Part shown: positions 1 through 64,000 of the stretch, piece after piece
Position numbering within the stretch: the first letter of the stretch is position 1
Layout of the letters: each line of letters begins with the position of its first letter
From: Metabacillus flavus
GTDB taxonomy: Bacteria; Bacillota; Bacilli; Bacillales; Bacillaceae
Reading direction: 5' to 3'
DNA: 64,000 nt
Assembly (NCBI RefSeq): GCF_018283675.1
Contig: NZ_JAGVRK010000001.1
Span: forward strand, 372,001-436,000
Program-made: the position numbers and the translations under genes
The notes under the pieces: generated by a model
Seen by the model: the letters and a program-made list of their open reading frames with translations, nothing else
Told to the model about the DNA's origin: nothing
The model's database searches: none

Positions 1-103
1 CTGGCAGAGTACCCTAATACAAAGCTGATTATAAACTGATAAGGGACAAAGCTGCTATAAAACCGTCAGCGTTGACCCTCTAAAGTTTTGGAAAAAGAGG
101 TTT

Positions 104-907
104 TTATTTAGCTGTTCCCTCAAATTCAGTAATCGTAGCGGAAAATTTAATCTGAGTCTCTTTGATGATGGTTTGGAGGCTGTTTGTGATGCTGCTGACT
201 TTTTGCGCTTCTTTTGTGATGTACTCTACATTGGAGTTTACTTTATCAATCGCTTCGTCAACATTCGTTGACAATCTGCGGATTTCATCTGCGACCACTT
301 TAAAGCCTTTTCCTTGCTCGCCAACCCGTGCTGCTTCAATTGCCGCATTTAAGGCGACCATATTGGTCTGTGATGAGATATGGCTGATGGTTTTGGAGGT
401 CTGGCTAATTAAATCAGTTTGTTTTTGCAGGGCCTGAACTGCCTGAGTGCTTTCTTTGGTATTCGCAACGACCAGTTCAGCTAATTCCTCAGGCATGCTT
501 TTTAGGTCGGAAATAATATTTAGCGTTTTGTTTTCATGTTCCGTTATATTGGTTGCAATTTTTAAAACGGCGGTTACTTCTCCTGTTTCATCAGCAACGG
601 GAATATAGGTTGCCTCAAACCAAAGCAGGCTGCCATCTTTGCTGACACGCTCAATTTTCTCTTGAAACTTCATCCCTTTTTTCAAATTTGACCACAGTTC
701 TTCATACTCCTGGCTATTCAGAAATGCTGCGGTACAAAACTTCTGGTGCTTCAATCCGTTCATTTCTTCCGGCCGGTAGCCCATGGCTGAAGCAAAGTTG
801 TGATTTACCCATATAACTTCTCTATCCAAATTGAATTCAATCATAGCCAGATGAGTCTCCAACGCTTTTAAAACGGCATCAGTACTTAAAACCTGAGTAA
901 TTGTCAT
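104..907 (-). CDS. Soluble PAS-domain methyl-accepting chemotaxis-type protein
   Basis: An N-terminal PAS domain (about residues 10-130, containing GYRPEEM and an [11 protein letters not shown] strand) is followed by a short coiled-coil MCP signalling domain (about 145-260). The conserved hairpin tip shows as [21 protein letters not shown], split here as [13 protein letters not shown] and VGEQGKGF. There is no transmembrane helix or HAMP domain, so it should be a cytoplasmic sensor that could signal to CheA/CheW, comparable in build to B. subtilis YfmS. The start is placed at the ATG ending at 907, which has GGAGG eight bases upstream; a TTG five codons earlier is also open but lies inside the ribosome binding site. 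The sensed ligand cannot be inferred. It appears to be a single-gene unit. Confidence 0.88.
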
Positions 908-975
908 TCGATTGTCCTCCAAATCCCACGGTATATATTAGGTATATCGGACTACGGAGAGAATTCTTTAGTAAA

Positions 976-1006
976 ATAAAGAACGCCCTGCAAACAGGAC
1001 GTCCTT
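976..1006 (-). terminator. Rho-independent terminator of the small membrane peptide gene
   Basis: On the minus strand a 12-bp stem (AAGGACGTCCTG pairing with CAGGGCGTTCTT, with G-U pairs) and a TTTG loop are followed by a T-rich tail. It starts directly after the stop codon of the 36-codon gene. Confidence 0.75.
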
Positions 1007-1117
1007 CTATCTAACCCGCCTTTTCCTCCTAACAAATACAAACGCCAGCGCCACAATCCCGCCAATCAGCGAAGCATACACAAAAACCATATCCCTCATG
1101 TATTCAAGAAATCCCAA
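1007..1117 (-). CDS. Small single-pass membrane peptide (36 aa)
   Basis: A 36-codon frame starts with TTG five bases after GAGGTG and ends directly at a good terminator. The predicted peptide starts MGFLEYMRDM, has a hydrophobic span of about 18 residues (VFVYASLIGGIVALAFVFV) and ends in a strongly basic tail, RRKRRVR, which predicts a cytoplasmic C-terminus. I do not recognise a family. The ribosome binding site, start, membrane helix, basic end and terminator together make a real gene likely although it is very short. Confidence 0.6.
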   Translation of the reverse strand: MGFLEYMRDMVFVYASLIGGIVALAFVFVRRKRRVR

Positions 1118-1136
1118 TCGATCACCTCTTTTTATG

Positions 1137-1389
1137 GGGTCAGTCCCCTGCTGTGCTAAAGGAATAAAGCTCGGGCACCGTTACTGAGAGGCTTTGCCGC
1201 TCAAGGGCTCGCGGCGTTCAGTCTTTGTCCCCTTTTGCGTTAAAGCAGTGCGGGACTGGCACCGGGTCAGTCCCGCACTCTAATAAAGAAGTAAAGCTCC
1301 GGCACCTTCGCTGGAACACATTGCAACTAAAGGCTTCCCAGCGTTTGGTCTCAGTCCCCTTTTGCTTTAAAGCGAAACGGGACTGACCC
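1137..1389. repeat. Tandem pair of ~127-bp intergenic palindromic repeat units (copy R1)
   Basis: Two units lie head to tail, 1137-1263 and 1264-1389. Unit 2 has perfect 12-bp terminal inverted repeats, GGGTCAGTCCCG and CGGGACTGACCC. Both units carry AAAGCTC(C)GGCACC inside the left arm and a GTCCCCTTTTGC-TTAAAG block in the right arm. The same architecture recurs at 10419-10671 and 19326-19664. Any open frame across it is a by-product of the repeat. Confidence 0.8.
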
Positions 1390-1641
1390 TCAAGAAGGAT
1401 TATAGGTTTCGTCGCTGTGCTCATCATCCTGATTTGTTTCTTTCGTCTGATCATACAGAAGCGTCAGCGGACAGAAGCGCAGAATTCCTTCTCCGACTTT
1501 CATTGCGCCAAGCATGATCAGAAGAATGAGTGACTCTCTCCATGGTTTTTTTGAGTATTTGGCAGAAGCAACAGCAACTAATGTTAATCCGGCAGTAATG
1601 CGGATGAGGGCATTAACGATGCCAATATTAGGTTTAATCAA
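1390..1641 (-). CDS. DUF2892 (YgaP-type) small membrane protein
   Basis: This 83-residue protein has the DUF2892 layout: an N-terminal NIGIVNALIRITAG motif, a first membrane helix (about 8-28), a second helix (SLILLIMLGAMKVGEGIL) and the CPLTLLY signature after it. The function of the family is poorly defined; the domain is often fused to rhodanese domains. The start is TTG, six bases after AAGGAGGT. The acidic tail (DDEHSDETYNPS) ends with a TGA whose next base is the first base of repeat R1, so the repeat may have trimmed or extended the original C-terminus. Confidence 0.8.
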   Translation of the reverse strand: MIKPNIGIVNALIRITAGLTLVAVASAKYSKKPWRESLILLIMLGAMKVGEGILRFCPLTLLYDQTKETNQDDEHSDETYNPS

Positions 1642-1739
1642 GGGAAGACCTCCTTAAATTGTGAAAAGTTTTCAAATTATTTTGTTCTTTCATGCATTAA
1701 CGTATTAATTGTGATAACATGAAAAGGAAAATTAAGGAC

Positions 1740-1769
1740 GCAAACGGCACTTTTGTGAAAGCGTTTGCC
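1740..1769 (+). promoter_or_regulatory. Inverted repeat overlapping a probable CcpA cre site upstream of yerA
   Basis: TGAAAGCGTTTGCC at 1756-1769 matches the Bacillus cre consensus (TGWAARCGYTWNCW) except at the last base. The same bases form a 7-bp inverted repeat, GCAAACG (1740-1746) with CGTTTGC (1762-1768). It sits just before the ribosome binding site, a position where CcpA would act as a roadblock. Assignment is by pattern only. Confidence 0.5.
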
Positions 1770-1796
1770 TAATGATTCCAGAAGGAGGATTCATCG

Positions 1797-3539
1797 ATGC
1801 CGGAACACCGAGCTGTTTGGAAAAATGATCAGATTCGCAAACAAATCCAAGTACTTGACCAGGAAGTGGCGCCGACAATCCTCTTGAAAAATGCGGTCAT
1901 CTTGAACTCATACTTGAAACAATGGATCCATGGAAACGTTTGGATTTATGGAGATCGCATTGTTTATATAGGCGAAGAGCTTCCGAAACATTCAGACCAG
2001 ACCGAGATCATGGATTGTGAAGGGCTGTATCTTGTACCCGGATACATTGAGCCTCATGCTCATCCTTTTCAGTTATATAATCCCCAGACATTGGCCCGAT
2101 ATGCGGCCCAATATGGAACAACGGCGATGATCAGTGACAATTTGAAGCTGCTGTTTCAAAACGATCAAAAGAAAGCGCTTACTTTAGTGAGGCGCTGCTC
2201 CGAAGAACCTTTTCACCACTATTGGTGGGCGCGGTTTGATCTTCAATCCGAGGTCGAAAAGGAAGATATCATCCTTTCCCCCGACCGGATTTCGGCATGG
2301 CTCGACCATGATTGCGTCTTGCAGGGAGGGGAGCTGACGGGATGGCCAAGCCTGATTGCCGGAGATGATCTCATGCTTGACCGAATTCAGGAGGCGAAAA
2401 AGAAGCGCAAACGGGTGGAGGGGCATTTCCCTGGAGCATCTGAAAAAACACTTACTAAAATGAAGCTATTTGGAATCGATGCCGATCACGAAGCGATGAC
2501 TGGAAAAGAGGTATACTCGCGTCTGCTTGCAGGCTACACGGTCGCACTCAGGCATTCCTCGATCAGACCGGATCTGCCTAAACTGCTGAAGGAAATCAAG
2601 GAACTGCCGATTGCTTCCTATGAGCATTTATTTTTAACGACAGATGGGGCAACACCGGCTTTTTATAAAGACGGGGTGACGAATCCTTTAATAGAAATGG
2701 CGCTGAACGAAGGAATCGATCCAATTGATGCGTACCATATGGCAAGCTTCAATATTGCACGCTACTATGGAATTGATCATTTGCTTGGCTCGGCTGCAGC
2801 AGGCCGTTTTGCAACACTGAACTTCTTAGACGATCCTTCAAAGCCGAATCCGGTCCATGTCATGGCAAAAGGGAAATGGCTGAAAAAGAATCATCAAAAT
2901 GTTCAAGAGGATTTACAGGAGCTGCCTTGGAAGGACTGCGGATTTTCTCCTCTCAGCATGACGTGGGGGCTCACGATGGATGACCTTCAGTTTTCCATGC
3001 CGCTCGGTTTGCACATGGTGAATGGCGTCATCATGCAGCCGTATTCCGTCAGCCGGGATTTAGCGACCGATGAATTGTCCATTGAGCATGATGAATCGTT
3101 CCTGGCACTGATTGACCGGAATGGGAATTGGAGGATTAACACTGTCTTGAAAGGATTTGGCGGAGTAAAAGGACTTGCAAGCTCCTTCTCAGCGACTGGC
3201 GACATTTTGCTGATCGGCAAAAATAAGGAAGATATGATTGCAGCTTATAAACAGATGGTTGAAATCGGCGGCGGCATTGTCATTTGCGAGGATGGCAGCA
3301 TCCGTTATGAACTCCAGCTTGAACTGAACGGGACGGCTTCCAAAGCAGAGCTGCCTGAGCTGATGGATAAATACCGGGAGTTCCACTCTTTCCTAAAGGA
3401 GAGAGGATACGCATTCGAGGATCCAATTTACACCCTGTTTTTCCTTTCCTCCACCCATCTGCCGTTTGTCCGGATTACGCCAAGGGGAATTTTCGACGTG
3501 AAGAAAAAAACGATACTCTTTCCATCGATAATGCGTTAA
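1797..3539 (+). CDS. yerA: Adenine deaminase family protein YerA
   Basis: At 580 residues this is an amidohydrolase-superfamily protein of the adenine deaminase branch, which converts adenine to hypoxanthine in purine salvage. An N-terminal composite beta domain (to about 70) leads to PGYIEPHAHPFQ, whose HxH pair (about residues 82-86) binds metal; further ligands are likely in EGHFPG and DADHEAM. The C-terminal adenine-deaminase domain starts near 390. B. subtilis YerA has the same length as I recall and sits in the same place. It starts with ATG after AGAAGGAGGA. HAHP replaces the HxHIES of typical AdeC, so substrate specificity should not be assumed. A probable cre site precedes it. Confidence 0.88.
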   Translation: MPEHRAVWKNDQIRKQIQVLDQEVAPTILLKNAVILNSYLKQWIHGNVWIYGDRIVYIGEELPKHSDQTEIMDCEGLYLVPGYIEPHAHPFQLYNPQTLARYAAQYGTTAMISDNLKLLFQNDQKKALTLVRRCSEEPFHHYWWARFDLQSEVEKEDIILSPDRISAWLDHDCVLQGGELTGWPSLIAGDDLMLDRIQEAKKKRKRVEGHFPGASEKTLTKMKLFGIDADHEAMTGKEVYSRLLAGYTVALRHSSIRPDLPKLLKEIKELPIASYEHLFLTTDGATPAFYKDGVTNPLIEMALNEGIDPIDAYHMASFNIARYYGIDHLLGSAAAGRFATLNFLDDPSKPNPVHVMAKGKWLKKNHQNVQEDLQELPWKDCGFSPLSMTWGLTMDDLQFSMPLGLHMVNGVIMQPYSVSRDLATDELSIEHDESFLALIDRNGNWRINTVLKGFGGVKGLASSFSATGDILLIGKNKEDMIAAYKQMVEIGGGIVICEDGSIRYELQLELNGTASKAELPELMDKYREFHSFLKERGYAFEDPIYTLFFLSSTHLPFVRITPRGIFDVKKKTILFPSIMR

Positions 3540-3647
3540 AATAGGAAAGTATAACGAATAATTATAAATAAGATATTATTTTCTTCCATTTCCTTTGAAT
3601 TTTAGACTGAATGCCATAGATCAATATATAAAAAGGAGAATGACTGC

Positions 3648-3953
3648 ATGCAAATTGATAAATTGCGCGGCAAAGAGCTTGATCAACTGTTTGAATCAGT
3701 GCTCTCCCTGAAAGACTTGGATGAATGCTATCGGTTTTTTGACGATTTGTGCACGGTGAATGAAATTCAATCATTGGCACAGCGCCTTGAAGTGGCAAGA
3801 ATGCTTCGCGAAGGGTTTACGTATCATAAAATTGAGACGCAAACTGGTGCAAGCACAGCAACCATTTCCAGAGTAAAGCGCTGCCTGAATTATGGAAACG
3901 ATGCCTATACAATGGCGCTTGAGCGCATTCATAAACAGCCAAATGAATCATAA
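3648..3953 (+). CDS. yerC: TrpR-like DNA-binding protein YerC
   Basis: This 101-residue all-helical protein matches the YerC/YecD family of Trp-repressor-like proteins. The helix-turn-helix covers about residues 55-85: a scaffold in AQRLEVARML and GFTYHKIETQTGASTATISRVKRC as the reading head, with GASTATISR as recognition helix. It probably acts as a small dimeric regulator; its ligand and targets are unknown to me. The ATG follows AAAAGGAG by seven bases. In B. subtilis it lies between yerA and pcrB, as here, although yerB and yerD are absent from this window. Confidence 0.9.
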   Translation: MQIDKLRGKELDQLFESVLSLKDLDECYRFFDDLCTVNEIQSLAQRLEVARMLREGFTYHKIETQTGASTATISRVKRCLNYGNDAYTMALERIHKQPNES

Positions 3954-3957
3954 AAGG

Positions 3958-3982
3958 GACGCCCGCTGAGGTGTCTTTTTTT
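3958..3982 (+). terminator. Terminator after yerC
   Basis: GACGCC pairs with GGTGTC around a CGCTGA loop and is followed by seven T residues, directly downstream of the yerC stop. Confidence 0.75.
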
Positions 3983-4037
3983 GTGCTTCTTTTCCATTAA
4001 TCAATGCCCGGGTAATAGTGTTCAACCCACCTTAATT

Positions 4038-4046
4038 TGATATAAT
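4038..4046 (+). promoter_or_regulatory. Extended -10 promoter element for the pcrB operon
   Basis: TGATATAAT is a perfect extended -10 (TG-N-TATAAT) about 30 bases before the pcrB start. No good -35 is visible, as is usual for extended -10 promoters. It would drive pcrB and probably pcrA-ligA-camS, since there is no terminator before 10296. Confidence 0.65.
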
Positions 4047-4076
4047 AATGAAATGGTTAAAAGGGAGGCGTACATG

Positions 4077-4763
4077 ATGTACGATGTAAAAGAATGGCGC
4101 CACGCGTTTAAGCTAGACCCGGACAAGCTGATTACGGATGAAGACCTGGAGCAGGTTTGCGAGTCGGGGACAGATGCGATTATCATTGGCGGAAGCGATC
4201 ATATAAACGAAGAAGACATTTTGAATTTAATGGCCCGTGTAAGACGGTATCTCATCCCGTGTGTACTTGAAGTCTCGACACTTGAAGCCGTCGTACCTGG
4301 ATTTGATTTGTACTTTATTCCTACAGTATTCAACAGCCGCGACCCAAAGTGGATTGTGGAGCTTCATAAGAATGCCATTAAGGAATACGGAGAGCTGATG
4401 GACTGGGATGAAACGCTTGTAGAAGGCTACTGCATTTTAAATGAGGATTGCAAGGCCGCTAAACTGACGGATGCCGATACATCAATTGAACTTGAGGATG
4501 TGAAGGCTTATGCAAGAATGGCGGAAAATATGTTCCATCTGCCGATATTCTATTTGGAATACAGCGGTACATATGGAGATCCTCAAGTTGTGAAGGAAGT
4601 GAAATCCGTTTTGAACAGCACGAAGCTGTTTTATGGAGGAGGCATTACGACTCCTGAGAAAGCAGCGGAAATGGCAAAATTCGCAGATACGGTCATTGTC
4701 GGAAACGTCATCTACGACGATTTAAAGGCGGCTTTGAAAACCGTTGGCGCAGTGAAAAGCTGA
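4077..4763 (+). CDS. pcrB: Heptaprenylglyceryl phosphate synthase PcrB
   Basis: PcrB is a TIM-barrel prenyltransferase that joins heptaprenyl diphosphate to sn-glycerol-1-phosphate. The sequence shows [13 protein letters not shown] (about 33-45), [14 protein letters not shown] and the C-terminal phosphate-binding [25 protein letters not shown], which I cite by its YGGGI and VIVGN parts. Three in-frame ATGs are possible (4053, 4074, 4077). The last has GGGAGG with an eight-base spacer and gives 228 residues starting MYDVKEW, the length and N-terminus of the B. subtilis protein. It is first in the pcrB-pcrA-ligA-camS run. Confidence 0.95.
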
Positions 4764-4830
4764 TTGCAAAAACAAGTGGATAGAATTAAAATAAAAGAAA
4801 GAACAAACGTTTGGTTAGGCGGTGGAAATA

Positions 4831-7050
4831 GTGGATTTTATAGCACAGCAGTTATTAAACGGATTAAATGAAGAGCAGGGGAAGGCCGTAAAAGCTACTG
4901 ATGGCCCTCTTTTAATTATGGCAGGAGCGGGAAGCGGAAAAACCAGGGTGCTTACTCACCGGATTGCCTATCTAATGGCAGAAAAACGGGTGGCTCCCTG
5001 GAACATTCTCGCTTTGACCTTTACAAATAAAGCAGCAAGAGAGATGAAGGATCGGATTGGACGCCTTCTTGGACCTGGAGCGGATGATATTTGGATTTCA
5101 ACGTTTCACTCCATGTGTGTCCGTATTTTAAGAAGGGACATCGATCGGATCGGAGTGAACCGGAATTTTTCCATCCTCGATTCAGCCGATCAGCTGTCCG
5201 TCGTAAAGTCCATCCTTAAGGAACGGAACCTTGATCCGAAAAAATATGATCCCCGTGCCATTTTAGGCTCGATCAGTTCGGCAAAAAATGAATTGATTGA
5301 TGCAGAGGAATACGCCAAGTCCTCAACTGGCGGCATGTTCGAGCAAATCGTCAGTGATATTTACACCGATTATCAGAGAAAGCTGCTGAAAAACCAGTCG
5401 TTGGACTTTGATGACTTGATTATGACGACAATCCGTTTATTTGAAAGAGTTCCTGAGGTTCTTGAATTCTATCAGCGCAAGTTTCAATATATTCACGTGG
5501 ATGAGTATCAGGATACAAACAGAGCACAGTATCTGCTTGTCAAAATGATGGCCTCCCGTTTCCGTAACCTGTGTGTGGTAGGGGATTCGGATCAGTCCAT
5601 TTACGCATGGCGCGGAGCGGATATTTCAAACATTCTCTCCTTTGAAAAGGATTATCCGAATGCGGAAGTGATCATGCTTGAGCAAAACTACCGCTCGACT
5701 CAAAGAATTTTGAATGCAGCGAATCAGGTCATTCAGAACAACTCCAACCGCAAGCCGAAAAATCTTTGGACGGAAAATGCTGAAGGAACGAAGCTGAGCT
5801 ACTATCGCGCAGACTCTGAATCAGCAGAAGGCCAATTCGTCGCGGGGAAAATTAAGGAAATGTACGATCAGGGAAAAAGGAAGTTTTCTGATTGTGCCAT
5901 CCTATACCGCACGAATGCCCAATCACGGGTAATGGAGGAAATCCTGATTAAGTCCAGCATTCAGTATCAAATCGTCGGGGGCATCAAGTTCTATGACAGG
6001 AAAGAGATCAAGGACTTGCTCGCTTATCTTCGGATGATTGCGAATCCGGATGATGACATCAGCTTCGCCCGGATCGTTAATGTGCCAAAGCGGGGGATCG
6101 GAGCGACTTCAATCGACCGTGTGGCAGGCTATGCGGCAGAAAATGATCTTTCCATGTACCAGGCAATTCATGAGGTAGACTTCATTGGATTGCCGGCAAA
6201 GGCGACGAACGCACTGATTGAATTCCGTGATTTAATCCGCAACCTTACCGGTATGCAGGATTATTTATCCGTCACGGAATTAACGGAAGAAATTCTTGAG
6301 AAATCCGGCTATAGAGAAATGCTGAAATTGGAAAAGAGCATCGAAGCACAAAGCCGCCTTGAGAATATCGACGAGTTCCTGTCTGTTACGCAAAACTTTG
6401 AAAAAAACAACGAAGATAAAAGCCTTGTTTCCTTCCTGACGGATCTCGCGCTGATTGCCGATATCGACTCGCTGAGTGAAGAAGAGCAGGAAAAACAGGA
6501 TGCGGTCGTTCTTATGACGCTTCACTCGGCAAAAGGGCTGGAATTCCCTGTCGTTTTCCTTATGGGAATGGAGGAGGGAGTATTCCCTCACAGCCGTTCT
6601 CTTATGGAAGAAGGAGAAATGGAAGAAGAGCGCAGACTTGCATATGTAGGGATTACAAGGGCTGAAGAAGAGCTGTATTTAACCAATGCTCAAATGCGGA
6701 CGCTCTTCGGCCGGACGAACATGAATCCGGAATCCAGGTTCATTGCTGAAATACCTGAGGAATTATTGGAAAACCTAAATGAGAGTAAAAAAACGATGAC
6801 CACCCCGTTCGGCAATACGAAGCGGGACCGCAAGCTTATGGCCCAAGTCAAACGTCCGGTAAAAGCATCAACCGGCGGAGAAGGATTTGACTGGGGTGTG
6901 GGCGATAAAGCCGAGCATAAAAAATGGGGTGTCGGAACCGTTGTCAGTGTGAAGGGCGAGGGTGACAGCAAGGAGCTGGATATCGCCTTCCCAAGTCCGG
7001 TAGGCATCAAGAGGCTTCTTGCAGCATTTGCTCCAATTAAAAAAATGTAA
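4831..7050 (+). CDS. pcrA: ATP-dependent DNA helicase PcrA
   Basis: A 3'-5' superfamily 1 (UvrD/Rep) helicase used in excision repair, replication-fork rescue and plasmid replication. It has Walker [10 protein letters not shown] (about residue 31-39), DEYQDTN (about 224), the [11 protein letters not shown] motif [16 protein letters not shown] motif V and [11 protein letters not shown] motif VI, then a C-terminal tail with the [16 protein letters not shown] Tudor-like segment known to contact RNA polymerase. GTG at 4831 gives 739 residues (MDFIAQQLL), the usual PcrA length; a GTG three codons earlier overlaps the likely AGGCGG ribosome binding site. Translated between pcrB and ligA. Confidence 0.97.
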
Positions 7051-7069
7051 TGATCACGGATAGCTTTAG

Positions 7070-9094
<2,025 letters not shown>

Positions 9095-9113
9095 AGCAGG
9101 GAGTGGGCATTCT

Positions 9114-10286
9114 TTGAAAAAATGGATCGTCATCCTGGCGGCCTGCAGCATGCTATTAAGTGCATGCGCACCAAGCTTCGGAGATGACAATGAAGTCGTT
9201 CAGGAAACAAACAACGAAAAGCAGAAGGCGATTATTCCGAAAAGCACCATCTCTGACGCTGACTACAGCGTTGTCCTCCCCTTCAAAACGGGAGCAGCAA
9301 GAGGCCTTACGGCTGAAAACCTGAACACAAGACTTGACCTTGACCAGTTCGAAACAGGATTAATGGACCTCGCTCAAGAGCCATTTCCATCGAAAAACAA
9401 CTACTATTATCAAGAAGGCCAATATCTAAAAGAAGATCAGGTACGCGGCTGGCTAAGGTATAAGTACGAAGGAAAAGCACTCGAAACAAAAGAAAAAGAA
9501 GCTAAAGACAGCAAACAGGAATTCAGCAACGCCGGGCTCAATCCGGTCATATCCGACCTTGAAGCAACAGACACACCAAAATATCTGGCAAGCGTCCTTG
9601 AACAAAACTATTTCAAGAGGGTCGACGATAAAACAATTGAGCTTGGCGGCGTCATGATCGGGGTGGCCTTAAACTCCGTTCATTATTATAAGCAGGATGA
9701 TATTGCAAAAGAAACCAAACTGGACAGCTCCACCATCCGTAAGGAAGGCGAAAAAATTGCTGCTCAAATTGTAAAGCAAACCCGCCAAAACAAAGAACTC
9801 GCCGATGTTCCGATAACAGTGGCGCTGTATGTCCAGCAGCCGAAATCCTCTATCGTGCCAGGGGAATTTATTGCGAAAAGCGAAGCCAAACCAGGAAGCA
9901 GCAACCTTGAAGGCTGGAAAGATATCAATGAAAGCTATCAATTCTTCCCTTCACCTGAAGCCAAAAGTGAAAAGCCTGAAGACGCGGATACATTTGAACG
10001 CTTCAAAGAAGAAATCGGCGATTACTTCCCTAACTACACGGGTGTAATCGGAAAAGCTCATTACAAAGACGACGAACTGAAGGAACTGAAAATTGAAATT
10101 CCCATGCAGTTTTACGGAAAAGCCGAAGTCATCGGCCTCACCCAGTTCGTCATCGAAAAAATCAACCAGTACTTCCCGCAGGACTACATTGACCTGGAAA
10201 TCAACATCACCTCCACCGGCGGACAGGAAGCCCTTATCACCCGCAAAGCAGGGGATAAAAAACCTGTTACGCATATATTTAAATAA
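9114..10286 (+). CDS. camS: CamS family lipoprotein (sex-pheromone precursor type)
   Basis: This 390-residue secreted lipoprotein starts at TTG after a GCAGGGAG ribosome binding site. The signal peptide MKKWIVILAACSMLLSAC ends in a lipobox, LSAC, with lipidated Cys18. In the CamS family of enterococci and staphylococci the processed signal peptide gives the cAM373-type pheromone; in Bacillus (YerH) its role is unknown. The mature part is rich in charged residues and has no further membrane helix, so it should be tethered to the outer face of the membrane. It closes the pcrB-pcrA-ligA run and is followed by a good terminator. Confidence 0.92.
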   Translation: MKKWIVILAACSMLLSACAPSFGDDNEVVQETNNEKQKAIIPKSTISDADYSVVLPFKTGAARGLTAENLNTRLDLDQFETGLMDLAQEPFPSKNNYYYQEGQYLKEDQVRGWLRYKYEGKALETKEKEAKDSKQEFSNAGLNPVISDLEATDTPKYLASVLEQNYFKRVDDKTIELGGVMIGVALNSVHYYKQDDIAKETKLDSSTIRKEGEKIAAQIVKQTRQNKELADVPITVALYVQQPKSSIVPGEFIAKSEAKPGSSNLEGWKDINESYQFFPSPEAKSEKPEDADTFERFKEEIGDYFPNYTGVIGKAHYKDDELKELKIEIPMQFYGKAEVIGLTQFVIEKINQYFPQDYIDLEINITSTGGQEALITRKAGDKKPVTHIFK

Positions 10287-10295
10287 TGTTTTTGA

Positions 10296-10327
10296 GACTG
10301 CCTGAATGATGCGGGCGGTCTTTTTTT
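10296..10327 (+). terminator. Terminator of the pcrB-pcrA-ligA-camS operon
   Basis: GACTGCC pairs with GGGCGGTC around TGAATGATGC, followed by seven T residues, ten bases after the camS stop. Confidence 0.85.
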
Positions 10328-10418
10328 GTGCGGTGGTCGGGAAAGCTCGCTGTTGTGGCGAAGAGATCGTGTATTTGGTGCAACTGAGCGTGTCGGTGTC
10401 GGACTGAAACATATGAGC

Positions 10419-10671
10419 GCGCCTGACCCGCACTCTGCTAAAGCATGAAAGCTCCGGCACCTGCCCGGGAAACCGCTGGACCGCAAGGGTTTGTGGAACA
10501 CTGCCTCTGTCCCCCGATGCGGTGAAGGATGAGGGGACTGGCACCGTGCCAGTCCCGCTGTTCTCTGCCGGATTAAAGCTCTGGCACCTATGCGATTGAA
10601 TGCTGGTATATATGGGATTGCGGGCTATGGTCTTTGTCCCCCGATGCTTTAAAGGATAGCGGGTCAGGCGC
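10419..10671. repeat. Tandem pair of ~127-bp intergenic palindromic repeat units (copy R2)
   Basis: Units at 10419-10545 and 10546-10671. The outer ends are GCGCCTGACCCGC and GCGGGTCAGGCGC, a perfect 13-bp inverted repeat that differs from the ends of R1. At the junction, 10534-10556 is a perfect 23-bp odd palindrome with arms GGGACTGGCAC/GTGCCAGTCCC. The internal AAAGCTC(T/C)GGCACC and GTC-CCCCGATGC boxes correspond to those of R1. No gene is credible in 10330-10950. Confidence 0.8.
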
Positions 10672-10676
10672 CTTTC

Positions 10677-10857
10677 AGTCGAGAGCTCCACCGTCTTTCA
10701 GCGCTGAGCAAACGCCCTTTCGAACTTGGTTTCAGTGTCTAGCTCCGGCGGCTAGCGCTTCGGCCGCTTCGCCGGCCCTGTCAAAGTCAAAGAGCGACTT
10801 TGTCAGTTCCAGCTCCACCGTCTCTCAGCGCTTAGCAAGCGCCCTCCGCTTTTCTTA
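10677..10857. repeat. GC-rich repeat with GTCTAGCTCC core and ~38-bp direct repeats
   Basis: An AGCTCCACCGTCT-TCAGCGCT-AGCAA-CGCCCT block at about 10683-10715 recurs at about 10812-10845. Between them lie GTCTAGCTCCGGCGGCTAGC and GC-rich hairpin sequence (GCTTCGGCCGCTTCGCCGGCC). A similar TCTAGCTCC(A/G)GCGCCTAG repeat is, as I recall, scattered through many Bacillus genomes. Non-coding. Confidence 0.6.
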
Positions 10858-10959
10858 GTAAAATAAAATTTGTAACAATCATTTCTATGTTTGAATGGTT
10901 GGGAATAATCAGTTAAGATAGATTTGTAACCGTTTTATTTTAAAAGGAGGCGTATTTTA

Positions 10960-12507
10960 ATGGTAGTACCTTACAAGCATGAGCCGTTTACGGATTTTTC
11001 GGTAGATTCGAATAAGCAGGGATTTGAGAAAGGATTGGCAACAGTAGAATCCTATCTTGGGAAAGATTACGATTTGATTGTAGGTGGAGAAAGAATTTCC
11101 ACTGAAGATAAAATTGTTTCTATTAATCCAGCAAACAAAGAAGAGGTAATCGGACGCGTTTCTAAAGCAACACGCGAGATTGCGGAAAAAGCGATGCAGG
11201 TTGCTGATGAGACGTTCAATACGTGGCGCAAGACGAAGCCAGAGGTTCGCGCAGATATCCTTTTCCGTGCTGCAGCCATTGTACGTCGCCGCAAGCATGA
11301 ATTCTCTGCTTTGCTTCTTAAAGAAGCAGGTAAACCATGGAATGAAGCGGATGCAGACACAGCAGAAGCCATTGACTTTATGGAGTACTATGCTCGTCAA
11401 ATGCTGAAGCTGAAAGACGGACAGCCGGTTGAGAGCCGTCCTGGTGAATACAACCGCTACAGCTACATACCGCTTGGAGTAGGTGTGGTTATTTCACCAT
11501 GGAATTTCGCATTTGCGATTATGGCTGGAACAACAGTTGCTGCATTAGTAGCAGGAAACACAGTTCTATTAAAACCAGCTTCCACGACGCCGGTTGTGGC
11601 AGCGAAATTCATAGAAGTTTTAGAAGAAGCAGGCCTTCCGAAAGGCGTTGTGAACTATATCCCTGGAAGCGGAGCAGAGGTTGGCGACTATTTAGTGGAC
11701 CATCCGCGCACTCGTTTCATTTCCTTTACAGGTTCCCGCGATGTTGGCTTGCGCATTTATGAGCGCGCATCCAAATTGAGCGAAGGCCAAATCTGGCTGA
11801 AGCGAGTGATTGCTGAGATGGGCGGTAAGGATACGATTGTTGTAGATAAAGAGGCAGACCTTGAGCTGGCTGCGCAATCGATTGTGAAATCTTCTTTCGG
11901 TTTCTCCGGTCAAAAGTGCTCGGCTTGTTCCCGTGCGGTAATCGTAGAAGATGTGTATGATCAAGTTGTAGACCGTGTGGTTGAGCTGACAAAAGAGTTG
12001 ACGGTCGGCGATACAACAGATGGCTCAATCTTCATGGGTCCCGTTATCGACCAGGCGGCGTTTGATAAAATTATGGAATATGTAGAAATCGGACGCAACG
12101 AAGGACGTCTTCTTGCAGGAGGAGAAGGAGACAGCTCAAAAGGCTACTTCATCCAGCCGACTGTTGTGGCAGACGTTGATCCAAAAGCCCGCGTTATGCA
12201 GGAAGAAATCTTTGGACCATTTGTTGCAATTGCCAAAGCGAAGGATTTCAATGAAGCGATTGAAATTGCCAACAACACAGAATATGGTCTGACTGGTGCT
12301 GTTATTACCAACAACCGTGATCACATCGAGCAGGCGAGAGAAGATTTCCACGTAGGAAACCTTTACTTCAACCGCGGATGTACAGGTGCGATTGTAGGCT
12401 ATCAGCCATTCGGAGGATTCAATATGTCTGGAACCGACTCTAAAGCAGGCGGACCTGACTATTTGGTTCTTCACATGCAAGCGAAAACGACTTCTGAAAC
12501 GCTTTGA
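10960..12507 (+). CDS. pruA: L-glutamate gamma-semialdehyde (P5C) dehydrogenase
   Basis: A 515-residue aldehyde dehydrogenase of the RocA/PutC type, which oxidises pyrroline-5-carboxylate/glutamate semialdehyde to glutamate with NAD(P)+ in proline and arginine catabolism. It has the [11 protein letters not shown] cofactor region, [15 protein letters not shown], the general-base glutamate in IAEMGGKD (about 287) and the catalytic cysteine in [12 protein letters not shown] (about 321). The start has AAAAGGAGGCG eight bases before ATG. The B. subtilis enzymes have the same length. It converges on a proline transporter over a shared terminator; the partner proline dehydrogenase is not in the window. 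Confidence 0.96.
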
Positions 12508-12518
12508 TAGAATAAGAG

Positions 12519-12552
12519 AAAAGCCCGCTGAGTTAGTTCAGCGGGCTTTTTT
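12519..12552. terminator. Bidirectional terminator between pruA and putP
   Basis: AAAGCCCGCTGA and TCAGCGGGCTTT form a perfect 12-bp stem around a GTTAGT loop, with A and T tracts on both sides, so it can stop transcripts from either direction. Confidence 0.9.
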
Positions 12553-12589
12553 CATTCAACCCCTTGGGCTGAATGGTTTAAACAAACGT

Positions 12590-14071
12590 TTATTTAGTTT
12601 CTCTCGCAAGCACGGTTTCCATCTCAGTAAAGTTTTCTTTCACTTTTTCGGATGGCTCTGCCGTCATTTTGCTGACCACAATAACAGCGATCAGACTCAG
12701 GAAGAATCCTGGAATCATTTCATATAAGAAGTCAGTTAGACCAGGTACGGTCAGCCAGATCAGGACGACGGCTGCACCGGTAATCATACCGGCAAGTGCT
12801 CCCCATTTCGTCATGCGTTTCCAGTAGAGGCTGAGCACGATCGCGGGCCCGAATGCGGAACCGAATCCAGCCCATGCATTTCCTACCAGCGATAGAATCG
12901 TGCCGCTTGGTTTAAGGGAAAGCAGGATTGAAATAACCGCAATCAGCAATACAGACAGCCTTCCTACGAGAACAAGCTCTTTATCAGACGCATGGCGTTT
13001 GAAGAACGTTTTATAAAAGTCCTCCGTCAGCGCACTTGCGGTAACAAGCAGCTGAGATGAAATGGTACTCATAATCGCAGCCAGAATTGCTGACAGAAGG
13101 AATCCGGTAATAAGCGGATGGAACAGCAGATCAGCAAACTTAATGAAAATGGTTTCCGGATCCTCTAAGTTAACTTGATTTGCTTTTACATAAGCAATCC
13201 CTACAAGTCCGGTCATCAGTGCACCGACGATGGAAATGACCATCCATCCCATACCGATGCGGCGGGCGGGTTTTAATTCTTTAATCGAATTGATCGCCAT
13301 AAAACGGACGATAATGTGCGGCTGTCCAAAGTAGCCCAATCCCCACGCCAGGAAACCAACGATTGCAAGGAAGGACGTGCCACGGAAAACATCAAGCAAT
13401 TTTGGATCAATTTCCTTTACTTGATCAATAGTTGTACCAAAACCGCCTAGGTCTATCAGTGCAACAATCGGTACTAAAATGAGTGCAAGGAACATGATAA
13501 TTCCCTGGACAAAGTCTGTCAGGCTGACAGCCAGGAATCCGCCGAATAGCGTATAAATAATGACTACTCCAGCTGTTACCAGCATTCCTGTCGTGTAGTT
13601 CAAGCCAAAGGAAGACTCAAACAGTGTCCCTCCGGAAACCATTCCGGCAGAACAGTAGACTGTAAAGAAGATCACGATGACGATACCTGAAATGAGACGA
13701 AGCATTTTGGATTGATCGTCAAAACGATTTTCAAAAAAGTCAGGAATAGTGATCGAATTATTTGCCACAATTGTATAAGTTCTAAGTCTTGGTGCAAGAA
13801 TTAAGTAGTTTGCATATGCCCCCATTGTTAATCCAATGGCAATCCACATAGCGGAAAGGCCCGTTGAATACATTTCCCCTGGCAGTCCCATGAGCATCCA
13901 GCCGCTCATATCTGCAGCACCAGCGGAAAGGGCCGTTACTGCAGGACCGAGCCCGCGTCCTCCAAGCATATAGCCTTCCACATTACCGGTTGATTGCTTA
14001 AAAGCGTAAAAACCGATTCCGAGCATCATAATGAAGTAGAGAGCTAATGATATATAAACTCCAATTTCCAC
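12590..14071 (-). CDS. putP: Sodium/proline symporter (PutP/OpuE family)
   Basis: A 493-residue sodium:solute symporter (SSS family) with about 13 membrane helices. The [20 protein letters not shown] start, the [18 protein letters not shown] region of helices 2-3 and the [18 protein letters not shown] signature are those of proline transporters. It occupies the position of B. subtilis opuE next to the gatCAB genes, so it may serve osmoprotection; but it also faces a P5C dehydrogenase gene, which favours catabolic uptake. Start ATG at 14071 after GGAGAGATATTG. The acidic tail is cytoplasmic. Substrate is well supported, physiological role is open. Confidence 0.93.
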
Positions 14072-14680
14072 AATATCTCTCCTATTCTCATTTTTTTGCT
14101 ACTAAACAAACCGCTCAAAACCCTTCACACGGGATGAACCATCCCTCCATACGGAACCTTACGTATCCGCTATAAGGACAGCGGTCATCCATGTTTTGTC
14201 GTCATTTCCATCGAGCAAGGAAAGTGATCCTGCTCACCCCTAATAAGAATGCAGCCCTTACCGCCGGCAAATCCGGCTATACCTTCTGGAAAATTAGCGC
14301 AGCTTTGTCATCTGGAGAATCCAGGTAGAGAATAAAAACAAAATGTATGACAAATCAGGGTCTCTTTTTACAGGAAGGATTGATCAAGAAAGGGATTACG
14401 CTGAATCTTAAGTGGTGTGAAATGGCGGCGAGCACCGTTCGCAGCTTACGGTTTCTTAACCTACCAAATTAATCCCCAACATTCAAGCAGTCTAAACGTG
14501 TCGGAAATTGGAAGCAAATGCTTGAAACTTTAGTTTGAAGGTTAAGTAAACGGTTACAATAAAAGATAAAAGTAAAACTATTCTGAAAATAAAGAATAAC
14601 CTATCTCCCAAAATTGCAAGACTGAAAGGACCTGCTTTTTCGACAAACTCTTCAAACGTTATTTAGGGCGATATCCTTAA
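14072..14680. other. Long divergent intergenic region between putP and the phosphatase gene
   Basis: No credible gene in these 609 bases. On the putP (minus) side, short hairpins such as AGCCGGATTTGCCGGC and AGGTTC-rich repeats suggest a long structured leader, but I could not match them to a riboswitch class. AAGTAAACGGTTACA at 14544-14558 fits a cre-type consensus with one mismatch and is also an imperfect palindrome (GTAA-ACGG-TTAC). Confidence 0.4.
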
Positions 14681-14729
14681 TTTTCATCAATTTACAAAAA
14701 CTTTAAATTCTTTCTCATAAAACTACAAT
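14681..14729 (+). promoter_or_regulatory. Possible Pho box and -10 upstream of the secreted phosphatase
   Basis: TTTTCA (14681), TTTACA (14691), TTTAAA (14702) and TCTCAT (14713) are spaced 10-11 bp apart, as in PhoP-binding TT(A/C/T)ACA direct repeats. They are followed by TACAAT at 14724-14729 as a -10 hexamer, with no proper -35. This layout is typical of PhoP-dependent promoters, and the downstream gene encodes a phosphatase. Confidence 0.45.
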
Positions 14730-14788
14730 TCTCCGTGATACGGTTTGAAGGGAAGCGACTGAAAATAAGATGAAACGGGGAGAGGAAT

Positions 14789-17700
14789 ATGAGAAAGCCA
14801 CGCAGGTTATTATCCGTTGTTTTTGCGTCTGTATTAGCTGCCCAAACGGCTGCCGCAGGCGTCATGTTGCCAGTTCAAACCGCATCAGCGGAAGAGACAG
14901 GCTATTCATTAGGACAAGTCATCGATCAGTGGGAGAAAAAGATTGCACCGGGAATTGAACAGGAGTCGGTCACGATTGGAAGCGGCCGCGGAAGGCAGGA
15001 AGCGTTTGTTATGAACGTGGACTTGGATTCGCAAAATCTTGACATTGAAGCCGGACTTCCAAATGGAAAAGACCTTGGCATGCAGCCGGTCCGCCAGCAG
15101 GCAGCAGCCGTCTCAAAGCCCGGACAGGTTGTGATCGGGGCGTTTAACGGAGATTTCTATAATATGTCCAGCGGAGTTCCGAATGGAACCGTCATTCACG
15201 ACGGCCGCATCCTTAAATCAGGATACAAGGAATCATTTGGGATGAAGAGGGATGGGACGCCGCTCTTTGGTATTCCAGGGGTTCAATTTAAGCTCCATTC
15301 AGATGGAAACATTCAGCATATAGATAATTTAAATGGAACGAGATCGAACAACCTCCTTGTCTTGTATTCAGATCCATTGAAATCAACTGGCACCAACACG
15401 GCCGGAACGGAGGCTGTTTTAACGATTGAGTCAGGGGATGTACATAAACCGGGAAAAATGAAAGCGAAGGTCGAATCGGTTATTGAGGGAAAAGGGAATC
15501 AGCCGATTGAAGAAGGAAAGCTTGTGCTGTCCGGTCACGGAGCCAGTGCAGAAAAGGTGAAAAACTTAAAGCCGGGCCAGGAAATTGAAATCGAAACACA
15601 GATTTCTTCTCAATGGCTGGAAGCTGAAGAAGGATTGAGCGGCAATCATAAGCTCGTTCAAAATGGCCAGAAGGTCAATTTAGTTTCAGATGATTTTACA
15701 AAAGCAGTCGCTCCCCGGACCGCTGTCGGTAAAAAGGCGGACGGAACGATTTTCTTTGTTGTCATCGACGGCCGCTCACCAGGATATTCAGAGGGAATCA
15801 CCGTTTTCGAACTTCGTGACATGATGTTTGAAATGGGGGCTGTAGAAGCACTGAATCTCGATGGCGGCGGCTCATCCACCTTTGCGGCAAGACAGCCGGG
15901 TGAAGAAGGTCTTGGCCTCGTAAACCGTCCATCCGATGGCTTTGAGCGCGCTGTCGCCAATTCAATTCTAATTACAACGTCCGCTCAGCCGGGAAGCGTG
16001 AGCCAGCTTGCGATAAAGCCTGACCACTTGCTCATTCTGAAGGGAAGCACTGAGGATCTTGATGCAAAAGGAATGGATGCAAATTTCTTCCCTAAAGCAA
16101 TAAGCGGGGAGGCGGACTGGTCCGTCTCTGATTCCGCCCTCGGAACAGTAGATGAAAAAGGACTGTTCACAGCAGGAAGCAAAGCCGGAAAAGGCATGGT
16201 CCTTGCGGATAAAGACGGGGCAAAAGGATCGTCGGCCATTACCGTAACGGACAAATTAAGCAGCATCCAGCTTCCACAGGATTCTTTAACAGTAAAAAAA
16301 GGCGACGAAATCAATCTCGCTCCTAAAGCCATGCTTGACGGGAAAACGGTTGACGCCGATCCGTCCCTTTTTGAATGGAAGGTGGAGGGAGATATTGGAA
16401 CCGTTGATAAAAATGGAATTTTCAGGGCTTCCGGCCAAACGGCATCTGGAAAAATTACCGTTCAATACGGAGGCATAACCGATACGATGGATATCCAAGT
16501 AGGCAAGCTGCCAATCATTCTAGCAGACTTTGAGAAGGATTTTGCTAATTGGACCTATAGCGGTGCCCGCTTCAACTCCATTTCCATCAAGCAGACTACC
16601 TATCCGGAGCCTGCTAGATTCGGAGAGCATTCTTTGCAGCTCAACTATGATTTTTCAGGAACAACTGGCACGTCCGGTGCTTACGCTCATCCGAAGCAGC
16701 CAATAACGATTGAAGATTACCCGGAATCCATCGGAATGTGGGTGTATGGCGACGGGAAAAACCACTGGCTGAGAAGTCAGATGAGAGACGGAAACAACAG
16801 CGCGTTCGCTCTTGATTTTGCAACAAAAATGGACTGGACCGGCTGGAAATACGTCGAAGCAAAAGTACCTGCTGGAAAGGCCCTTCCTTTAAAAATGGAC
16901 TTGCCCGTCCGACTCATGGAGACGAGCGACGCCAACAAAAATGCAGGCTCGATCTATGTTGATAACATCCGGGCAGTATATGGCGAAACGAACGATGATT
17001 TAATAAACCCGTCGATCGATTCAAACCAGCCTGCGGATCAAGCAAATGTAACCGATGCAAAGCCGGTTATATCGGCCATCGCAAAGGATGAGGACACCGG
17101 GATCAACCCGGCCCGCATTACTCTGAATGTAGACGGAAAAGAAGTGAAAGCTCAATTTGATCCTGAATCCGGCAAAGTTTCCTACCAGCCGGGAAGCCCG
17201 ATGCTGGACGGGTACCATATGGCAAAGCTTACGGTTCAGGACAACTTCGGAAACGAAACAACGAAGTCATGGACGTTTGAAACCGAAGCCGGCCAGCCGG
17301 GGTTCAAAGCAATTGCCCCTGAATCCGCCTACATCGGCGGAGCTTTCCCTATCAAGCTTCAGGCAAGCAAAGCAGAGCAGCTGGATACGCTGAAGCTAAA
17401 GTTAAAAGCAGATCCTTCAGCTTTGAAAACAGAAGGTAAAACGGTAAAACTATCTGAATCCATTACCTCCGATATGATCGTGAAAAATGAGATCATAGAA
17501 GACGGTACCATCGAGCTTGAATTAAAAGGATTGAACAAACTCAAAGGCGATGCAGAAATTGGGACCGTGCCGCTTTCCATCCCTGCTTCGGCAAAAGGAA
17601 AAGCAGCGGTTGACTTCGTTTCAGGATCAATTGGAGAAACCGATCTGTATCTACCGGACATCGAAAAAAATCTGAAAGCCCATTTCCATGTCAGCACCGA

Positions 17701-19276
17701 CCGCACATCCACAGGATTTCCCTCCAAGGTAACGGTCAAGGATGAAAACGGAAAGCCTGTTCAGGGAGCCGAAGTAAAAGTAACGGCACCAAATTACAAG
17801 ATTGCTAAAGTAAAAGCGAAAATGACTCAAATCCGCAAAGAAGCGAATGAAGCCTCGGAAATGATAGCACCGGTATCGAGGAACATTCAGATGATTGTGA
17901 TGAAAACAGAAGGAGACTGGCAGCAAGTCCGTCTTGGGGATGTACAAGGCTGGATCAAAGCGAGCGATACGGAACTGAGTGACTGGACACTTGGTCAAAC
18001 TGGCGCAGACGGCACCGTTAAAACGAACCTGCTATCCGTATTGCCGGGCAAAGTGACCATTCAGGCAGCGAAAGACAGCCAATACAGCTTCACACAGGAA
18101 ATTAATGTGCTGAATCACCTTGGAACGAACAAACCGGAAAGATTGAACGTCACCTTCAACGGCAAACCATCCAGCCGCAATATCAGCTGGACGACTGCCC
18201 CGCAGGTTACAGACTCTGTCGTTCAGATTGCCAAATTAGAAGATTACAAGAAAGATGGCTTCACCGGCAAAAGATTTTTAGCCAAAAATGGCAAAAGCAC
18301 ACCGCTTGCCATGGACGAAGGCGAGCTTCAGGCCCATACCGCTGAAGTGACCGGACTAGTTCCGGGACAAACGTATATGTACCGCGCTGGAGACGGAACA
18401 CCTGAAGGATGGAGCGAACCTGCAGAAATCAAAGCAAACGAATCGCGGAAGGACCCATTCACCTTCCTGCTGATGGGAGATACCCAGGCACCTCCGAACC
18501 AAACGGAATCCGGCTTCGGCATCTACACAGAACTGTTTAAAAAAGCAAAAGCGGAACATCCGGATGCCGCGTTCATGATGCATGTCGGCGATATGATTGA
18601 TGATGGAAACCTTTACTCACACTGGAATGCATTCTTTGAATCCATGAAAGACACCGAGCTTGCACCATCAACCGCCATCATGCCAACAGTCGGAAACCAT
18701 GAAAACATCGGCACCGGCGTCACCACATTCAAGAGCCTCTTCAACATGCCCTACAACGGCCCGGACGGCTTTGAAGGAACGGTCTACTCCTATGACTACG
18801 GAGACGCCCATTTTGCTGTACTGAACACTGAAACAGACACAGCCGGCCTCCAAAAACAAGCAGACTGGCTCATCAAAGACATGGCCAAATCGAAAAAGAA
18901 ATGGAAAATCGTCACCTATCACCGCTCGCCATACTACTCCAACCCGCAAGGCGGAGCAGAAGCGGTCAAAAGTGTATTCCCAAAAGCTTTCGACCAGGCA
19001 GGCATCGACCTTGCCATCTCAGGCCATGACCACGCCTACGTCCGAACGCACAAGCTGAAAGACGGCAAACAGGTCGAAAAAGGCGGTACCACCTACTTAA
19101 TCGCCGGCTCCACCGGAGGCAAATTCTACGACGCCGTCCCGCAGGATTACATGGATGTGTATTTCGAAGAGAAAACACAAGTGTATTCAAGTGTAATGAT
19201 TGGAGAGGACGGAATTAAGATTACCGCTAAAGCACGTGATGGCAGGGTAATTGACGATCATACGATTACGAAGTGA
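14789..19276 (+). CDS. Giant secreted phosphodiester glycosidase / metallophosphatase (YvnB-like)
   Basis: A 1495-residue exported protein. Order: signal peptide ending near ASA (about 34); a NAGPA phosphodiester-glycosidase domain (about 60-395) with LNLDGGGSSTF near 356; two Ig/Big-2-like domains (about 400-570); a carbohydrate-binding-like beta-sandwich (575-745); an Ig-like domain (about 755-830); a cohesin-like region (840-970); a Big-1-like domain interrupted by an SH3b segment (about 1023-1060); a purple-acid-phosphatase fibronectin-like domain (1115-1215); and a calcineurin-type phosphatase with LLMGDTQ, HVGDMIDDG, VGNHEN, YHRSPYY and SGHDHAYVRTH (about 1225-1450). No LPxTG or SLH anchor is seen. 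It probably releases phosphate from extracellular phosphodiesters or wall polymers. B. subtilis YvnB has a comparable build. Monocistronic. Confidence 0.88.
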   Translation: MRKPRRLLSVVFASVLAAQTAAAGVMLPVQTASAEETGYSLGQVIDQWEKKIAPGIEQESVTIGSGRGRQEAFVMNVDLDSQNLDIEAGLPNGKDLGMQPVRQQAAAVSKPGQVVIGAFNGDFYNMSSGVPNGTVIHDGRILKSGYKESFGMKRDGTPLFGIPGVQFKLHSDGNIQHIDNLNGTRSNNLLVLYSDPLKSTGTNTAGTEAVLTIESGDVHKPGKMKAKVESVIEGKGNQPIEEGKLVLSGHGASAEKVKNLKPGQEIEIETQISSQWLEAEEGLSGNHKLVQNGQKVNLVSDDFTKAVAPRTAVGKKADGTIFFVVIDGRSPGYSEGITVFELRDMMFEMGAVEALNLDGGGSSTFAARQPGEEGLGLVNRPSDGFERAVANSILITTSAQPGSVSQLAIKPDHLLILKGSTEDLDAKGMDANFFPKAISGEADWSVSDSALGTVDEKGLFTAGSKAGKGMVLADKDGAKGSSAITVTDKLSSIQLPQDSLTVKKGDEINLAPKAMLDGKTVDADPSLFEWKVEGDIGTVDKNGIFRASGQTASGKITVQYGGITDTMDIQVGKLPIILADFEKDFANWTYSGARFNSISIKQTTYPEPARFGEHSLQLNYDFSGTTGTSGAYAHPKQPITIEDYPESIGMWVYGDGKNHWLRSQMRDGNNSAFALDFATKMDWTGWKYVEAKVPAGKALPLKMDLPVRLMETSDANKNAGSIYVDNIRAVYGETNDDLINPSIDSNQPADQANVTDAKPVISAIAKDEDTGINPARITLNVDGKEVKAQFDPESGKVSYQPGSPMLDGYHMAKLTVQDNFGNETTKSWTFETEAGQPGFKAIAPESAYIGGAFPIKLQASKAEQLDTLKLKLKADPSALKTEGKTVKLSESITSDMIVKNEIIEDGTIELELKGLNKLKGDAEIGTVPLSIPASAKGKAAVDFVSGSIGETDLYLPDIEKNLKAHFHVSTDRTSTGFPSKVTVKDENGKPVQGAEVKVTAPNYKIAKVKAKMTQIRKEANEASEMIAPVSRNIQMIVMKTEGDWQQVRLGDVQGWIKASDTELSDWTLGQTGADGTVKTNLLSVLPGKVTIQAAKDSQYSFTQEINVLNHLGTNKPERLNVTFNGKPSSRNISWTTAPQVTDSVVQIAKLEDYKKDGFTGKRFLAKNGKSTPLAMDEGELQAHTAEVTGLVPGQTYMYRAGDGTPEGWSEPAEIKANESRKDPFTFLLMGDTQAPPNQTESGFGIYTELFKKAKAEHPDAAFMMHVGDMIDDGNLYSHWNAFFESMKDTELAPSTAIMPTVGNHENIGTGVTTFKSLFNMPYNGPDGFEGTVYSYDYGDAHFAVLNTETDTAGLQKQADWLIKDMAKSKKKWKIVTYHRSPYYSNPQGGAEAVKSVFPKAFDQAGIDLAISGHDHAYVRTHKLKDGKQVEKGGTTYLIAGSTGGKFYDAVPQDYMDVYFEEKTQVYSSVMIGEDGIKITAKARDGRVIDDHTITK

Positions 19277-19286
19277 TAGGGTTTGA

Positions 19287-19319
19287 AACCGGGGGCAGGT
19301 TGCTGCTCCTGGTTTTTTG
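19287..19319 (+). terminator. Terminator of the phosphatase gene
   Basis: AACCGGGGGCAG and CTGCTCCTGGTT form a 12-bp stem (two G-U pairs) around GTTG, then TTTT. Confidence 0.8.
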
Positions 19320-19325
19320 TGGTTT

Positions 19326-19664
19326 TGCACTGACCCTCAACATGGCAACGCGGCGGGGACGGAGGTTTAGTGCGGTAGAGGAGCGGGGGTCAGTGCAAAC
19401 TTTATTGACCGGCGCCTGACCCCACATCCTTCACCGCAGCGGGGGACGGAGGCGAATGCGTGTGAAGCCTTATGTATCAATGGTTTACAAAGACGGTGCC
19501 GGAGCTTTAGTTCGGCAGCAAACAGCGGGACTGGCACCGTGCCTGACCCCACATCCTTCACCTCAGCGGGGGACAGAGACCGAAGCCACTCAGCCCTTGC
19601 GTACCAATGGTTCACAGAATCGGTGCCGAAGCTTTCATCCTTAAGCGAACTGCGGGTCAGGCGC
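19326..19664. repeat. Intergenic palindromic repeat cluster (copy R3: one short and two ~127-bp units)
   Basis: A 72-bp unit (19326-19397) has perfect 11-bp ends, TGCACTGACCC/GGGTCAGTGCA. Two longer units follow, 19411-19538 and 19539-19664, carrying GGTGCCG(G/A)AGCTTT boxes in the opposite orientation to R1/R2. The outermost ends, GGCGCCTGACCC and GGGTCAGGCGCC, are again self-complementary. Apparent reading frames here are by-products. Confidence 0.78.
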
Positions 19665-19668
19665 CGCT

Positions 19669-19712
19669 GAGCATCCGCCGAGCATCCGCCGAGCATCCGC
19701 CGAGCATCCGTC
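19669..19712. repeat. Four tandem copies of an 11-bp unit
   Basis: GAGCATCCGCC occurs three times in succession, then GAGCATCCGTC, directly abutting repeat R3. An 11-bp period is not a multiple of three, and no gene covers it. Confidence 0.85.
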
Positions 19713-19767
19713 AAGCCGCCGCACAGCTTTCGCTCATCCGCCAATCCTTGCCTGCCACCACAATGCC

Positions 19768-19797
19768 TTGCTTTATAGCACTAAATTTTGTTATCAT
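19768..19797 (+). promoter_or_regulatory. Probable sigma-A promoter of gatCAB
   Basis: TTGCTT (19768-19773) and TATCAT (19792-19797) are separated by 18 bases, about 45 bases before the gatC start. Confidence 0.5.
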
Positions 19798-19840
19798 CAG
19801 AGTATTGTTTATGCACGATTTTATTGGAGGTGAACAGTTG

Positions 19841-20131
19841 ATGTCACGCATTTCGACTGATCAGGTTAAGCACGTTGCGCACCTTGCCCGTCTTGCGATT
19901 ACAGAAGAGGAAGCTCAGATGTTTTCAAAGCAGCTTGATGCCATTATTTCATTTGCAGAGCAGCTGAATGAGCTCGATACGGATAACGTTGAGCCGACGA
20001 CTCACGTATTGGATATGAAAAACGTAATGAGAGAGGACAAGCCGGCTAAAGGTCTTCCGGTTGAGGACGTTGTTAAAAACGCTCCGGACCAGAAAGACGG
20101 ATACATCCGCGTTCCGACCATTCTTGAATAA
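19841..20131 (+). CDS. gatC: Glu/Asp-tRNA amidotransferase subunit C
   Basis: GatC (96 aa) is the small scaffold of the GatCAB amidotransferase that turns mischarged Glu-tRNA(Gln) into Gln-tRNA(Gln). It shows the family pattern: [17 protein letters not shown], then [19 protein letters not shown] and the RED-AKGL segment. The open frame extends far upstream through repeat DNA, but GGAGGTGAACAG lies directly before the ATG at 19841, and this start yields the standard length. First gene of gatCAB; 15 bases to gatA. Confidence 0.97.
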
Positions 20132-20146
20132 GGGAGGGAAACCTAG

Positions 20147-21604
20147 GTGTCATTATTTGACCATAAGATTTCCGAGTTAAAGCAGCGTTTACATAAAAAA
20201 GACATCACCGTTACGGACCTCGTTGATGAGTCCTACAAACGGATTAACGAAGTAGAAGATAAAGTTCAGGCGTTCATGACGCTTGATGAAGAGCGTGCGC
20301 GCTCTTATGCAAAGCAATTGGACGAGGCAGTCGGTACACGCGATGAGTTCGGTCTCCTTTTTGGAATGCCGATTGGCGTAAAGGACAACATTGTAACAAA
20401 GGACCTTCGTACAACGTGCTCCAGTAAAATCTTAGAGAATTTCATGCCGATCTATGATGCAACGGTTGTGCAAAAGCTTCAGCAGGCAGAATCCGTTACG
20501 ATCGGAAAATTGAATATGGATGAGTTCGCGATGGGTTCTTCTACAGAGAACTCTGGATTCAAGCCGACAAGAAATCCGTGGAATCTTGAAACCGTTCCAG
20601 GCGGATCAAGCGGCGGTTCGGCTGCATCTGTTGCAGCAGGCGAGGTTCCGTTTTCACTTGGATCTGACACAGGCGGTTCGATCCGTCAGCCGGCAGCTTA
20701 TTGCGGCGTTGTTGGATTAAAGCCTACGTATGGCCGTGTTTCCCGTTATGGGCTTGTGGCATTTGCGTCATCTCTGGACCAGATCGGCCCGATTACCCGT
20801 ACCGTTGAGGACAATGCGTATCTTCTTCAAGCGATTGCAGGCGGAGACCAAATGGATACGACCTCTGCAAATGTGGATGTTCCAGACTATGTTTCTTCCT
20901 TAACAGGTGATATTAAAGGCCTGAAAATCGCGGTTCCAAAAGAATACCTTGGTGAAGGTGTCAGTGAAGAAGCGAAAAACTCCGTGCTTGAAGCGCTTAA
21001 AGTTCTGGAAGCTCAAGGAGCAACGTGGGAAGAAGTATCGCTTCCGCATTCTAAATATGCGCTTGCAACTTACTACCTGTTAGCATCCTCTGAGGCTTCA
21101 TCCAATCTTTCGCGCTTTGACGGAATCCGCTACGGATACCGTACAGACAATGCGGAAAACCTGATCGATCTTTACAAGCAGACCCGTGCGGAAGGCTTCG
21201 GGAACGAAGTGAAGCGCCGGATTATGCTTGGAACGTTCGCTCTTAGCTCCGGTTACTATGATGCTTACTATAAAAAGGCGCAAAAAGTGCGTACGCTCAT
21301 TAAAAAAGATTTCGAAGATGTTTTTGAAAAGTACGATGTCATTGTTGGACCGACGACTCCGACTCCTGCTTTCAAAATCGGCGAAAAAACTGACGATCCG
21401 CTTACGATGTATGCGAATGATATTTTAACGATTCCGGTTAACCTTGCAGGTGTCCCTGGAATTTCCGTTCCTTGCGGATTCTCTAACGGTCTTCCGCTCG
21501 GACTTCAAATCATCGGCAAGCACTTTGACGAAAGCACCATCTACCGTGTTGCCCATGTATTTGAGCAGGCGACAGACCATCATAAAGCAAAACCTGAACT
21601 GTAA
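20147..21604 (+). CDS. gatA: Glu/Asp-tRNA amidotransferase subunit A
   Basis: GatA (485 aa) is the amidase subunit that hydrolyses glutamine and passes ammonia to GatB. The amidase signature is complete: the lysine of GVKDNI (about 79), the [16 protein letters not shown] glycine/serine loop (about 150-165) and [12 protein letters not shown] with the nucleophilic serine (about 178). The GTG start follows GGGAGGG by ten bases. It lies between gatC and gatB in a tight operon. Confidence 0.98.
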
Positions 21605-21618
21605 GGGGTGAGAAACGA

Positions 21619-23049
21619 ATGAACTTTGAAACGGTGATTGGACTTGAGGTCCACGTTGAGCTTAAAACGAATTCAAAAATCTTTTCCGCTTCTCCGAACC
21701 ACTTCGGAGCGGATCCGAATACAAACACGTCCGTGATCGACCTTGGTTACCCGGGTGTCCTTCCGGTATTGAATAAAGAAGCGGTAAACTTTGCGATGAA
21801 GGCTGCGATGGCGCTGAACTGTGAAATCGCAACGGATACGAAGTTTGACCGCAAAAACTACTTTTATCCCGATAATCCGAAAGCGTACCAAATCTCTCAA
21901 TTTGATAAGCCAATCGGTGAAAATGGCTGGATTGAAATTGAAGTAGGCGGTAAAAAGAAGAAAATCGGAATTACCCGTCTTCACCTTGAAGAGGATGCGG
22001 GTAAGCTGAACCATACGGGCGACGGCTTCTCCCTCGTTGACTTCAACCGTCAGGGTACGCCGCTTGTGGAGATTGTTTCCGAGCCGGATATCCGTACGCC
22101 GGAAGAAGCGTATGCGTATCTTGAAAAATTAAAAGCCATTATCCAATATACAGGAGTTTCTGACTGTAAAATGGAAGAGGGCTCTCTTCGCTGCGACGCG
22201 AACATTTCCCTTCGTCCAGTCGGCCAGGAGCAGTTCGGGACGAAAGCCGAGCTGAAAAACCTGAACTCCTTCAACTTCGTCCGCAAAGGATTGGAGCACG
22301 AGGAAAAACGCCAGGCAGAGGTTCTGTTATCCGGCGGAATCATCGAGCAGGAAACACGCCGCTTTGATGAATCCACAGGAAAAACCCTCTTAATGCGTGT
22401 AAAAGAAGGATCCGACGACTACCGTTACTTCCCGGAACCGGATCTTGTGTCTCTTTACATTGATGAGGAATGGAAAGAACGCATCCGTGCTGAAATTCCT
22501 GAGCTTCCGGATGAGCGCAAAGCGCGCTACGTAGCGGAGCTTGGTCTTCCTGTTTATGATGCAATGGTTCTGACTCTTACAAAAGAAATGTCCGACTTCT
22601 TTGAAGCAACCGTCAAAACCGGTGCGGATGCGAAACAGGCATCCAACTGGCTGATGGGTGAAGTATCAGCCTACCTGAACGCAGAGAACAAGGAGCTTGA
22701 AGACACGGCTCTTACTCCTGAAGGACTGGCAGGCATGATCAAGCTGATCGAAGCAGGAACGATTTCTTCTAAAATCGCGAAAAAAGTCTTTAAAGAACTG
22801 ATTGAAAACGGCGGCGATGCTGAGAAAATCGTTAAAGATAAAGGACTTGTCCAAATCTCTGATGAAGGCGCGCTTCGCACATTCGTAAACGATGCGCTCG
22901 ATGCCAATCCGCAGTCGATCGAAGACTTCAAAAACGGGAAGGACCGCGCAATCGGATTCCTTGTCGGCCAAATCATGAAAGCATCCAAAGGCCAGGCGAA
23001 CCCGCCAATGGTCAACAAGCTTCTCATGGAAGAAATTAATAAGCGTTAA
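21619..23049 (+). CDS. gatB: Glu/Asp-tRNA amidotransferase subunit B
   Basis: GatB (476 aa) is the kinase/transamidase subunit that phosphorylates Glu-tRNA(Gln) and amidates it. It starts [19 protein letters not shown], has the [13 protein letters not shown] segment and [17 protein letters not shown], then a helical linker and the C-terminal YqeY-like tRNA-binding domain (about 330-476, ending in the [12 protein letters not shown] motif). ATG follows AAGGGGTGAG. Last gene of the operon; a terminator follows at once. Confidence 0.98.
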
Positions 23050-23089
23050 GAAAAAAGCTTCCAGGGCGTTTGCTCTGGGAGCTTTTTTG
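23050..23089 (+). terminator. Terminator of gatCAB
   Basis: AAAAAAGCTTCCAGGGC and CTCTGGGAGCTTTTTT form a long stem around a GTTTG loop, right after the gatB stop. Confidence 0.88.
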
Positions 23090-23166
23090 TGCTGAAACAG
23101 CTGTGGAGAAAGAAAAAATTATATATTGGATTAAAAAATTTACGATTGAATAAACTGGTAGTAGAA

Positions 23167-23182
23167 GTTTCGAAAGTTTCGA
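23167..23182 (+). promoter_or_regulatory. Direct repeat GTTTCGA x2, possible operator of the PIN toxin module
   Basis: GTTTCGA occurs at 23167-23173 and 23176-23182, nine bases apart and about 40 bases before the start of the helix-turn-helix gene. Its first part is also the palindrome TTTCGAAA. Position and pattern fit an antitoxin autoregulatory site, but nothing more supports it. Confidence 0.3.
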
Positions 23183-23218
23183 TAAGGTGGTAGAATGGAG
23201 GTAAGGAGGGTGATCAAT

Positions 23219-23668
23219 ATGAGTATTGTCCTTGACCAAGTACGTCTGGATGAAAGTGAAGAACAACTTGTGAAATCTGAATCCGCAAGAGCTTATCTTA
23301 AAATGCTTAAGCTGGAGCGGGAACTTAAAAAAGAAATTAAGGAATTTTCGCAAAAACTGCAAAAAGATGAAATTCAATCGATTTCCCAGTATTTTAACGT
23401 TCCGAAATATCTAACTGTAAGAGAAGTTGCCAACCTGACAGGTGTGTCTCAACAGATTGTCCGGCGCCATTGTGCAAGTGAAAAATATAAAGGGTATCAA
23501 GCTTCTGGAGCTAACGGTACTTGGCATATCGAATCTGAACAATTTAATGAGCTCCCTGGTTTCATGGATTTCATCTCAAAGAGAAATGATAAGTTTGAAA
23601 AAACTAAGAAAGCTGCAGAGCTGACTAAAGACATGATTAATGAAGAAATCAATAATGATGGAAATTAA
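23219..23668 (+). CDS. Helix-turn-helix protein, likely antitoxin of the adjacent PIN-like gene
   Basis: 149 residues from the ATG at 23219, which follows TAAGGAGGGTGATCA; an earlier in-frame ATG has no ribosome binding site. The N-terminal half is a charged coiled-coil (LKLERELKKEIKEFSQKLQKD, about 30-55; this run is given by its first and last residues only). An excisionase/MerR-like helix-turn-helix follows (YLTVREVANLTGVSQQIVRR, about 70-90). It is 20 bases upstream of a PIN-like gene and probably neutralises it and represses the pair. Both are AT-richer than the gat genes before them, which suggests acquisition. Confidence 0.6.
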   Translation: MSIVLDQVRLDESEEQLVKSESARAYLKMLKLERELKKEIKEFSQKLQKDEIQSISQYFNVPKYLTVREVANLTGVSQQIVRRHCASEKYKGYQASGANGTWHIESEQFNELPGFMDFISKRNDKFEKTKKAAELTKDMINEEINNDGN

Positions 23669-23688
23669 ATGATGTCTGGGAGAATGAA

Positions 23689-24335
23689 ATGGATTTAGCA
23701 AATCGAAGTATAGTAACATATATGCCCGATACCAATTGTTTTAGATACAAATCCTATATTATGCAAAAAATTGTGGAAGGTGAAATGGAAAGTGATGAAC
23801 AAATACAAAGAAGAGAATATAAAGAAGCTGCCAATCGTTTTTGGAACAAAATAATGGAGGAATCAAATAGAAAAGAAGCCGAAATTTTGGTAAGTGCTGA
23901 GGTTGTGCAGGAATTAAAGGTTCAGTCTTATACTCTAGATAAGAAAGAGACCAAGCCCATTCTTAAACTTCTCGAAATTTTAGACGAGGAAACGGCCGCA
24001 GTTCCTAATGAAATAGAATATCAATTAAGAGAATTTAGTAATTATGCCCGAAGGAAGTTCGGCGGACTTATTATTCCTCCAGGAAGAAAAATGGATTATT
24101 TGAGAGCATCAGATGCACGGATATTAATTCATGCCTATCTTAATGATGCAATTCTTGCGACTGCCAATATTAAGGATTTTCTTCTCTATACTCTTTTTTT
24201 GAACAAGAAGAGGACAAGTTATATGACATTCTATTAGGAGAATATGTTGGAATTCCTGGAGATGGAAGGGTTAGGGTTTTTGAAGATGAAAAGTTTCAGT
24301 CTTTATTGACAGCTATGAGAGGGTTAAAGTTTTAA
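23689..24335 (+). pseudogene. PIN-like domain toxin gene frameshifted in a T7 tract
   Basis: The frame opened at 23689 (182 codons, stop at 24237) encodes an N-terminal YMPDTNCFRYK with the first PIN aspartate, and SDARILIHAYLNDAILATA-NIKDF with later acidic residues (about 150-170). After LLYTLF it falls into an unnatural LNKKRTSYMTFY. In the -1 frame, starting with GAA at 24201, 44 more codons read FEQEEDKLYDILLGEYVG and so on to RGLKF and a stop at 24335, a plausible native C-terminus. The switch lies in the seven T residues at 24194-24200. Simplest reading: a one-base deletion. The T-TTT-TTG sequence is also a -1 slippage heptamer in the correct phase. Confidence 0.7.
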
Positions 24336-24449
24336 TCACCCAATTATTTTTTCGGAGATATATATATAAGGGAGAACGTTAAGGCCCATTCACATATGTG
24401 TTGAAAATTCCTCGCCTTACTTATGTGGGGAATGATGGAGGTGTATCCA

Positions 24450-24833
24450 ATGATCCGATTCCAGCAAAAATTGAGAACGGCCGCTATTTGCTCGGTATGC
24501 GGGGCGTTGTTATTTATGCTCGCGTTCATCCTAAAAGGTGGACTAGAGGCTGAAAACCCAGGTACGTTAATTGCGATGCTTATCACTCTCTCCGTTTATA
24601 CCTTTATAATCTTTGGCATCATCGGCATTCCGGTTTCGTACCTCGCAGACGTCATCACGAATCGCAAAAATCTGAAATTCCTTGTCTTCTTTACGGCAGG
24701 AGCACTGATTCTTCAGCTCACCCATTTGTTCACGGTCTATCAAACCTTACAATCCTCTCTTTTTCTTAGTTTGCTTGGAGGAGTTACAGCAGCAGCCTTC
24801 TATCTATGTGAACGGCTTCTTCTTCGCCAATAA
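24450..24833 (+). CDS. Small four-helix membrane protein
   Basis: 127 residues from the ATG at 24450, which has GGAGGTG six bases upstream; the frame is open 27 bases further but without a ribosome binding site. Four hydrophobic segments are visible (about 12-30, 40-65, 75-95, 105-122), with IPVSYLADVITNRKN between the second and third. I do not recognise the family. A clear relative, with SYLLDFAAGNRG in the same place, is broken by a frameshift at 30209-30585. Ends in a bidirectional terminator. Confidence 0.65.
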   Translation: MIRFQQKLRTAAICSVCGALLFMLAFILKGGLEAENPGTLIAMLITLSVYTFIIFGIIGIPVSYLADVITNRKNLKFLVFFTAGALILQLTHLFTVYQTLQSSLFLSLLGGVTAAAFYLCERLLLRQ

Positions 24834-24867
24834 AAAACGACCCGGTCGTTATAATTGGGTCGTTTTT
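24833..24867. terminator. Bidirectional terminator
   Basis: AAAAACGACCC pairs with GGGTCGTTTTT. It serves the membrane gene on the left and the YcxB-type gene converging from the right. Confidence 0.8.
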
Positions 24868-24868
24868 G

Positions 24869-25378
24869 TTATAGCCTTTCAAAATACCGTTTAAACTCTC
24901 CCAGCTGGGCTTCATTCTTAAAAGATCTTTTCGGAATGATGCAGGCCTGCATGGAGTTGATGTAGATCAAATAGTGTTCCTTTAATTCTACTGCTTTTTC
25001 TGCGCTCTCCCAGCTGGTGCTGTGCTTGCCGGACTCGCTGATGTCTGTCAATCCGCTGTCATCCAGAATGAGGGTATGTTCCCCAAGTATTTTCCCATTG
25101 CTGCCCTCTTGCATGAATTTTTTAATTCTGCCTTTAAAAGCCTTAAAAAAGTATTTAGGGTAGAGAAAGAACCACGCAGCTGCGAGAATGAGAAAGACAA
25201 TGAACATTGGAAGGAAGTCATCCTTTCCCCACGAAAAAACAAAGGGGAAGCTTAAAAAAATGACGGGTCCTATTATTCGCTGAATCCAAAATGATTGCAT
25301 GGCGGTCTTTGATTCTTTTACATAATGAAGGTTGAATGCCGCATAATCTTCAAATGTTAATTCATATTGATGTTCCAA
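24869..25378 (-). CDS. YcxB-like membrane protein
   Basis: 169 residues. An N-terminal ELTFEDYAAFNLHYVK segment, two adjacent membrane helices (about 35-75) and a C-terminal YcxB-like beta domain (LGEHTLILDDSGLTDISESG-KHSTSW, then YLIYINSMQACIIPKRSF). The YcxB domain is widespread in Firmicutes and its function is unknown. TTG start at 25378 after GGGGGATTACAA. Stands alone between two terminator-like regions. Confidence 0.7.
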   Translation of the reverse strand: MEHQYELTFEDYAAFNLHYVKESKTAMQSFWIQRIIGPVIFLSFPFVFSWGKDDFLPMFIVFLILAAAWFFLYPKYFFKAFKGRIKKFMQEGSNGKILGEHTLILDDSGLTDISESGKHSTSWESAEKAVELKEHYLIYINSMQACIIPKRSFKNEAQLGEFKRYFERL

Positions 25379-25443
25379 TTGTAATCCCCCATTCTCTACT
25401 GATTATAAGGGGGATTTCCTGCTAATGCTACTTGATCTTCCCC

Positions 25444-26403
25444 TTATTTTGCGCCAACCATACCAGCTGCCATATCACCAAATGTCCTCACATCGTCCAA
25501 ATAATTAAATTCCCGGTTCTGCCCTGTTTGATTCAGCATTCTTACCGCAACGGCTTGATACTCCGGCATGACAAGGCAAATACAGCCCGTTATGCCGAGG
25601 AGCTGATAGGAGCCTTTTGGAACTTTGGGGCCGATTTCATTTTTGGGAAAATCCTCTTCTTTCACCCACCAGAAGTATCCTTGTTTCGGCAATTGAGCCA
25701 ATCCTGTAAATTGCACAGAAGTCATTTCTTTGAAAGCATCCGGAGTTAAAATCTCGGCACTTTTTCCTCTTGTAAGAAATAATTCTCCCCATTTAGCGAG
25801 ATCTCTTGTGCTGCAATACAGGTTGCTGTCTTCGCCGCTGTCATCCAGCTGCCGGGAAGGGTCCGATAGAAAATTCAAAACTAAATTTTCCTCAGACTTT
25901 TCCCATCCGCTCTCCGCAAATCCTGCTTTTTGAAACACCTGCTCGTCCAGTATCTGGGCCATTGTCTTTCCTGAGACGTTTTGAATAATGCTGATCAGCA
26001 AGTTCACTCCGGCATTGTTATAAAACCAGTCTTCACCAGGAGGAAACATGCGGATCCATTTTCCGTCCTTTTCTGCGAGGCCATGGGTATGAGTAAGTAC
26101 ATGGCGGATGGTTGTCCCTTCAATGACAGGAATTGCAGGGAAATAAGTGCAAAGATCCTGATCAAGCCCCCGGATTTTCCCCTCTGCGATCATGCAGGCA
26201 AGTGCAAAGCCGATATAGGATTTCCGTATGGATGCAATGTTGAATCTAGAGTCTTTCTGTACCTTCTGCGCACCGTACTCTCGGTTATGAGTCCCTGTAT
26301 AGAATTCATAAGCCGTCTTTCCGTCTTGAAGGATCAGGCAGGATAGCGCGGTTGCACCGGTTTCGTCATAAACTTTTAAATTATGCTTTTCCATTGAATT
26401 CAA
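25444..26403 (-). CDS. Serine hydrolase of the beta-lactamase class C / penicillin-binding family
   Basis: About 319 residues with the class C fold: SIRK as the SxxK catalytic tetrad (about residue 60), YNNAG as the YxN motif (about 125) and LLGITGC in place of KTG near the C-terminus. No signal peptide is visible, so it is likely a cytoplasmic esterase or peptidase-like enzyme, not a secreted beta-lactamase. The start is placed at TTG (26403) five bases after GGGGTGG; an ATG five codons upstream (26418) overlaps that ribosome binding site and an ATG three codons later is also possible. Monocistronic. Confidence 0.72.
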   Translation of the reverse strand: MNSMEKHNLKVYDETGATALSCLILQDGKTAYEFYTGTHNREYGAQKVQKDSRFNIASIRKSYIGFALACMIAEGKIRGLDQDLCTYFPAIPVIEGTTIRHVLTHTHGLAEKDGKWIRMFPPGEDWFYNNAGVNLLISIIQNVSGKTMAQILDEQVFQKAGFAESGWEKSEENLVLNFLSDPSRQLDDSGEDSNLYCSTRDLAKWGELFLTRGKSAEILTPDAFKEMTSVQFTGLAQLPKQGYFWWVKEEDFPKNEIGPKVPKGSYQLLGITGCICLVMPEYQAVAVRMLNQTGQNREFNYLDDVRTFGDMAAGMVGAK

Positions 26404-26507
26404 GTCTTCCACCCCCATTTCATTATATTGGAACGGTTATGATATAAATAGATTGGAAAATTTTTAAAAAAAGCGAGAGATTCATTGCTCTTAATCGTTG
26501 TATAAAG

Positions 26508-26523
26508 TGTAAAAGCTTTTACA
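26508..26523. promoter_or_regulatory. Perfect 16-bp palindrome upstream of the sigma factor gene
   Basis: TGTAAAAGCTTTTACA lies 22 bases before the sigma-factor start and just after a TATAAA. It is long enough to be a dimeric operator; the binding protein is unknown. Confidence 0.4.
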
Positions 26524-26545
26524 AAAAAATAAGGGGATTCATCAA

Positions 26546-27112
26546 ATGAAATGTAACGAGTCAAATTTTATAAAGCGTCTGCAGAGCAAAGATGAATATG
26601 CATTGGAGTATATCGTTGATCAGTATTTGCCTCTTATAAAAGGGATTTTGGTGAAGGTTCTGACTCCGGTCAGGAACAGCGGGTTAATTGAGGAGTGCAT
26701 CAATGATGTTTTTCTTTCCGTTTGGGATTACTCGAAGAAATTTCAAGGTGACCATACAGATTTCAGGAAATGGATTTGTTCAGTGGCTAAGTTTAAAGCG
26801 ATTGACTACTACAGGAAAGCGAGCAAAAAACCAGAATACTCAGCTGAAAATGTGGATGTGGGAACGGGCCGGTCTGCAGAAGACGAATGGATAGATTCAG
26901 AGGAAAGAGCGGAGATCATTCAGTTGATGAATACTCTGGAATCGGTGGATCGGGAAATTTTCATGATGAAGTTTTTTATGGGATGTAAAACTGAGGATAT
27001 TTCCAATAAGCTTGGTTTAACCAAAACGGCAATCGATAACCGGATATACCGTGGGAAAAGGAAACTCCATAGCAAAGCGGCAAATCTGAGATTGGGAGAG
27101 AACGGCCTATGA
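26546..27112 (+). CDS. ECF-like RNA polymerase sigma factor
   Basis: 188 residues with sigma-70 region 2 (YIVDQYLPLIKGILVKVL, then VFLSVWDYSKKFQGDHTDFRKWICSVAKFKAIDYYRK, about 18-95, quoted only by landmarks) and region 4 (SVDREIFMMKFFMGCKTEDISNKLGLTKTAIDNRIYRGKRKL, about 130-175). The start ATG follows AAGGGGATTCATCAA. Its stop overlaps the next start by four bases (ATGA), so translation is coupled to the DUF4179 gene, the usual partner and probable anti-sigma factor. Stimulus unknown. Confidence 0.85.
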   Translation: MKCNESNFIKRLQSKDEYALEYIVDQYLPLIKGILVKVLTPVRNSGLIEECINDVFLSVWDYSKKFQGDHTDFRKWICSVAKFKAIDYYRKASKKPEYSAENVDVGTGRSAEDEWIDSEERAEIIQLMNTLESVDREIFMMKFFMGCKTEDISNKLGLTKTAIDNRIYRGKRKLHSKAANLRLGENGL

Positions 27113-28212
27113 AGGATATTTATGAGTTATTAAATGGCATGGATTTCGATGAGTCTGAATTTGAACTGATGGAAATCAGTGAGGTTGAGAAAGAAAAAGT
27201 CAAACGAGGATTGAAAAAATCCATTAAGCAAAAGAACAGGAGCAGCTGGAAGAAGGGTGCGGCAGCGGCTGCCATCTTCGTTTGTCTGTCAGCTGGAATG
27301 GTTGGCATGACGTTTCCTGCCTATGCAAGCAGCATTCCGGTCATAGGAGATCTTTTTAAGTTTCTGGATACCGGAAAAACGGGGATGTACGACCACTACA
27401 AGGAATTCTCGACGGAGCTGAATATGAGGGAAGAAAGCAACGGAATTAAAGTGACCATTCAAGATGCTGTCTTTGACGGGAAAACCGTATCGATGACATA
27501 TGCGATTGAGAGTGATAAGAAACTGGCAGAAAATCTTCTGATTGAAGGCTCTCCTGAAATACTGGGTTCACCTGGCATGGCAGGCAGTTCGCAAGTTACA
27601 AGGATCGATGAAAATCATTATGTTGGTCTATTCAGGTCTACTAATCTTAATCAAGAGGGTGCGGATCACGTAAACATGGTATGGAAGATAAACTCGCTTT
27701 CCCTTCCTAATAGTCATACCGAGATAAAAGGTGATTGGAATTTTGCCTTTTCGTTAAAAGCGGCGGACCAAAAGGAGGAGGTTCTCAATCTTAGTGCCAA
27801 AAAAGACGGCGTTCAGGTCAGCATTACGAAAATCTCCCAAACCCCTATGTCCTTCAGTCTCTTTTATAATCAAACGGCCAGTCGAAATGTTCGGAACCAA
27901 TGGGATGATGTGTTTGTCGAACTGGATGTGAAGGACAACTTAGGAAACAGCTATTCCGGGGAAGGGAATGGAGGATCCGGAAAGGATGCCTATTCCATGA
28001 GCTGGAGCAGCACCTTTGAAAAGCTCGATCCTAATGCAACTGAGCTGATTGTAACCCCGCATGTACAGGTAAGAAAGCACACTCCTGAAAATCATGGGGA
28101 AGCTGTAATAACAGCAGATGGAGAAAAAAGAGAAGTACCAATTAAACAAAAGCCAGGGAAGGTCAAGGAAGATATCGTGCTGGATGCTATGGTCATACCT
28201 TTAAGAGACTGA
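27109..28212 (+). CDS. DUF4179 membrane protein, probable anti-sigma factor
   Basis: 367 residues. The N-terminal 50 residues are acidic then basic and cytoplasmic (IYELLNGMDFDESEFELMEI), followed by one membrane helix (GAAAAAIFVCLSAGMVGMTF, about 49-68), then the DUF4179 domain and a C-terminal DUF5643-like beta domain outside the membrane. This architecture is the standard partner of ECF sigma factors in Bacillus; the cytoplasmic part would hold the sigma factor. It overlaps the sigma gene by ATGA. Confidence 0.8.
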   Translation: MKDIYELLNGMDFDESEFELMEISEVEKEKVKRGLKKSIKQKNRSSWKKGAAAAAIFVCLSAGMVGMTFPAYASSIPVIGDLFKFLDTGKTGMYDHYKEFSTELNMREESNGIKVTIQDAVFDGKTVSMTYAIESDKKLAENLLIEGSPEILGSPGMAGSSQVTRIDENHYVGLFRSTNLNQEGADHVNMVWKINSLSLPNSHTEIKGDWNFAFSLKAADQKEEVLNLSAKKDGVQVSITKISQTPMSFSLFYNQTASRNVRNQWDDVFVELDVKDNLGNSYSGEGNGGSGKDAYSMSWSSTFEKLDPNATELIVTPHVQVRKHTPENHGEAVITADGEKREVPIKQKPGKVKEDIVLDAMVIPLRD

Positions 28213-28218
28213 TAAATA

Positions 28219-28250
28219 GAAAAAAGAGCGGACTGCATCTATCCGCTCTT
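28219..28250. terminator. Terminator between the sigma operon and the ABC exporter
   Basis: AAGAGCGGA and TCCGCTCTT form a 9-bp stem. The T tract is on the minus strand, so it mainly ends the ABC transporter gene but can also stop the sigma operon. Confidence 0.7.
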
Positions 28251-28300
28251 ATACTTAAAGAGGCAGGGTAACGTTCCTGCTTCTTTTCTGTGTAAAAAAT

Positions 28301-30028
28301 CTACAGTACCTCCTGCAGCCTGGCGTAAGCGCCATTTCTGTTCATCAGCTCCTGGTGCGTACCCTGCTCGGCGATGCCGTTTTCTTTCAGCACGATAATC
28401 CGTTCTGCATTCCGGATGGTCGACAGCCGATGGGCGATGACGAGGGTGGTGCGGTTTTGGGCAAGCCGCTCGAGTGAGTCCTTGACCACCTTTTCGCTTT
28501 CGTTGTCCAGGGCGCTGGTCGCTTCGTCAAAAATGACGATGGGCGGGTTTTTCAGGAAGACGCGGGCAATGCTGAGCCGCTGCTTCTGGCCGCCGGAAAG
28601 CCTTACGCCGCGCTGGCCGATGTCGGTGTCATATCCGTTCGGCAGCTTCATAATAAATTCATGGGCATGGGCGTTTTTTGCCGCTTCAATGATTTCTTCA
28701 TCTGTCGCATCACGGTTTCCGTAGCGAATGTTATCGAGGACGGTTCCGGCAAAAAGATATACATCCTGCTGGACGACACCGATATTTTTCCGCAGGGATG
28801 ACAAGGTGATATCCTGGATGTTTATTCCGTCAATCGTAATTTCACCATGCTGAATGTCATAAAAGCGTGGAATGAGCGTACAAATCGTTGTTTTTCCGGC
28901 GCCGGATGGACCGACGAGTGCGGCATACTCTCCGGCTTCGATCTTGAGAGAAAGATGATCCACCACATTCGGCTGATCGTCCCCGTAGCGGAAGCAGACG
29001 TTCCGGAACTCAATCGTTCCGTTGGCGTGTTCCAGCTCCATGGCTTCAGGAGAATCCGTAATGTCCGGCTCTATCTTCATCATCTCCACAAACCGTTCAA
29101 AGCCGGTCATCCCTTCCTGATAGAGAACTGCCACATTGATCACCCTCTGGATTGGCTCAATCAGGAAGCCGACGTACATTAAGAACGTAATTAGATCCGC
29201 AAGATCCAATGAGGAATGAACAATCGCTGCTCCACCCGCCACAACGACAGTGATGCTGATCAGCTGAATAAACATTTCAAAGCCATTGGAAAAATAGGCT
29301 TCGTACCTGTAGCCGGCTTTTCTGCTTTCGAGGAAGCGGTTGTTTTCGTATTCGAATTTTTCCTTTTCCAGCGCTTCATTGGTAAACGATTGGACGACCC
29401 GGATGCCGGCAAGGTTATCCTCAACCTGCGCGTTAATTTCACCGATTTGGACTTTGTTTCGTTTTAAAGCAAAATTCACTTTCCTGTTAAAATAAATCGC
29501 AAATACAGCCATGAATGGCAGGAAGGCGAAGATGGCCAGGGTCAATGGAACGTTGATTGTCAGCAGAATGACGAAGGTTCCGATAAACCTCACAGAGTAT
29601 TTCAGTAAGTCCTCTGGTCCGTGGTGATACAATTCAGAAAGCCAGAAGAGATCGTTTGTCATTCGTGACATCAGCTGTCCGGTTTTCTGCCGGTCATAGA
29701 ACGGGAAGGACAGGCTCTGGTAATGGCTGAACAGCTCGCTGCGCAAATCACTTTCCATCAACGCTCCCATCCGGTGTCCGTGATAGTCCATCACATAGTT
29801 GAATCCCATTTGAACTAAAGCGAGGACAAGCATCGCCGCTCCCGTCAGCAGAATCTGATTTAGAGAATTCTCATCCACCCCTTCCAGGACATCCTTTGTG
29901 ATATACCGGGTGAGGAGCGGATAGGCGAGGGAAATCGCAGATCCGAGAATGGAACAGACCATTACAACGGTAAATAAACGCCAATAAGGCTTATAATAGG
30001 ACAGGAATTTCTTCCATAAATGATTCAA
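28301..30028 (-). CDS. ABC exporter, fused permease/ATPase (multidrug or lipid type)
   Basis: A 575-residue half-transporter: six membrane helices in the N-terminal 320 residues, then an ATPase with Walker A GPSGAGKTT (about 373-381), signature LSGGQKQR (about 476), Walker B VIFDEATSALD and the IAHRLSTI H-loop. It should act as a homodimer, of the MsbA/BmrA/YgaD type. Substrate cannot be read from sequence. TTG start at 30028 with AAAGGGG nine bases upstream. No partner half-transporter lies next to it. Confidence 0.88.
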   Translation of the reverse strand: MNHLWKKFLSYYKPYWRLFTVVMVCSILGSAISLAYPLLTRYITKDVLEGVDENSLNQILLTGAAMLVLALVQMGFNYVMDYHGHRMGALMESDLRSELFSHYQSLSFPFYDRQKTGQLMSRMTNDLFWLSELYHHGPEDLLKYSVRFIGTFVILLTINVPLTLAIFAFLPFMAVFAIYFNRKVNFALKRNKVQIGEINAQVEDNLAGIRVVQSFTNEALEKEKFEYENNRFLESRKAGYRYEAYFSNGFEMFIQLISITVVVAGGAAIVHSSLDLADLITFLMYVGFLIEPIQRVINVAVLYQEGMTGFERFVEMMKIEPDITDSPEAMELEHANGTIEFRNVCFRYGDDQPNVVDHLSLKIEAGEYAALVGPSGAGKTTICTLIPRFYDIQHGEITIDGINIQDITLSSLRKNIGVVQQDVYLFAGTVLDNIRYGNRDATDEEIIEAAKNAHAHEFIMKLPNGYDTDIGQRGVRLSGGQKQRLSIARVFLKNPPIVIFDEATSALDNESEKVVKDSLERLAQNRTTLVIAHRLSTIRNAERIIVLKENGIAEQGTHQELMNRNGAYARLQEVL

Positions 30029-30064
30029 TTAATTTACCCCTTTATTGTGCAGATTTCACATGGC

Positions 30065-30109
30065 TGCACAGGTCAGGGGGTCAGTGCATTCCGGCCCCCC
30101 TGTGTGCAT
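30065..30109. repeat. Short relative of the intergenic repeat family (R4)
   Basis: TGCACAGG...GGGGG pairs with CCCCCCTGTGTGCA around a core containing GGGTCAGTGCA, the end sequence of the short unit of R3 (19387-19397). A remnant or minimal copy in the 180-base gap upstream of the ABC gene. Confidence 0.5.
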
Positions 30110-30208
30110 GTAGCTTACCAGTCATTGCGTTTTTCATTCAGTTTCCTCCTCCATTTAATGTTAAAATTAGTATACAGTATTTTCTGTTAATTTAAAGGGG
30201 ATTTTTGG

Positions 30209-30585
30209 ATGAAAATCTTATTAAGGAAAGGGATAACAGCTGCTATTTCAGCTTTTCTTGCTTCATTGGCCCTGCAAATTATTCATAATGTGACCTCCAC
30301 GATTGCGGGGGACTGGATAGCTGTATATTTCCTTTACGGGCTTGCTGTGTATGCCGCAGGCGGAATCCCGATTTCGTACTTGCTTGACTTTGCTGCAGGG
30401 AATAGGGGGCTTTGGGAAGAGTGCTGAAGCTGATTTTGTACTCTTTTGCAGGAGCCGTCATACTTCTTGCATTCTTTAAGTTTGCTGAAATTACTTGGCA
30501 GCTCGCTGCTTTCGGAGGATTTGCGGCACTTTTATTTTTAGCGGTTGAAACCATCATAAAAAAGAGGAGCAGCATCTCCTCTTAG
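30209..30585 (+). pseudogene. Frameshifted paralogue of the 24450-24833 membrane protein
   Basis: The frame from ATG 30209 encodes three hydrophobic segments and reaches SYLLDFAAGNRG before a premature stop at 30427. The -1 frame then continues without a stop through GALGRVLKLILYSFAGAVILL and further to IIKKRSSISS and a TAG at 30583-30585. Alignment by eye to the intact relative (PVSYLADVITNRKNLKFLVFFTAGALILQ, quoted here in two parts: PVSYLADVITNRKN and LKFLVFFTAGALILQ) joins both parts smoothly. The lesion is probably one G lost from the run at 30405-30409. Its end overlaps the converging permease gene by four bases. Confidence 0.72.
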
Positions 30586-31916
30586 CATCCAGATTCATTT
30601 TGCTCCCACTTCTTTTTCATCACAAGGCACATGATACCGATGATGGCTGCGAACAGCAGGCTTAGAAAAAATCCGGAACGGCCGGTTTTCTCCAGCAGAG
30701 TACCCGCAATTGCGGCAGCGAGCATGAGGATACCGGCCACGGCAATCATTTTTTCCATAACGGCCAGCTTTAAAATTTTCAGCGAAGAGAGGATAATAAA
30801 GCTCCAATTGTACAGCAGCATGATTCCGGCTGCCGTTGTGATGTATTCGTAGATTTTACCAGGCAAAATCAGGGCTGCGATAATGGAGAGCAGCATTCCG
30901 GCTGTGGCAAGGCCGAGTGACGGAAGGGCGAGCTTTCGTTTACCTTTCGTTGTTTTGGCGAAGAATTTCGGTGCATCTCCGTCTTCCCCGAGCGTGACGA
31001 GCAGGGTCGTGACACCGAACAAGGCGGCAGTTAGGGTGGAGAAGCCCGCAATAATGATGGCCGCATTGAAGACGTGAGGAAAAAAGGATAGATCGTAGCC
31101 GCTGAGAGCCGTGACAAAGGGGCTCTCTTTCTCGTTAAAGGAGCTGATGGAAGTCATGCTGACAGCGAGAACCAGGGAGGCTATATAAATAGCGGTCAGC
31201 AAAATCAGCATGACGGAGCCTGCTTTCGGGGCATCTTCCTTTTTCTCCAATTGCATGGCCATCAGTCCGATTACTTCAATTCCTCCAAATGCGTAAAATG
31301 CATAAATGAGGGAGGAGCCGAAGCCTTTCCAGCCATCATGGAAAAGCTGATCCTGAGCGAGCGGGAGGGACGGCTTCTGTGCGTCACCGGGGATCCAGCC
31401 GGCGATGGCAGCAATGGCAAGGATAATGAACATCACAATCGCTGCCACCTTGGCAATGGCCATCATGTTTTCGAGCCGGTCAAAGCCCTTCGTTCCAGCC
31501 AGGACGACAAGAATGGAGAGCACCGCGTATCCGGACGCAAACAGCCAGAGCGGAACATGGGGAAACCAGAATTTCGAAAGAATCGCAAGCGCTGTCAGCT
31601 GGCTTCCCATAATGAGGATATTCGACGTCCAGTAATTCCAGCCGCAGCTAAACCCCGCCCATCGTCCGAACGCTTTTCCCGAGTAATAGCAAAACGAACC
31701 CTTCTGCGGGTCCTTAGCCGTCATTTTGGCCAGCAATCTGTAAACGATATATGTACCGAGCGCAGCAAGCAGGAACGAGAAAATGATCGACGCTCCCGTT
31801 ACTTTAATTCCGATGCTTGAGCCTAGAAAATAGCCGGTTCCAATGGTGCAGCCAATTCCAATCAGCGACAGCTGCCACCACTTCAATTGTTCTTCTTTTT
31901 TATTTTGATTTGCCAC
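30582..31916 (-). CDS. APC-family amino acid permease
   Basis: 444 residues with 12 membrane helices. The N-terminal LSLIGIGCTIGTGYFLGSS is the helix 1 unwound GxGxxxG motif of the APC superfamily, followed by GSFCYYSGKAFGRWAGF after helix 2. It resembles the lysine/basic and neutral amino acid permeases of Bacillus, but I cannot assign a substrate. ATG at 31916. Short tail KKKWEQNESGC is cytoplasmic. Confidence 0.85.
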   Translation of the reverse strand: MANQNKKEEQLKWWQLSLIGIGCTIGTGYFLGSSIGIKVTGASIIFSFLLAALGTYIVYRLLAKMTAKDPQKGSFCYYSGKAFGRWAGFSCGWNYWTSNILIMGSQLTALAILSKFWFPHVPLWLFASGYAVLSILVVLAGTKGFDRLENMMAIAKVAAIVMFIILAIAAIAGWIPGDAQKPSLPLAQDQLFHDGWKGFGSSLIYAFYAFGGIEVIGLMAMQLEKKEDAPKAGSVMLILLTAIYIASLVLAVSMTSISSFNEKESPFVTALSGYDLSFFPHVFNAAIIIAGFSTLTAALFGVTTLLVTLGEDGDAPKFFAKTTKGKRKLALPSLGLATAGMLLSIIAALILPGKIYEYITTAAGIMLLYNWSFIILSSLKILKLAVMEKMIAVAGILMLAAAIAGTLLEKTGRSGFFLSLLFAAIIGIMCLVMKKKWEQNESGC

Positions 31917-31962
31917 GTTCAGTCCCCCAGTCTAGCCTTTATTTTTTCCGGGGGAGCTCATT

Positions 31963-32592
31963 TTATGTGCTAAAAAAAAGCTGGTACGCTTCGTAGCCAA
32001 AATATAATCCGAACCCAACAAGAGACAGACCTGATATACAGGAGATGACCTGCAGCGTCCGGTTATTCAAAAATCCGCGTGCGAAGCTTGAGGCGCCGGC
32101 CATGCAGACATCCCAAATGAGCAGTCCCAGTAAGATAGAGCCGCTGTATAAAAGAAGCTGTGTGTGTTCATACATCGCTGCAGTTTTCGCTAAAACTGAT
32201 CCGTAAATGCCGACCCAAAACATAATCGTCAGGGGATTTGTCAGGGACATCATAAAGCCGATCAGATAGGACTTGGTGAGTGAATTGGAAAGCTCCTTCC
32301 TCAGCTCCACACTTTTGCTTGCCTGAAGCAGACTCTCAATCCCGGTATAGGTCAGGACAAAGAATCCGAACAGCCAGAGAAACGCTTTAACGATGGGGAT
32401 TTCGATAAATTGGACAAGCCCCATGAAAACCGCAAGCATATAAAGAATATCAGCCGTAATCGATCCAAGGCCGATAAGCCAGGAATGCCAGAAGCCTCGA
32501 TTGAAGCCTCTCTCAATTTGCGCCGCATTGATCGGGCCAATGGGGGCGGCAAGAGAAATTCCGAGCAGGATATGACTAATAAATGTATTCAT
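31963..32592 (-). CDS. LysE-family amino acid exporter
   Basis: 209 residues and six membrane helices. The family motif in helix 1 is clear: SLAAPIGPINAAQIERGFNRGF, given as SLAAPIGPI and GFNRGF. MMSLTNPLTIMFWVGIYG is the second conserved segment (about 115-132). Such proteins export amino acids or analogues. ATG at 32592, ribosome binding site AAGGAGAGGACGA. It reads in the same direction as the permease before it, with a 46-base gap. Confidence 0.85.
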   Translation of the reverse strand: MNTFISHILLGISLAAPIGPINAAQIERGFNRGFWHSWLIGLGSITADILYMLAVFMGLVQFIEIPIVKAFLWLFGFFVLTYTGIESLLQASKSVELRKELSNSLTKSYLIGFMMSLTNPLTIMFWVGIYGSVLAKTAAMYEHTQLLLYSGSILLGLLIWDVCMAGASSFARGFLNNRTLQVISCISGLSLVGFGLYFGYEAYQLFFST

Positions 32593-32679
32593 TCGTCCTC
32601 TCCTTGTATGTTTTCTCTATATGTATTCCGGGGCTGTCCAAATATCCCAAAAATTAAGAAAAGCCATAACCCGTGATGG

Positions 32680-32925
32680 TTATAGCGGACCTTGATCTTC
32701 TAAAGCTTCCAATGTTTCGTGCAGATGGATGACCTGTTCGGCAGCGAGGTCCAGGCGGTGCCGCGCTTCCGGATCGAGCTCATCGTTTTGATGCCTCGCA
32801 ATTTGCTCCTTTGCGAGCTCAAGTTTTTGGAGCGCCTGCTGGAATTCCCCTGATTCTGGGTTTCCCTGTGCATCAACGACTGCTTTTTCCGCATGATGAA
32901 GGGCGTGCAATGCGTCATCGATCAT
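32680..32925 (-). CDS. Small helical hypothetical protein (81 aa)
   Basis: The protein is predicted to be all-helical and amphipathic, with heptad-like spacing of leucine and alanine (LQKLELAKEQIARH, RHRLDLAAEQVIHLHETLEAL) and many histidines. No membrane helix, no motif that I recognise. ATG at 32925 follows AAAGGGGGATTCACA. Codon use is like the surrounding backbone genes, so it looks like a native small cytoplasmic protein. Confidence 0.6.
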   Translation of the reverse strand: MIDDALHALHHAEKAVVDAQGNPESGEFQQALQKLELAKEQIARHQNDELDPEARHRLDLAAEQVIHLHETLEALEDQGPL

Positions 32926-33042
32926 TGTGAATCCCCCTTTTTTCTTTTAGCTTTTACAGGTATGAAAACAACTATTCTAAGCTGTTTACAATGAATTTTT
33001 TTAGGATATATAATACGAAACAGCATAATAGGGGGGAAGTTC

Positions 33043-33951
33043 ATGCAGGACAGCAGGGAGTATGAAAACTGGAAATGGCTTTCTCTGGAATCATTTGATG
33101 ACCGGCTTTTAGAAACGCTTGACTATAAGAATCAATGGAAGAGCCTGATCCAGTATGGCCACGAAAATCAAATGCACGTACAGGCGCTGAAACTGGATGG
33201 GGAAGTTGTTTACGGCTCTCTCGTATACAGTGATGAGGGAGAGGATGTCCAAAAGGTTTTCCGCTATTACATAAATAAAGACCAATTAGTGACGATTGGA
33301 TTGGATACCCGGTCGCTGAAACAGGTGAATGAACACGACTTGCATAAGAAGCTTCAGGAATCTGAGCAGGCTCCTGAAGGTTTTTTCGTGCTATTGCACG
33401 GATTGGCGAAGCATTATCTGGACGGCATTGATGAGTTTGAGCAGAAGATGGAAAAGGTCCTGAAAGAAGTGCAGCGCAATAATAAATCGAGCATCCTGAA
33501 CAAAATCTATGATCTGCGGCATTCTCTGCTGACATGGAAAAGTCTGATTTTAAAGGTTGTTGAAGTGAAAAAAGGAATTGAAGAAGCATTTTTAGGAAAA
33601 ACCGATTCATGGGTGGAATATAAACGAATCGATAAGCAGCTGGAGCGGGGGATGTCCCTTCTGAAGGAATACCAGGAGGAGATTGACACCGTTATCCGCC
33701 TCGAGGAGGTCATTTCCACAAATAATGGAAATGAAATCATGAAATCCCTCACCATCATTACCATTCTGTTTACACCATTAACGGCATGGAGTGCGCTATG
33801 GGGAATGAACTTCGAAAAAATGCCGGAGCTGAAGTGGGAGCTCGGCTATCCGCTCGCGATCTTAATCATCGTCTCTACGACCGTTTTCATCTATTGGTAT
33901 ATGAACTCAAAAGGCTATATGAAGGATTTATTGAGGCGAAGGAAGGATTGA
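33043..33951 (+). CDS. CorA-family magnesium/divalent cation transporter
   Basis: 302 residues. A long N-terminal cytoplasmic domain with an alpha-helical funnel (about 150-240), then two C-terminal membrane helices. The first ends in the diagnostic GMN motif (ALWGMNFEKMPEL, about 262-274); the second is LAILIIVSTTVFIYWYM. A basic tail follows (LLRRRKD). It should form a pentameric channel for Mg2+ or related ions. ATG after GGGGGGAAGTTC. Monocistronic with its own terminator. Confidence 0.9.
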   Translation: MQDSREYENWKWLSLESFDDRLLETLDYKNQWKSLIQYGHENQMHVQALKLDGEVVYGSLVYSDEGEDVQKVFRYYINKDQLVTIGLDTRSLKQVNEHDLHKKLQESEQAPEGFFVLLHGLAKHYLDGIDEFEQKMEKVLKEVQRNNKSSILNKIYDLRHSLLTWKSLILKVVEVKKGIEEAFLGKTDSWVEYKRIDKQLERGMSLLKEYQEEIDTVIRLEEVISTNNGNEIMKSLTIITILFTPLTAWSALWGMNFEKMPELKWELGYPLAILIIVSTTVFIYWYMNSKGYMKDLLRRRKD

Positions 33952-33981
33952 GTCTGGCTCACAGCGGGTCAGGCTTTTTTT
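33951..33981 (+). terminator. Terminator of the CorA gene
   Basis: AGTCTGGCTC pairs with GGGTCAGGCT (with G-U pairs) around ACAGC, then seven T residues. Confidence 0.75.
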
Positions 33982-34049
33982 GCGGAATGAAACGGGCTCC
34001 GCAATGAATAAAATGCAAAAGACGTTCGAATGAGAGGGGATTCATCAGC

Positions 34050-34949
34050 ATGTATCCATATTACCCCTATTACAGCAAGAAAATAGAGTGTGAAGATAAG
34101 CCGCTGACCTTCCCGCCTCAAGCTCAGGATCAGCAGCCGGGCTTTGAATATTTGATGAACCCGAGGCCCATTTCCGAGAATCCGGATTATAAAGGAAGCG
34201 GAAAACTGGAGGGGGAGACGGCTATCATCAGCGGGGGAGACAGCGGAATCGGAAGAGCAGTGGCCTATGCTTTTGCAAAAGAAGGAGCGGACTTAGTTAT
34301 TCCTTATTACAATGAACACCAGGATGCGGAGGAGACAAAGCGGAGAATCGAAACCTTTGGAAGACGCTGCCTCCTTATGCCTGGGGACCTAACGGAAGAG
34401 AAGCAGAATCAAAAGGTTGTGTCCGAAACCCTTGAGACCTTTGGAAAGATTGATGTCGTGGTTAATAATCTCGCGGTTCAATATCCACAGGTGGATTTCC
34501 TGAAGATTACCGCCGAGCAATTTGATAAAACGTTCAAAACCAACATCTATGCGTATTTTTATTTGACGAAGGAAGCCGTCCCCCATCTGAAACAGGGAGC
34601 ATCCATCATAAACACAGCTTCTGTCACCGCCTATAAAGGACAAAAGGAACTTGTCGACTACTCTGCCACAAAGGGTGCCATTGTTTCATTTACCCGTTCT
34701 CTTTCACTAAACCTCATACCTAAAGGCATCCGGGTGAACAGCGTGGCCCCAGGTCCTGTCTGGACACCGCTCACCGTCTCTAGCTTTGACCCAGACCGGG
34801 TGAGTAAATTTGGTCTGCAGTCAGCTTCCAAAAGGGCTGCCCAGCCATTCGAGCTTGCCGCGGCATATGTTTATCTCGCCTCGGATGACTCGCGCTATGT
34901 CACAGGGGAGACCCTCCATGTAAATGGGGGGCAAATGGTCACGGCATAA
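34050..34949 (+). CDS. SDR-family oxidoreductase (YhdF/YdaD-like)
   Basis: 299-residue classical short-chain dehydrogenase. The 50-residue N-terminal extension, with FEYLMNPRPISENPDYKGSGKL, is typical of the Bacillus general-stress branch. The cofactor loop is SGGDSGIGRAVAYAFAKEGAD (about 66-86, quoted as SGGDSGIGRA), the active site has NNLAVQ, S in NTASVT and YSATKGA, with the Tyr and Lys four apart. Physiological substrate is unknown; B. subtilis YdaD is SigB dependent. ATG after AGAGGGGATTCATC. Confidence 0.9.
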   Translation: MYPYYPYYSKKIECEDKPLTFPPQAQDQQPGFEYLMNPRPISENPDYKGSGKLEGETAIISGGDSGIGRAVAYAFAKEGADLVIPYYNEHQDAEETKRRIETFGRRCLLMPGDLTEEKQNQKVVSETLETFGKIDVVVNNLAVQYPQVDFLKITAEQFDKTFKTNIYAYFYLTKEAVPHLKQGASIINTASVTAYKGQKELVDYSATKGAIVSFTRSLSLNLIPKGIRVNSVAPGPVWTPLTVSSFDPDRVSKFGLQSASKRAAQPFELAAAYVYLASDDSRYVTGETLHVNGGQMVTA

Positions 34950-35009
34950 GTGTAGCTCAAATCCAATTAGGGTATGGAGAGAGTAAGAGACAAAAAAGGA
35001 GACGGGATT

Positions 35010-35738
35010 ATGGCACGCAAACCGATTATAGGTATAACAGGATCACAAAAAGAAGTGAACGGAATCGATCATTCCTTCGTACACGCCAAATATCCGGAAG
35101 CCGTCCTGAGAGCGGGCGGCATTCCGGTTATTCTGCCGCTCGGGAACGATGGAGCTGCAAAGGCTTGGATGGACACGATTGATGGATTGCTTTTAAGCGG
35201 AGGAGAGGATGTGGATCCTCAATCCTACGGGGCAAATCCGCATCCGGAGCTCGGCAAAGTCATTTTGGAACGGGATGAAACGGAAATCGCGCTTGTGAAG
35301 GAAGCGGAAAAGCAGCGCACACCGATCTTCGCCATCTGCCGCGGTATTGCTTCGTTAAATGTAGCACTCGGTGGTACACTGACCCAGGATATTCACAGCC
35401 AGCTTGAGGGTGGAATCAAGCATCATCAGGAAGGCTCACGCATCAACGCCACCCATGAATGTAATGTAGAAGAGGGAAGCCGGCTGCACAGAATTTTAGG
35501 TGATACGAAGATCAGCATCAATAGCATGCATCACCAGGCACTCGATCAAGTAGCCGATAACCTGAAAGTGACGGCCAAGGCACCCGACGGCGTTATTGAA
35601 GCGGTCGAAGGCACAGATTCAGACTGGTCCCTCCTTGCCGTACAATGGCACCCGGAGGAAATGGCTGTGAAATACGAAAGCATGCAGAGACTGTTTGATG
35701 CGTTTGTGGAAGAATGTTCAATGAAAGAAAAGGTGTAA
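35010..35738 (+). CDS. Gamma-glutamyl-gamma-aminobutyrate hydrolase family protein (peptidase C26)
   Basis: A 242-residue class I glutamine amidotransferase-like hydrolase. The start is the ATG at 35010 (MARKPIIGITGS), six bases after AAAAAAGGAGAC; an in-frame ATG 36 bases upstream lacks a ribosome binding site. Catalytic Cys in PIFAICRGIASLNVALGG (about 112, quoted as FAICRG), catalytic His in LAVQWHPEE (about 217). PuuD-like enzymes cleave gamma-glutamyl-GABA in putrescine breakdown, but the family also contains other gamma-glutamyl hydrolases, and no polyamine genes are nearby. Confidence 0.85.
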   Translation: MARKPIIGITGSQKEVNGIDHSFVHAKYPEAVLRAGGIPVILPLGNDGAAKAWMDTIDGLLLSGGEDVDPQSYGANPHPELGKVILERDETEIALVKEAEKQRTPIFAICRGIASLNVALGGTLTQDIHSQLEGGIKHHQEGSRINATHECNVEEGSRLHRILGDTKISINSMHHQALDQVADNLKVTAKAPDGVIEAVEGTDSDWSLLAVQWHPEEMAVKYESMQRLFDAFVEECSMKEKV

Positions 35739-35745
35739 AAATAAG

Positions 35746-35781
35746 AAGCGGAACTCAAGTCATATTGAGTCCCGCTTTTTT
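35746..35781 (+). terminator. Terminator of the peptidase C26 gene
   Basis: AAGCGGAACTCAA pairs with TTGAGTCCCGCTT with one internal mismatch, followed by TTTT. Confidence 0.78.
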
Positions 35782-36061
35782 CAATCATTCCTAAAATCAT
35801 ACGTCTCATAAGGTACATGCAAGGTTTGGCCGTTAATTTTGACTGTGTCTTTATCGATCCATTTCATGCTGGCTGTTAATTCCAATAGATATTCGTAGGC
35901 TTTCTGTTCCCTTTGTTAAAATTCAGTTCTCCCAGTACGGCATAGCTTGTTGTTGCTCCTCCATTAGATACGTACGCTTTAAGGGTATACGTCCCATCCG
36001 GTGACCGTACCTCTTCAATCAATTCCCCTTTAGGCAAACGGCCCATATCAATGGCTGTCAT
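35781..36061 (-). pseudogene. DUF5412-like gene with an internal frameshifting deletion
   Basis: From ATG 36061 the frame reads KGELIEEVRSPDGTYTLKAY and GATTSYAVLGELNF, typical of DUF5412, to NIYWN and a stop at 35876. Another frame directly continues TASMKWIDKDTVKING and PYETYDFRND to a stop at 35781, which is the expected C-terminus. The join suggests loss of roughly ten bases after the tryptophan codon. The ATG overlaps the NUDIX stop as ATGA with GGGAGGG before it. Usual members start with a membrane helix, which is lacking here, so the N-terminus may also be trimmed. Confidence 0.6.
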
Positions 36062-36486
36062 TCGCCCTCCCATCCTTTTAACGAAAATACACCATGCTTT
36101 TCAAAATCCTCTAAGATTTCAGTGGGCAGTTTAAGCATCGTTTGTTCCTTTGTGGCCCAAAGATAATCAGTATGCTCCTTGGAAAGGATGACTTCACGTT
36201 CCTGCGTGCTGCACAAGTATGTAATAAGGACGACCTGCCTGGTTGGATCCGTTTTGAAGGTGGAAGCGTAAAGGATTTTCTCAATATGAACCGTTAATCC
36301 GGTTTCTTCTTTGATTTCCCTAACAAGTGCTGCTTCCAAATCTTCTCCAAAAACGATTTTGCCCCCGGGACATTCCCAGCTGCCTGCACCGGTTTCATCC
36401 TGAGGAGAACGCTGAACGATTAATACTTTCCCTTGGTTCAAAATGACCCCTTTTACAGCTGCGACCGTTTTTTCTATTGTAATCAT
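36058..36486 (-). CDS. NUDIX hydrolase (MutT-like)
   Basis: 142 residues with a complete Nudix box (GGKIVFGEDLEAALVREIKEETGL, about 41-64, i.e. GX5EX7REUXEEXGU), preceded by SWECP. It should cleave a nucleoside diphosphate linked to another group, possibly oxidised dNTPs; the LIVQRSPQDETGAGSWECPGG strand (given as LIVQRSP and WECPGG) is typical of sanitising enzymes, but substrate is not certain. Coupled by ATGA to the downstream DUF5412 gene. Confidence 0.85.
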   Translation of the reverse strand: MITIEKTVAAVKGVILNQGKVLIVQRSPQDETGAGSWECPGGKIVFGEDLEAALVREIKEETGLTVHIEKILYASTFKTDPTRQVVLITYLCSTQEREVILSKEHTDYLWATKEQTMLKLPTEILEDFEKHGVFSLKGWEGE

Positions 36487-36573
36487 GCGAAATTCCCCTA
36501 ACTATTTATTTGCTAATAATTAACATTTTACCAATAAAAAGCTGGTAAAATAAGAGGGAATGGGGGTGTCTTT

Positions 36574-37044
36574 ATGTTTTCTGGAATTTTAATCATTCAT
36601 ATCGCAGCCGGATTCATTTGTTTATTAACCGGCCTCGGTGCCATGCTCTCGCAAAAAAGAAAAGGAAAGCACTGCTGGTTTGGTGAAGTGTACCACGGTT
36701 CGTTTGTGGTTATTTTTCTTAGCTCCACTACCATGGCGATCATGCATTGGGAAGAGAGTGCATACCTGTTTTACATCGGCTTCTTTTCCTACTCCTTTGC
36801 CATCATCGGGTACCTGGCCGTAAAAAAGAAGTGGAAAAACTGGCTAAGGTATCATATCAGCGGGATGCTTGGCTCCTACATAGCCGTCATCACAGCGGTT
36901 CTCGTTGTAAATGCACCGAAGATCGCCTTTTTTCAAGACATTCCAATTCTATGGATCTGGTTTTTGCCGACCATTATCGGCAGTCCGCTCATTGCACTCA
37001 CCAATGTTAAATACCGCACCAAAAAAGCATCAGCGGCGGGCTGA
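36574..37044 (+). CDS. DUF2306-like membrane protein
   Basis: 156 residues and five hydrophobic segments. Conserved histidines near helix ends (IIHIAAGFICLL, IMHWEES, RYHISGMLGSYIAVITA) suggest the DUF2306 type of b-type cytochrome-like membrane proteins, function unknown. Start ATG follows GGGGGTGTCTTT. The last codons form the left arm of a terminator. Confidence 0.65.
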   Translation: MFSGILIIHIAAGFICLLTGLGAMLSQKRKGKHCWFGEVYHGSFVVIFLSSTTMAIMHWEESAYLFYIGFFSYSFAIIGYLAVKKKWKNWLRYHISGMLGSYIAVITAVLVVNAPKIAFFQDIPILWIWFLPTIIGSPLIALTNVKYRTKKASAAG

Positions 37045-37050
37045 TGCTTT
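37024..37050 (+). terminator. Terminator overlapping the 3' end of the DUF2306-like gene
   Basis: AAAGCATCAGC pairs with GCTGATGCTTT around GGCG. The left arm encodes the KASA C-terminus. Confidence 0.65.
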
Positions 37051-37103
37051 ATCCATAAACAATTTCAAGGACTAAGAAATCTTTTGAAGAGAAGGGAATC
37101 AAC

Positions 37104-37763
37104 ATGAAGTTAGAGGAGTATAAAAAACAAGCAGCGGCAGCAGAGGATTGGGCACCGGGCTGGTTAGCAATAGATGATGTATTCGAAAATCTTTACCCGC
37201 ACCAGGAACCGGCCCATTTTGCGACAGAATTTCATAAACGGGCTCTTTTAGGCGGGGACCAATATCTGGATGGCTATAGTATCTACCAATCTCCAAACGG
37301 ATACAAGCATGTATTGACCTATGGGATGACAGAGCTTTACATAAATGAAGAAGCGTTCGGTGGTGAGTATAGCCGCTGGGGGTATGAAATGACCATCAAG
37401 CTGAATGAAAAGTCCCATGAAGACTGCATGTGGGCAATTGATATGCTTTCCAACCTTGCCCGATATACCAATACACAAAACAGATTTTTTGAACCTATGC
37501 AGTATGTGGCAGGGGACGGAACATCCATTCATATTGGTGTAGAATCTGCCATCACGGGTCTCCTGGTCGTGCCTGATACAGAAGCAGGAAGTGTAAACTC
37601 TGTTCACGGCAGAGTAGATTTTCTCCAGCTGGTAGGAATTACGGAAAGAGAATTGGACGTGCTGAAAGAGGACCGCTCACAAGCTGAAATGCTGGTTGAG
37701 AGGATGAAAAGGGATAATCCTTATTTAGTGACTGATATGAAGCGGATCGAATCTTATTTGTAA
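37104..37763 (+). CDS. Suppressor-of-fused (SUFU) domain protein, possible orphan immunity protein
   Basis: 219 residues. The SUFU pattern is visible: PAHFATEFHKRALLGGDQYLDGYSIYQ (only landmarks HFAT and YLDGYSIY are needed), then HVLTYGMTELY, WGYEMTIKLN, MQYVAGDG and a C-terminal FLQLVGITERELDVLK. In bacteria this fold commonly serves as an immunity protein against polymorphic toxins; B. subtilis YqcF, antidote of the LXG toxin YqcG, is one as I recall. No toxin is adjacent, so it may be an orphan immunity gene. ATG after GAAGGGAATCAAC, own terminator. Confidence 0.75.
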   Translation: MKLEEYKKQAAAAEDWAPGWLAIDDVFENLYPHQEPAHFATEFHKRALLGGDQYLDGYSIYQSPNGYKHVLTYGMTELYINEEAFGGEYSRWGYEMTIKLNEKSHEDCMWAIDMLSNLARYTNTQNRFFEPMQYVAGDGTSIHIGVESAITGLLVVPDTEAGSVNSVHGRVDFLQLVGITERELDVLKEDRSQAEMLVERMKRDNPYLVTDMKRIESYL

Positions 37764-37770
37764 GAACATG

Positions 37771-37802
37771 AAAAACCTCGCTGCATAATCGGCGAGGTTT
37801 TT
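37771..37802. terminator. Terminator after the SUFU gene
   Basis: AAAAACCTCGC pairs with GCGAGGTTTTT. Symmetric A/T tracts let it work for the converging TetR gene too. Confidence 0.85.
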
Positions 37803-37832
37803 CAATATCCAGCACGCGTTCTGAGATGGCGG

Positions 37833-38450
37833 TCACCGTTTGTCATCTATAATCTCCACCCCAAAGCTCCGGGCCGGTCCATTGGTCATGATTGTGACGA
37901 TGCTGTTTGCCATATATGCCGGTGAATAGACCATCCCGTTTTGCAGCCACCAGATCATCATTCCGTGGCAGGCAGACGAAACAAATGTGAGGATGAGCTC
38001 TCTTGGCAGAAGCATGTTTTCTTCCTTTAATCCAGCCTTTGAATATTCGGAATCGAAGCGCCCTTTAATAATTCCAAGCATTTTATGAGAGAAATCCTGG
38101 CTTCCTTTTCCTCCAAGCATCGCCTGGAAAAAGTCAGTATGGCTGGAGATGGCTTCAAAAACAGAGGCTATCGAAACCTTTAAGTTGCCGGTATGCAGCT
38201 TACCGTCGATCAAATGCAAGGAGGGATTGATGTTGCCGATTACATCCCCAAGTATGTCTTCTGTCAGCTTCTCCATCAAATCAAATTTATCCTGATAATG
38301 CAGATAGAACGTGCCTCGGTTTATCATAGCTTTTTCGGTAATATCATGGATCGTCATCGCATCGAAGCCTTTTTCCGTCACAAGTTGGATAAAGGCATCC
38401 TTGATCATTTTCCGGGTGCGGATGACCCGTAAATCGGTTTTGCTCGACAT
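37833..38450 (-). CDS. TetR/AcrR family regulator (yerO position)
   Basis: 205 residues. The N-terminal helix-turn-helix runs from RTRKMIKDAFIQLVTEKGF to TIHDITEKAMINRGTFYLHY (about 9-50), the standard TetR signature. The C-terminal half is a helical ligand domain (TetR_C_33-like). It is divergent to an ABC-2-type membrane protein that it probably represses. B. subtilis has the TetR gene yerO here, next to the RND pump swrC, which is absent. ATG at 38450, after CTTGGAGGATGTTAA. Confidence 0.85.
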   Translation of the reverse strand: MSSKTDLRVIRTRKMIKDAFIQLVTEKGFDAMTIHDITEKAMINRGTFYLHYQDKFDLMEKLTEDILGDVIGNINPSLHLIDGKLHTGNLKVSIASVFEAISSHTDFFQAMLGGKGSQDFSHKMLGIIKGRFDSEYSKAGLKEENMLLPRELILTFVSSACHGMMIWWLQNGMVYSPAYMANSIVTIMTNGPARSFGVEIIDDKR

Positions 38451-38619
38451 TTAACATCCTCCAAGAAATTTTTAATGAACAATTCATCCAAATATGTTGT
38501 TTATCCGGCAAAGTGTAGGTTTTTGATGATTGTAAGGATCTCCTATGTAGAATACCATGTTTTATGTACAGTATGTAAGATAAAAGACAAACTGTCGATT
38601 ATAATCAGGAGGTAGACCA
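38451..38619. promoter_or_regulatory. Divergent control region of the TetR/exporter pair
   Basis: ATGAACAATTCAT (near 38476-38488) is a 13-bp palindrome close to the TetR start, and GACA-AAC-TGTC lies at 38586-38596 just before TATAAT (38600-38605). Either could be a TetR operator; no -35 matches well. Confidence 0.35.
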
Positions 38620-39810
38620 ATGAACACACTCAAAAGGTTTTTTACCCAGCGGATGTTTTGGGGAGGACTTGCAGGTCTTGCTGCAGCAGCTCTTATTTTT
38701 ACTTTTGCCTTCCTTGGGTCGGTAGTGAACCCGGCTCCAAAAGACTTGCCAGTCGCCCTTGTTGTCCAGGATGAAGGCGTCCAGCTTCCAACCGGTCAAA
38801 AACTTGAAATAGGGAAACAGCTCGAGGACAAACTAACAAGCAATAAAGATTTGCCATTTAAATGGACGGTATTAAAGGATGAAAAAACGGCGAAAGACGG
38901 ACTGAATGACCGGACTTATTATGCAGCACTCATTCTTCCTGCCGATCTCTCTCAAAAAGCCGCGTCCATTCAGTCACCGAAACCGATGCAGGCGGAAGCA
39001 AAACTGATTCTCAATCAGGGGAAAAACCTGAACGCAGCGAACAGCATTGGATCCATTATGGATAAAGTGTTTACAGGCGTTAACGGACAAATCCGCGAGC
39101 AGATGCTTGCCCCGATCAAAGCACAGGGAAAAATGATTTCTCCTGAACAGGCGAGTTTGCTTGCCAATCCAATCCAGCTCAAATCGGAAACGGTGAATAA
39201 GGTAGGGGAGAATAACGGCGGAGGGAACTCTCCGGCGATGATGACTCAAATCCTTTGGCTGACAACGATCATCAGCTCTATAATCATTTTCCTGACGATG
39301 AAAAAGGCGTCGGAAAACCGGATTACACCAGGTTTCATCACAGGTCAGCTGATCGCAGGTCTCATCTTTACAGCGATGAACTCGCTCATCATTCTTTCGA
39401 TTGCAACGGGAATTCTAGGGCTTGATGTGCCGGACTTCGCCGCTGCATACGGATTCATGGTTTTCACGGCATTCATGTTCTTCCTTATGCAGGGAGCCCT
39501 TCTTAACTGGATTGGATTTGGTGCGATGCCAATCCTCATCCTATTATTCTTCTTCTCAAGCCCGGTTTTAAGCCTGGCACCCGAATTCCTGCCGGAAGCA
39601 ACCAGAACATGGCTTCTATCCTGGATTCCATTCACTCACAGCGTGGAAGGCTTCCGCAGTCTGTTCTTCTTCGGCGGCAATGGATTTGAAGAGCAGCGCT
39701 GGATCCTTGGAATGATCGGTCTTGGCGCATTTGCCGTTATGGCTGTGTCGATTGTAAAAGGACTGAAGAAACAGCCGGTTTCACAAACGGAAGCGGCAGC
39801 AGAAAATTGA
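38620..39810 (+). CDS. ABC-2-type / YhgE-Pip-like membrane exporter component
   Basis: 396 residues: one N-terminal membrane helix (GGLAGLAAAALIFTFAFLGS), a long extracytoplasmic domain (about 35-210, VALVVQDEGVQLPTGQKLEIGKQLEDK, cited by VALVVQDEG), then five membrane helices (about 212-380). This matches the permease of the DUF3533/ABC-2 group with no ATPase encoded next to it. It is likely an exporter or envelope-stress protein controlled by the divergent TetR gene. ATG after CAGGAGGTAGACCA. Confidence 0.72.
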   Translation: MNTLKRFFTQRMFWGGLAGLAAAALIFTFAFLGSVVNPAPKDLPVALVVQDEGVQLPTGQKLEIGKQLEDKLTSNKDLPFKWTVLKDEKTAKDGLNDRTYYAALILPADLSQKAASIQSPKPMQAEAKLILNQGKNLNAANSIGSIMDKVFTGVNGQIREQMLAPIKAQGKMISPEQASLLANPIQLKSETVNKVGENNGGGNSPAMMTQILWLTTIISSIIIFLTMKKASENRITPGFITGQLIAGLIFTAMNSLIILSIATGILGLDVPDFAAAYGFMVFTAFMFFLMQGALLNWIGFGAMPILILLFFFSSPVLSLAPEFLPEATRTWLLSWIPFTHSVEGFRSLFFFGGNGFEEQRWILGMIGLGAFAVMAVSIVKGLKKQPVSQTEAAAEN

Positions 39811-39916
39811 CATAATGTTATTCAGATACGTTTTCCCACAAACCATTTGATCAATCTTATGCAGAGCCTCAAACCCAGACAGCAGCCTTTATTTGCTTGC
39901 TGTCATTTCTTTATGA

Positions 39917-39946
39917 AAAAAGACCGCCTGAAACCAGGCGGTCTTT
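39917..39946. terminator. Bidirectional terminator
   Basis: AAAGACCGCCTG and CAGGCGGTCTTT form a perfect 12-bp stem around AAAC, between two converging genes. Confidence 0.9.
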
Positions 39947-39957
39947 AGAGTAGTTCA

Positions 39958-40308
39958 TTAGAATTGTGCTTTTGGATTAGCTCCATATTTATTTTCATTC
40001 GGCTGGCTATCCTGACATGCGAATACTAAAAGAACGATGGCGCCGACAACAGGAACCAGTCCAATGAGGATCCACCAGCCGGTTCTGCCGGTATCATGCA
40101 TTCTTCGGATGAATACGCCTAATCCAGGTAATAGCAGAGCTAAAGAATAAAGGCCAGTAAGGATTGAAGGCAGACCTGCAATCAGTTCAACAATGGAAAG
40201 AACTAGAGAAATAAGAGCGCTGAAAAGAGTAAACATCCAGTATTCCTTTCTTCTTGCTCTTCCTTGAAAATTAACATAATTCTTCACAACTTTTAAATAC
40301 CATTCCAT
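39958..40308 (-). CDS. DUF805 membrane protein
   Basis: 116 residues from the ATG at 40308 (MEWYLKVVKNYV); the preceding in-frame ATG at 40326 lies in the ribosome binding site GGAGGAAG. It has the DUF805 landmarks: NFQGRARRKEYWMF, three membrane helices, and GLGVFIRRMHDTGRTGWWILIGLVPVVG (landmark RRMHDTGRTGWW). Function unknown; the family is common in bacterial envelopes. Confidence 0.85.
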   Translation of the reverse strand: MEWYLKVVKNYVNFQGRARRKEYWMFTLFSALISLVLSIVELIAGLPSILTGLYSLALLLPGLGVFIRRMHDTGRTGWWILIGLVPVVGAIVLLVFACQDSQPNENKYGANPKAQF

Positions 40309-40521
40309 AAAAAAATCTTCCTCCATAAAAAAATGTAGTATATAAGTTCTATAACTTTGTCATTATACCATTTGCAGGGTGTATAAATTTATAGAAAATG
40401 TAAAAATAAGTTTTTTAGGTCTAATTTACTGTAAATTTTACAAAATGAAAACTCCCTTGGATTTTTCTTTTAGACTGGTTTCGAAAACCAGTATTTAGGG
40501 GACTTTATAAGGGCGGGCTGA

Positions 40522-40550
40522 TTGAAGGTCTGCATCAAAAGTGGTAGACT
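40522..40550 (+). promoter_or_regulatory. Probable sigma-A promoter of dgkB
   Basis: TTGAAG (40522-40527) and TAGACT (40545-40550) with a 17-base spacer. Upstream, ACTGGTTT-CG-AAAACCAGT (about 40475-40495) forms a hairpin of unknown role in the 270-base gap. Confidence 0.5.
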
Positions 40551-40599
40551 GAATGAAGCATAACAACGGTACGAGAAATAACGTATAGGATGATGGGGA

Positions 40600-41583
40600 A
40601 TGAAAAGAGCGAGAATTATTTATAATCCAACCTCCGGAAGGGAAGCGTTCAAGCGCCATTTGCCGGAAGTGTTAGCGAAGTTTGAAAATGCAGGCTATGA
40701 AACATCCTGCCACGCTACGACGTGTGAAGGAGATGCGGTTCAGGCGGCGAAGCTTGCGGCGGAGCGCGGCTTTGATCTTGTTGTTGCAGCCGGAGGAGAT
40801 GGGACAGTCAATGAAGTGGTAAACGGAATTGCCCGTTTTGACAAACGTCCGGAACTCGGGATTATCCCGGTCGGGACGACAAATGACTTTGCCCGTGCAA
40901 TTGCGCTTCCTCTGAACGATGTACTGGCAGCAGTCGACATGCTGGTGGATGGAGTTGCCATTCCGATTGATATTGGACGTGTAAACGATACCCATTTCAT
41001 TAATATCGCTGGCGGCGGGAAGCTGACAGAGCTGACCTATGAAGTGCCAAGCAAGCTGAAAACGATGCTTGGGCAGCTGGCTTATTATTTAAAGGGAATG
41101 GAAATGCTGCCTTCCATTCGTCCGACAGAGGTTGAAATTGAATACGACGGCAAGCTTTTCCAAGGAGAAGTCATGCTGTTCTTAGTTTCTCTCACCAATT
41201 CTGTTGGCGGATTCGAAAAACTTGCACCGGATTCCAAGCTGAACGATGGATTGTTCGACCTCCTCATCCTGAAAAAGGCGAACCTCGCTGAGTTCATCCG
41301 GGTTGCTTCATTGGCCCTCCGCGGGGAGCACATGAATGATGAGCACGTCATTTATACGAAGGCAAGCCGCGTAAAGGTCACAACGAAGGATAAAATGCAG
41401 CTTAACCTGGATGGAGAGTACGGCGGGCTTTTGCCGGCAGAATTCGAAAACCTTTATCGCCACCTCGACATCATTATGTCCAAGGAAAAGGCGCATGAAA
41501 TGTCTGAGCCTTCCGCTGAAGAGCAGGAAGAAGAAGTATCTCAGCCTGTGAGCTCGGAAGAAAAGCAAAAAGAAGAGCAGTGA
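40600..41583 (+). CDS. dgkB: Diacylglycerol kinase DgkB
   Basis: A 327-residue soluble lipid kinase that returns diacylglycerol, released by lipoteichoic acid synthesis, to phosphatidic acid. The family signature is in place: IIYNPTSGRE at the start, VVAAGGDGTVNEVVNG (about 61-76) and LGIIPVGTTNDFARAI. LPAEFENL and the catalytic C-terminal beta-sandwich follow. The last 25 residues are an acidic, glutamate-rich tail (EEQEEEVSQPVSSEEKQKEEQ; first and last residues only are significant), longer than in B. subtilis YerQ. ATG after GATGATGGGGA. dgkB and rlmCD are adjacent in B. subtilis but are separated here by two genes. Confidence 0.95.
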   Translation: MKRARIIYNPTSGREAFKRHLPEVLAKFENAGYETSCHATTCEGDAVQAAKLAAERGFDLVVAAGGDGTVNEVVNGIARFDKRPELGIIPVGTTNDFARAIALPLNDVLAAVDMLVDGVAIPIDIGRVNDTHFINIAGGGKLTELTYEVPSKLKTMLGQLAYYLKGMEMLPSIRPTEVEIEYDGKLFQGEVMLFLVSLTNSVGGFEKLAPDSKLNDGLFDLLILKKANLAEFIRVASLALRGEHMNDEHVIYTKASRVKVTTKDKMQLNLDGEYGGLLPAEFENLYRHLDIIMSKEKAHEMSEPSAEEQEEEVSQPVSSEEKQKEEQ

Positions 41584-41614
41584 AAAAGCAGACCGATCGG
41601 GGTCTGCTTTTTTT
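41584..41614. terminator. Terminator of dgkB
   Basis: AAAAGCAGACC pairs with GGTCTGCTTTT around GATCGG, then more T residues. It touches the stop codon of the converging gene. Confidence 0.88.
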
Positions 41615-42071
41615 ATGCCTGTTCTTTCAGCAAATCAAGAATCTCCCTCATTTGAACGACTTCTCTCGGAATCTCATCCTCTTCCTTTTGTGCTTTGGCT
41701 AACGGCTTAAGGAAATGTTCATAGGCGAGCGAAAACTCTTTGAAGAAAACCGGTGCCGGAAACGACGTCTCCTCAATCGTATTAAGTGACTCTGAGGGCA
41801 TTTTTTTGATATCGACTCTGCTTCTGTCAGGGGTGAACTGAAAAGCTATAACATTCTCAGACTCGACTCCGAACGGCGTGACCTTAAATGATTCAAATTT
41901 CCGGATCAGCTTCATCGCCACATCATAAATAACCGTCTTCGAGACCTCAGTCAGAAATTGAACCGATTTTGCCTCATATGTAAAAACAAACCGTGTGTCC
42001 CCGTTCAAATACGTAAGGAAACGATCCCCCTCCGTCAGGTTCTCCGCGCCAAGTGCTTCGATTTGAATCAT
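41613..42071 (-). CDS. Hypothetical protein (152 aa)
   Basis: A soluble mixed alpha/beta protein I do not recognise. The N-terminal half is beta-rich (GDRFLTYLNGDTRFVFTYEAKS), the C-terminal third is helical and charged (FSLAYEHFLKPLAKAQKEEDE). No cysteine clusters, signal peptide or membrane helix. ATG at 42071 after CAAGGAGGGATAGA. Gene composition is like its backbone neighbours. It sits between dgkB and a permease in opposite orientation to dgkB. Confidence 0.65.
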   Translation of the reverse strand: MIQIEALGAENLTEGDRFLTYLNGDTRFVFTYEAKSVQFLTEVSKTVIYDVAMKLIRKFESFKVTPFGVESENVIAFQFTPDRSRVDIKKMPSESLNTIEETSFPAPVFFKEFSLAYEHFLKPLAKAQKEEDEIPREVVQMREILDLLKEQA

Positions 42072-42177
42072 TCTATCCCTCCTTGCTGATTGGTTTATTA
42101 TACAAACTTTATGTTACATGCTGGTATCATTTGGTTAACATATGTATGTTTTCAAAGGCAGTGATTTACATCCCGCA

Positions 42178-42208
42178 AAAAAAAAGAGTGCCACACAGGC
42201 ACTCCAGG
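42178..42208 (-). terminator. Terminator of the APC permease gene
   Basis: On the minus strand GGAGTGCC-TGTGT-GGCACTC is followed by a long T tract (plus-strand A run at 42178-42185). Confidence 0.85.
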
Positions 42209-43609
42209 TTAGCTTGCTTTCTTAAATTCTGTCTTCTTCTCCTTCGTTCCGACCTTATAAAAGACCAATCCAAGGATGATAAACAGTACAGGTCCAATCA
42301 CCATCGGCGCATATTCGGAAACCGTCGTATCAGGTGATGGAATGAGGGTCAGGATGATCGTACCGACAACGGACAGCAGTCCGACTCCGGCGACGATGTA
42401 TGCGGCTGTATTGTGTTTGATTTTAAACGGACGGACCGACGTCTTATCTGTCATCCGCAGCTTCACATAAGCGGAAATGAGGAACAGATAAGGGATAAAG
42501 AACGCAAGCGTCGCCATGAGAATCAGCATGTTTAGGGCAGCAGAAATCGTCGGGATAAAAGCAGAGAATAAAAGGATGACCGTAACGCCTGCTGCCTGCC
42601 AGAGAATCAGGTTTACCGGCATTTTGTCTTTGTTGATTTTCAGCAATGCTTTAGGCAAGACCTTTTTTCCGCTTTCGTACATCATGACGCTTGGATTCAG
42701 GATCAGGAAGGACAGCGATCCAACAACCGCAACGACGAAGCAGATACCCAACAGTTGGGATAAGCTAAACGGCAGGTTGAACTGAGCCGTCACTTTATCC
42801 GCGAACAGATATAGGGCATTCGCTGTCTGATCCGGTGTGATTTGAATGACAAATTGGAACGCGACCGTTGCCATAATGTAAATAACGGCAATGATGGCGG
42901 ATGTGATAAAAATCGCTTTCGGGAACGTTTTTTGAGGATTCTTTACGTCTTCCGCAATCGTTCCGAGCATTTCCATTCCGGAAAAAGCGAACATCAACGT
43001 TGATAAAAACATGATCGTATTAAAGGAAACGGAATTCGGCATCACTGATTCAGAAGAGAACGGTGTTGCGGAAGGCTGTCCGCTGACAAGGCTCGCAATT
43101 CCGAATCCGAAAATGAGCAGAGCGGGAACAACCACGCCAAGTGGCGCACCTATTGATGCCAGCTTCTCACTCATCCGCGTTCCTTTTAGCGTTAAGAGCG
43201 TAATGAGCCAGAAAATCACAATGGAGATGATGTTCGTCGTCCAGGTGCTGTCCATAATCTGCTGCTGGTTGATCGCATATGCAAGATTGACGGTAATACC
43301 GATCAGGAGCGATGGATAATAGGTAAAGTTTGCGACCCAGAAAAACCATCCGGCGAGGAAGCTCGCCTTTTCGCCAAACGCCCGTTTCACCCAGGCGCTG
43401 ATTCCGCCCTGATCCGGGTAGGTGGTCGATAGCTCGGCCACCATTAAACTGATGGGAATGAAATATAGGAAAGCTGCCGCGATCCAGAAGACAACCGCCG
43501 AGGGCCCGATCGTAGAGGCAAACGGAATGTTCTTCAATCCGAGAATCGCGTTAATGCTGATAAGGGACAACCCCATCAAGCCCAGCTTTTTCGATTTTAT
43601 AGTAGTCAT
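42209..43609 (-). CDS. APC-superfamily amino acid permease (antiporter-like)
   Basis: 466 residues with about 12 membrane helices. The first helix has LMGLSLISINAILGLKNIPF, and helix 2-3 contains AELSTTYPDQGGISAWVKRAFGE, a pattern of the glutamate/GABA-antiporter and YjeM-like branch (landmark YPDQGGISAWVKRAFG). Substrate is not assignable. ATG at 43609. Followed by its own terminator. Confidence 0.83.
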   Translation of the reverse strand: MTTIKSKKLGLMGLSLISINAILGLKNIPFASTIGPSAVVFWIAAAFLYFIPISLMVAELSTTYPDQGGISAWVKRAFGEKASFLAGWFFWVANFTYYPSLLIGITVNLAYAINQQQIMDSTWTTNIISIVIFWLITLLTLKGTRMSEKLASIGAPLGVVVPALLIFGFGIASLVSGQPSATPFSSESVMPNSVSFNTIMFLSTLMFAFSGMEMLGTIAEDVKNPQKTFPKAIFITSAIIAVIYIMATVAFQFVIQITPDQTANALYLFADKVTAQFNLPFSLSQLLGICFVVAVVGSLSFLILNPSVMMYESGKKVLPKALLKINKDKMPVNLILWQAAGVTVILLFSAFIPTISAALNMLILMATLAFFIPYLFLISAYVKLRMTDKTSVRPFKIKHNTAAYIVAGVGLLSVVGTIILTLIPSPDTTVSEYAPMVIGPVLFIILGLVFYKVGTKEKKTEFKKAS

Positions 43610-43815
43610 CGTAGTAACCTACCTTGTGTGAGTATTTATTCACTTGATAGAATGATTATACACCCGATTTGTATGAATCTCTGATAAAAGTGTATTAGTA
43701 CAATTCAGATAATTTGGAGGGGGAAACAGACAAAATTTAGAAGGTGCGAAGCCGTGAATGTTTGCATAGCGGATATGGTAAAATGAAAGCAGCATATTTG
43801 AAAAGGACGAGAAGA

Positions 43816-45195
43816 ATGCCAAATATAGAAGTGCCTGTCATGAAAAATGAATTGTATGATGTAACGTTCGAGGACCTGACCCATGAAGGAGCGGGAGTTG
43901 CCAAGGTCGAAGGCTTCCCGATCTTCGTGCAAAACGCCCTGCCAGGTGAACGCGCCAGCATTAAAATAATCAAGGTGAAAAAAGGCTTTGCCTTTGGCCG
44001 CCTCATGGAAATAAAAGAACAAAGTCCGGAGCGCAGAGAAGCTCCATGCCCGATTTACAAGGAATGCGGAGGCTGCCAGCTTCAGCACCTGAGTTATGAA
44101 GGCCAGCTCGATTTCAAGCGCAAGCAGGTCGAGAACGTCCTCAGCCGGATCGGCAAGCTCAACCTGGATGAAGTCACCGTCCACCCGACCCTCGGCATGG
44201 ACAACCCGTGGAACTACCGCAACAAAGCCCAGGTCCCGGTCGGCGAACGCGAAGGCGGCTTAGTCGCAGGCTTCTACCAGCAGCGCTCGCATGAGATCAT
44301 CGATATGCAGAAATGCCTCATCCAGCAGGCTGAAAACGACGACGTCGTCCAAGCCGTAAAGGAAATCTGCAGCCGCCACGGCATCCGTGCCTATAATGAA
44401 GAAAAGCACAAAGGCTGGCTGCGCCACATCATGGTCCGCTACGGCCAGATGACCGGCGAAATGATGGTCGTCTTCGTCACCAGAACGAACGACTTCCCGC
44501 ACAAAAACGAAATCATCGAAGAAATCACAGGCCGATTCGGACAAGTGAAATCCATCGTCCAAAACGTGAACAATAAACGCACGAACGTGATATTCGGCGA
44601 CGAAACAAACGTCCTCTGGGGCGAAGAATACATTTACGACAGCATCGGCGACATCCTCTTCGCCATCTCGGCAAGATCGTTCTACCAGGTCAATCCTGAA
44701 CAAACAAAGGTGCTGTATGACAAAGCACTCGAATATGCGCAGCTGACCGGGGAAGAAACGGTCATCGACGCCTACTGCGGCATCGGAACCATCTCTCTGT
44801 TCCTTGCCCAGAAAGCGAAAAAAGTGTACGGAGTCGAAATCGTACCGGAAGCGATCGAAGACGCGAAACGAAATGCTGATCTCAACGGACTGACCAACGC
44901 AGAGTTTGGCGTCGGAGAAGCAGAAGTCGTCATCCCGAACTGGTACAAGCAGGGAATCAAAGCAGACACCATCGTCGTAGATCCGCCACGTAAAGGCTGC
45001 GATGAAGCGTTGCTCAAAACCATTCTGGATATGAAGCCGAAGCGGGTTGTGTATGTGAGCTGCAATCCGGGGACCTTGGCGAGAGATTTGCATGTGTTGG
45101 AGCAGGGAGGATATCAAACGGTTGAGGTTCAGCCGGTGGATATGTTTCCGCATACGATGCATTGTGAAGCGGTTGTTCGGATAGAGAGGAAATAG
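43816..45195 (+). CDS. rlmCD: 23S rRNA (uracil-C5)-methyltransferase RlmCD
   Basis: 459 residues from the ATG at 43816, which follows AAGGACGAG; the frame is open 72 bases upstream but the shorter start gives the B. subtilis YefA length. An N-terminal TRAM domain (about 1-65), a four-cysteine iron-sulfur cluster motif ([14 protein letters not shown] and the later C), and a TrmA-type SAM methyltransferase with [21 protein letters not shown] with the catalytic cysteine, and [12 protein letters not shown]. In B. subtilis this enzyme methylates U747 and U1939 of 23S rRNA. Marks the left border of the accessory island. Confidence 0.95.
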
Positions 45196-45252
45196 GCTAA
45201 TATCTAGGCTTTCAAGGTTTTAAATTAAATAGTGGTAAAGTGTGTTTCGTTT

Positions 45253-45282
45253 TCCCTCAAACTCAAAGTTTGGGGGATTTTT
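45253..45282 (+). terminator. Terminator of rlmCD
   Basis: TCCCTCAAACT pairs with AGTTTGGGGGA around CAA, then TTTTT. Confidence 0.8.
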
Positions 45283-45372
45283 GCTTTTGATTATTTGATT
45301 AGAGAAAAACGGAAGCCCTTGCAGAATAAAATAGTCAATTAGAATAGGGTAACGACAAGGAGGAGTTAAATT

Positions 45373-46034
45373 ATGAAACTTTTGCTCACCTCTGCAGGCA
45401 TTAATAACAAAAGCATACGGGACGTGGTGGTTGACATGCTGGGCAAGCCAATCGCCGACTGCAGCGCTCTGTGTATTCCCACTGGAATGTATGGACACCC
45501 CTGGGTCGGCCCCGGTATCAAAACGTGGGAGTTTATCAGCGGGAAAGAAGAAAATCCTATGGTCAACCTGGGCTGGAAATCCGTCGGCATACTGGAGCTT
45601 ACAGCTCTGCCAAGCATCAATGAAGACCGCTGGGTGCCGCTGGTAAGGGAGACGGACGTCCTGCTGGTGGGTGGAGGCGACGCGCTCTACCTGAGTTACT
45701 GGATGCGGCAGTCCGGACTGGCACACCTCTTGCCATCGATGCGTTCAGTCTATGTGGGAATGAGCGCTGGAAGCATGGTAATGGCACCTAACATCGGGGA
45801 ATTCTTTGTTGGCTGGACTCCACCGGACGGCGGAGATAAAACACTGGGTCTTGTCGATTTTTCCATCTTTCCACATTTAGATCACGAGATGCTGCCGCAC
45901 AATACGCTGGCTGCTGCTGAGAGATGGGCAGAGGGATGCAGGGGCCGGGTTACGCAATAGACGATGAGACCGCCATTAAAGTGGTAGACGGTGCGGTGGA
46001 AGTGATCTCTGAGGGGCATTGGAAACAGTTTTAA
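45373..46034 (+). pseudogene. S51 peptidase E-like gene with a C-terminal frameshift
   Basis: From ATG 45373 the frame encodes a peptidase E-type hydrolase: KLLLTSAGINN, LLVGGGDALYL and the nucleophile elbow GMSAGSMVMAP (Ser near 137), then IFPHLDHE. After ERWAEG it stops early at 45960. The -1 frame, from CAG at 45939, reads QGPGYAIDDETAIKVVDGAV and VISEGHWKQF to a TAA at 46034, the usual C-terminus of the family. One base is probably missing near 45931-45941. The catalytic centre is intact, so a truncated product might fold, but stability is doubtful. First gene after rlmCD. Confidence 0.72.
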
Positions 46035-46237
46035 ACTCCATCTTAGGCGAAATTCTAGTGGTAAGAAACGCATATTAGGTAGTTCAATCCTTAAACTGAT
46101 ACAGTCAAATTTGTAGAGCTACTTTAAGTCATCAGATTCATCAATGTCTCATATTTCACCATTATCATGTCCATTTCAACTCACTCTTAGGTAAGTTATA
46201 ATGAAACCAGAATATAAGATGGTTTTAGGAGGCTGCT

Positions 46238-46639
46238 ATGAAAAAGAACATTCATGTAGTAGGCGCAGTAATCGTTGAAAACGGCAAAATCCTCTGTGCC
46301 CAACGGGGAGATGGCAAGGCGCTTTCTCTAAAATGGGAATTCCCGGGTGGAAAGATTGAAGAGGGGGAAACGCCTCAAGAAGCGCTGCGCCGGGAGATTG
46401 AAGAAGAGATGCTTTGCAAGGTGGAAATCGGGGAGAAGATCGAGACAACGGTTTATGAATATGACTTCGGAATTGTCCACCTCACCACTTTTTATTGCCA
46501 GCTGAAGGAAGGTACGCCGGTTTTAACTGAGCATGCGGCAATGAAGTGGCTAGTGCCTGGGGAGCTGGACACTTTAGATTGGGCTCCAGCAGATGTGCCT
46601 GCTATTGAAAAGATCTCCAGAGAATCCTTCGCTAATTAA
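46238..46639 (+). CDS. NUDIX pyrophosphohydrolase (MutT/NudG-like)
   Basis: 133 residues. The Nudix box (about 37-59) has GGKIEEGE...REIEEEM but carries Leu (MLC) in place of its usual glycine; I believe this is common in the Bacillus relatives of CTP/8-oxo-dGTP pyrophosphohydrolases. WEFPGG precedes it, and YEYDFGIVHLTTFYC follows. ATG after TTTTAGGAGGCTGCT. It lies 108 bases upstream of the DUF3427 helicase, a pairing that I recall from other Firmicutes, so the two may form one defence or repair unit. Not sure of substrate. Confidence 0.82.
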   Translation: MKKNIHVVGAVIVENGKILCAQRGDGKALSLKWEFPGGKIEEGETPQEALRREIEEEMLCKVEIGEKIETTVYEYDFGIVHLTTFYCQLKEGTPVLTEHAAMKWLVPGELDTLDWAPADVPAIEKISRESFAN

Positions 46640-46645
46640 TAGAGA

Positions 46646-46670
46646 GCTACTCACAAATTGTGGGTAGCTT
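46646..46670 (+). terminator. Hairpin after the NUDIX gene
   Basis: AGCTACTCAC pairs with GTGGGTAGCT around AAATT. The T tract is weak, so it may only attenuate transcription into the helicase gene. Confidence 0.5.
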
Positions 46671-46747
46671 ATTATATTTCCCGCATATTTGCAGGATTTA
46701 CCATAGTATCATAGAATGAAAGAATACTTGGTAAATAAGGGGATACT

Positions 46748-49648
46748 ATGTCAAATTTAGTTGAGAACTTAACGGCTTCTTTATATAAAGGGTTTATTGA
46801 TCAGAAGCATACTCGCTCAGGTAATTTTCGACCTGAATTGTTAGTAAATAACACTCGGAAAAATGAAAATGTACTAAACGCTGTACTAGAGGAATTGGAG
46901 AAAAGCATCGACTTTATTTTCTCGGTTGCGTTTATTACAGAGAGTGGTTTAGCCACATTAAAATCCCATTTGTTAGATTTGAAACGCAAAGGAATTCGTG
47001 GACGAATTTTAACGTCTACCTTTTTAAACTTTAACCAGCCGAAGGTATTCAAAGAGCTGATGAAGCTAGAAAATGTAGAAGTGCGAACAACTAATATAAA
47101 AGGTTTCCATTCCAAAGGATATATTTTCAAACATCATACACATTATTCTCTTATCGTAGGCAGCTCAAATCTAACAGCACATGCCTTAAAGGTAAATTAT
47201 GAGTGGAACGTGAAGCTTACTTCTCATGAAAATGGGGAGATTGTACATCATTTTAAGAATCAGTTTGAAGAGGTGTGGGAGAATGCCCATCTTCTTACTT
47301 CTGATTGGATAGAAGCATACGAAAAGTCATACACCCCCATAGCAAGACCAAATGAAATCAATCAATTAATAGAATTGCCCGCTCCTTATGAAACGAATGC
47401 TATAGAGGAAGCTCTGAAAATTGTCCCCAATAAGATGCAGGAGGCAGCCTTACTACAAATTGCTGCTGTGAGAGAGGCTGGAAAAGATAAAGGCATTATT
47501 ATCTCTGCCACTGGAACAGGAAAAACGTATCTATCGGCGTTTGATGTTCGTCGCTATGCTCCGAAAAGGATGCTTTTCATCGTACACCGTGAACAAATTC
47601 TTTCGAAGGCCAAAACTGATTTTCTAAAGATTCTAGGTGGAATCGAATCTGACTTTGGCATTTACTCAGGAAATAACAAGCAAACACAAGCGAAATATCT
47701 TTTTGCAACGATTCAAACGATTTCAAAAGAGGCAAATCTAAATCAATTTGACCCAGAAGAATTTGATTATATTTTAATAGATGAAGTACATAAAGCTGGG
47801 GCATCCTCTTACCGTCGAGTCATCGATTATTTCCAACCGAAGTTTTTAATGGGAATGACAGCTACACCAGAACGGACAGATGATTTTAATATTTATCAGC
47901 TGTTTGACTACAATATAGCCTACGAAATCCGTTTGCAGGAAGCATTAGAAGAAGATATGCTTTGTCCATTTCATTATTTTGGTGTCACAGACATGGTCTA
48001 TGACGGAGAGCTGCTAGATGAAGAGGTTTCCTTTTCCAAATAGGTTGATATCGAAAGGGTAGATCATATTGTAGAGAAGCTCTACTACTATGGACACTCT
48101 GGTGATAGAGTCAAAGGGTTAATCTTCTGTAGTAGAAAAGATGAGGCAACGAAGCTTTCATTTGAATTAAACCAAAGAGGGTTACGTACCATTTCCTTGA
48201 CGGGGGAGAACTCTCAGGATGAGAGAACACTAGCGGTAAACCAGCTTGAAAATGGGAAACTCGATTACATTTTAACGGTTGATATTTTCAATGAGGGCAT
48301 TGATATTCCTTGCATCAATCAAGTGGTGATGCTTAGGCAAACACAGTCCAGTATCATTTTTATTCAACAGCTAGGAAGAGGTCTTCGTAAACATGCCTCC
48401 AAAGAATACGTAACCATCATTGATTTTATCGGCAACTACAAAAACAATTACTTGATCCCTGTCGCCTTATCAGGGGACAAGTCACAAAACAAGGACAACA
48501 TCCGCCGCCATGTGAAGGATACAAGCTATATTAAAGGCGTGTCGACCATCAATTTTGAAGAAATCGCTAAGAAGCAGATTTTTAAGGCAATTACGAACAG
48601 TAGATTAACATCATTAAAAGTGCTAAAGGATGCATATGTAGAGCTGAAAAATCGCATCGGAAGAATACCCGAGCTTTATGATTTTATTCAGCATAACTCT
48701 ATTGATCCAGTCGTGATCGTGGAAGAGCATTTCAATTACTATCAATTTTTAAAGAAAATAAAAGAAGATGTTCCGGTTATCTCAGAATATGAAAGCAAGG
48801 TCCTCACCATGCTTTCCTTAGAGGTACTAAATGGACAACGTCTGCATGAAATTGTATTGCTAGACCTTTTGATGAATCAAGATAAAGTAAGTATTCAGCT
48901 GTTTACAGAAAAATTGCTAGAACACGATTGTAAAATGAGCTCAGAGACGCTTACCTCTGTTCGTCGAGTATTCGACCTCACCTTCTTTACACAAGTTAGT
49001 CGAAAAAAATATGGAGATCAACCAATTGTTGTACTAAATGGAGAAGACTTTACTTTTAGTCAGTCAGTGAAGGAACTGTTAACCAATTCTTATTTTAGTA
49101 GAATGGTTGAGGATCTTATTAAAAGTGCCAAGGTAAAGACCAAGTCCTTTCAATGCGATCAGCTACTAACAATTAATCAGAAGTATTCCCGAAAAGATGT
49201 CTGTAAGGTTCTCAATTGGGAGAATGACGAAAGCTCAACTGTATATGGGTACAAAACGAAGCACCAAACCTGCCCTATTTTTATTACGTACCATAAGAAA
49301 AGTGAAGTAGAAGAAAGCATCAATTATGGGGATGAATTTCTAAGTCAGGATCTTCTGAAATGGTTTACGAGAAGCAATCGAACGCTTGAATCAAAAGAAG
49401 TAAAAGAAATCATCCGCGCTGATGAAAACAACATTGACCTCCATATTTTTGTGAAAAAGGAAGATGGGGAAGGCAGTGATTTCTACTATTTAGGCAAGGC
49501 CCACCCTGATCAAGAGAACATTAACCAAAGCAAAATGATCGCAAATGGTAAAGAACTTCCGGTTGTCCATGTTCATTTGGTCATGGAGCAGGCGGTTGAT
49601 TATAAGGTTTATCAGTATCTTGTGAGTGGGGAAGAGGAAATTTATTAA
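46748..49648 (+). pseudogene. PLD-DEAD/DEAH helicase with DUF3427, interrupted by one in-frame TAG
   Basis: One frame runs 967 codons from ATG 46748 to TAA 49648 with a single TAG at 48041-48043 (codon 432). Domains: PLD-type nuclease (GFHSKGYIF and IVGSSNLT, about 119-145), helicase RecA1 with ATGTGKT (about 254-260) and DEVHKAG (about 344), the amber codon, then RecA2 (VKGLIFCSRKDEA, DIFNEGIDIP, QQLGRGLRKH) and a DUF3427 C-terminus. No frameshift is present: the reading frame is perfect on both sides. The stop divides the two motor lobes, so neither part should be active unless the codon is read through. The second part could restart at TTG 48197. AT-rich compared with the backbone. Confidence 0.85.
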
Positions 49649-49669
49649 AATTAGTAATAAATAAACTAG

Positions 49670-49706
49670 TACCTGTAGATTGGACTCTTCTACAGGTATT
49701 TTTTTT
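49670..49706 (+). terminator. Terminator after the helicase gene
   Basis: TACCTGTAGA pairs with TCTACAGGTA, then eight T residues. The remaining 270 bases to the LXG module hold no gene; they are AT-rich and probably contain its promoter, which I could not place. Confidence 0.85.
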
Positions 49707-49976
49707 ATATTTGAATTTCAGATTACGGGATTTAAGGAAACTATCGTTTGGTTTAAATATAATTCAAATGTGTTGGAACCTCATTTAGTTGAGTACTTCC
49801 TTTTTTTGCTATAAATCAAATGTGATATTAGTATCTGAAAATATTTTTCTAATAGGGTGCAAAAAGTCTCATTTTTAGGTTATTAATTCGAAAACTATGG
49901 GAAATGAGAAGGAAGGTGTGATTTAATGTAATATATAGGAATTTCGGGAATTTTTTTTACAAGTGAGGGAGATAAA

Positions 49977-50339
49977 GTGTTTGGTGAGTCTATGTCCGAA
50001 TTACGTCAACAGCTAGCAAAGAAAGAACAAGAACTTACAGAGCTTGAGAATGCTGCAACACAATTGGAAGAGATTTATCAGGATTTCCTTGATAATGAGA
50101 AATTAATATTAGAACCTATCTTAGAAGCAAAAACTTGGTCGGGAAAAGCAGCAAATAAATTCAATGAGGCCAGGGGAAGAGAACTTACTGAAGCTTATAA
50201 AGAAGTTTACTTGCAATTGGTTCAGGCATATCGTGTTGTAATTTATTGCATTAATGAAACAAAAGAAGATATAGCATCATTGAAATCTAAAATTGTACAA
50301 CTTGAGGAAGAAGAGAAATTAAAAGCATTGAATGCTTAA
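49977..50339 (+). CDS. DUF5082 (YwqH-like) small helical LXG partner
   Basis: 120 residues, nearly all helix, WXG100-like in build: a coiled-coil hairpin from ELRQQLAKKEQELTELENAA, a turn with AKTWSGKAANKF (the W-x-G turn, about 58-69) and a second helix ending in LEEEEKLKAL. Such YwqH-type proteins are encoded before Bacillus LXG toxins and act as targeting partners for the ESX/type VII machinery. GTG start after GAGGGAGATAAA. A relative of the gene at 61837-62214. Function by family and context. Confidence 0.8.
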   Translation: MFGESMSELRQQLAKKEQELTELENAATQLEEIYQDFLDNEKLILEPILEAKTWSGKAANKFNEARGRELTEAYKEVYLQLVQAYRVVIYCINETKEDIASLKSKIVQLEEEEKLKALNA

Positions 50340-50354
50340 TAAAGGAAGAGAAAA

Positions 50355-50624
50355 ATGGCCAACGAAATTAAAGTTAAATTGGAAGAAGTGTACAAATCCC
50401 TGGATCAACTCAATAAGACTGCTGAAGGATTAAGTTTTAAGACAATATCTCTTAAAGGCGATAATGTTTTGAACATGGCAGAAAAAATGGATCAGCTTAA
50501 CAAAGATATCAACTTGTTAACAGAAGAATACAAATCTTTATTGAAAGTTAACCTTCAGTTAACGAAGCAATCAGTAAACGAACTGGATAACGCAGATAAG
50601 GATGTAGCTTCTTCTTATAAATAA
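50355..50624 (+). CDS. DUF5344 (YwqI-like) LXG partner
   Basis: 89 residues forming a predicted helical hairpin: IKVKLEEVYKSLDQL, then NMAEKMDQLNKDINLLTEEYKSLL and NELDNADKDVASSYK. It matches the YwqI/DUF5344 group of small secreted or chaperone-like partners in LXG operons. ATG, with GGAAGAGAAAA upstream, 15 bases after the DUF5082 gene and 19 bases before the LXG gene; clearly one operon. Confidence 0.8.
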   Translation: MANEIKVKLEEVYKSLDQLNKTAEGLSFKTISLKGDNVLNMAEKMDQLNKDINLLTEEYKSLLKVNLQLTKQSVNELDNADKDVASSYK

Positions 50625-50643
50625 AGACAGGAGATTTTAACAT

Positions 50644-51972
50644 ATGAAAGTTTTAGATGTAAATGCTTTAAACGACGGGATTGATGCTACTGTCAAAAGC
50701 ATAGACGAACATTTGAAAGAGATAAAGGTTTTTGCAGAATCTTTATCGTCCTTTTTATCTATTGAAGATTCTTTTAAAGGGGAGACTGCAAATGCTATTC
50801 GATCCTTTTATCAGGAAAGCCATATTCCATTTCTAGTTTATTACGGAAGGGTACTAACTGAATATCGCCGAAATTTAAAAAATATGTCTGATGCTATCCA
50901 AGCCGTCGAGCCGGAAAGCAACGGTTATATTATAGAGAATTTCTTGGAAAAGGACGTAACTGAGGGCCTTAATAAAGTAAAGGATGTAACTATCAGTCTT
51001 ACAGATGAAGTAAATGCTATAATTGATCAGATTAAAGATATAACCTCAATTAATCATATTAAAGATGGGCAATTAATAGATGAAGTGAAAGCAATGAAAA
51101 ATCGTACTGAAGAAACCATTAAAAGCCTCCAGAAAATGGACTCTGAACAATCTAAAACACTTGATGAAACAATAGAAAATGTTACAGTCCTCCAAAGCTA
51201 CACTAAAGAAATTAAATCTAAGTTCAGCAGCAACAAAATGTCCGTGAGTAATTTCAAAATGCCCCAGTTGCAAGAAACAAAGAGCTATCAGAAGCTCCAA
51301 GAAAAAATTAGTGAGAAGGATTGGACAGCTTTGGAAGTGATGGATACAGGCATTTTATTTGATGCAACAGCGCCTGTTTCTTCTGCGGGCAGCGCTTTTG
51401 GAGTTATTTCTGAAGGCATTGCCTTAGGAAGTACTGCATGGTCAGTGAAAAAAGGATTTGAAATTACAAGTAAAAACAACACTTACTATATAAGAGGCGG
51501 CACCGCCATTGGACTTAAAACAGATGAACTAAGAAAATTGCCTAAAAATTATGTTGAAAGTCAGGCGAAAATAGGAAATCTGACAAATGTAGCTGAGCAG
51601 GTAAGACCCGCAACAGCTATAAAACAAGCATTAAAAAGTAAGCTGGGCTGGTTTGGCATTGGAGTGTCAACTGTAGAGAATATAAATGAAAATGTTCAAG
51701 CCAATGAATCCAATGCTAAAATTACTGGAGACGCAATAGTTGATGTAGGGGTAGGAGCTGTAACCCTTGCAGCTGGTGCTACTTCAGTTGCGCTAGTGAC
51801 AGCATTGGGGGCACCTGTTTTAGGAGCAGCAGCAATAGGGTTCGGAATTTCAGTCGGCGCGTCTTATCTATTAGACGGGGTTAAGTTTGGAAAAGAAGAA
51901 ACCAGCATATCGGACGGTATAAAAAGTGGAGTAGAAAAAGGTATTAAAACTATTGCAGGATGGTTTAAGTAA
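50644..51972 (+). CDS. LXG polymorphic toxin with glycine-zipper C-terminus (module 1)
   Basis: 442 residues. The N-terminal LXG domain (about 1-205) starts MKVLDVNALNDGIDATVKSI and contains FKGETANAIRSFYQESHIPFL, the LXG hallmark (landmark AIRSFYQESHIP). A linker follows, then a hydrophobic glycine-rich stretch (about 364-412, with GVGAVTLAAGATS and GAAAIGFGISVGASYLL) and an amphipathic tail ending in AGWFK. This resembles membrane-active LXG toxins with glycine zippers, such as TelE/TspA of streptococci, more than the nuclease type. It should be exported through a type VII system, which is not in the window. The downstream membrane protein is the likely immunity factor. Confidence 0.85.
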   Translation: MKVLDVNALNDGIDATVKSIDEHLKEIKVFAESLSSFLSIEDSFKGETANAIRSFYQESHIPFLVYYGRVLTEYRRNLKNMSDAIQAVEPESNGYIIENFLEKDVTEGLNKVKDVTISLTDEVNAIIDQIKDITSINHIKDGQLIDEVKAMKNRTEETIKSLQKMDSEQSKTLDETIENVTVLQSYTKEIKSKFSSNKMSVSNFKMPQLQETKSYQKLQEKISEKDWTALEVMDTGILFDATAPVSSAGSAFGVISEGIALGSTAWSVKKGFEITSKNNTYYIRGGTAIGLKTDELRKLPKNYVESQAKIGNLTNVAEQVRPATAIKQALKSKLGWFGIGVSTVENINENVQANESNAKITGDAIVDVGVGAVTLAAGATSVALVTALGAPVLGAAAIGFGISVGASYLLDGVKFGKEETSISDGIKSGVEKGIKTIAGWFK

Positions 51973-51995
51973 AACTAAATTACAGGTGGTAAATC

Positions 51996-52700
51996 ATGTT
52001 TAAAATCAGCCAAGATAAAAAACACAGGAATCTCCCAGACCATATAATAGAGCATTTAAGTTTTTTTCCTCCTTTTCAGATTAAATTTTTGGTTGGAGGA
52101 ACAACATTTTTTTTGCTTGATTTGTTCATTCTTATTCCGCTCATAGCTCCGAAAAATAACCCTTTGCTAATACTTATAGGGACTCTTTTAGTATTAATCA
52201 GTCTTTGGGCCCTGTGGATAATAGTAAGAAATCCTAAGGATACGGAATTAGAGTCTATTCTCTTTTTTGGATATCTCGGTGCAGTGGGAGCCCTCTCATA
52301 TTTTGGAGTAGGCCTTAAATATAGTTATATGATTGGAATTACTCATCCAATTTATTATATAGCTTTGAGTTTGCTATTTTTAAGTTCCATTTACTATTTA
52401 ATAAGATATTACAATAAGAAATTTTCTTCCCTAAAAGAATTTGATAAGAAAGCTACACCCAAGTGGCATTTTACTATTGCAGGTATATCAGTACCAGCAG
52501 GCTACATAGCTGCAAATTATTTTATGGGAGTATCAAATTTTATAATGATATCTTTTCTTAATTTATTGTTTTTTGGACTATCCTTTTTCTTTATTTTTCT
52601 TTTAGCTAAATATTTCCACAAGTACTTTTTTATGAAAGCTAACTTGCACTTCGTAAAATTCTCGAACAAAAAAATCACTTCAAAAAAGGCGGATGCATAA
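51996..52700 (+). CDS. Six-helix membrane protein, likely immunity protein of LXG module 1
   Basis: 234 residues with six hydrophobic segments (about 32-52, 56-75, 85-105, 114-132, 155-175, 178-205), basic loops and a lysine-rich tail. I do not recognise a family. It begins 23 bases after the LXG toxin gene and precedes a DUF4176 gene, which is the usual place for the immunity gene; a membrane protein is the expected antidote to a pore-forming toxin. Very AT-rich. ATG after ACAGGTGGTAAATC. Confidence 0.65.
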   Translation: MFKISQDKKHRNLPDHIIEHLSFFPPFQIKFLVGGTTFFLLDLFILIPLIAPKNNPLLILIGTLLVLISLWALWIIVRNPKDTELESILFFGYLGAVGALSYFGVGLKYSYMIGITHPIYYIALSLLFLSSIYYLIRYYNKKFSSLKEFDKKATPKWHFTIAGISVPAGYIAANYFMGVSNFIMISFLNLLFFGLSFFFIFLLAKYFHKYFFMKANLHFVKFSNKKITSKKADA

Positions 52701-52701
52701 A

Positions 52702-52977
52702 ATGGAAAACCTTTTGCCAATAGGATCTATTGTTATTTTAGAAGGTGGAAATATTAAACTTATGATTTATGGGAGAAAACAAATATTAGTAACAGATGAT
52801 GATAGAAATGGTCAGTTATTTGATTATCTATCTGCACCATATCCAGAAGGGTACGTATCACAGGAATATACATATGTCTTTAATCATGAAAATATTGCCG
52901 AAGTTGTTTTTAAAGGTCACATTGATTCTGAAGAAGAGGAATTTCAGAAAGTGCTGCAAAAGGCAACTGCAGAATAA
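52702..52977 (+). CDS. DUF4176 protein of the LXG/type VII locus
   Basis: 91 residues from the ATG at 52702 (MENLLPIGSIVIL). An in-frame ATG at 52693 sits directly on the AAAAGGCGG ribosome binding site, so the inner start is better. The pattern LPIGSIVILEGGNIKLMIYGR and DYLSAPYPEGYV is DUF4176, small proteins repeatedly found in type VII toxin loci (landmark KLMIYGR). Exact role unknown. Its ribosome binding site lies in the end of the membrane gene before it. Confidence 0.82.
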   Translation: MENLLPIGSIVILEGGNIKLMIYGRKQILVTDDDRNGQLFDYLSAPYPEGYVSQEYTYVFNHENIAEVVFKGHIDSEEEEFQKVLQKATAE

Positions 52978-53160
52978 GTGTTTGTGACTTAATAAGTTCC
53001 ATTAAGAACGTAGAATTAGAGATTTGGTCAGTAATTTAAATCGCCGAAAAAAGTTTTAAATAAAATAACCCGATACTAAGGTACCCCTTAACACCTCAAC
53101 ATCTTGAACTACCAAATTTTTATGCAATTTATATCTCATCCTACCTTAAAACTGCTGAAA

Positions 53161-53193
53161 TAACCGCCCTGATGATTACAGTAGGGCGGTTTC
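53161..53193. terminator. Hairpin between the LXG operon and marR
   Basis: ACCGCCCT pairs with AGGGCGGT around a 12-base loop. T tracts are short. The 230 bases before it (52978-53160) hold no gene. Confidence 0.5.
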
Positions 53194-53210
53194 CATGGTA
53201 GGTAATTTAT

Positions 53211-53657
53211 TTAAGAGTAACTTTTTCTCACCCTCTCCCCAATCCTCCCAATCGACTCCACATCCTCCTCCGTCAACAAACTCAAAAAATGCTCTCTTAT
53301 AGCCTCCGAAACAACCGGAAGAGCTTCATTCAAAGCGGTTTTTCCAGCTTCCGTAATAATAACTTGAACTCCTCGATCTGAGTCTGATGGTTTCCTTACA
53401 ACAAGTCCGCGCTTTTCCATTCGTGTCAGGTGGTGGGATAGTCTGCTTTTGTCCCAGTTCATGGAGTCAGCGAGTTCCTGCTGGCGGAGCTCGCCGTTTC
53501 CAAATTGATCGAGCCGGTCAAGTATTCCGAAATCCCCCTCAGATAGTCCAGTTTGGTCTGTCAGGTCTTTGACGACGCGGCCAAAGATGCTCTGATAAGA
53601 GCCTTTCCACATATGCCATATGTTCATTTCTTCTTGAGTGATTTGTTTTTTCTTCAT
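53211..53657 (-). CDS. MarR family transcriptional regulator
   Basis: 148 residues with a winged helix-turn-helix: LRQQELADSMNWDKSRLSHHLTRMEKRGLVVRKPSDSDRGVQVIIT (about 56-100; landmarks ELADSMNWDKSRLSHHL and DRGVQV). It is divergent to an aldo/keto reductase gene, and two perfect 16-bp palindromes lie between the two starts, one of them over its own promoter (TTGAGG-N18-TATGAT on the minus strand). It very probably represses itself and the reductase and responds to an electrophile or a phenolic compound. Confidence 0.9.
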   Translation of the reverse strand: MKKKQITQEEMNIWHMWKGSYQSIFGRVVKDLTDQTGLSEGDFGILDRLDQFGNGELRQQELADSMNWDKSRLSHHLTRMEKRGLVVRKPSDSDRGVQVIITEAGKTALNEALPVVSEAIREHFLSLLTEEDVESIGRIGERVRKSYS

Positions 53658-53673
53658 GCAGCTATCATATCAC

Positions 53674-53727
53674 GGTTGACGTATCAACCTCAAGGTGCTA
53701 CGATGTGTTTGGGTTGACGTATCAACC
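53674..53727. promoter_or_regulatory. Two identical MarR operators with overlapping divergent promoters
   Basis: GGTTGACGTATCAACC, a perfect 16-bp palindrome, occurs at 53674-53689 and 53712-53727, 38 bp apart. The first contains TTGACG (53676-53681), the -35 of a promoter with TACGAT at 53699-53704 after 17 bases, reading toward the reductase. The second lies just after that -10. The minus promoter of the regulator gene has the first operator in its spacer. Confidence 0.8.
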
Positions 53728-53752
53728 TAATGGCGAAGGGGTGGATGATGAG

Positions 53753-54724
53753 ATGAACTATGTAAAGCTTGGGAGATCTGGGTTGGATGTTTCGCGGCTG
53801 TGTCTTGGATGTATGAGCTTCGGTGTGCCGGAACGCGGCAATACTCCGTGGTCGCTAAGTGAAGAGGAGAGCAGGCCCATTATTAAAAAAGCACTTGATA
53901 TGGGCATCAATTTTTTCAGCACGGCGAATATGTATTCCGATGGAACGAGTGAAGAAATCGTAGGGCGCGCTTTAAAGGATTTTGCCCGGCGGGATGAGGT
54001 CGTCGTTGCCACGAAGGTATTTGTGCCAATGCGAAAGGGTCCGAATGGAATGGGGCTTTCCCGTAAAGCGATCATGACTGAGATTGATAACAGTCTGCAG
54101 AGGCTTGGGATGGACTACATCGATTTGTACCAGATTCATCGCTGGGATCCGCATACCCCGATTGAAGAAACGATGGAGGCTCTTCACGATGTAGTCAAGG
54201 CAGGAAAAGTCCGTTACATCGGAGCTTCCTCTATGCTTGCCTGGCAGTTCCTGAAAGCTCAGCATACGGCGGAGCTTCATGGCTGGACCCGCTTTATCTC
54301 CATGGAAAACAGGCTCAACCTGCTTTACCGGGAGGAAGAAAGGGAAATGCTGCCGCTTTGCAAGGAGGAGGGAGTGGGCGTCACCCCATACCTGCCGCTG
54401 GCTGCCGGCAGGTTAACACGGGAATGGAGAGAGCAGACCCACCGATCTGAAAATGACCAGGTTGCAAAGGCGCTGTTTTCAAGAACAGAGGAAGCGGACC
54501 GGAAAGTAGCGGAGAGAGTAGCGGAAGTGGCAGCTGGACGTGGCGTTCCGCGTGCACAAATTGCACTTGCCTGGATTCTGCAGAAGGAGGAAGTCACATC
54601 TCCGATCATCGGAGCGACAAAGGTGAACCATCTTGAAGATGCGGTTTCGGCATTGTCTATGAGATTAACAGAGGAAGAGATAGAGAGTTTGGAAGAGCTG
54701 TATGTGCCGCATGGGCTGGTTTGA
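53753..54724 (+). CDS. Aldo/keto reductase
   Basis: 323 residues from the ATG at 53753 (MNYVKLGRSGLDVSRLCLG), with AAGGGGTGG eight bases upstream. The frame is open upstream across the promoter and operators, so that part is not coding. TIM-barrel NADPH reductase with the catalytic set D (ALDMGINFF), Y (NMYSDGTSE), K (VVATKVF) and H (YQIHRWDP), and a C-terminal cofactor region ending in IGATKVNHLEDAV. Close to the YhdN/IolS type. Probably detoxifies aldehydes under control of the divergent MarR gene. Confidence 0.9.
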   Translation: MNYVKLGRSGLDVSRLCLGCMSFGVPERGNTPWSLSEEESRPIIKKALDMGINFFSTANMYSDGTSEEIVGRALKDFARRDEVVVATKVFVPMRKGPNGMGLSRKAIMTEIDNSLQRLGMDYIDLYQIHRWDPHTPIEETMEALHDVVKAGKVRYIGASSMLAWQFLKAQHTAELHGWTRFISMENRLNLLYREEEREMLPLCKEEGVGVTPYLPLAAGRLTREWREQTHRSENDQVAKALFSRTEEADRKVAERVAEVAAGRGVPRAQIALAWILQKEEVTSPIIGATKVNHLEDAVSALSMRLTEEEIESLEELYVPHGLV

Positions 54725-54771
54725 TTATTCGGATGTATAATTTGATTGAAAAAATACGAATGGTTTAAATT

Positions 54772-54796
54772 GAACGCCGGTGAGGCGTTCTTTTTA
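54772..54796 (+). terminator. Terminator of the aldo/keto reductase gene
   Basis: GAACGCC pairs with GGCGTTC around GGTGA, then TTTTT. Confidence 0.85.
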
Positions 54797-54897
54797 TTTG
54801 TTCTGGATGGCAGTTTAGTTTTGATAGGGAAGAACAAGCGATAGTTCAAACCAGAATTGTATTATGCAAAGTTACAGAATATAATGTATATACAGAT

Positions 54898-55190
54898 GTG
54901 GATACGGAAATAGTAGGAGAAGTGAGGTCTGTGTTCGATTGGGATCGAGGAAATATCAAGCATATATTTCAGCATGACATTTCACCTCAGGAAGCGGAAG
55001 AAGCTTTTTACGATCCGGACCGGAGCATACATCATGCACATAGTGGAAATAGAAAAATTATCGGCATGACAGAAGATGGACGGTTACTGGCCATCATTTT
55101 ACAAAGCGTGAGAAGAAGATTAGACCTATCACAGGATGGGATGCAACGGAAACAGAACGAAAATCATACAATAGAAAAAGGAGGCAGTAA
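54898..55190 (+). pseudogene. brnT: BrnT toxin gene with a one-base deletion
   Basis: BrnT is a RelE-like ribonuclease toxin. The N-terminal part reads VFDWDRGNIKHIFQHDISPQEAEEAFYD (landmarks FDWDRGNIKHI and EAEEAF) and NRKIIGMTEDGRLLAII. It then runs into LQSVRRRLDL. In the -1 frame, TKREKKIRPITGWDATETE and RKSYNRKRRQ follow to a TAA at 55188-55190, exactly the canonical BrnT end with the KIRPITGWDAT motif. The break is at four T residues, 55097-55100, where one T seems lost. GTG 54931 with AGGAGAAGTGAGG upstream is an alternative start. The antitoxin follows two bases after the restored stop. Confidence 0.8.
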
Positions 55191-55192
55191 AG

Positions 55193-55543
55193 ATGGATGA
55201 GGCTAGAAGAAACAAGAAAAGAATGGATGAGCTAGGCAGAGTTTTCATTGATGACCTGAATGAAATTCCTCAAAATATGACAGAAGAAGAAACAAAGCAA
55301 TTTTGGGAGAAGCATGCAATGAGCGAGGGCTTGCTGAATGAAACACATATTGAAGATGAGGAGGATTTGCCTTTACCCCGCAAGCAGTCCACTAAGCCCA
55401 TTAACCTTAGAATAGAAAGCGACCTGCTGTCCCGGCTTCAGAAGGTGGCTGAAAAGAAAAATGTACCCTATCAGACTTTATTAAAGCAGTTTGTGGCAGA
55501 GAGAGTCTATGAAGAAGAGAAGAGAGAGAAAATTTTGTACTAA
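55193..55543 (+). CDS. brnA: BrnA-type antitoxin
   Basis: 116 residues. The C-terminal ribbon-helix-helix is clear: KPINLRIESDLLSRLQKVAEKKNVPYQTLLKQFVAERVYEE (about 66-106; landmarks INLRIESDLL and PYQTLLKQFV). The N-terminal 60 residues are acidic (FIDDLNEIPQNMTEEETKQF) and should wrap the toxin. ATG with AAAGGAGGCAGTAAAG upstream, located right after BrnT. With the toxin disrupted it may persist as a solitary antitoxin or repressor. Ends in a terminator. Confidence 0.82.
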   Translation: MDEARRNKKRMDELGRVFIDDLNEIPQNMTEEETKQFWEKHAMSEGLLNETHIEDEEDLPLPRKQSTKPINLRIESDLLSRLQKVAEKKNVPYQTLLKQFVAERVYEEEKREKILY

Positions 55544-55552
55544 AATACACAC

Positions 55553-55578
55553 AAAACCACCCTTCCAGGTGGTTTTTT
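55553..55578. terminator. Terminator between brnA and the SEC-C gene
   Basis: AAAACCACC pairs with GGTGGTTTTTT around CTTCCA. Confidence 0.85.
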
Positions 55579-55584
55579 CACATC

Positions 55585-56761
55585 CTATTTCCCGCAGCAC
55601 TTCTTGTACTTCTTCCCGCTTCCGGAAGGGCATGGAGCATTGCGGGTGATATTGTTTGTTGGGGCAGAGGGTGCTGGCGGTGTGAATACGATCCTCCCCC
55701 TAGTGGTTTTCGCTTCTCTTTTTTCGATTATCGATTTCCATGTTTGCAGTTTCGGGTGGTCCACGCCGCTGATTATGCAGGTTGCGTACAGATCCCTTTC
55801 AAATTCAAGAAGACCATTGTCATATCCTTGTTCCATAAAGTCTACCAGTTTGGGAATGGCCTCGGTTGACAGCTGGCTGCATAACGCTTCTGCCATCAGT
55901 GTTTTCGCTGTAAGATCGGTGGCTTGAATCGAAGAGGGATAAAAGTTTTTCGACAGCAAGCTCAGATTTACTATTTTTCAGTACCGCTATGGATGAGTAA
56001 AATTCATCTGGATCCAGTGCGCAGGGGGCTACACATGTGATTACTTCATCGGTGCCGATTTTGATTAACGCTGCTTCCACTTCTTCAACCAGGATTTCTT
56101 CCCTGCCGCGCAACGTCAGTTTTGCAAGATCTTCAACTAACGAATGGATTTTCAGTTCGCCTGCAGCATAGACAGCCATATAGCCTTTATAGGTAAAATA
56201 ATCTTGTTTCGTTTCTTGCTGGATGATCTCCTCAATTTCCTCTGATGTATAGGCGTTCCATTTAATCAAACGATCTGTAATACGCTTGCAATACGTATAA
56301 AGGTTGTCATTATAAAGCCCTTGAGATTCCATTTCATCAGTGACCCTTGAGTGTTCATTCTGGAGTTCACTGATTGAAAGGTGATTGAGTTTAATGATGC
56401 TTTCCAGCTGAGTAAGATGCTCCTCTTCCATAACGGGCCGGACCTCTTCAAAATGTCCCTCAATTCGTTCGGAATCCAAATGGCTGAAAATCGTACGATA
56501 CCAGTACAGGTTGTGATCCTTTTTCTTAAGAAGATCCACCAGCCGCTGAGCGCCAGCCTGACCGATCTGATAGGAGTATGTATAGGGCAATATGGTATTG
56601 GTCTGATTGTTAGGCGTGTTTTTATCGTTAGCATCCAGTGCAAGGTGGAAGGTCTCATCGTTTCCCAAACGGGCGTCATCGATTTTTTTTAGTGCGAAAT
56701 CCTGGAGAATCGGGTCTTCGCTTAGTATGAAGGGCTGAAGGGTTTTTAGAAAGTTAGGCAT
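55585..56761 (-). pseudogene. HEAT-like SEC-C protein, frameshifted near its C-terminus
   Basis: The frame from 56761 encodes helical, HEAT-like sequence (FILSEDPILQDFALKKIDD, GQAGAQRLVDLLKKKDHNLY, ELKIHSLVEDLAKL) to LFDSSHR and then an unnatural SYSENTDGRS tail that stops at 55820. A second frame overlaps it and reads TDLTAKTLMAEALCSQLSTE to a C-terminal SEC-C zinc motif, APCPSGSGKKYKKCCGK, ending at 55585. The two join naturally at about 55915 as SSHR-TDLTAK, giving about 391 residues. Cause: one extra base or two missing. Function unknown; SEC-C repeats bind zinc and occur in many otherwise unrelated proteins. Confidence 0.7.
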
Positions 56762-56861
56762 TAGCTGATGCTCCTTTAAATACGTTTATCTTTCCTTCCA
56801 CTATTTTAGCATTGGCAGGAATGAGGCAGGTATAATAATAGAAAAACAGGAGGAATGGGAG

Positions 56862-57254
56862 ATGGAGAAAGTGGTTAACTATAAGTTGAAATCTCACATA
56901 TTAGAAGCAGTAGAAAATCAGCTGAAGATGAATGATCCAAAGTGCACGAAACAGACATTAAACCGGTTAGTTGATTCAGGGTTCAAAACAGAACAGTCAA
57001 AAGAGATGATCGCCGCTATACTTGCAGAAGAAATGTGGTATGTCATGAATGATAATGAGCTATTTAATCCAAAGCGGTATGCGAAAAAGCTTTCATTGCT
57101 TCCGGACTATTTAGAGGCAGGGGAATCCAAAAATACAACAAGAACATTGAAAGCTGAACCTGCAATTGGCAGAAATGAACCTTGCAAGTGCGGCAGTGGC
57201 AAGAAATTTAAAAAGTGCTGCGGACTGAGTAATAACAAGCGAATGGAGCAGTAA
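56862..57254 (+). CDS. Small SEC-C motif protein
   Basis: 130 residues. An N-terminal helical domain (KSHILEAVENQLKMND, TKQTLNRLVDSGF, AILAEEMWYVMND) and a C-terminal SEC-C zinc motif, IGRNEPCKCGSGKKFKKCCG (about 103-122). It is divergent to the larger SEC-C gene, whose tail has the same motif. Function unknown. ATG after AGGAGGAATGGGAG. Directly upstream of the first repeat array. Confidence 0.8.
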   Translation: MEKVVNYKLKSHILEAVENQLKMNDPKCTKQTLNRLVDSGFKTEQSKEMIAAILAEEMWYVMNDNELFNPKRYAKKLSLLPDYLEAGESKNTTRTLKAEPAIGRNEPCKCGSGKKFKKCCGLSNNKRMEQ

Positions 57255-57332
57255 ATCGGTACGAAAAGGTTAATTTAGAGGGGAAATTCAATCATTCATG
57301 CGATAAGAAAATAGATCTGCATCAACCACCAG

Positions 57333-57446
57333 CTTATGATGAAAAATCCGCAGCTTATGATGAAATTTGTGTGACTTATGATGAAATTTTCAAATTTATG
57401 ATGAATTTTCAGTGACTTATGATGAAAATTTAAGATTTATGCTGAA
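57333..57446 (+). repeat. Array of six 11-mers every 20-21 bp (array A1)
   Basis: CTTATGATGAA or a one- or two-base variant starts at 57333, 57354, 57375, 57395, 57416 and 57436. The intervening 9-10 bases vary but are mostly AT-rich. The fifth unit, CTTATGATGAAAATTTAAGA, is identical to the fifth unit of array A2, and the sixth is the variant TTTATGCTGAA in both. The gap 57255-57641 contains no gene. Period about two helical turns. Confidence 0.9.
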
Positions 57447-57641
57447 TGACACATATTAAGCCAACAATGGATATTATTAATAGATACCGCTTTGAAAATG
57501 AGATTGGTACAAACATAAGAAACCGCTTGGTAAACCAGGCAGCACGTAATTTGCATACTTTACTTTCACGCTTGCATTTTATGAAATACACTGAATATAA
57601 TTACCACATGACGAATTTCGGATAAATAAGGAGGTTATAAG

Positions 57642-58127
57642 ATGTGGAAAAAATTATTTCGTTCATCAAAAGATGAAGAGGACGATAGAGCAAGCTTATT
57701 TGCAGAACTTCAACAAGACGAAATGTTTCAGGAAATGGTAAGAAAAGCTGAAGAAAGATTAGAATTTTTGCTTGAACTAGATAAACTGTGCGATAAATGT
57801 ATTTATTTGCTTGAGAGTCCTTTTGAAAGATTAGATATGGTTGATTTAATTGTAAATGAAATAGAAGAATTAAAACCCAAAATACAGGTTTTTCAAAAAA
57901 GTGCAGATTCAAAATTTGACCATAAAGAAATTAAAAATACGGTAACTCCCTATCTCAAATTATCGGAGTTAATGATTGGCAATCACAAAGATTCTAAAGG
58001 CATAATAAGTTTAATAAATTCAGGTGAAGATTCTCAATCAAAAAAAATGCAAAAATCACTTGAAAAATCCATCTATAGTATATTAAAAATCAAAAACCAA
58101 ATTAGTAAAATGTTTGATATGCGTTAG
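57642..58127 (+). CDS. Hypothetical helical protein (161 aa) between array A1 and LXG module 2
   Basis: ATG at 57642 with AAGGAGGTTATAAG upstream, so translation is likely. The product starts MWKKLFRSSKDEEDD and is predicted to be helical and charged throughout (MVRKAEERLEFLLELDKLCDK, landmark EERLEFLLELDKLCDKC). It has two close cysteines (CDKC, about 49-52) but no complete metal motif. No family recognised. Very AT-rich. It faces the convergent toxin operon across a terminator. Could be an immunity or regulatory protein, without evidence either way. Confidence 0.6.
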   Translation: MWKKLFRSSKDEEDDRASLFAELQQDEMFQEMVRKAEERLEFLLELDKLCDKCIYLLESPFERLDMVDLIVNEIEELKPKIQVFQKSADSKFDHKEIKNTVTPYLKLSELMIGNHKDSKGIISLINSGEDSQSKKMQKSLEKSIYSILKIKNQISKMFDMR

Positions 58128-58176
58128 TCACATTTCAGTACATATACGATTGTTGTTTAGCTTGAAAATAATGCAG

Positions 58177-58216
58177 AAAAAAACCCGAATAAATGATATT
58201 AATCTTTATTCGGGGG
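58177..58216 (-). terminator. Terminator of LXG module 2 operon
   Basis: On the minus strand CCCGAATAAA pairs with TTTATTCGGG, followed by TTTTTTT. Confidence 0.85.
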
Positions 58217-58226
58217 GCTCTATATT

Positions 58227-58673
58227 TTAAAAAGCTCCAATACTCATTTCTACATACGAAGTACCATCATAGGTTTGTTTGAGTTCCACAAAAAAAGGAG
58301 TTGTCTGAGGTAATTCATTCACTTCCAGATATTGAGCTAATTCCCAATAGGTTTCCTGTGACTTCTCGTTGAATTCTCCAGCTATTCTGGCTGTAATTAA
58401 TCCATAGACACCAAAATAGCTTTTAAACGTAATGTCGTGCTCTTTTCGGTCTTCAATTCTGTCTTCCTCAATAGGTATAAATATTTCCGATGTCATCACC
58501 TCTGAATTCGGGTCGCTGAGTATGGAAAAAAACAGCGGACCCTTCGGGGTAACTCCTTTATCTGCAAGGAGCTTTTGGAAATCCCGAATGGCAAGTCCGA
58601 TTTCATCCGGCACGAAACGATAATATTTGGAGGCTACGTTTCTGTAAGTAATCTCAGTATTTTCCTCGATCAT
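58227..58673 (-). CDS. DUF5085 protein (second copy)
   Basis: 148 residues. The pattern ENTEITYRNVASKYYRFVPDEIGLAIRDFQKLL (landmark NVASKYYRF) and GVTPKGPLFFSILSD is DUF5085, a GyrI-like small domain seen downstream of Bacillus LXG toxins. It overlaps the preceding DUF5085 gene by ATGA (58673-58670), so the two are translationally coupled. Probably an accessory or immunity protein; direct evidence is lacking. Confidence 0.75.
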   Translation of the reverse strand: MIEENTEITYRNVASKYYRFVPDEIGLAIRDFQKLLADKGVTPKGPLFFSILSDPNSEVMTSEIFIPIEEDRIEDRKEHDITFKSYFGVYGLITARIAGEFNEKSQETYWELAQYLEVNELPQTTPFFVELKQTYDGTSYVEMSIGAF

Positions 58674-59128
58674 GAAGCATAGCCTTCTTCCTTGATTGGC
58701 ACGTAAAGATCAATCATGTACTCCCCATATACCTCCAGCAGAACACAATAATAGGTTTCCGTTAATTGGATCTCATTTTCTGTGGCATAATCCTTTACCT
58801 TCTGATAGGCAGCATAAAAATCGGGCTCTTCTTGGGCCTGACGTAAAACCAGTGCATTATCAACTGTGAACGTATCCATATATTGAAAATCGCCATTCTT
58901 CTCAAAGGTGATCGAATCGTTGATTGGCATAAAGTAAGTAAAATTGCCGGTCTCAGCATTCCTGACTGCCTCATTGTATGTAAAAAAGATAGGGCCGTTT
59001 CTATATATGTCATGTGAGAGAAGGAGCGTTTCCATAACGAAATTGCCCTCCTGCCAATTATTCTTTGGCTGGCTGATAACGTAAGTAATCAAATGATCAA
59101 AAATTAATGGTTTTTTTTCAATGGGCAT
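58670..59128 (-). CDS. DUF5085-like protein (first copy)
   Basis: 152 residues from the ATG at 59128 (MPIEKKPLIFDHL), seven bases after AAAGGAGCGG; the frame is open 50 codons further but that part overlaps the upstream membrane gene. It contains NGPIFFTYNEAVRNAETGNFTYFMPIND (landmarks NGPIFFTYN and TYFMPIN) and YYCVLLEVYGEYMIDLYVPI, aligning in outline with the next gene, so the two look like an old tandem duplication. Part of the LXG module 2 operon. Confidence 0.72.
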   Translation of the reverse strand: MPIEKKPLIFDHLITYVISQPKNNWQEGNFVMETLLLSHDIYRNGPIFFTYNEAVRNAETGNFTYFMPINDSITFEKNGDFQYMDTFTVDNALVLRQAQEEPDFYAAYQKVKDYATENEIQLTETYYCVLLEVYGEYMIDLYVPIKEEGYAS

Positions 59129-59132
59129 TTGT

Positions 59133-59900
59133 CTACCGCTCCTTTTCTTCCGTTTCTGAGTAAAGATAGCCCCTTTCATTATAATTGAAGCTTTTAAAAC
59201 GATACTTACAATATAAAATGATGAGTTGTTCTGGAAGAACATAAATAATCGTATACGAAATAGAAATAAATATAGCAACCATTGCTATTGTCTCTATGCT
59301 AGCTAGACCCAAAACTCTAACTACATGTTGAATAATAAAAACCAATGCTGTGCTTCCCACAATTATAGTTGGCAGATGAAGCCTCTTTTCAATTTTTTCC
59401 CTCCGTATATCAGAGGAAGAACCAGTTTTATAATGTCCTCGATTTATTAAAATGCTATATCTAACAAAAATACAAACCAATAACAATATTCCAAAAAACA
59501 TTGCTATATTCGTAAAGGATATTAGCATATTTTCTGTTATTCCTTCATTTTCACCTATTAAAAACAAAGCGATTAAAAAAAATGAAACTCCAAAATTTTG
59601 GGTCGTTATTATACTTACTAAATACTGTATTTTTTCAGCTTTTTTGTAAACAAATGGAAAAGAAAAAAGAATAGAACACCCAATCAATACCATCGTAATA
59701 ATGAAATGAACATTCCTAATTTCATCTGAATTAGGATAATTAGTGTATTTACCGGCCACATTATAGGTTAAAAACCAAACTAAAAATTGTAAAGCTGAGC
59801 CAAGTAAAAGTGCACCTGCAAGGGAATTTGGGCTTTGCCTCCCGCTTTCTAGCGGCTTTCGGAGAACTCTAAAATCTTCAACAGACAAGTATTTCTTCAA
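59133..59900 (-). CDS. Six-helix membrane protein, likely immunity protein of LXG module 2
   Basis: 255 residues. A conserved N-terminus (EDFRVLRKPLESGRQSPNSLAG), six membrane helices and a C-terminal YVLPEQLIILYCKYRFKSF, NYNERGYLYSETE. Two relatives lie further right, 62743-63481 (broken) and from 63496 past the window edge, sharing SGRQSP, YVLPEQL and FNERGYLYSE. Its place directly behind a pore-type LXG toxin and its multiplication fit an immunity family. ATG at 59900. Stop is four bases before the next start. Confidence 0.7.
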   Translation of the reverse strand: MKKYLSVEDFRVLRKPLESGRQSPNSLAGALLLGSALQFLVWFLTYNVAGKYTNYPNSDEIRNVHFIITMVLIGCSILFSFPFVYKKAEKIQYLVSIITTQNFGVSFFLIALFLIGENEGITENMLISFTNIAMFFGILLLVCIFVRYSILINRGHYKTGSSSDIRREKIEKRLHLPTIIVGSTALVFIIQHVVRVLGLASIETIAMVAIFISISYTIIYVLPEQLIILYCKYRFKSFNYNERGYLYSETEEKER

Positions 59901-59947
59901 TGTATTACCTCATTTCATTTTAGGGAAATTTCTTCTTAAATGCTAAA

Positions 59948-61453
59948 TCAGTGGAACCAATCTTTAATGCTATTCATAACGGACTTTCCTTTTTTGTCTT
60001 CTTTGGTAAGCAGGTAATTTAGTCCTAATCCAACCGCAGCCCCAACCGCTGTACCTACTCCAGGAATCGGTATTACTGCTGTAAATAAAGCTGTTGATCC
60101 TGTCTGTACAGCGCCAGTTACCGCAGTTTCCACCAATGTATCCACTGTAGCTCTTCCAACCGCTTTCGTATTATCAAGTCCATCTTTTTTTGCATCCTGG
60201 TAATTATCAGAAAAGCTCAATGCTGCTCCAACCGGTGCTAAAATTTTCGCTTGTTTTATATAATTCTTGTAATCTGCTACATCGGTAACTGCCTCTGCTG
60301 CGCCTTTAACAGTAGCTTTTCCAATCGTCTTTACTTTTTCTAAGTTTTTTGCATCCTTATTCCAGTATTGCAAGTGCTGATTATTTTTAAGAATATCGTT
60401 CCCTGCTTTAGACCAACCGTTACTGCCAGACTTCATTGTACTAAACTTAATAGTAGCTGTCCTTGTTTTTGCAATTTGATAGTGTCTTGGCTTCCATTTT
60501 GAACGGTCTTTCGGAAGGCCTCTCATTAATTCTTTATAAACCTGACTATTTTCTTCAATTTTGATGCCAAGCGATTTTAGTGCTTCTTCGGTTGCGGTAA
60601 TACGTGGAAGATATTTGCCTGAAGCATGGTCAAGGCCTCTTTCAATATTCAGTCCGTTACGTGCTCCATACATTTTTCTGCTTATGTTTACATCAAAAAG
60701 AGCTGTTTTAAATCGATCAGCCATCGTAAAATAATCGTTTACTGTATTTCCTTTTTCCGGGCTTGATACTGCTTTTCCATTATTTTTGTCAATCCCTTTT
60801 CTTATAGGAGCAGCCGCAGTTAATACACTCCATTCCGAAGCAGGAAAATCAAAGTCGGTAAGACCGTATGACATCATCGTTTCAACATCATCCACCCAAA
60901 GCTTCATTTTATTAATCTCATCGGAAACCGATTTAAGGGCTGCGAGCTGTGAGGAATCAAACTCGTTTAGCTGCTGAATGGTTTGATCACGCAGTTTTTG
61001 AGCCTGGCTGATATCTGTCTGGACGTCACTGTCGTCGAGATTGGGTAATGCAACAATGTCTGATACCTGAGTCAAGCTGGTGTTGGTCTCATCGGTCAGT
61101 TCGCCGGTAATTTTTCCAAAAGAAGTTAACCCCCGCTCTACTTCGCCTTCAAGAAATTCCTGCCGGATGAAGCCTGATTCGTTTGATTCAAGAGAAGTAA
61201 GAGCGCTGTCCATATTTTTTAAAATAGTAGTGAAGCTTATTTTAAATGATTTGAAATATTCCAGGAACGGGATGTGGCAGCTTTCGTAGAAGGAGCGGAT
61301 AGCCTCACCGCCGGCTCCTTTCAGCGCATCGTCCATTGCAGCCAGGGCAGAAATTGATTTTTCAATTGCCTGAACCTCTGTTTCCAGCCTGGACAGCATG
61401 CTTATATTACGCTGTATGCCCTCATGAAAAGGCTTTACGTCTAAAACCTTCAT
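59948..61453 (-). CDS. LXG polymorphic toxin with glycine-zipper C-terminus (module 2)
   Basis: 501 residues from the ATG at 61453 (MKVLDVKPFHEGI), behind AGAGGTTGAATGT; an upstream in-frame start is less likely. LXG domain to about 215 with GGEAIRSFYESCHIPFLEYF (about 58-77). A central region (YGARNGLNIERGL, LPRITATEEALKSLGI) follows, then a hydrophobic glycine-rich segment (about 436-483, IPIPGVGTAVGAAVGLGLNYLL) and the tail MNSIKDWFH. The C-terminus resembles module 1 (GAAAIGFGISVGASYLL ... AGWFK), although the middle parts differ. Export would need a type VII system elsewhere in the genome. Confidence 0.85.
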   Translation of the reverse strand: MKVLDVKPFHEGIQRNISMLSRLETEVQAIEKSISALAAMDDALKGAGGEAIRSFYESCHIPFLEYFKSFKISFTTILKNMDSALTSLESNESGFIRQEFLEGEVERGLTSFGKITGELTDETNTSLTQVSDIVALPNLDDSDVQTDISQAQKLRDQTIQQLNEFDSSQLAALKSVSDEINKMKLWVDDVETMMSYGLTDFDFPASEWSVLTAAAPIRKGIDKNNGKAVSSPEKGNTVNDYFTMADRFKTALFDVNISRKMYGARNGLNIERGLDHASGKYLPRITATEEALKSLGIKIEENSQVYKELMRGLPKDRSKWKPRHYQIAKTRTATIKFSTMKSGSNGWSKAGNDILKNNQHLQYWNKDAKNLEKVKTIGKATVKGAAEAVTDVADYKNYIKQAKILAPVGAALSFSDNYQDAKKDGLDNTKAVGRATVDTLVETAVTGAVQTGSTALFTAVIPIPGVGTAVGAAVGLGLNYLLTKEDKKGKSVMNSIKDWFH

Positions 61454-61524
61454 ACATTCAACCTCTTTCTGCAACAATTGCTTAAGATAAACGTAATTTC
61501 TTTTCCATTCAGCGCTTTTAGTGC

Positions 61525-61818
61525 CTATTCCATTTCTAAAGGTCCGGAACGCCTTATGGTAGTGGAAGCCGTATCATCGGCATTTTTCATATAAGCAATG
61601 CATTGTCTTGTGGTTTCCACATTCTGTATAAGGATAGAATGATAGGTTACTAAGAGCTTCTCCAGCCGGCTGGAAAGATCGGTTAGCTCTGTTACGACAT
61701 CCAGTGTGTTTCCGGATATTGGATCTTCTGCGCTTGGCTTGAACGCTTTGGCGGCAATGGATATAGATTGCAGACCCTGTTCGGCTTCACCGTATACAAT
61801 TTTTATTTCTGAGGACAT
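61525..61818 (-). CDS. DUF5344 (YwqI-like) LXG partner of module 2
   Basis: 97 residues, helical: IKIVYGEAEQGLQSISIAAKAF, VVTELTDLSSRLEKLLVTYHSIL and MKNADDTASTTIR. Same position and layout as the gene at 50355-50624. ATG at 61818 after AAAAGGAGAATTGAG. Between the DUF5082 and LXG genes of the operon. Confidence 0.78.
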   Translation of the reverse strand: MSSEIKIVYGEAEQGLQSISIAAKAFKPSAEDPISGNTLDVVTELTDLSSRLEKLLVTYHSILIQNVETTRQCIAYMKNADDTASTTIRRSGPLEME

Positions 61819-61836
61819 CTCAATTCTCCTTTTCTA

Positions 61837-62214
61837 TTACTTCTTTGCAGCGGCCTGCTCCGCTTCTCTTGCCCTTTCAGCTGCTGCCTGCGCTTCTAGG
61901 GACGCGATGGCTGCTTGAATAGATTTAATTTCTGCGTTAAGGGATGTAATCTTCTCTGCAATTGCTTTAAAAATTTTTGAGAACTGAGTCCCGGTTATTT
62001 CCTGAAAGGAAGTTTTTATGCCGGATTCCCGCATCTCATCAAACGTATCAGCATGTTTTCCGTTCCAGGTTTCATCAGTCAGATCCGGCTCCATGCATTT
62101 TTGCTCGATCGCACTGAATTCCGCCAACTTGCTGTTTAATGTACTGCTAAATGCAGTCAGCCTTGATAGGTGCTCTTTTTTCTCTCTAAGCAGGTCATAA
62201 TAATATCCCAGCAA
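61837..62214 (-). CDS. DUF5082 (YwqH-like) LXG partner of module 2
   Basis: 125 residues, coiled-coil hairpin with the turn DETWNGKHADTFDEMRESG (W-x-G, about 48-66) and an alanine-rich C-terminus (SLEAQAAAERAREAEQAAAK). Start TTG at 62214, seven bases after AGGAGGT. First gene of the module 2 operon; relative of 49977-50339. The AT-rich 250 bases upstream should hold the promoter, which I could not define. Confidence 0.8.
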   Translation of the reverse strand: MLGYYYDLLREKKEHLSRLTAFSSTLNSKLAEFSAIEQKCMEPDLTDETWNGKHADTFDEMRESGIKTSFQEITGTQFSKIFKAIAEKITSLNAEIKSIQAAIASLEAQAAAERAREAEQAAAKK

Positions 62215-62466
62215 ACTAGATACCTCCTAATAAATTAACCCGAATTTCCATTATCTTTCAATATTTTCACAAATAATACACTATATGAAAATAGATATAA
62301 AGTTACAAATATCCAATTATGTATAAGTATATAGTTCTATTTTCCAAATTTAACAAAATTAAAACCTAAGAGATACAAATCGCAGGCTGTGGCTAGAAAA
62401 TAATTCTGACTAAGAACTTATAAGGTTACGTAAAAATAATAGTGAACGATTCAGGAGATTCGCAAG

Positions 62467-62581
62467 CTTATGATGAATTTTCATAGACTTATGATGAAAA
62501 TTCCGCAACTTATGATGAATTTTGACTGACTAATGATGAAATTTTAGTAACTTATGATGAAAATTTAAGATTTATGCTGAA
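62467..62581 (+). repeat. Array of six 11-mers every 20-21 bp (array A2)
   Basis: CTTATGATGAA or a close variant starts at 62467, 62488, 62509, 62530, 62551 and 62571, spaced 21, 21, 21, 21 and 20. Number, orientation, period, fifth unit and final variant TTTATGCTGAA are the same as in array A1 at 57333-57446. It lies in the gene-free interval 62215-62742, upstream of the LXG module 2 operon. The rest of that interval shows no gene. Confidence 0.9.
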
Positions 62582-62742
62582 AGATGCAAGTTTGCTGAGG
62601 AACCTTTAAGATAGCAAGCGGATCTTTACCGGGACAGTGTTCACATATAGTAAAAGATACTCGCCTCCCACTAATACGACCGGACCCGCAAAAGAAACGA
62701 TATAACGAAGCTACTCGATAATATTCATGGCTTTTTACAGTC

Positions 62743-63481
62743 TTAATCCTTTTCCGAGAAAAGATAGCCTCTTTTATTAAAGTTGAAGCTTTTGAATTTA
62801 AACTTGCAGTACAATAACAATAGCTGCTCTGGAAGAACAAACATCATGGTAAAAAATATAAGAATGCATATGGCACTTGCAATCATGAGTGTTGAAAATC
62901 CTGTTTGTATGTTAGTAAATATAAATATAATAAAATATACAATTCCGATGCCGGCAAGAATGGCCCCGGGAATGTAATCTGCTTTTTCATATTTTCTTCT
63001 TAAAGTGTCTTTTTTTGTACCCTGTTTATAATGTCCTTTATGTAAAAGAATGGCTAATCTCAAAATGGTAACCAGAAAAACAAGTAATCCAATGAAAAGG
63101 ATGGTTGTTGAAAAACCAATTAAGGTCTTTTGGTCAAGGGCCAATCCTGATTCAGCCGTACCTAAATTTATCAATGCCATCAATAGAGGAAAAAAACCAA
63201 ATATGCTCTGGGATACGATAATCACTTCTATAGATAAAAGGAATTGAATAAACAGCTGATAAACCGCTTAGTGCGAAGCCTGACCAAAACAAGTATGAGA
63301 AGATCTGGTCCTTGTGTGGAAAAATGGAATACTGGCCTATAAATTGTGTCAGAAAGAACCAGAACCATTGCAAAACAATGGATAGTAATAGATTGCCGCC
63401 TAAAGAATCAGGACTTTGTCTTCCGGATATGAAAGGACCTCTAAAAACCTCGAAATCTTCCGCTAATAATTTTTTGGACAT
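62743..63481 (-). pseudogene. Broken paralogue of the LXG module 2 immunity-like membrane protein
   Basis: From ATG 63481 (MSKKLLAEDFEVFRGPF, ribosome binding site GGAGAAAGGT) the frame matches the start of the 59133-59900 protein (SGRQSPDSLGGNLLLS) up to VYSIPFIYR and stops at 63152. A second frame carries the C-terminal half, IQFLLSIEVIIVSQSIFG to YVLPEQL-like FVLPEQLLLLYCKFKFKSF and RGYLFSEKD, ending at 62743. The halves overlap in the region corresponding to PFVYKKAEKIQYLVS of the intact copy, so a short out-of-frame deletion is likely around 63215-63260. Confidence 0.7.
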
Positions 63482-63495
63482 ACCTTTCTCCAATC

Positions 63496-64000
63496 CTATC
63501 GTTTAATATCAGTCTCAGAATATAAATAGCCTCTTTCGTTAAAGGTAAAGCTCTTAAAACGATATTTACAATATAAAATAATAAGCTGCTCTGGAAGAAC
63601 ATAAATGATGGCATATGAAATAGAACTAAATAAAACAATAATAGATATTGTCTCTATGTCAGCAAAGCCAAATACTTTAACCGCTTGCTGAATGATATAA
63701 ATTAAAGCTATGCTTCCTGTGACTATAATTGGCAAGTGGAAGCCTTTTTCTCCCCTTCTCTTATCAGAGGCAGAATCCCTTTTATAATGCCCCCGATATA
63801 ATAAAAGAAAATATCTTATAAAAGTACTAACAAGTATCAATGCTCCGAAAAACATGGAAATGATCGTAAAAGATATAAGCGTATTTTCATTTATTCCTTC
63901 TTTTTCACCAAGAAGAAACAAGGCCATTAGAAAAAAAGAAGCTCCAAGATTTTGGGTGGTCAGTATACTCATCAAATATTGAATTCTTTCCCCTTTCTTA
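63496..64000 (-). CDS. Third paralogue of the immunity-like membrane protein (partial, runs off the right edge)
   Basis: The frame is open to the window edge (KKGERIQYLMSILTTQNLGAS) and so lacks its N-terminus here. It is the closest to the 59133-59900 protein: both have TTQN(L/F)G-SFFL-ALFL(L/I)GE, RGHYK, YVLPEQLIILYCKYRFKSF and FNERGYLYSET (only the landmarks are listed). Stop at 63496-63498, 15 bases before the start of the next copy. Probably part of an immunity gene cluster belonging to a further toxin outside the window. Confidence 0.72.
   Translation of the reverse strand, partial: KKGERIQYLMSILTTQNLGASFFLMALFLLGEKEGINENTLISFTIISMFFGALILVSTFIRYFLLLYRGHYKRDSASDKRRGEKGFHLPIIVTGSIALIYIIQQAVKVFGFADIETISIIVLFSSISYAIIYVLPEQLIILYCKYRFKSFTFNERGYLYSETDIKR

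What the first reader, a model, noticed from the sequence alone, without database searches (positions are those of the whole stretch)
57333..62581. Two matching arrays of six helically phased 11-mers
Arrays at 57333-57446 and 62467-62581 each hold six copies of CTTATGATGAA (or a one- or two-base variant), all in one orientation, every 20-21 bp, about two turns of B-DNA. Both end with the same order: an identical 20-bp fifth unit (CTTATGATGAAAATTTAAGA) and a degenerate sixth unit beginning TTTATGCTGAA. The sequence between cores varies more than the cores, which suggests selection on the 11-mer and its phase. This would suit a protein that polymerises along one DNA face, or an origin, partition or recombination site. 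I know no described element of this form.
Basis: seen in the sequence. Interest (0 to 1): 0.75.

Follow-up and report, generated by a model that had tools for sequence, protein, structure and literature searches.

The report
Helically phased intergenic decamer arrays
Between genes of this Bacillus-like bacterium lie short DNA arrays in which a fixed ten-letter word recurs on one face of the double helix; the words change much less between related species than the letters between them, so the arrays are probably landing strips for a still unknown DNA-binding protein.

Summary
They are not a special pair: the genome holds 12 such arrays, and 4 of 5 congeners searched have them. The genus has a second type (ATTGCTGAYTT), at some loci beside the first. 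Pairs of a third core (TATCDGCRAA) occur in 29 of 397 genomes of the order. Spacing is 20 or 21 bp in 446 of 461 intervals. In nine orthologous pairs the core differs at 6 of 520 sites, the spacer at 100 of 541. The last unit carries GCN instead of GAT in 17 of 24 arrays, internal units in 0 of 114. Arrays lie mostly at gene ends and near terminators, seldom between divergent genes. Most likely they are polar binding rows for a cooperative protein between transcription units; protein and role are unidentified. Origin, LXG-specific and promoter-operator readings fit poorly. The closest described kind found is the staphylococcal STAR element, with another motif and much longer spacers. A neutral repeat is not excluded.

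The parts
57333..57446 (+). array 1: six units, core CTTATGATGAA, spacing 21,21,20,21,20
57436..57446 (+). 3' terminal (cap) unit TTTATGCTGAA of array 1
   Evidence: GCN variant in 17 of 24 terminal and 0 of 114 internal units
62467..62581 (+). array 2: six units, spacing 21,21,21,21,20
62571..62581 (+). 3' terminal (cap) unit TTTATGCTGAA of array 2
57223..64000 (.). context, not part of the arrays: LXG-toxin island holding both arrays (continues to about 64568); about 1 kb stands there in congener G001, and no match was found in the three G002 stretches compared
   Evidence: LXG domain at 59948-61453

Best explanation
Each array is a cis-acting, polar nucleoprotein site, usually 90-130 bp in types B (the window's) and C. 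A sequence-specific protein binds one 10-11 bp core per two helical turns, head to tail along one face (commonly 4-6 units in types B and C; type A varies from 2 to 28), and the row ends in a variant 3' unit. Arrays sit between transcription units, mostly at gene ends and often near terminators. I infer that the bound row acts as a chromosomal boundary or architectural element (shielding neighbouring units from read-through or supercoiling) rather than as a promoter operator. Shown here: phase, core constraint, polarity, location, wide but patchy distribution, several core types. Inferred: the protein, its cooperativity, and the boundary role.
For: Spacing 20/21 bp in 446 of 461 intervals where 18-23 was allowed; mean period per array 20.3-20.8 bp by type. 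Core changes 6/520 against spacer 100/541 in nine orthologous pairs. Terminal GCN 17 of 24 against 0 of 114, also at loci not shared by the two main species. A different 3' cap (TATCGATTATTCG) follows third-type arrays in phase at 7 loci of one genome of another family, and the same or a similar cap stands at five further loci of four genomes. The core differs species-wide: GCT in 28 of 32 internal units of G003, GAT in 58 of 58 of G000, including at shared loci (dct-type locus L067/L088). The yajQ-side locus holds type B in G000 and type A in G001 and G005. Terminator-like hairpins point toward the arrays at 23 (3' side) and 26 (5' side) of 85, away at 8 and 14; mononucleotide shuffles give 1-3. 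Flanks convergent 24, divergent 5, tandem 53, unassigned 1 of 83. Wedge-model curvature exceeds dinucleotide shuffles (mean z -3.0 A, -1.1 B, -3.4 C), as any phased row would.
Against: No binding protein found; the neighbour comparison gave orthologous neighbours plus a few loose clusters that I did not follow. Patchy distribution and empty sites in congeners mean they are not essential. Loci were collected with core patterns, which inflates apparent core conservation. Orthologous pairs overlap in membership. 7 of 24 arrays lack the terminal variant. No expression or binding data. The boundary role rests on location alone.
Confidence: 0.45

Rival explanations
1. Self-propagating STAR-like tandem repeat without host function: units multiply by slippage and spread; cores look conserved through homogenisation and through our search.
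For: Units are gained and lost: the G001 relative of the 3296k array is cut to about 3 units; arrays are present or absent between species; one array has 28 units and TRF finds two-unit periods of 41-42 in the window's arrays. STAR elements behave alike and had no known function in that paper (PMC3532100, passages).
Against: Spacers stay locus-specific while cores hardly drift; conversion between loci should homogenise both. Two-turn spacing in 446 of 461 intervals. Recurrent end units.
Confidence: 0.33
2. Operator of a direct-repeat-binding transcription factor (LytTR-like geometry, 9-bp repeats about 21 bp apart) controlling adjacent promoters.
For: LytTR-type repeats are mostly separated by 12 bp (11 or 13 in a minority), about two turns start to start (PMC6193735, passages). 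LytTR domains occur in all 6 genomes of the genus searched.
Against: Divergent flanks in only 5 of 83 and terminators nearby; the described sites are pairs just upstream of -35. LytTR number does not track the arrays: G004, with no type A or B pairs, has 3 matches, G000 has 2.
Confidence: 0.12
3. One end of a mobile element, or a recombinase/transposase binding-site row (Tn7/Mu-like ends have tandem sites of about 20 bp; recalled).
For: Row of same-orientation sites plus a distinct terminal unit; the third type's cap is often followed by CGACA.
Against: No clean insertion junction at the empty sites printed; no transposase recurring among neighbours was noticed. No blastn match for type B and C arrays in 72,556 plasmid or 50,697 phage records (type A not blasted). 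Pairs of types A and C: 0 in viral contigs; type B: 29 contigs, one pair each. Inverted partner ends were not searched for systematically.
Confidence: 0.07
4. Element tied to the LXG toxin island in which both window arrays lie (regulation or cassette exchange).
For: Arrays 1 and 2 lie in an LXG island that G001 lacks.
Against: The other 10 of the 12 arrays lie outside that island, beside genes that I recognise as murA, yajQ, transporters and others (these names are recalled, not tested).
Confidence: 0.03

Closest known systems
STAR elements of Staphylococcus (PMC3532100, passages)
   Same: Dispersed intergenic direct repeats; conserved motif with locus-specific spacers; expansion and contraction; a distinct final ('anchor') spacer; numbers vary among species; function unknown.
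   Different: STAR: 14-bp GC-rich motif with at least 40 bp between motifs. Here: 10-11 bp cores every 20-21 bp, at least three core types, a variant terminal core, many genera of the order.
BldC binding sites (PMC5859096, passages)
   Same: Variable number of head-to-tail direct repeats bound by an asymmetric cooperative oligomer that distorts DNA.
   Different: 9-bp repeats about one turn apart, AATTXXXX(C), in promoters.
LytTR operators (PMC6193735, passages)
   Same: Direct repeats of 9-11 bp about two turns apart.
   Different: Pairs, immediately upstream of promoters.
BIME/REP arrays of enterobacteria (recalled)
   Same: Intergenic, downstream of genes, multi-copy.
   Different: Palindromic units; types A and B here show no RNA-folding excess.
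Plasmid iterons (recalled)
   Same: About 5-7 direct repeats of about 20 bp in one orientation.
   Different: Dispersed chromosomal copies; type B and C arrays have no blastn match in plasmids.

Membership tests
STAR elements | motif T(G/A/T)TGTTG(G/T)GGCCC(C/A) | tested here: not met
   cores are TWATGMTGAA, ATTGCTGAYTT, TATCDGCRAA; motif from PMC3532100 passages
STAR elements | at least 40 bp between motifs | tested here: not met
   period 20-21 bp, so about 10 bp between cores
STAR elements | interspersed intergenic direct repeats with conserved motif and locus-specific spacer | tested here: met
LytTR operators | repeat pair just upstream of a -35 element | tested here: not met
   mostly gene-end and terminator-side location, usually 4 or more units; individual promoters were not mapped
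LytTR operators | bound by a LytTR protein | not testable with these tools
   needs EMSA or DAP-seq; LytTR domains present in all 6 genomes searched
BldC-type sites | AATTXXXX(C) direct repeats about one turn apart | tested here: not met
   two-turn period; site definition from PMC5859096 passages
REP/BIME | palindromic units forming stem-loops (recalled) | tested here: not met
   fold z means between -0.46 and 0.64 for A and B; about -1 for C, a weak excess (up to 14 arrays per type)
Iteron origin | adjacent rep gene or replicon origin (recalled) | tested here: not met
   12 dispersed arrays; no rep gene noticed among neighbours; dnaA at coordinate 0
Rfam RNA families | match to a curated RNA family | tested here: not met
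   0 matches at gathering score in window 50000-64000

The most novel reading that the evidence does not exclude
A family of DNA-recognition systems across the order in which a head-to-tail oligomerising protein and its polar, capped arrays of phased decamers co-diversify: the core differs by type and by species, shifts across a species' arrays, and one type can stand in for another at the same intergenic spot, giving bacterial insulator- or boundary-like elements.
Probability: 0.25. Interest if true: 0.85.

Novelty: new variant of a known kind. Interest (0 to 1): 0.62.

Why it matters
If protein-bound, these arrays would be an overlooked class of chromosomal sites in this order, ready for a direct test (array DNA as bait). 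The species-wide core difference and the type swap at one locus offer a natural experiment in co-evolution of a DNA-binding protein with its sites. If neutral, they are a clean case of repeats whose period follows DNA geometry.

Tried and rejected
Origin-proximal clustering: 15 of 23 distinct loci (distances worked out by hand) lie in the dnaA half; KS p = 0.11; for the 10 type B regions of G000 p = 0.054: not claimed. Strand polarity relative to the nearest gene end: suggested, not upheld as a rule (terminators toward the array 23 on the 3' side, 26 on the 5' side). RNA element: no folding excess in A and B, weak in C, no Rfam family in window 50000-64000. Order-wide type B search: 12 of 397 genomes, control 2 hits; besides G000 only G106 (three pairs) and G282 (one 20-bp pair) look like arrays to me; of the other nine, six are single pairs at 18 bp and three single pairs at 20-21 bp. 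Third-type cap search: 1 of 397 genomes, 7 loci; the exact cap is narrow. LytTR as the factor: number does not track arrays. Recurrent neighbour protein: none clear; loose clusters joining non-orthologous loci (for example L071/L082 with L296/L297, L065 with L291/L292, a seven-member 24-96% cluster) were not followed (45 largest clusters printed). Paper searches for motifs and for intergenic repeats in this group showed no description of these arrays in their listings; of 176 papers with any motif 20 were listed, of 181 eight; most subscription papers are not held.

Full report
Observation. The window holds two arrays of six YTWATGMTGAA cores, 57333-57446 and 62467-62581, all on the + strand, at 20-21 bp. 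The genome holds 50 adjacent pairs in 12 arrays; the reversed-pattern control gives 0. The own genome and 4 of 5 congeners have such pairs, 0 of the 34 other genomes do (5 of 40 in all; the reversed control gives one hit, in G005). That the order is Bacillales follows from these names and is recalled.

A family of arrays. G003 showed a second type (A), ATTGCTGACTT, directly beside the first (B); pairs of it occur in the same 5 genomes of 60 searched, controls 0. At the murA locus A and B stand side by side in G000, G001, G002, G003 and G005. A third type (C), TATCRGCGAA, first met downstream of murA and its neighbour in another genus, has pairs in 10 of 80 genomes of the family, G004 among them. 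The wider TATCDGCRAA has pairs in 29 of 397 genomes of the order, 18 of 135 genera, against 3 control hits; at the first locus fetched per genome 24 of these 29 show three or more units and 5 only two. B-like arrays also occur in another family (G106).

Form. Among 96 arrays of two or more units in fetched loci (30 B, 22 A, 44 C; duplicates by sequence removed, the 118 stretches not counted) 446 of 461 intervals are 20 or 21 bp, with 18-23 allowed. Ties were resolved toward 20.5, and the loci were collected with patterns that require one pair at 17-23 bp, so one interval per array is pre-selected. Mean periods are 20.78 (A), 20.47 (B) and 20.33 (C) bp.

Constraint. In nine orthologous pairs of B arrays the core differs at 6 of 520 aligned sites and the spacer at 100 of 541; change is highest in the middle of the spacer. 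The pairs share members (L068/L073/L089; L066 twice) and were found by core, so the Fisher value in that call is not a true probability. The two window arrays differ at 1 of 60 core and 25 of 63 spacer sites.

Polarity. In B arrays of four or more units from G000, G001, G002 and G005 the last unit has GCN in place of GAT in 17 of 24, internal units in 0 of 114; 7 arrays lack it. In the five such arrays of G003 28 of 32 internal units are GCT, also at a locus shared with G000 (L088/L067). C arrays of G156 end in TATCGATTATTCG in phase at 7 loci; the same or a similar cap stands at five further loci (one of G065, two of G003, one of G001, one more of G156), and CGACA follows in several. No other genome of the 397 drawn has the exact cap.

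Location. Of 83 arrays with three or more units (crude longest-ORF calls, orthologues included, A and B at one locus counted apart), flanking genes are convergent in 24, tandem in 53, divergent in 5, unassigned in 1. A circular genome has equally many convergent and divergent gaps, so 24 to 5 is a skew (one-sided binomial about 3e-4 by hand; relatedness inflates it). Terminator-like hairpins point toward the array at 23 (3' side) and 26 (5' side) of 85, away at 8 and 14; shuffled flanks give 1-3.

Turnover. The locus beside yajQ (name recalled) carries B in G000 and A in G001 and G005 within flanks 91-95% identical. A stretch of about 540 bp with the 440k array is missing from G001, and that array also from G002; the 325k array is missing from G002; the 3296k array is cut to about three units in G001. 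The window's LXG island with arrays 1 and 2 is absent from G001, where about 1 kb stands instead.

Mechanism. Fixed core, drifting spacer, two-turn phase, one orientation and a special last unit are what a row of sites for a protein binding head to tail on one face would show. BldC shows that such oligomers exist (PMC5859096, passages) and LytTR regulators use two-turn direct repeats (PMC6193735, passages), but neither site definition is met. Location at gene ends and near terminators argues for a boundary or architectural role rather than promoter control; this last step is inference. No candidate protein was found.

Known kind. STAR elements of staphylococci (PMC3532100, passages) share the dispersed intergenic habit, conserved motif, locus-specific spacers, unit turnover and a distinct last spacer, and also lacked a known function there. 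Motif and period differ, so these arrays are not STAR elements, but they may work or propagate in a similar way.

Noticed in passing
window 58227-62214: LXG polymorphic-toxin operon on the - strand: LXG protein, DUF5344, YwqH-like and two DUF5085 genes; absent from the syntenic place in G001.
   Followed up: partly
window 59133-59900, 62743-63225, 63496-63927: Three related proteins (38-67% identity) without a Pfam match; the copies right of array 2 are shorter. Possibly immunity paralogues (a guess).
   Followed up: no
window 19664-19722 and 19414-19656: A different tandem repeat (11-bp CCGCCGAGCAT, 4.3 copies) next to a 127-bp repeat of 1.9 copies.
   Followed up: no
L083 about 6440-6660 (G003): 21-bp GGCGGAGGTGATGGAATGATG-like repeats near the A and B arrays (by eye).
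   Followed up: no
G004 contig 30, 73597-74138: Third-type pairs at exact 256-bp intervals, i.e. inside a larger tandem repeat.
   Followed up: no
L373-L379, L285, L282: In five of these nine third-type arrays the first spacer reads like ATCGGACC, hinting at a conserved 5' end too (by eye).
   Followed up: no
G000 C1, A and B pairs: All A and B pairs found in the own genome lie within about 1.2 Mb of dnaA; not significant over 23 loci of three species.
   Followed up: partly
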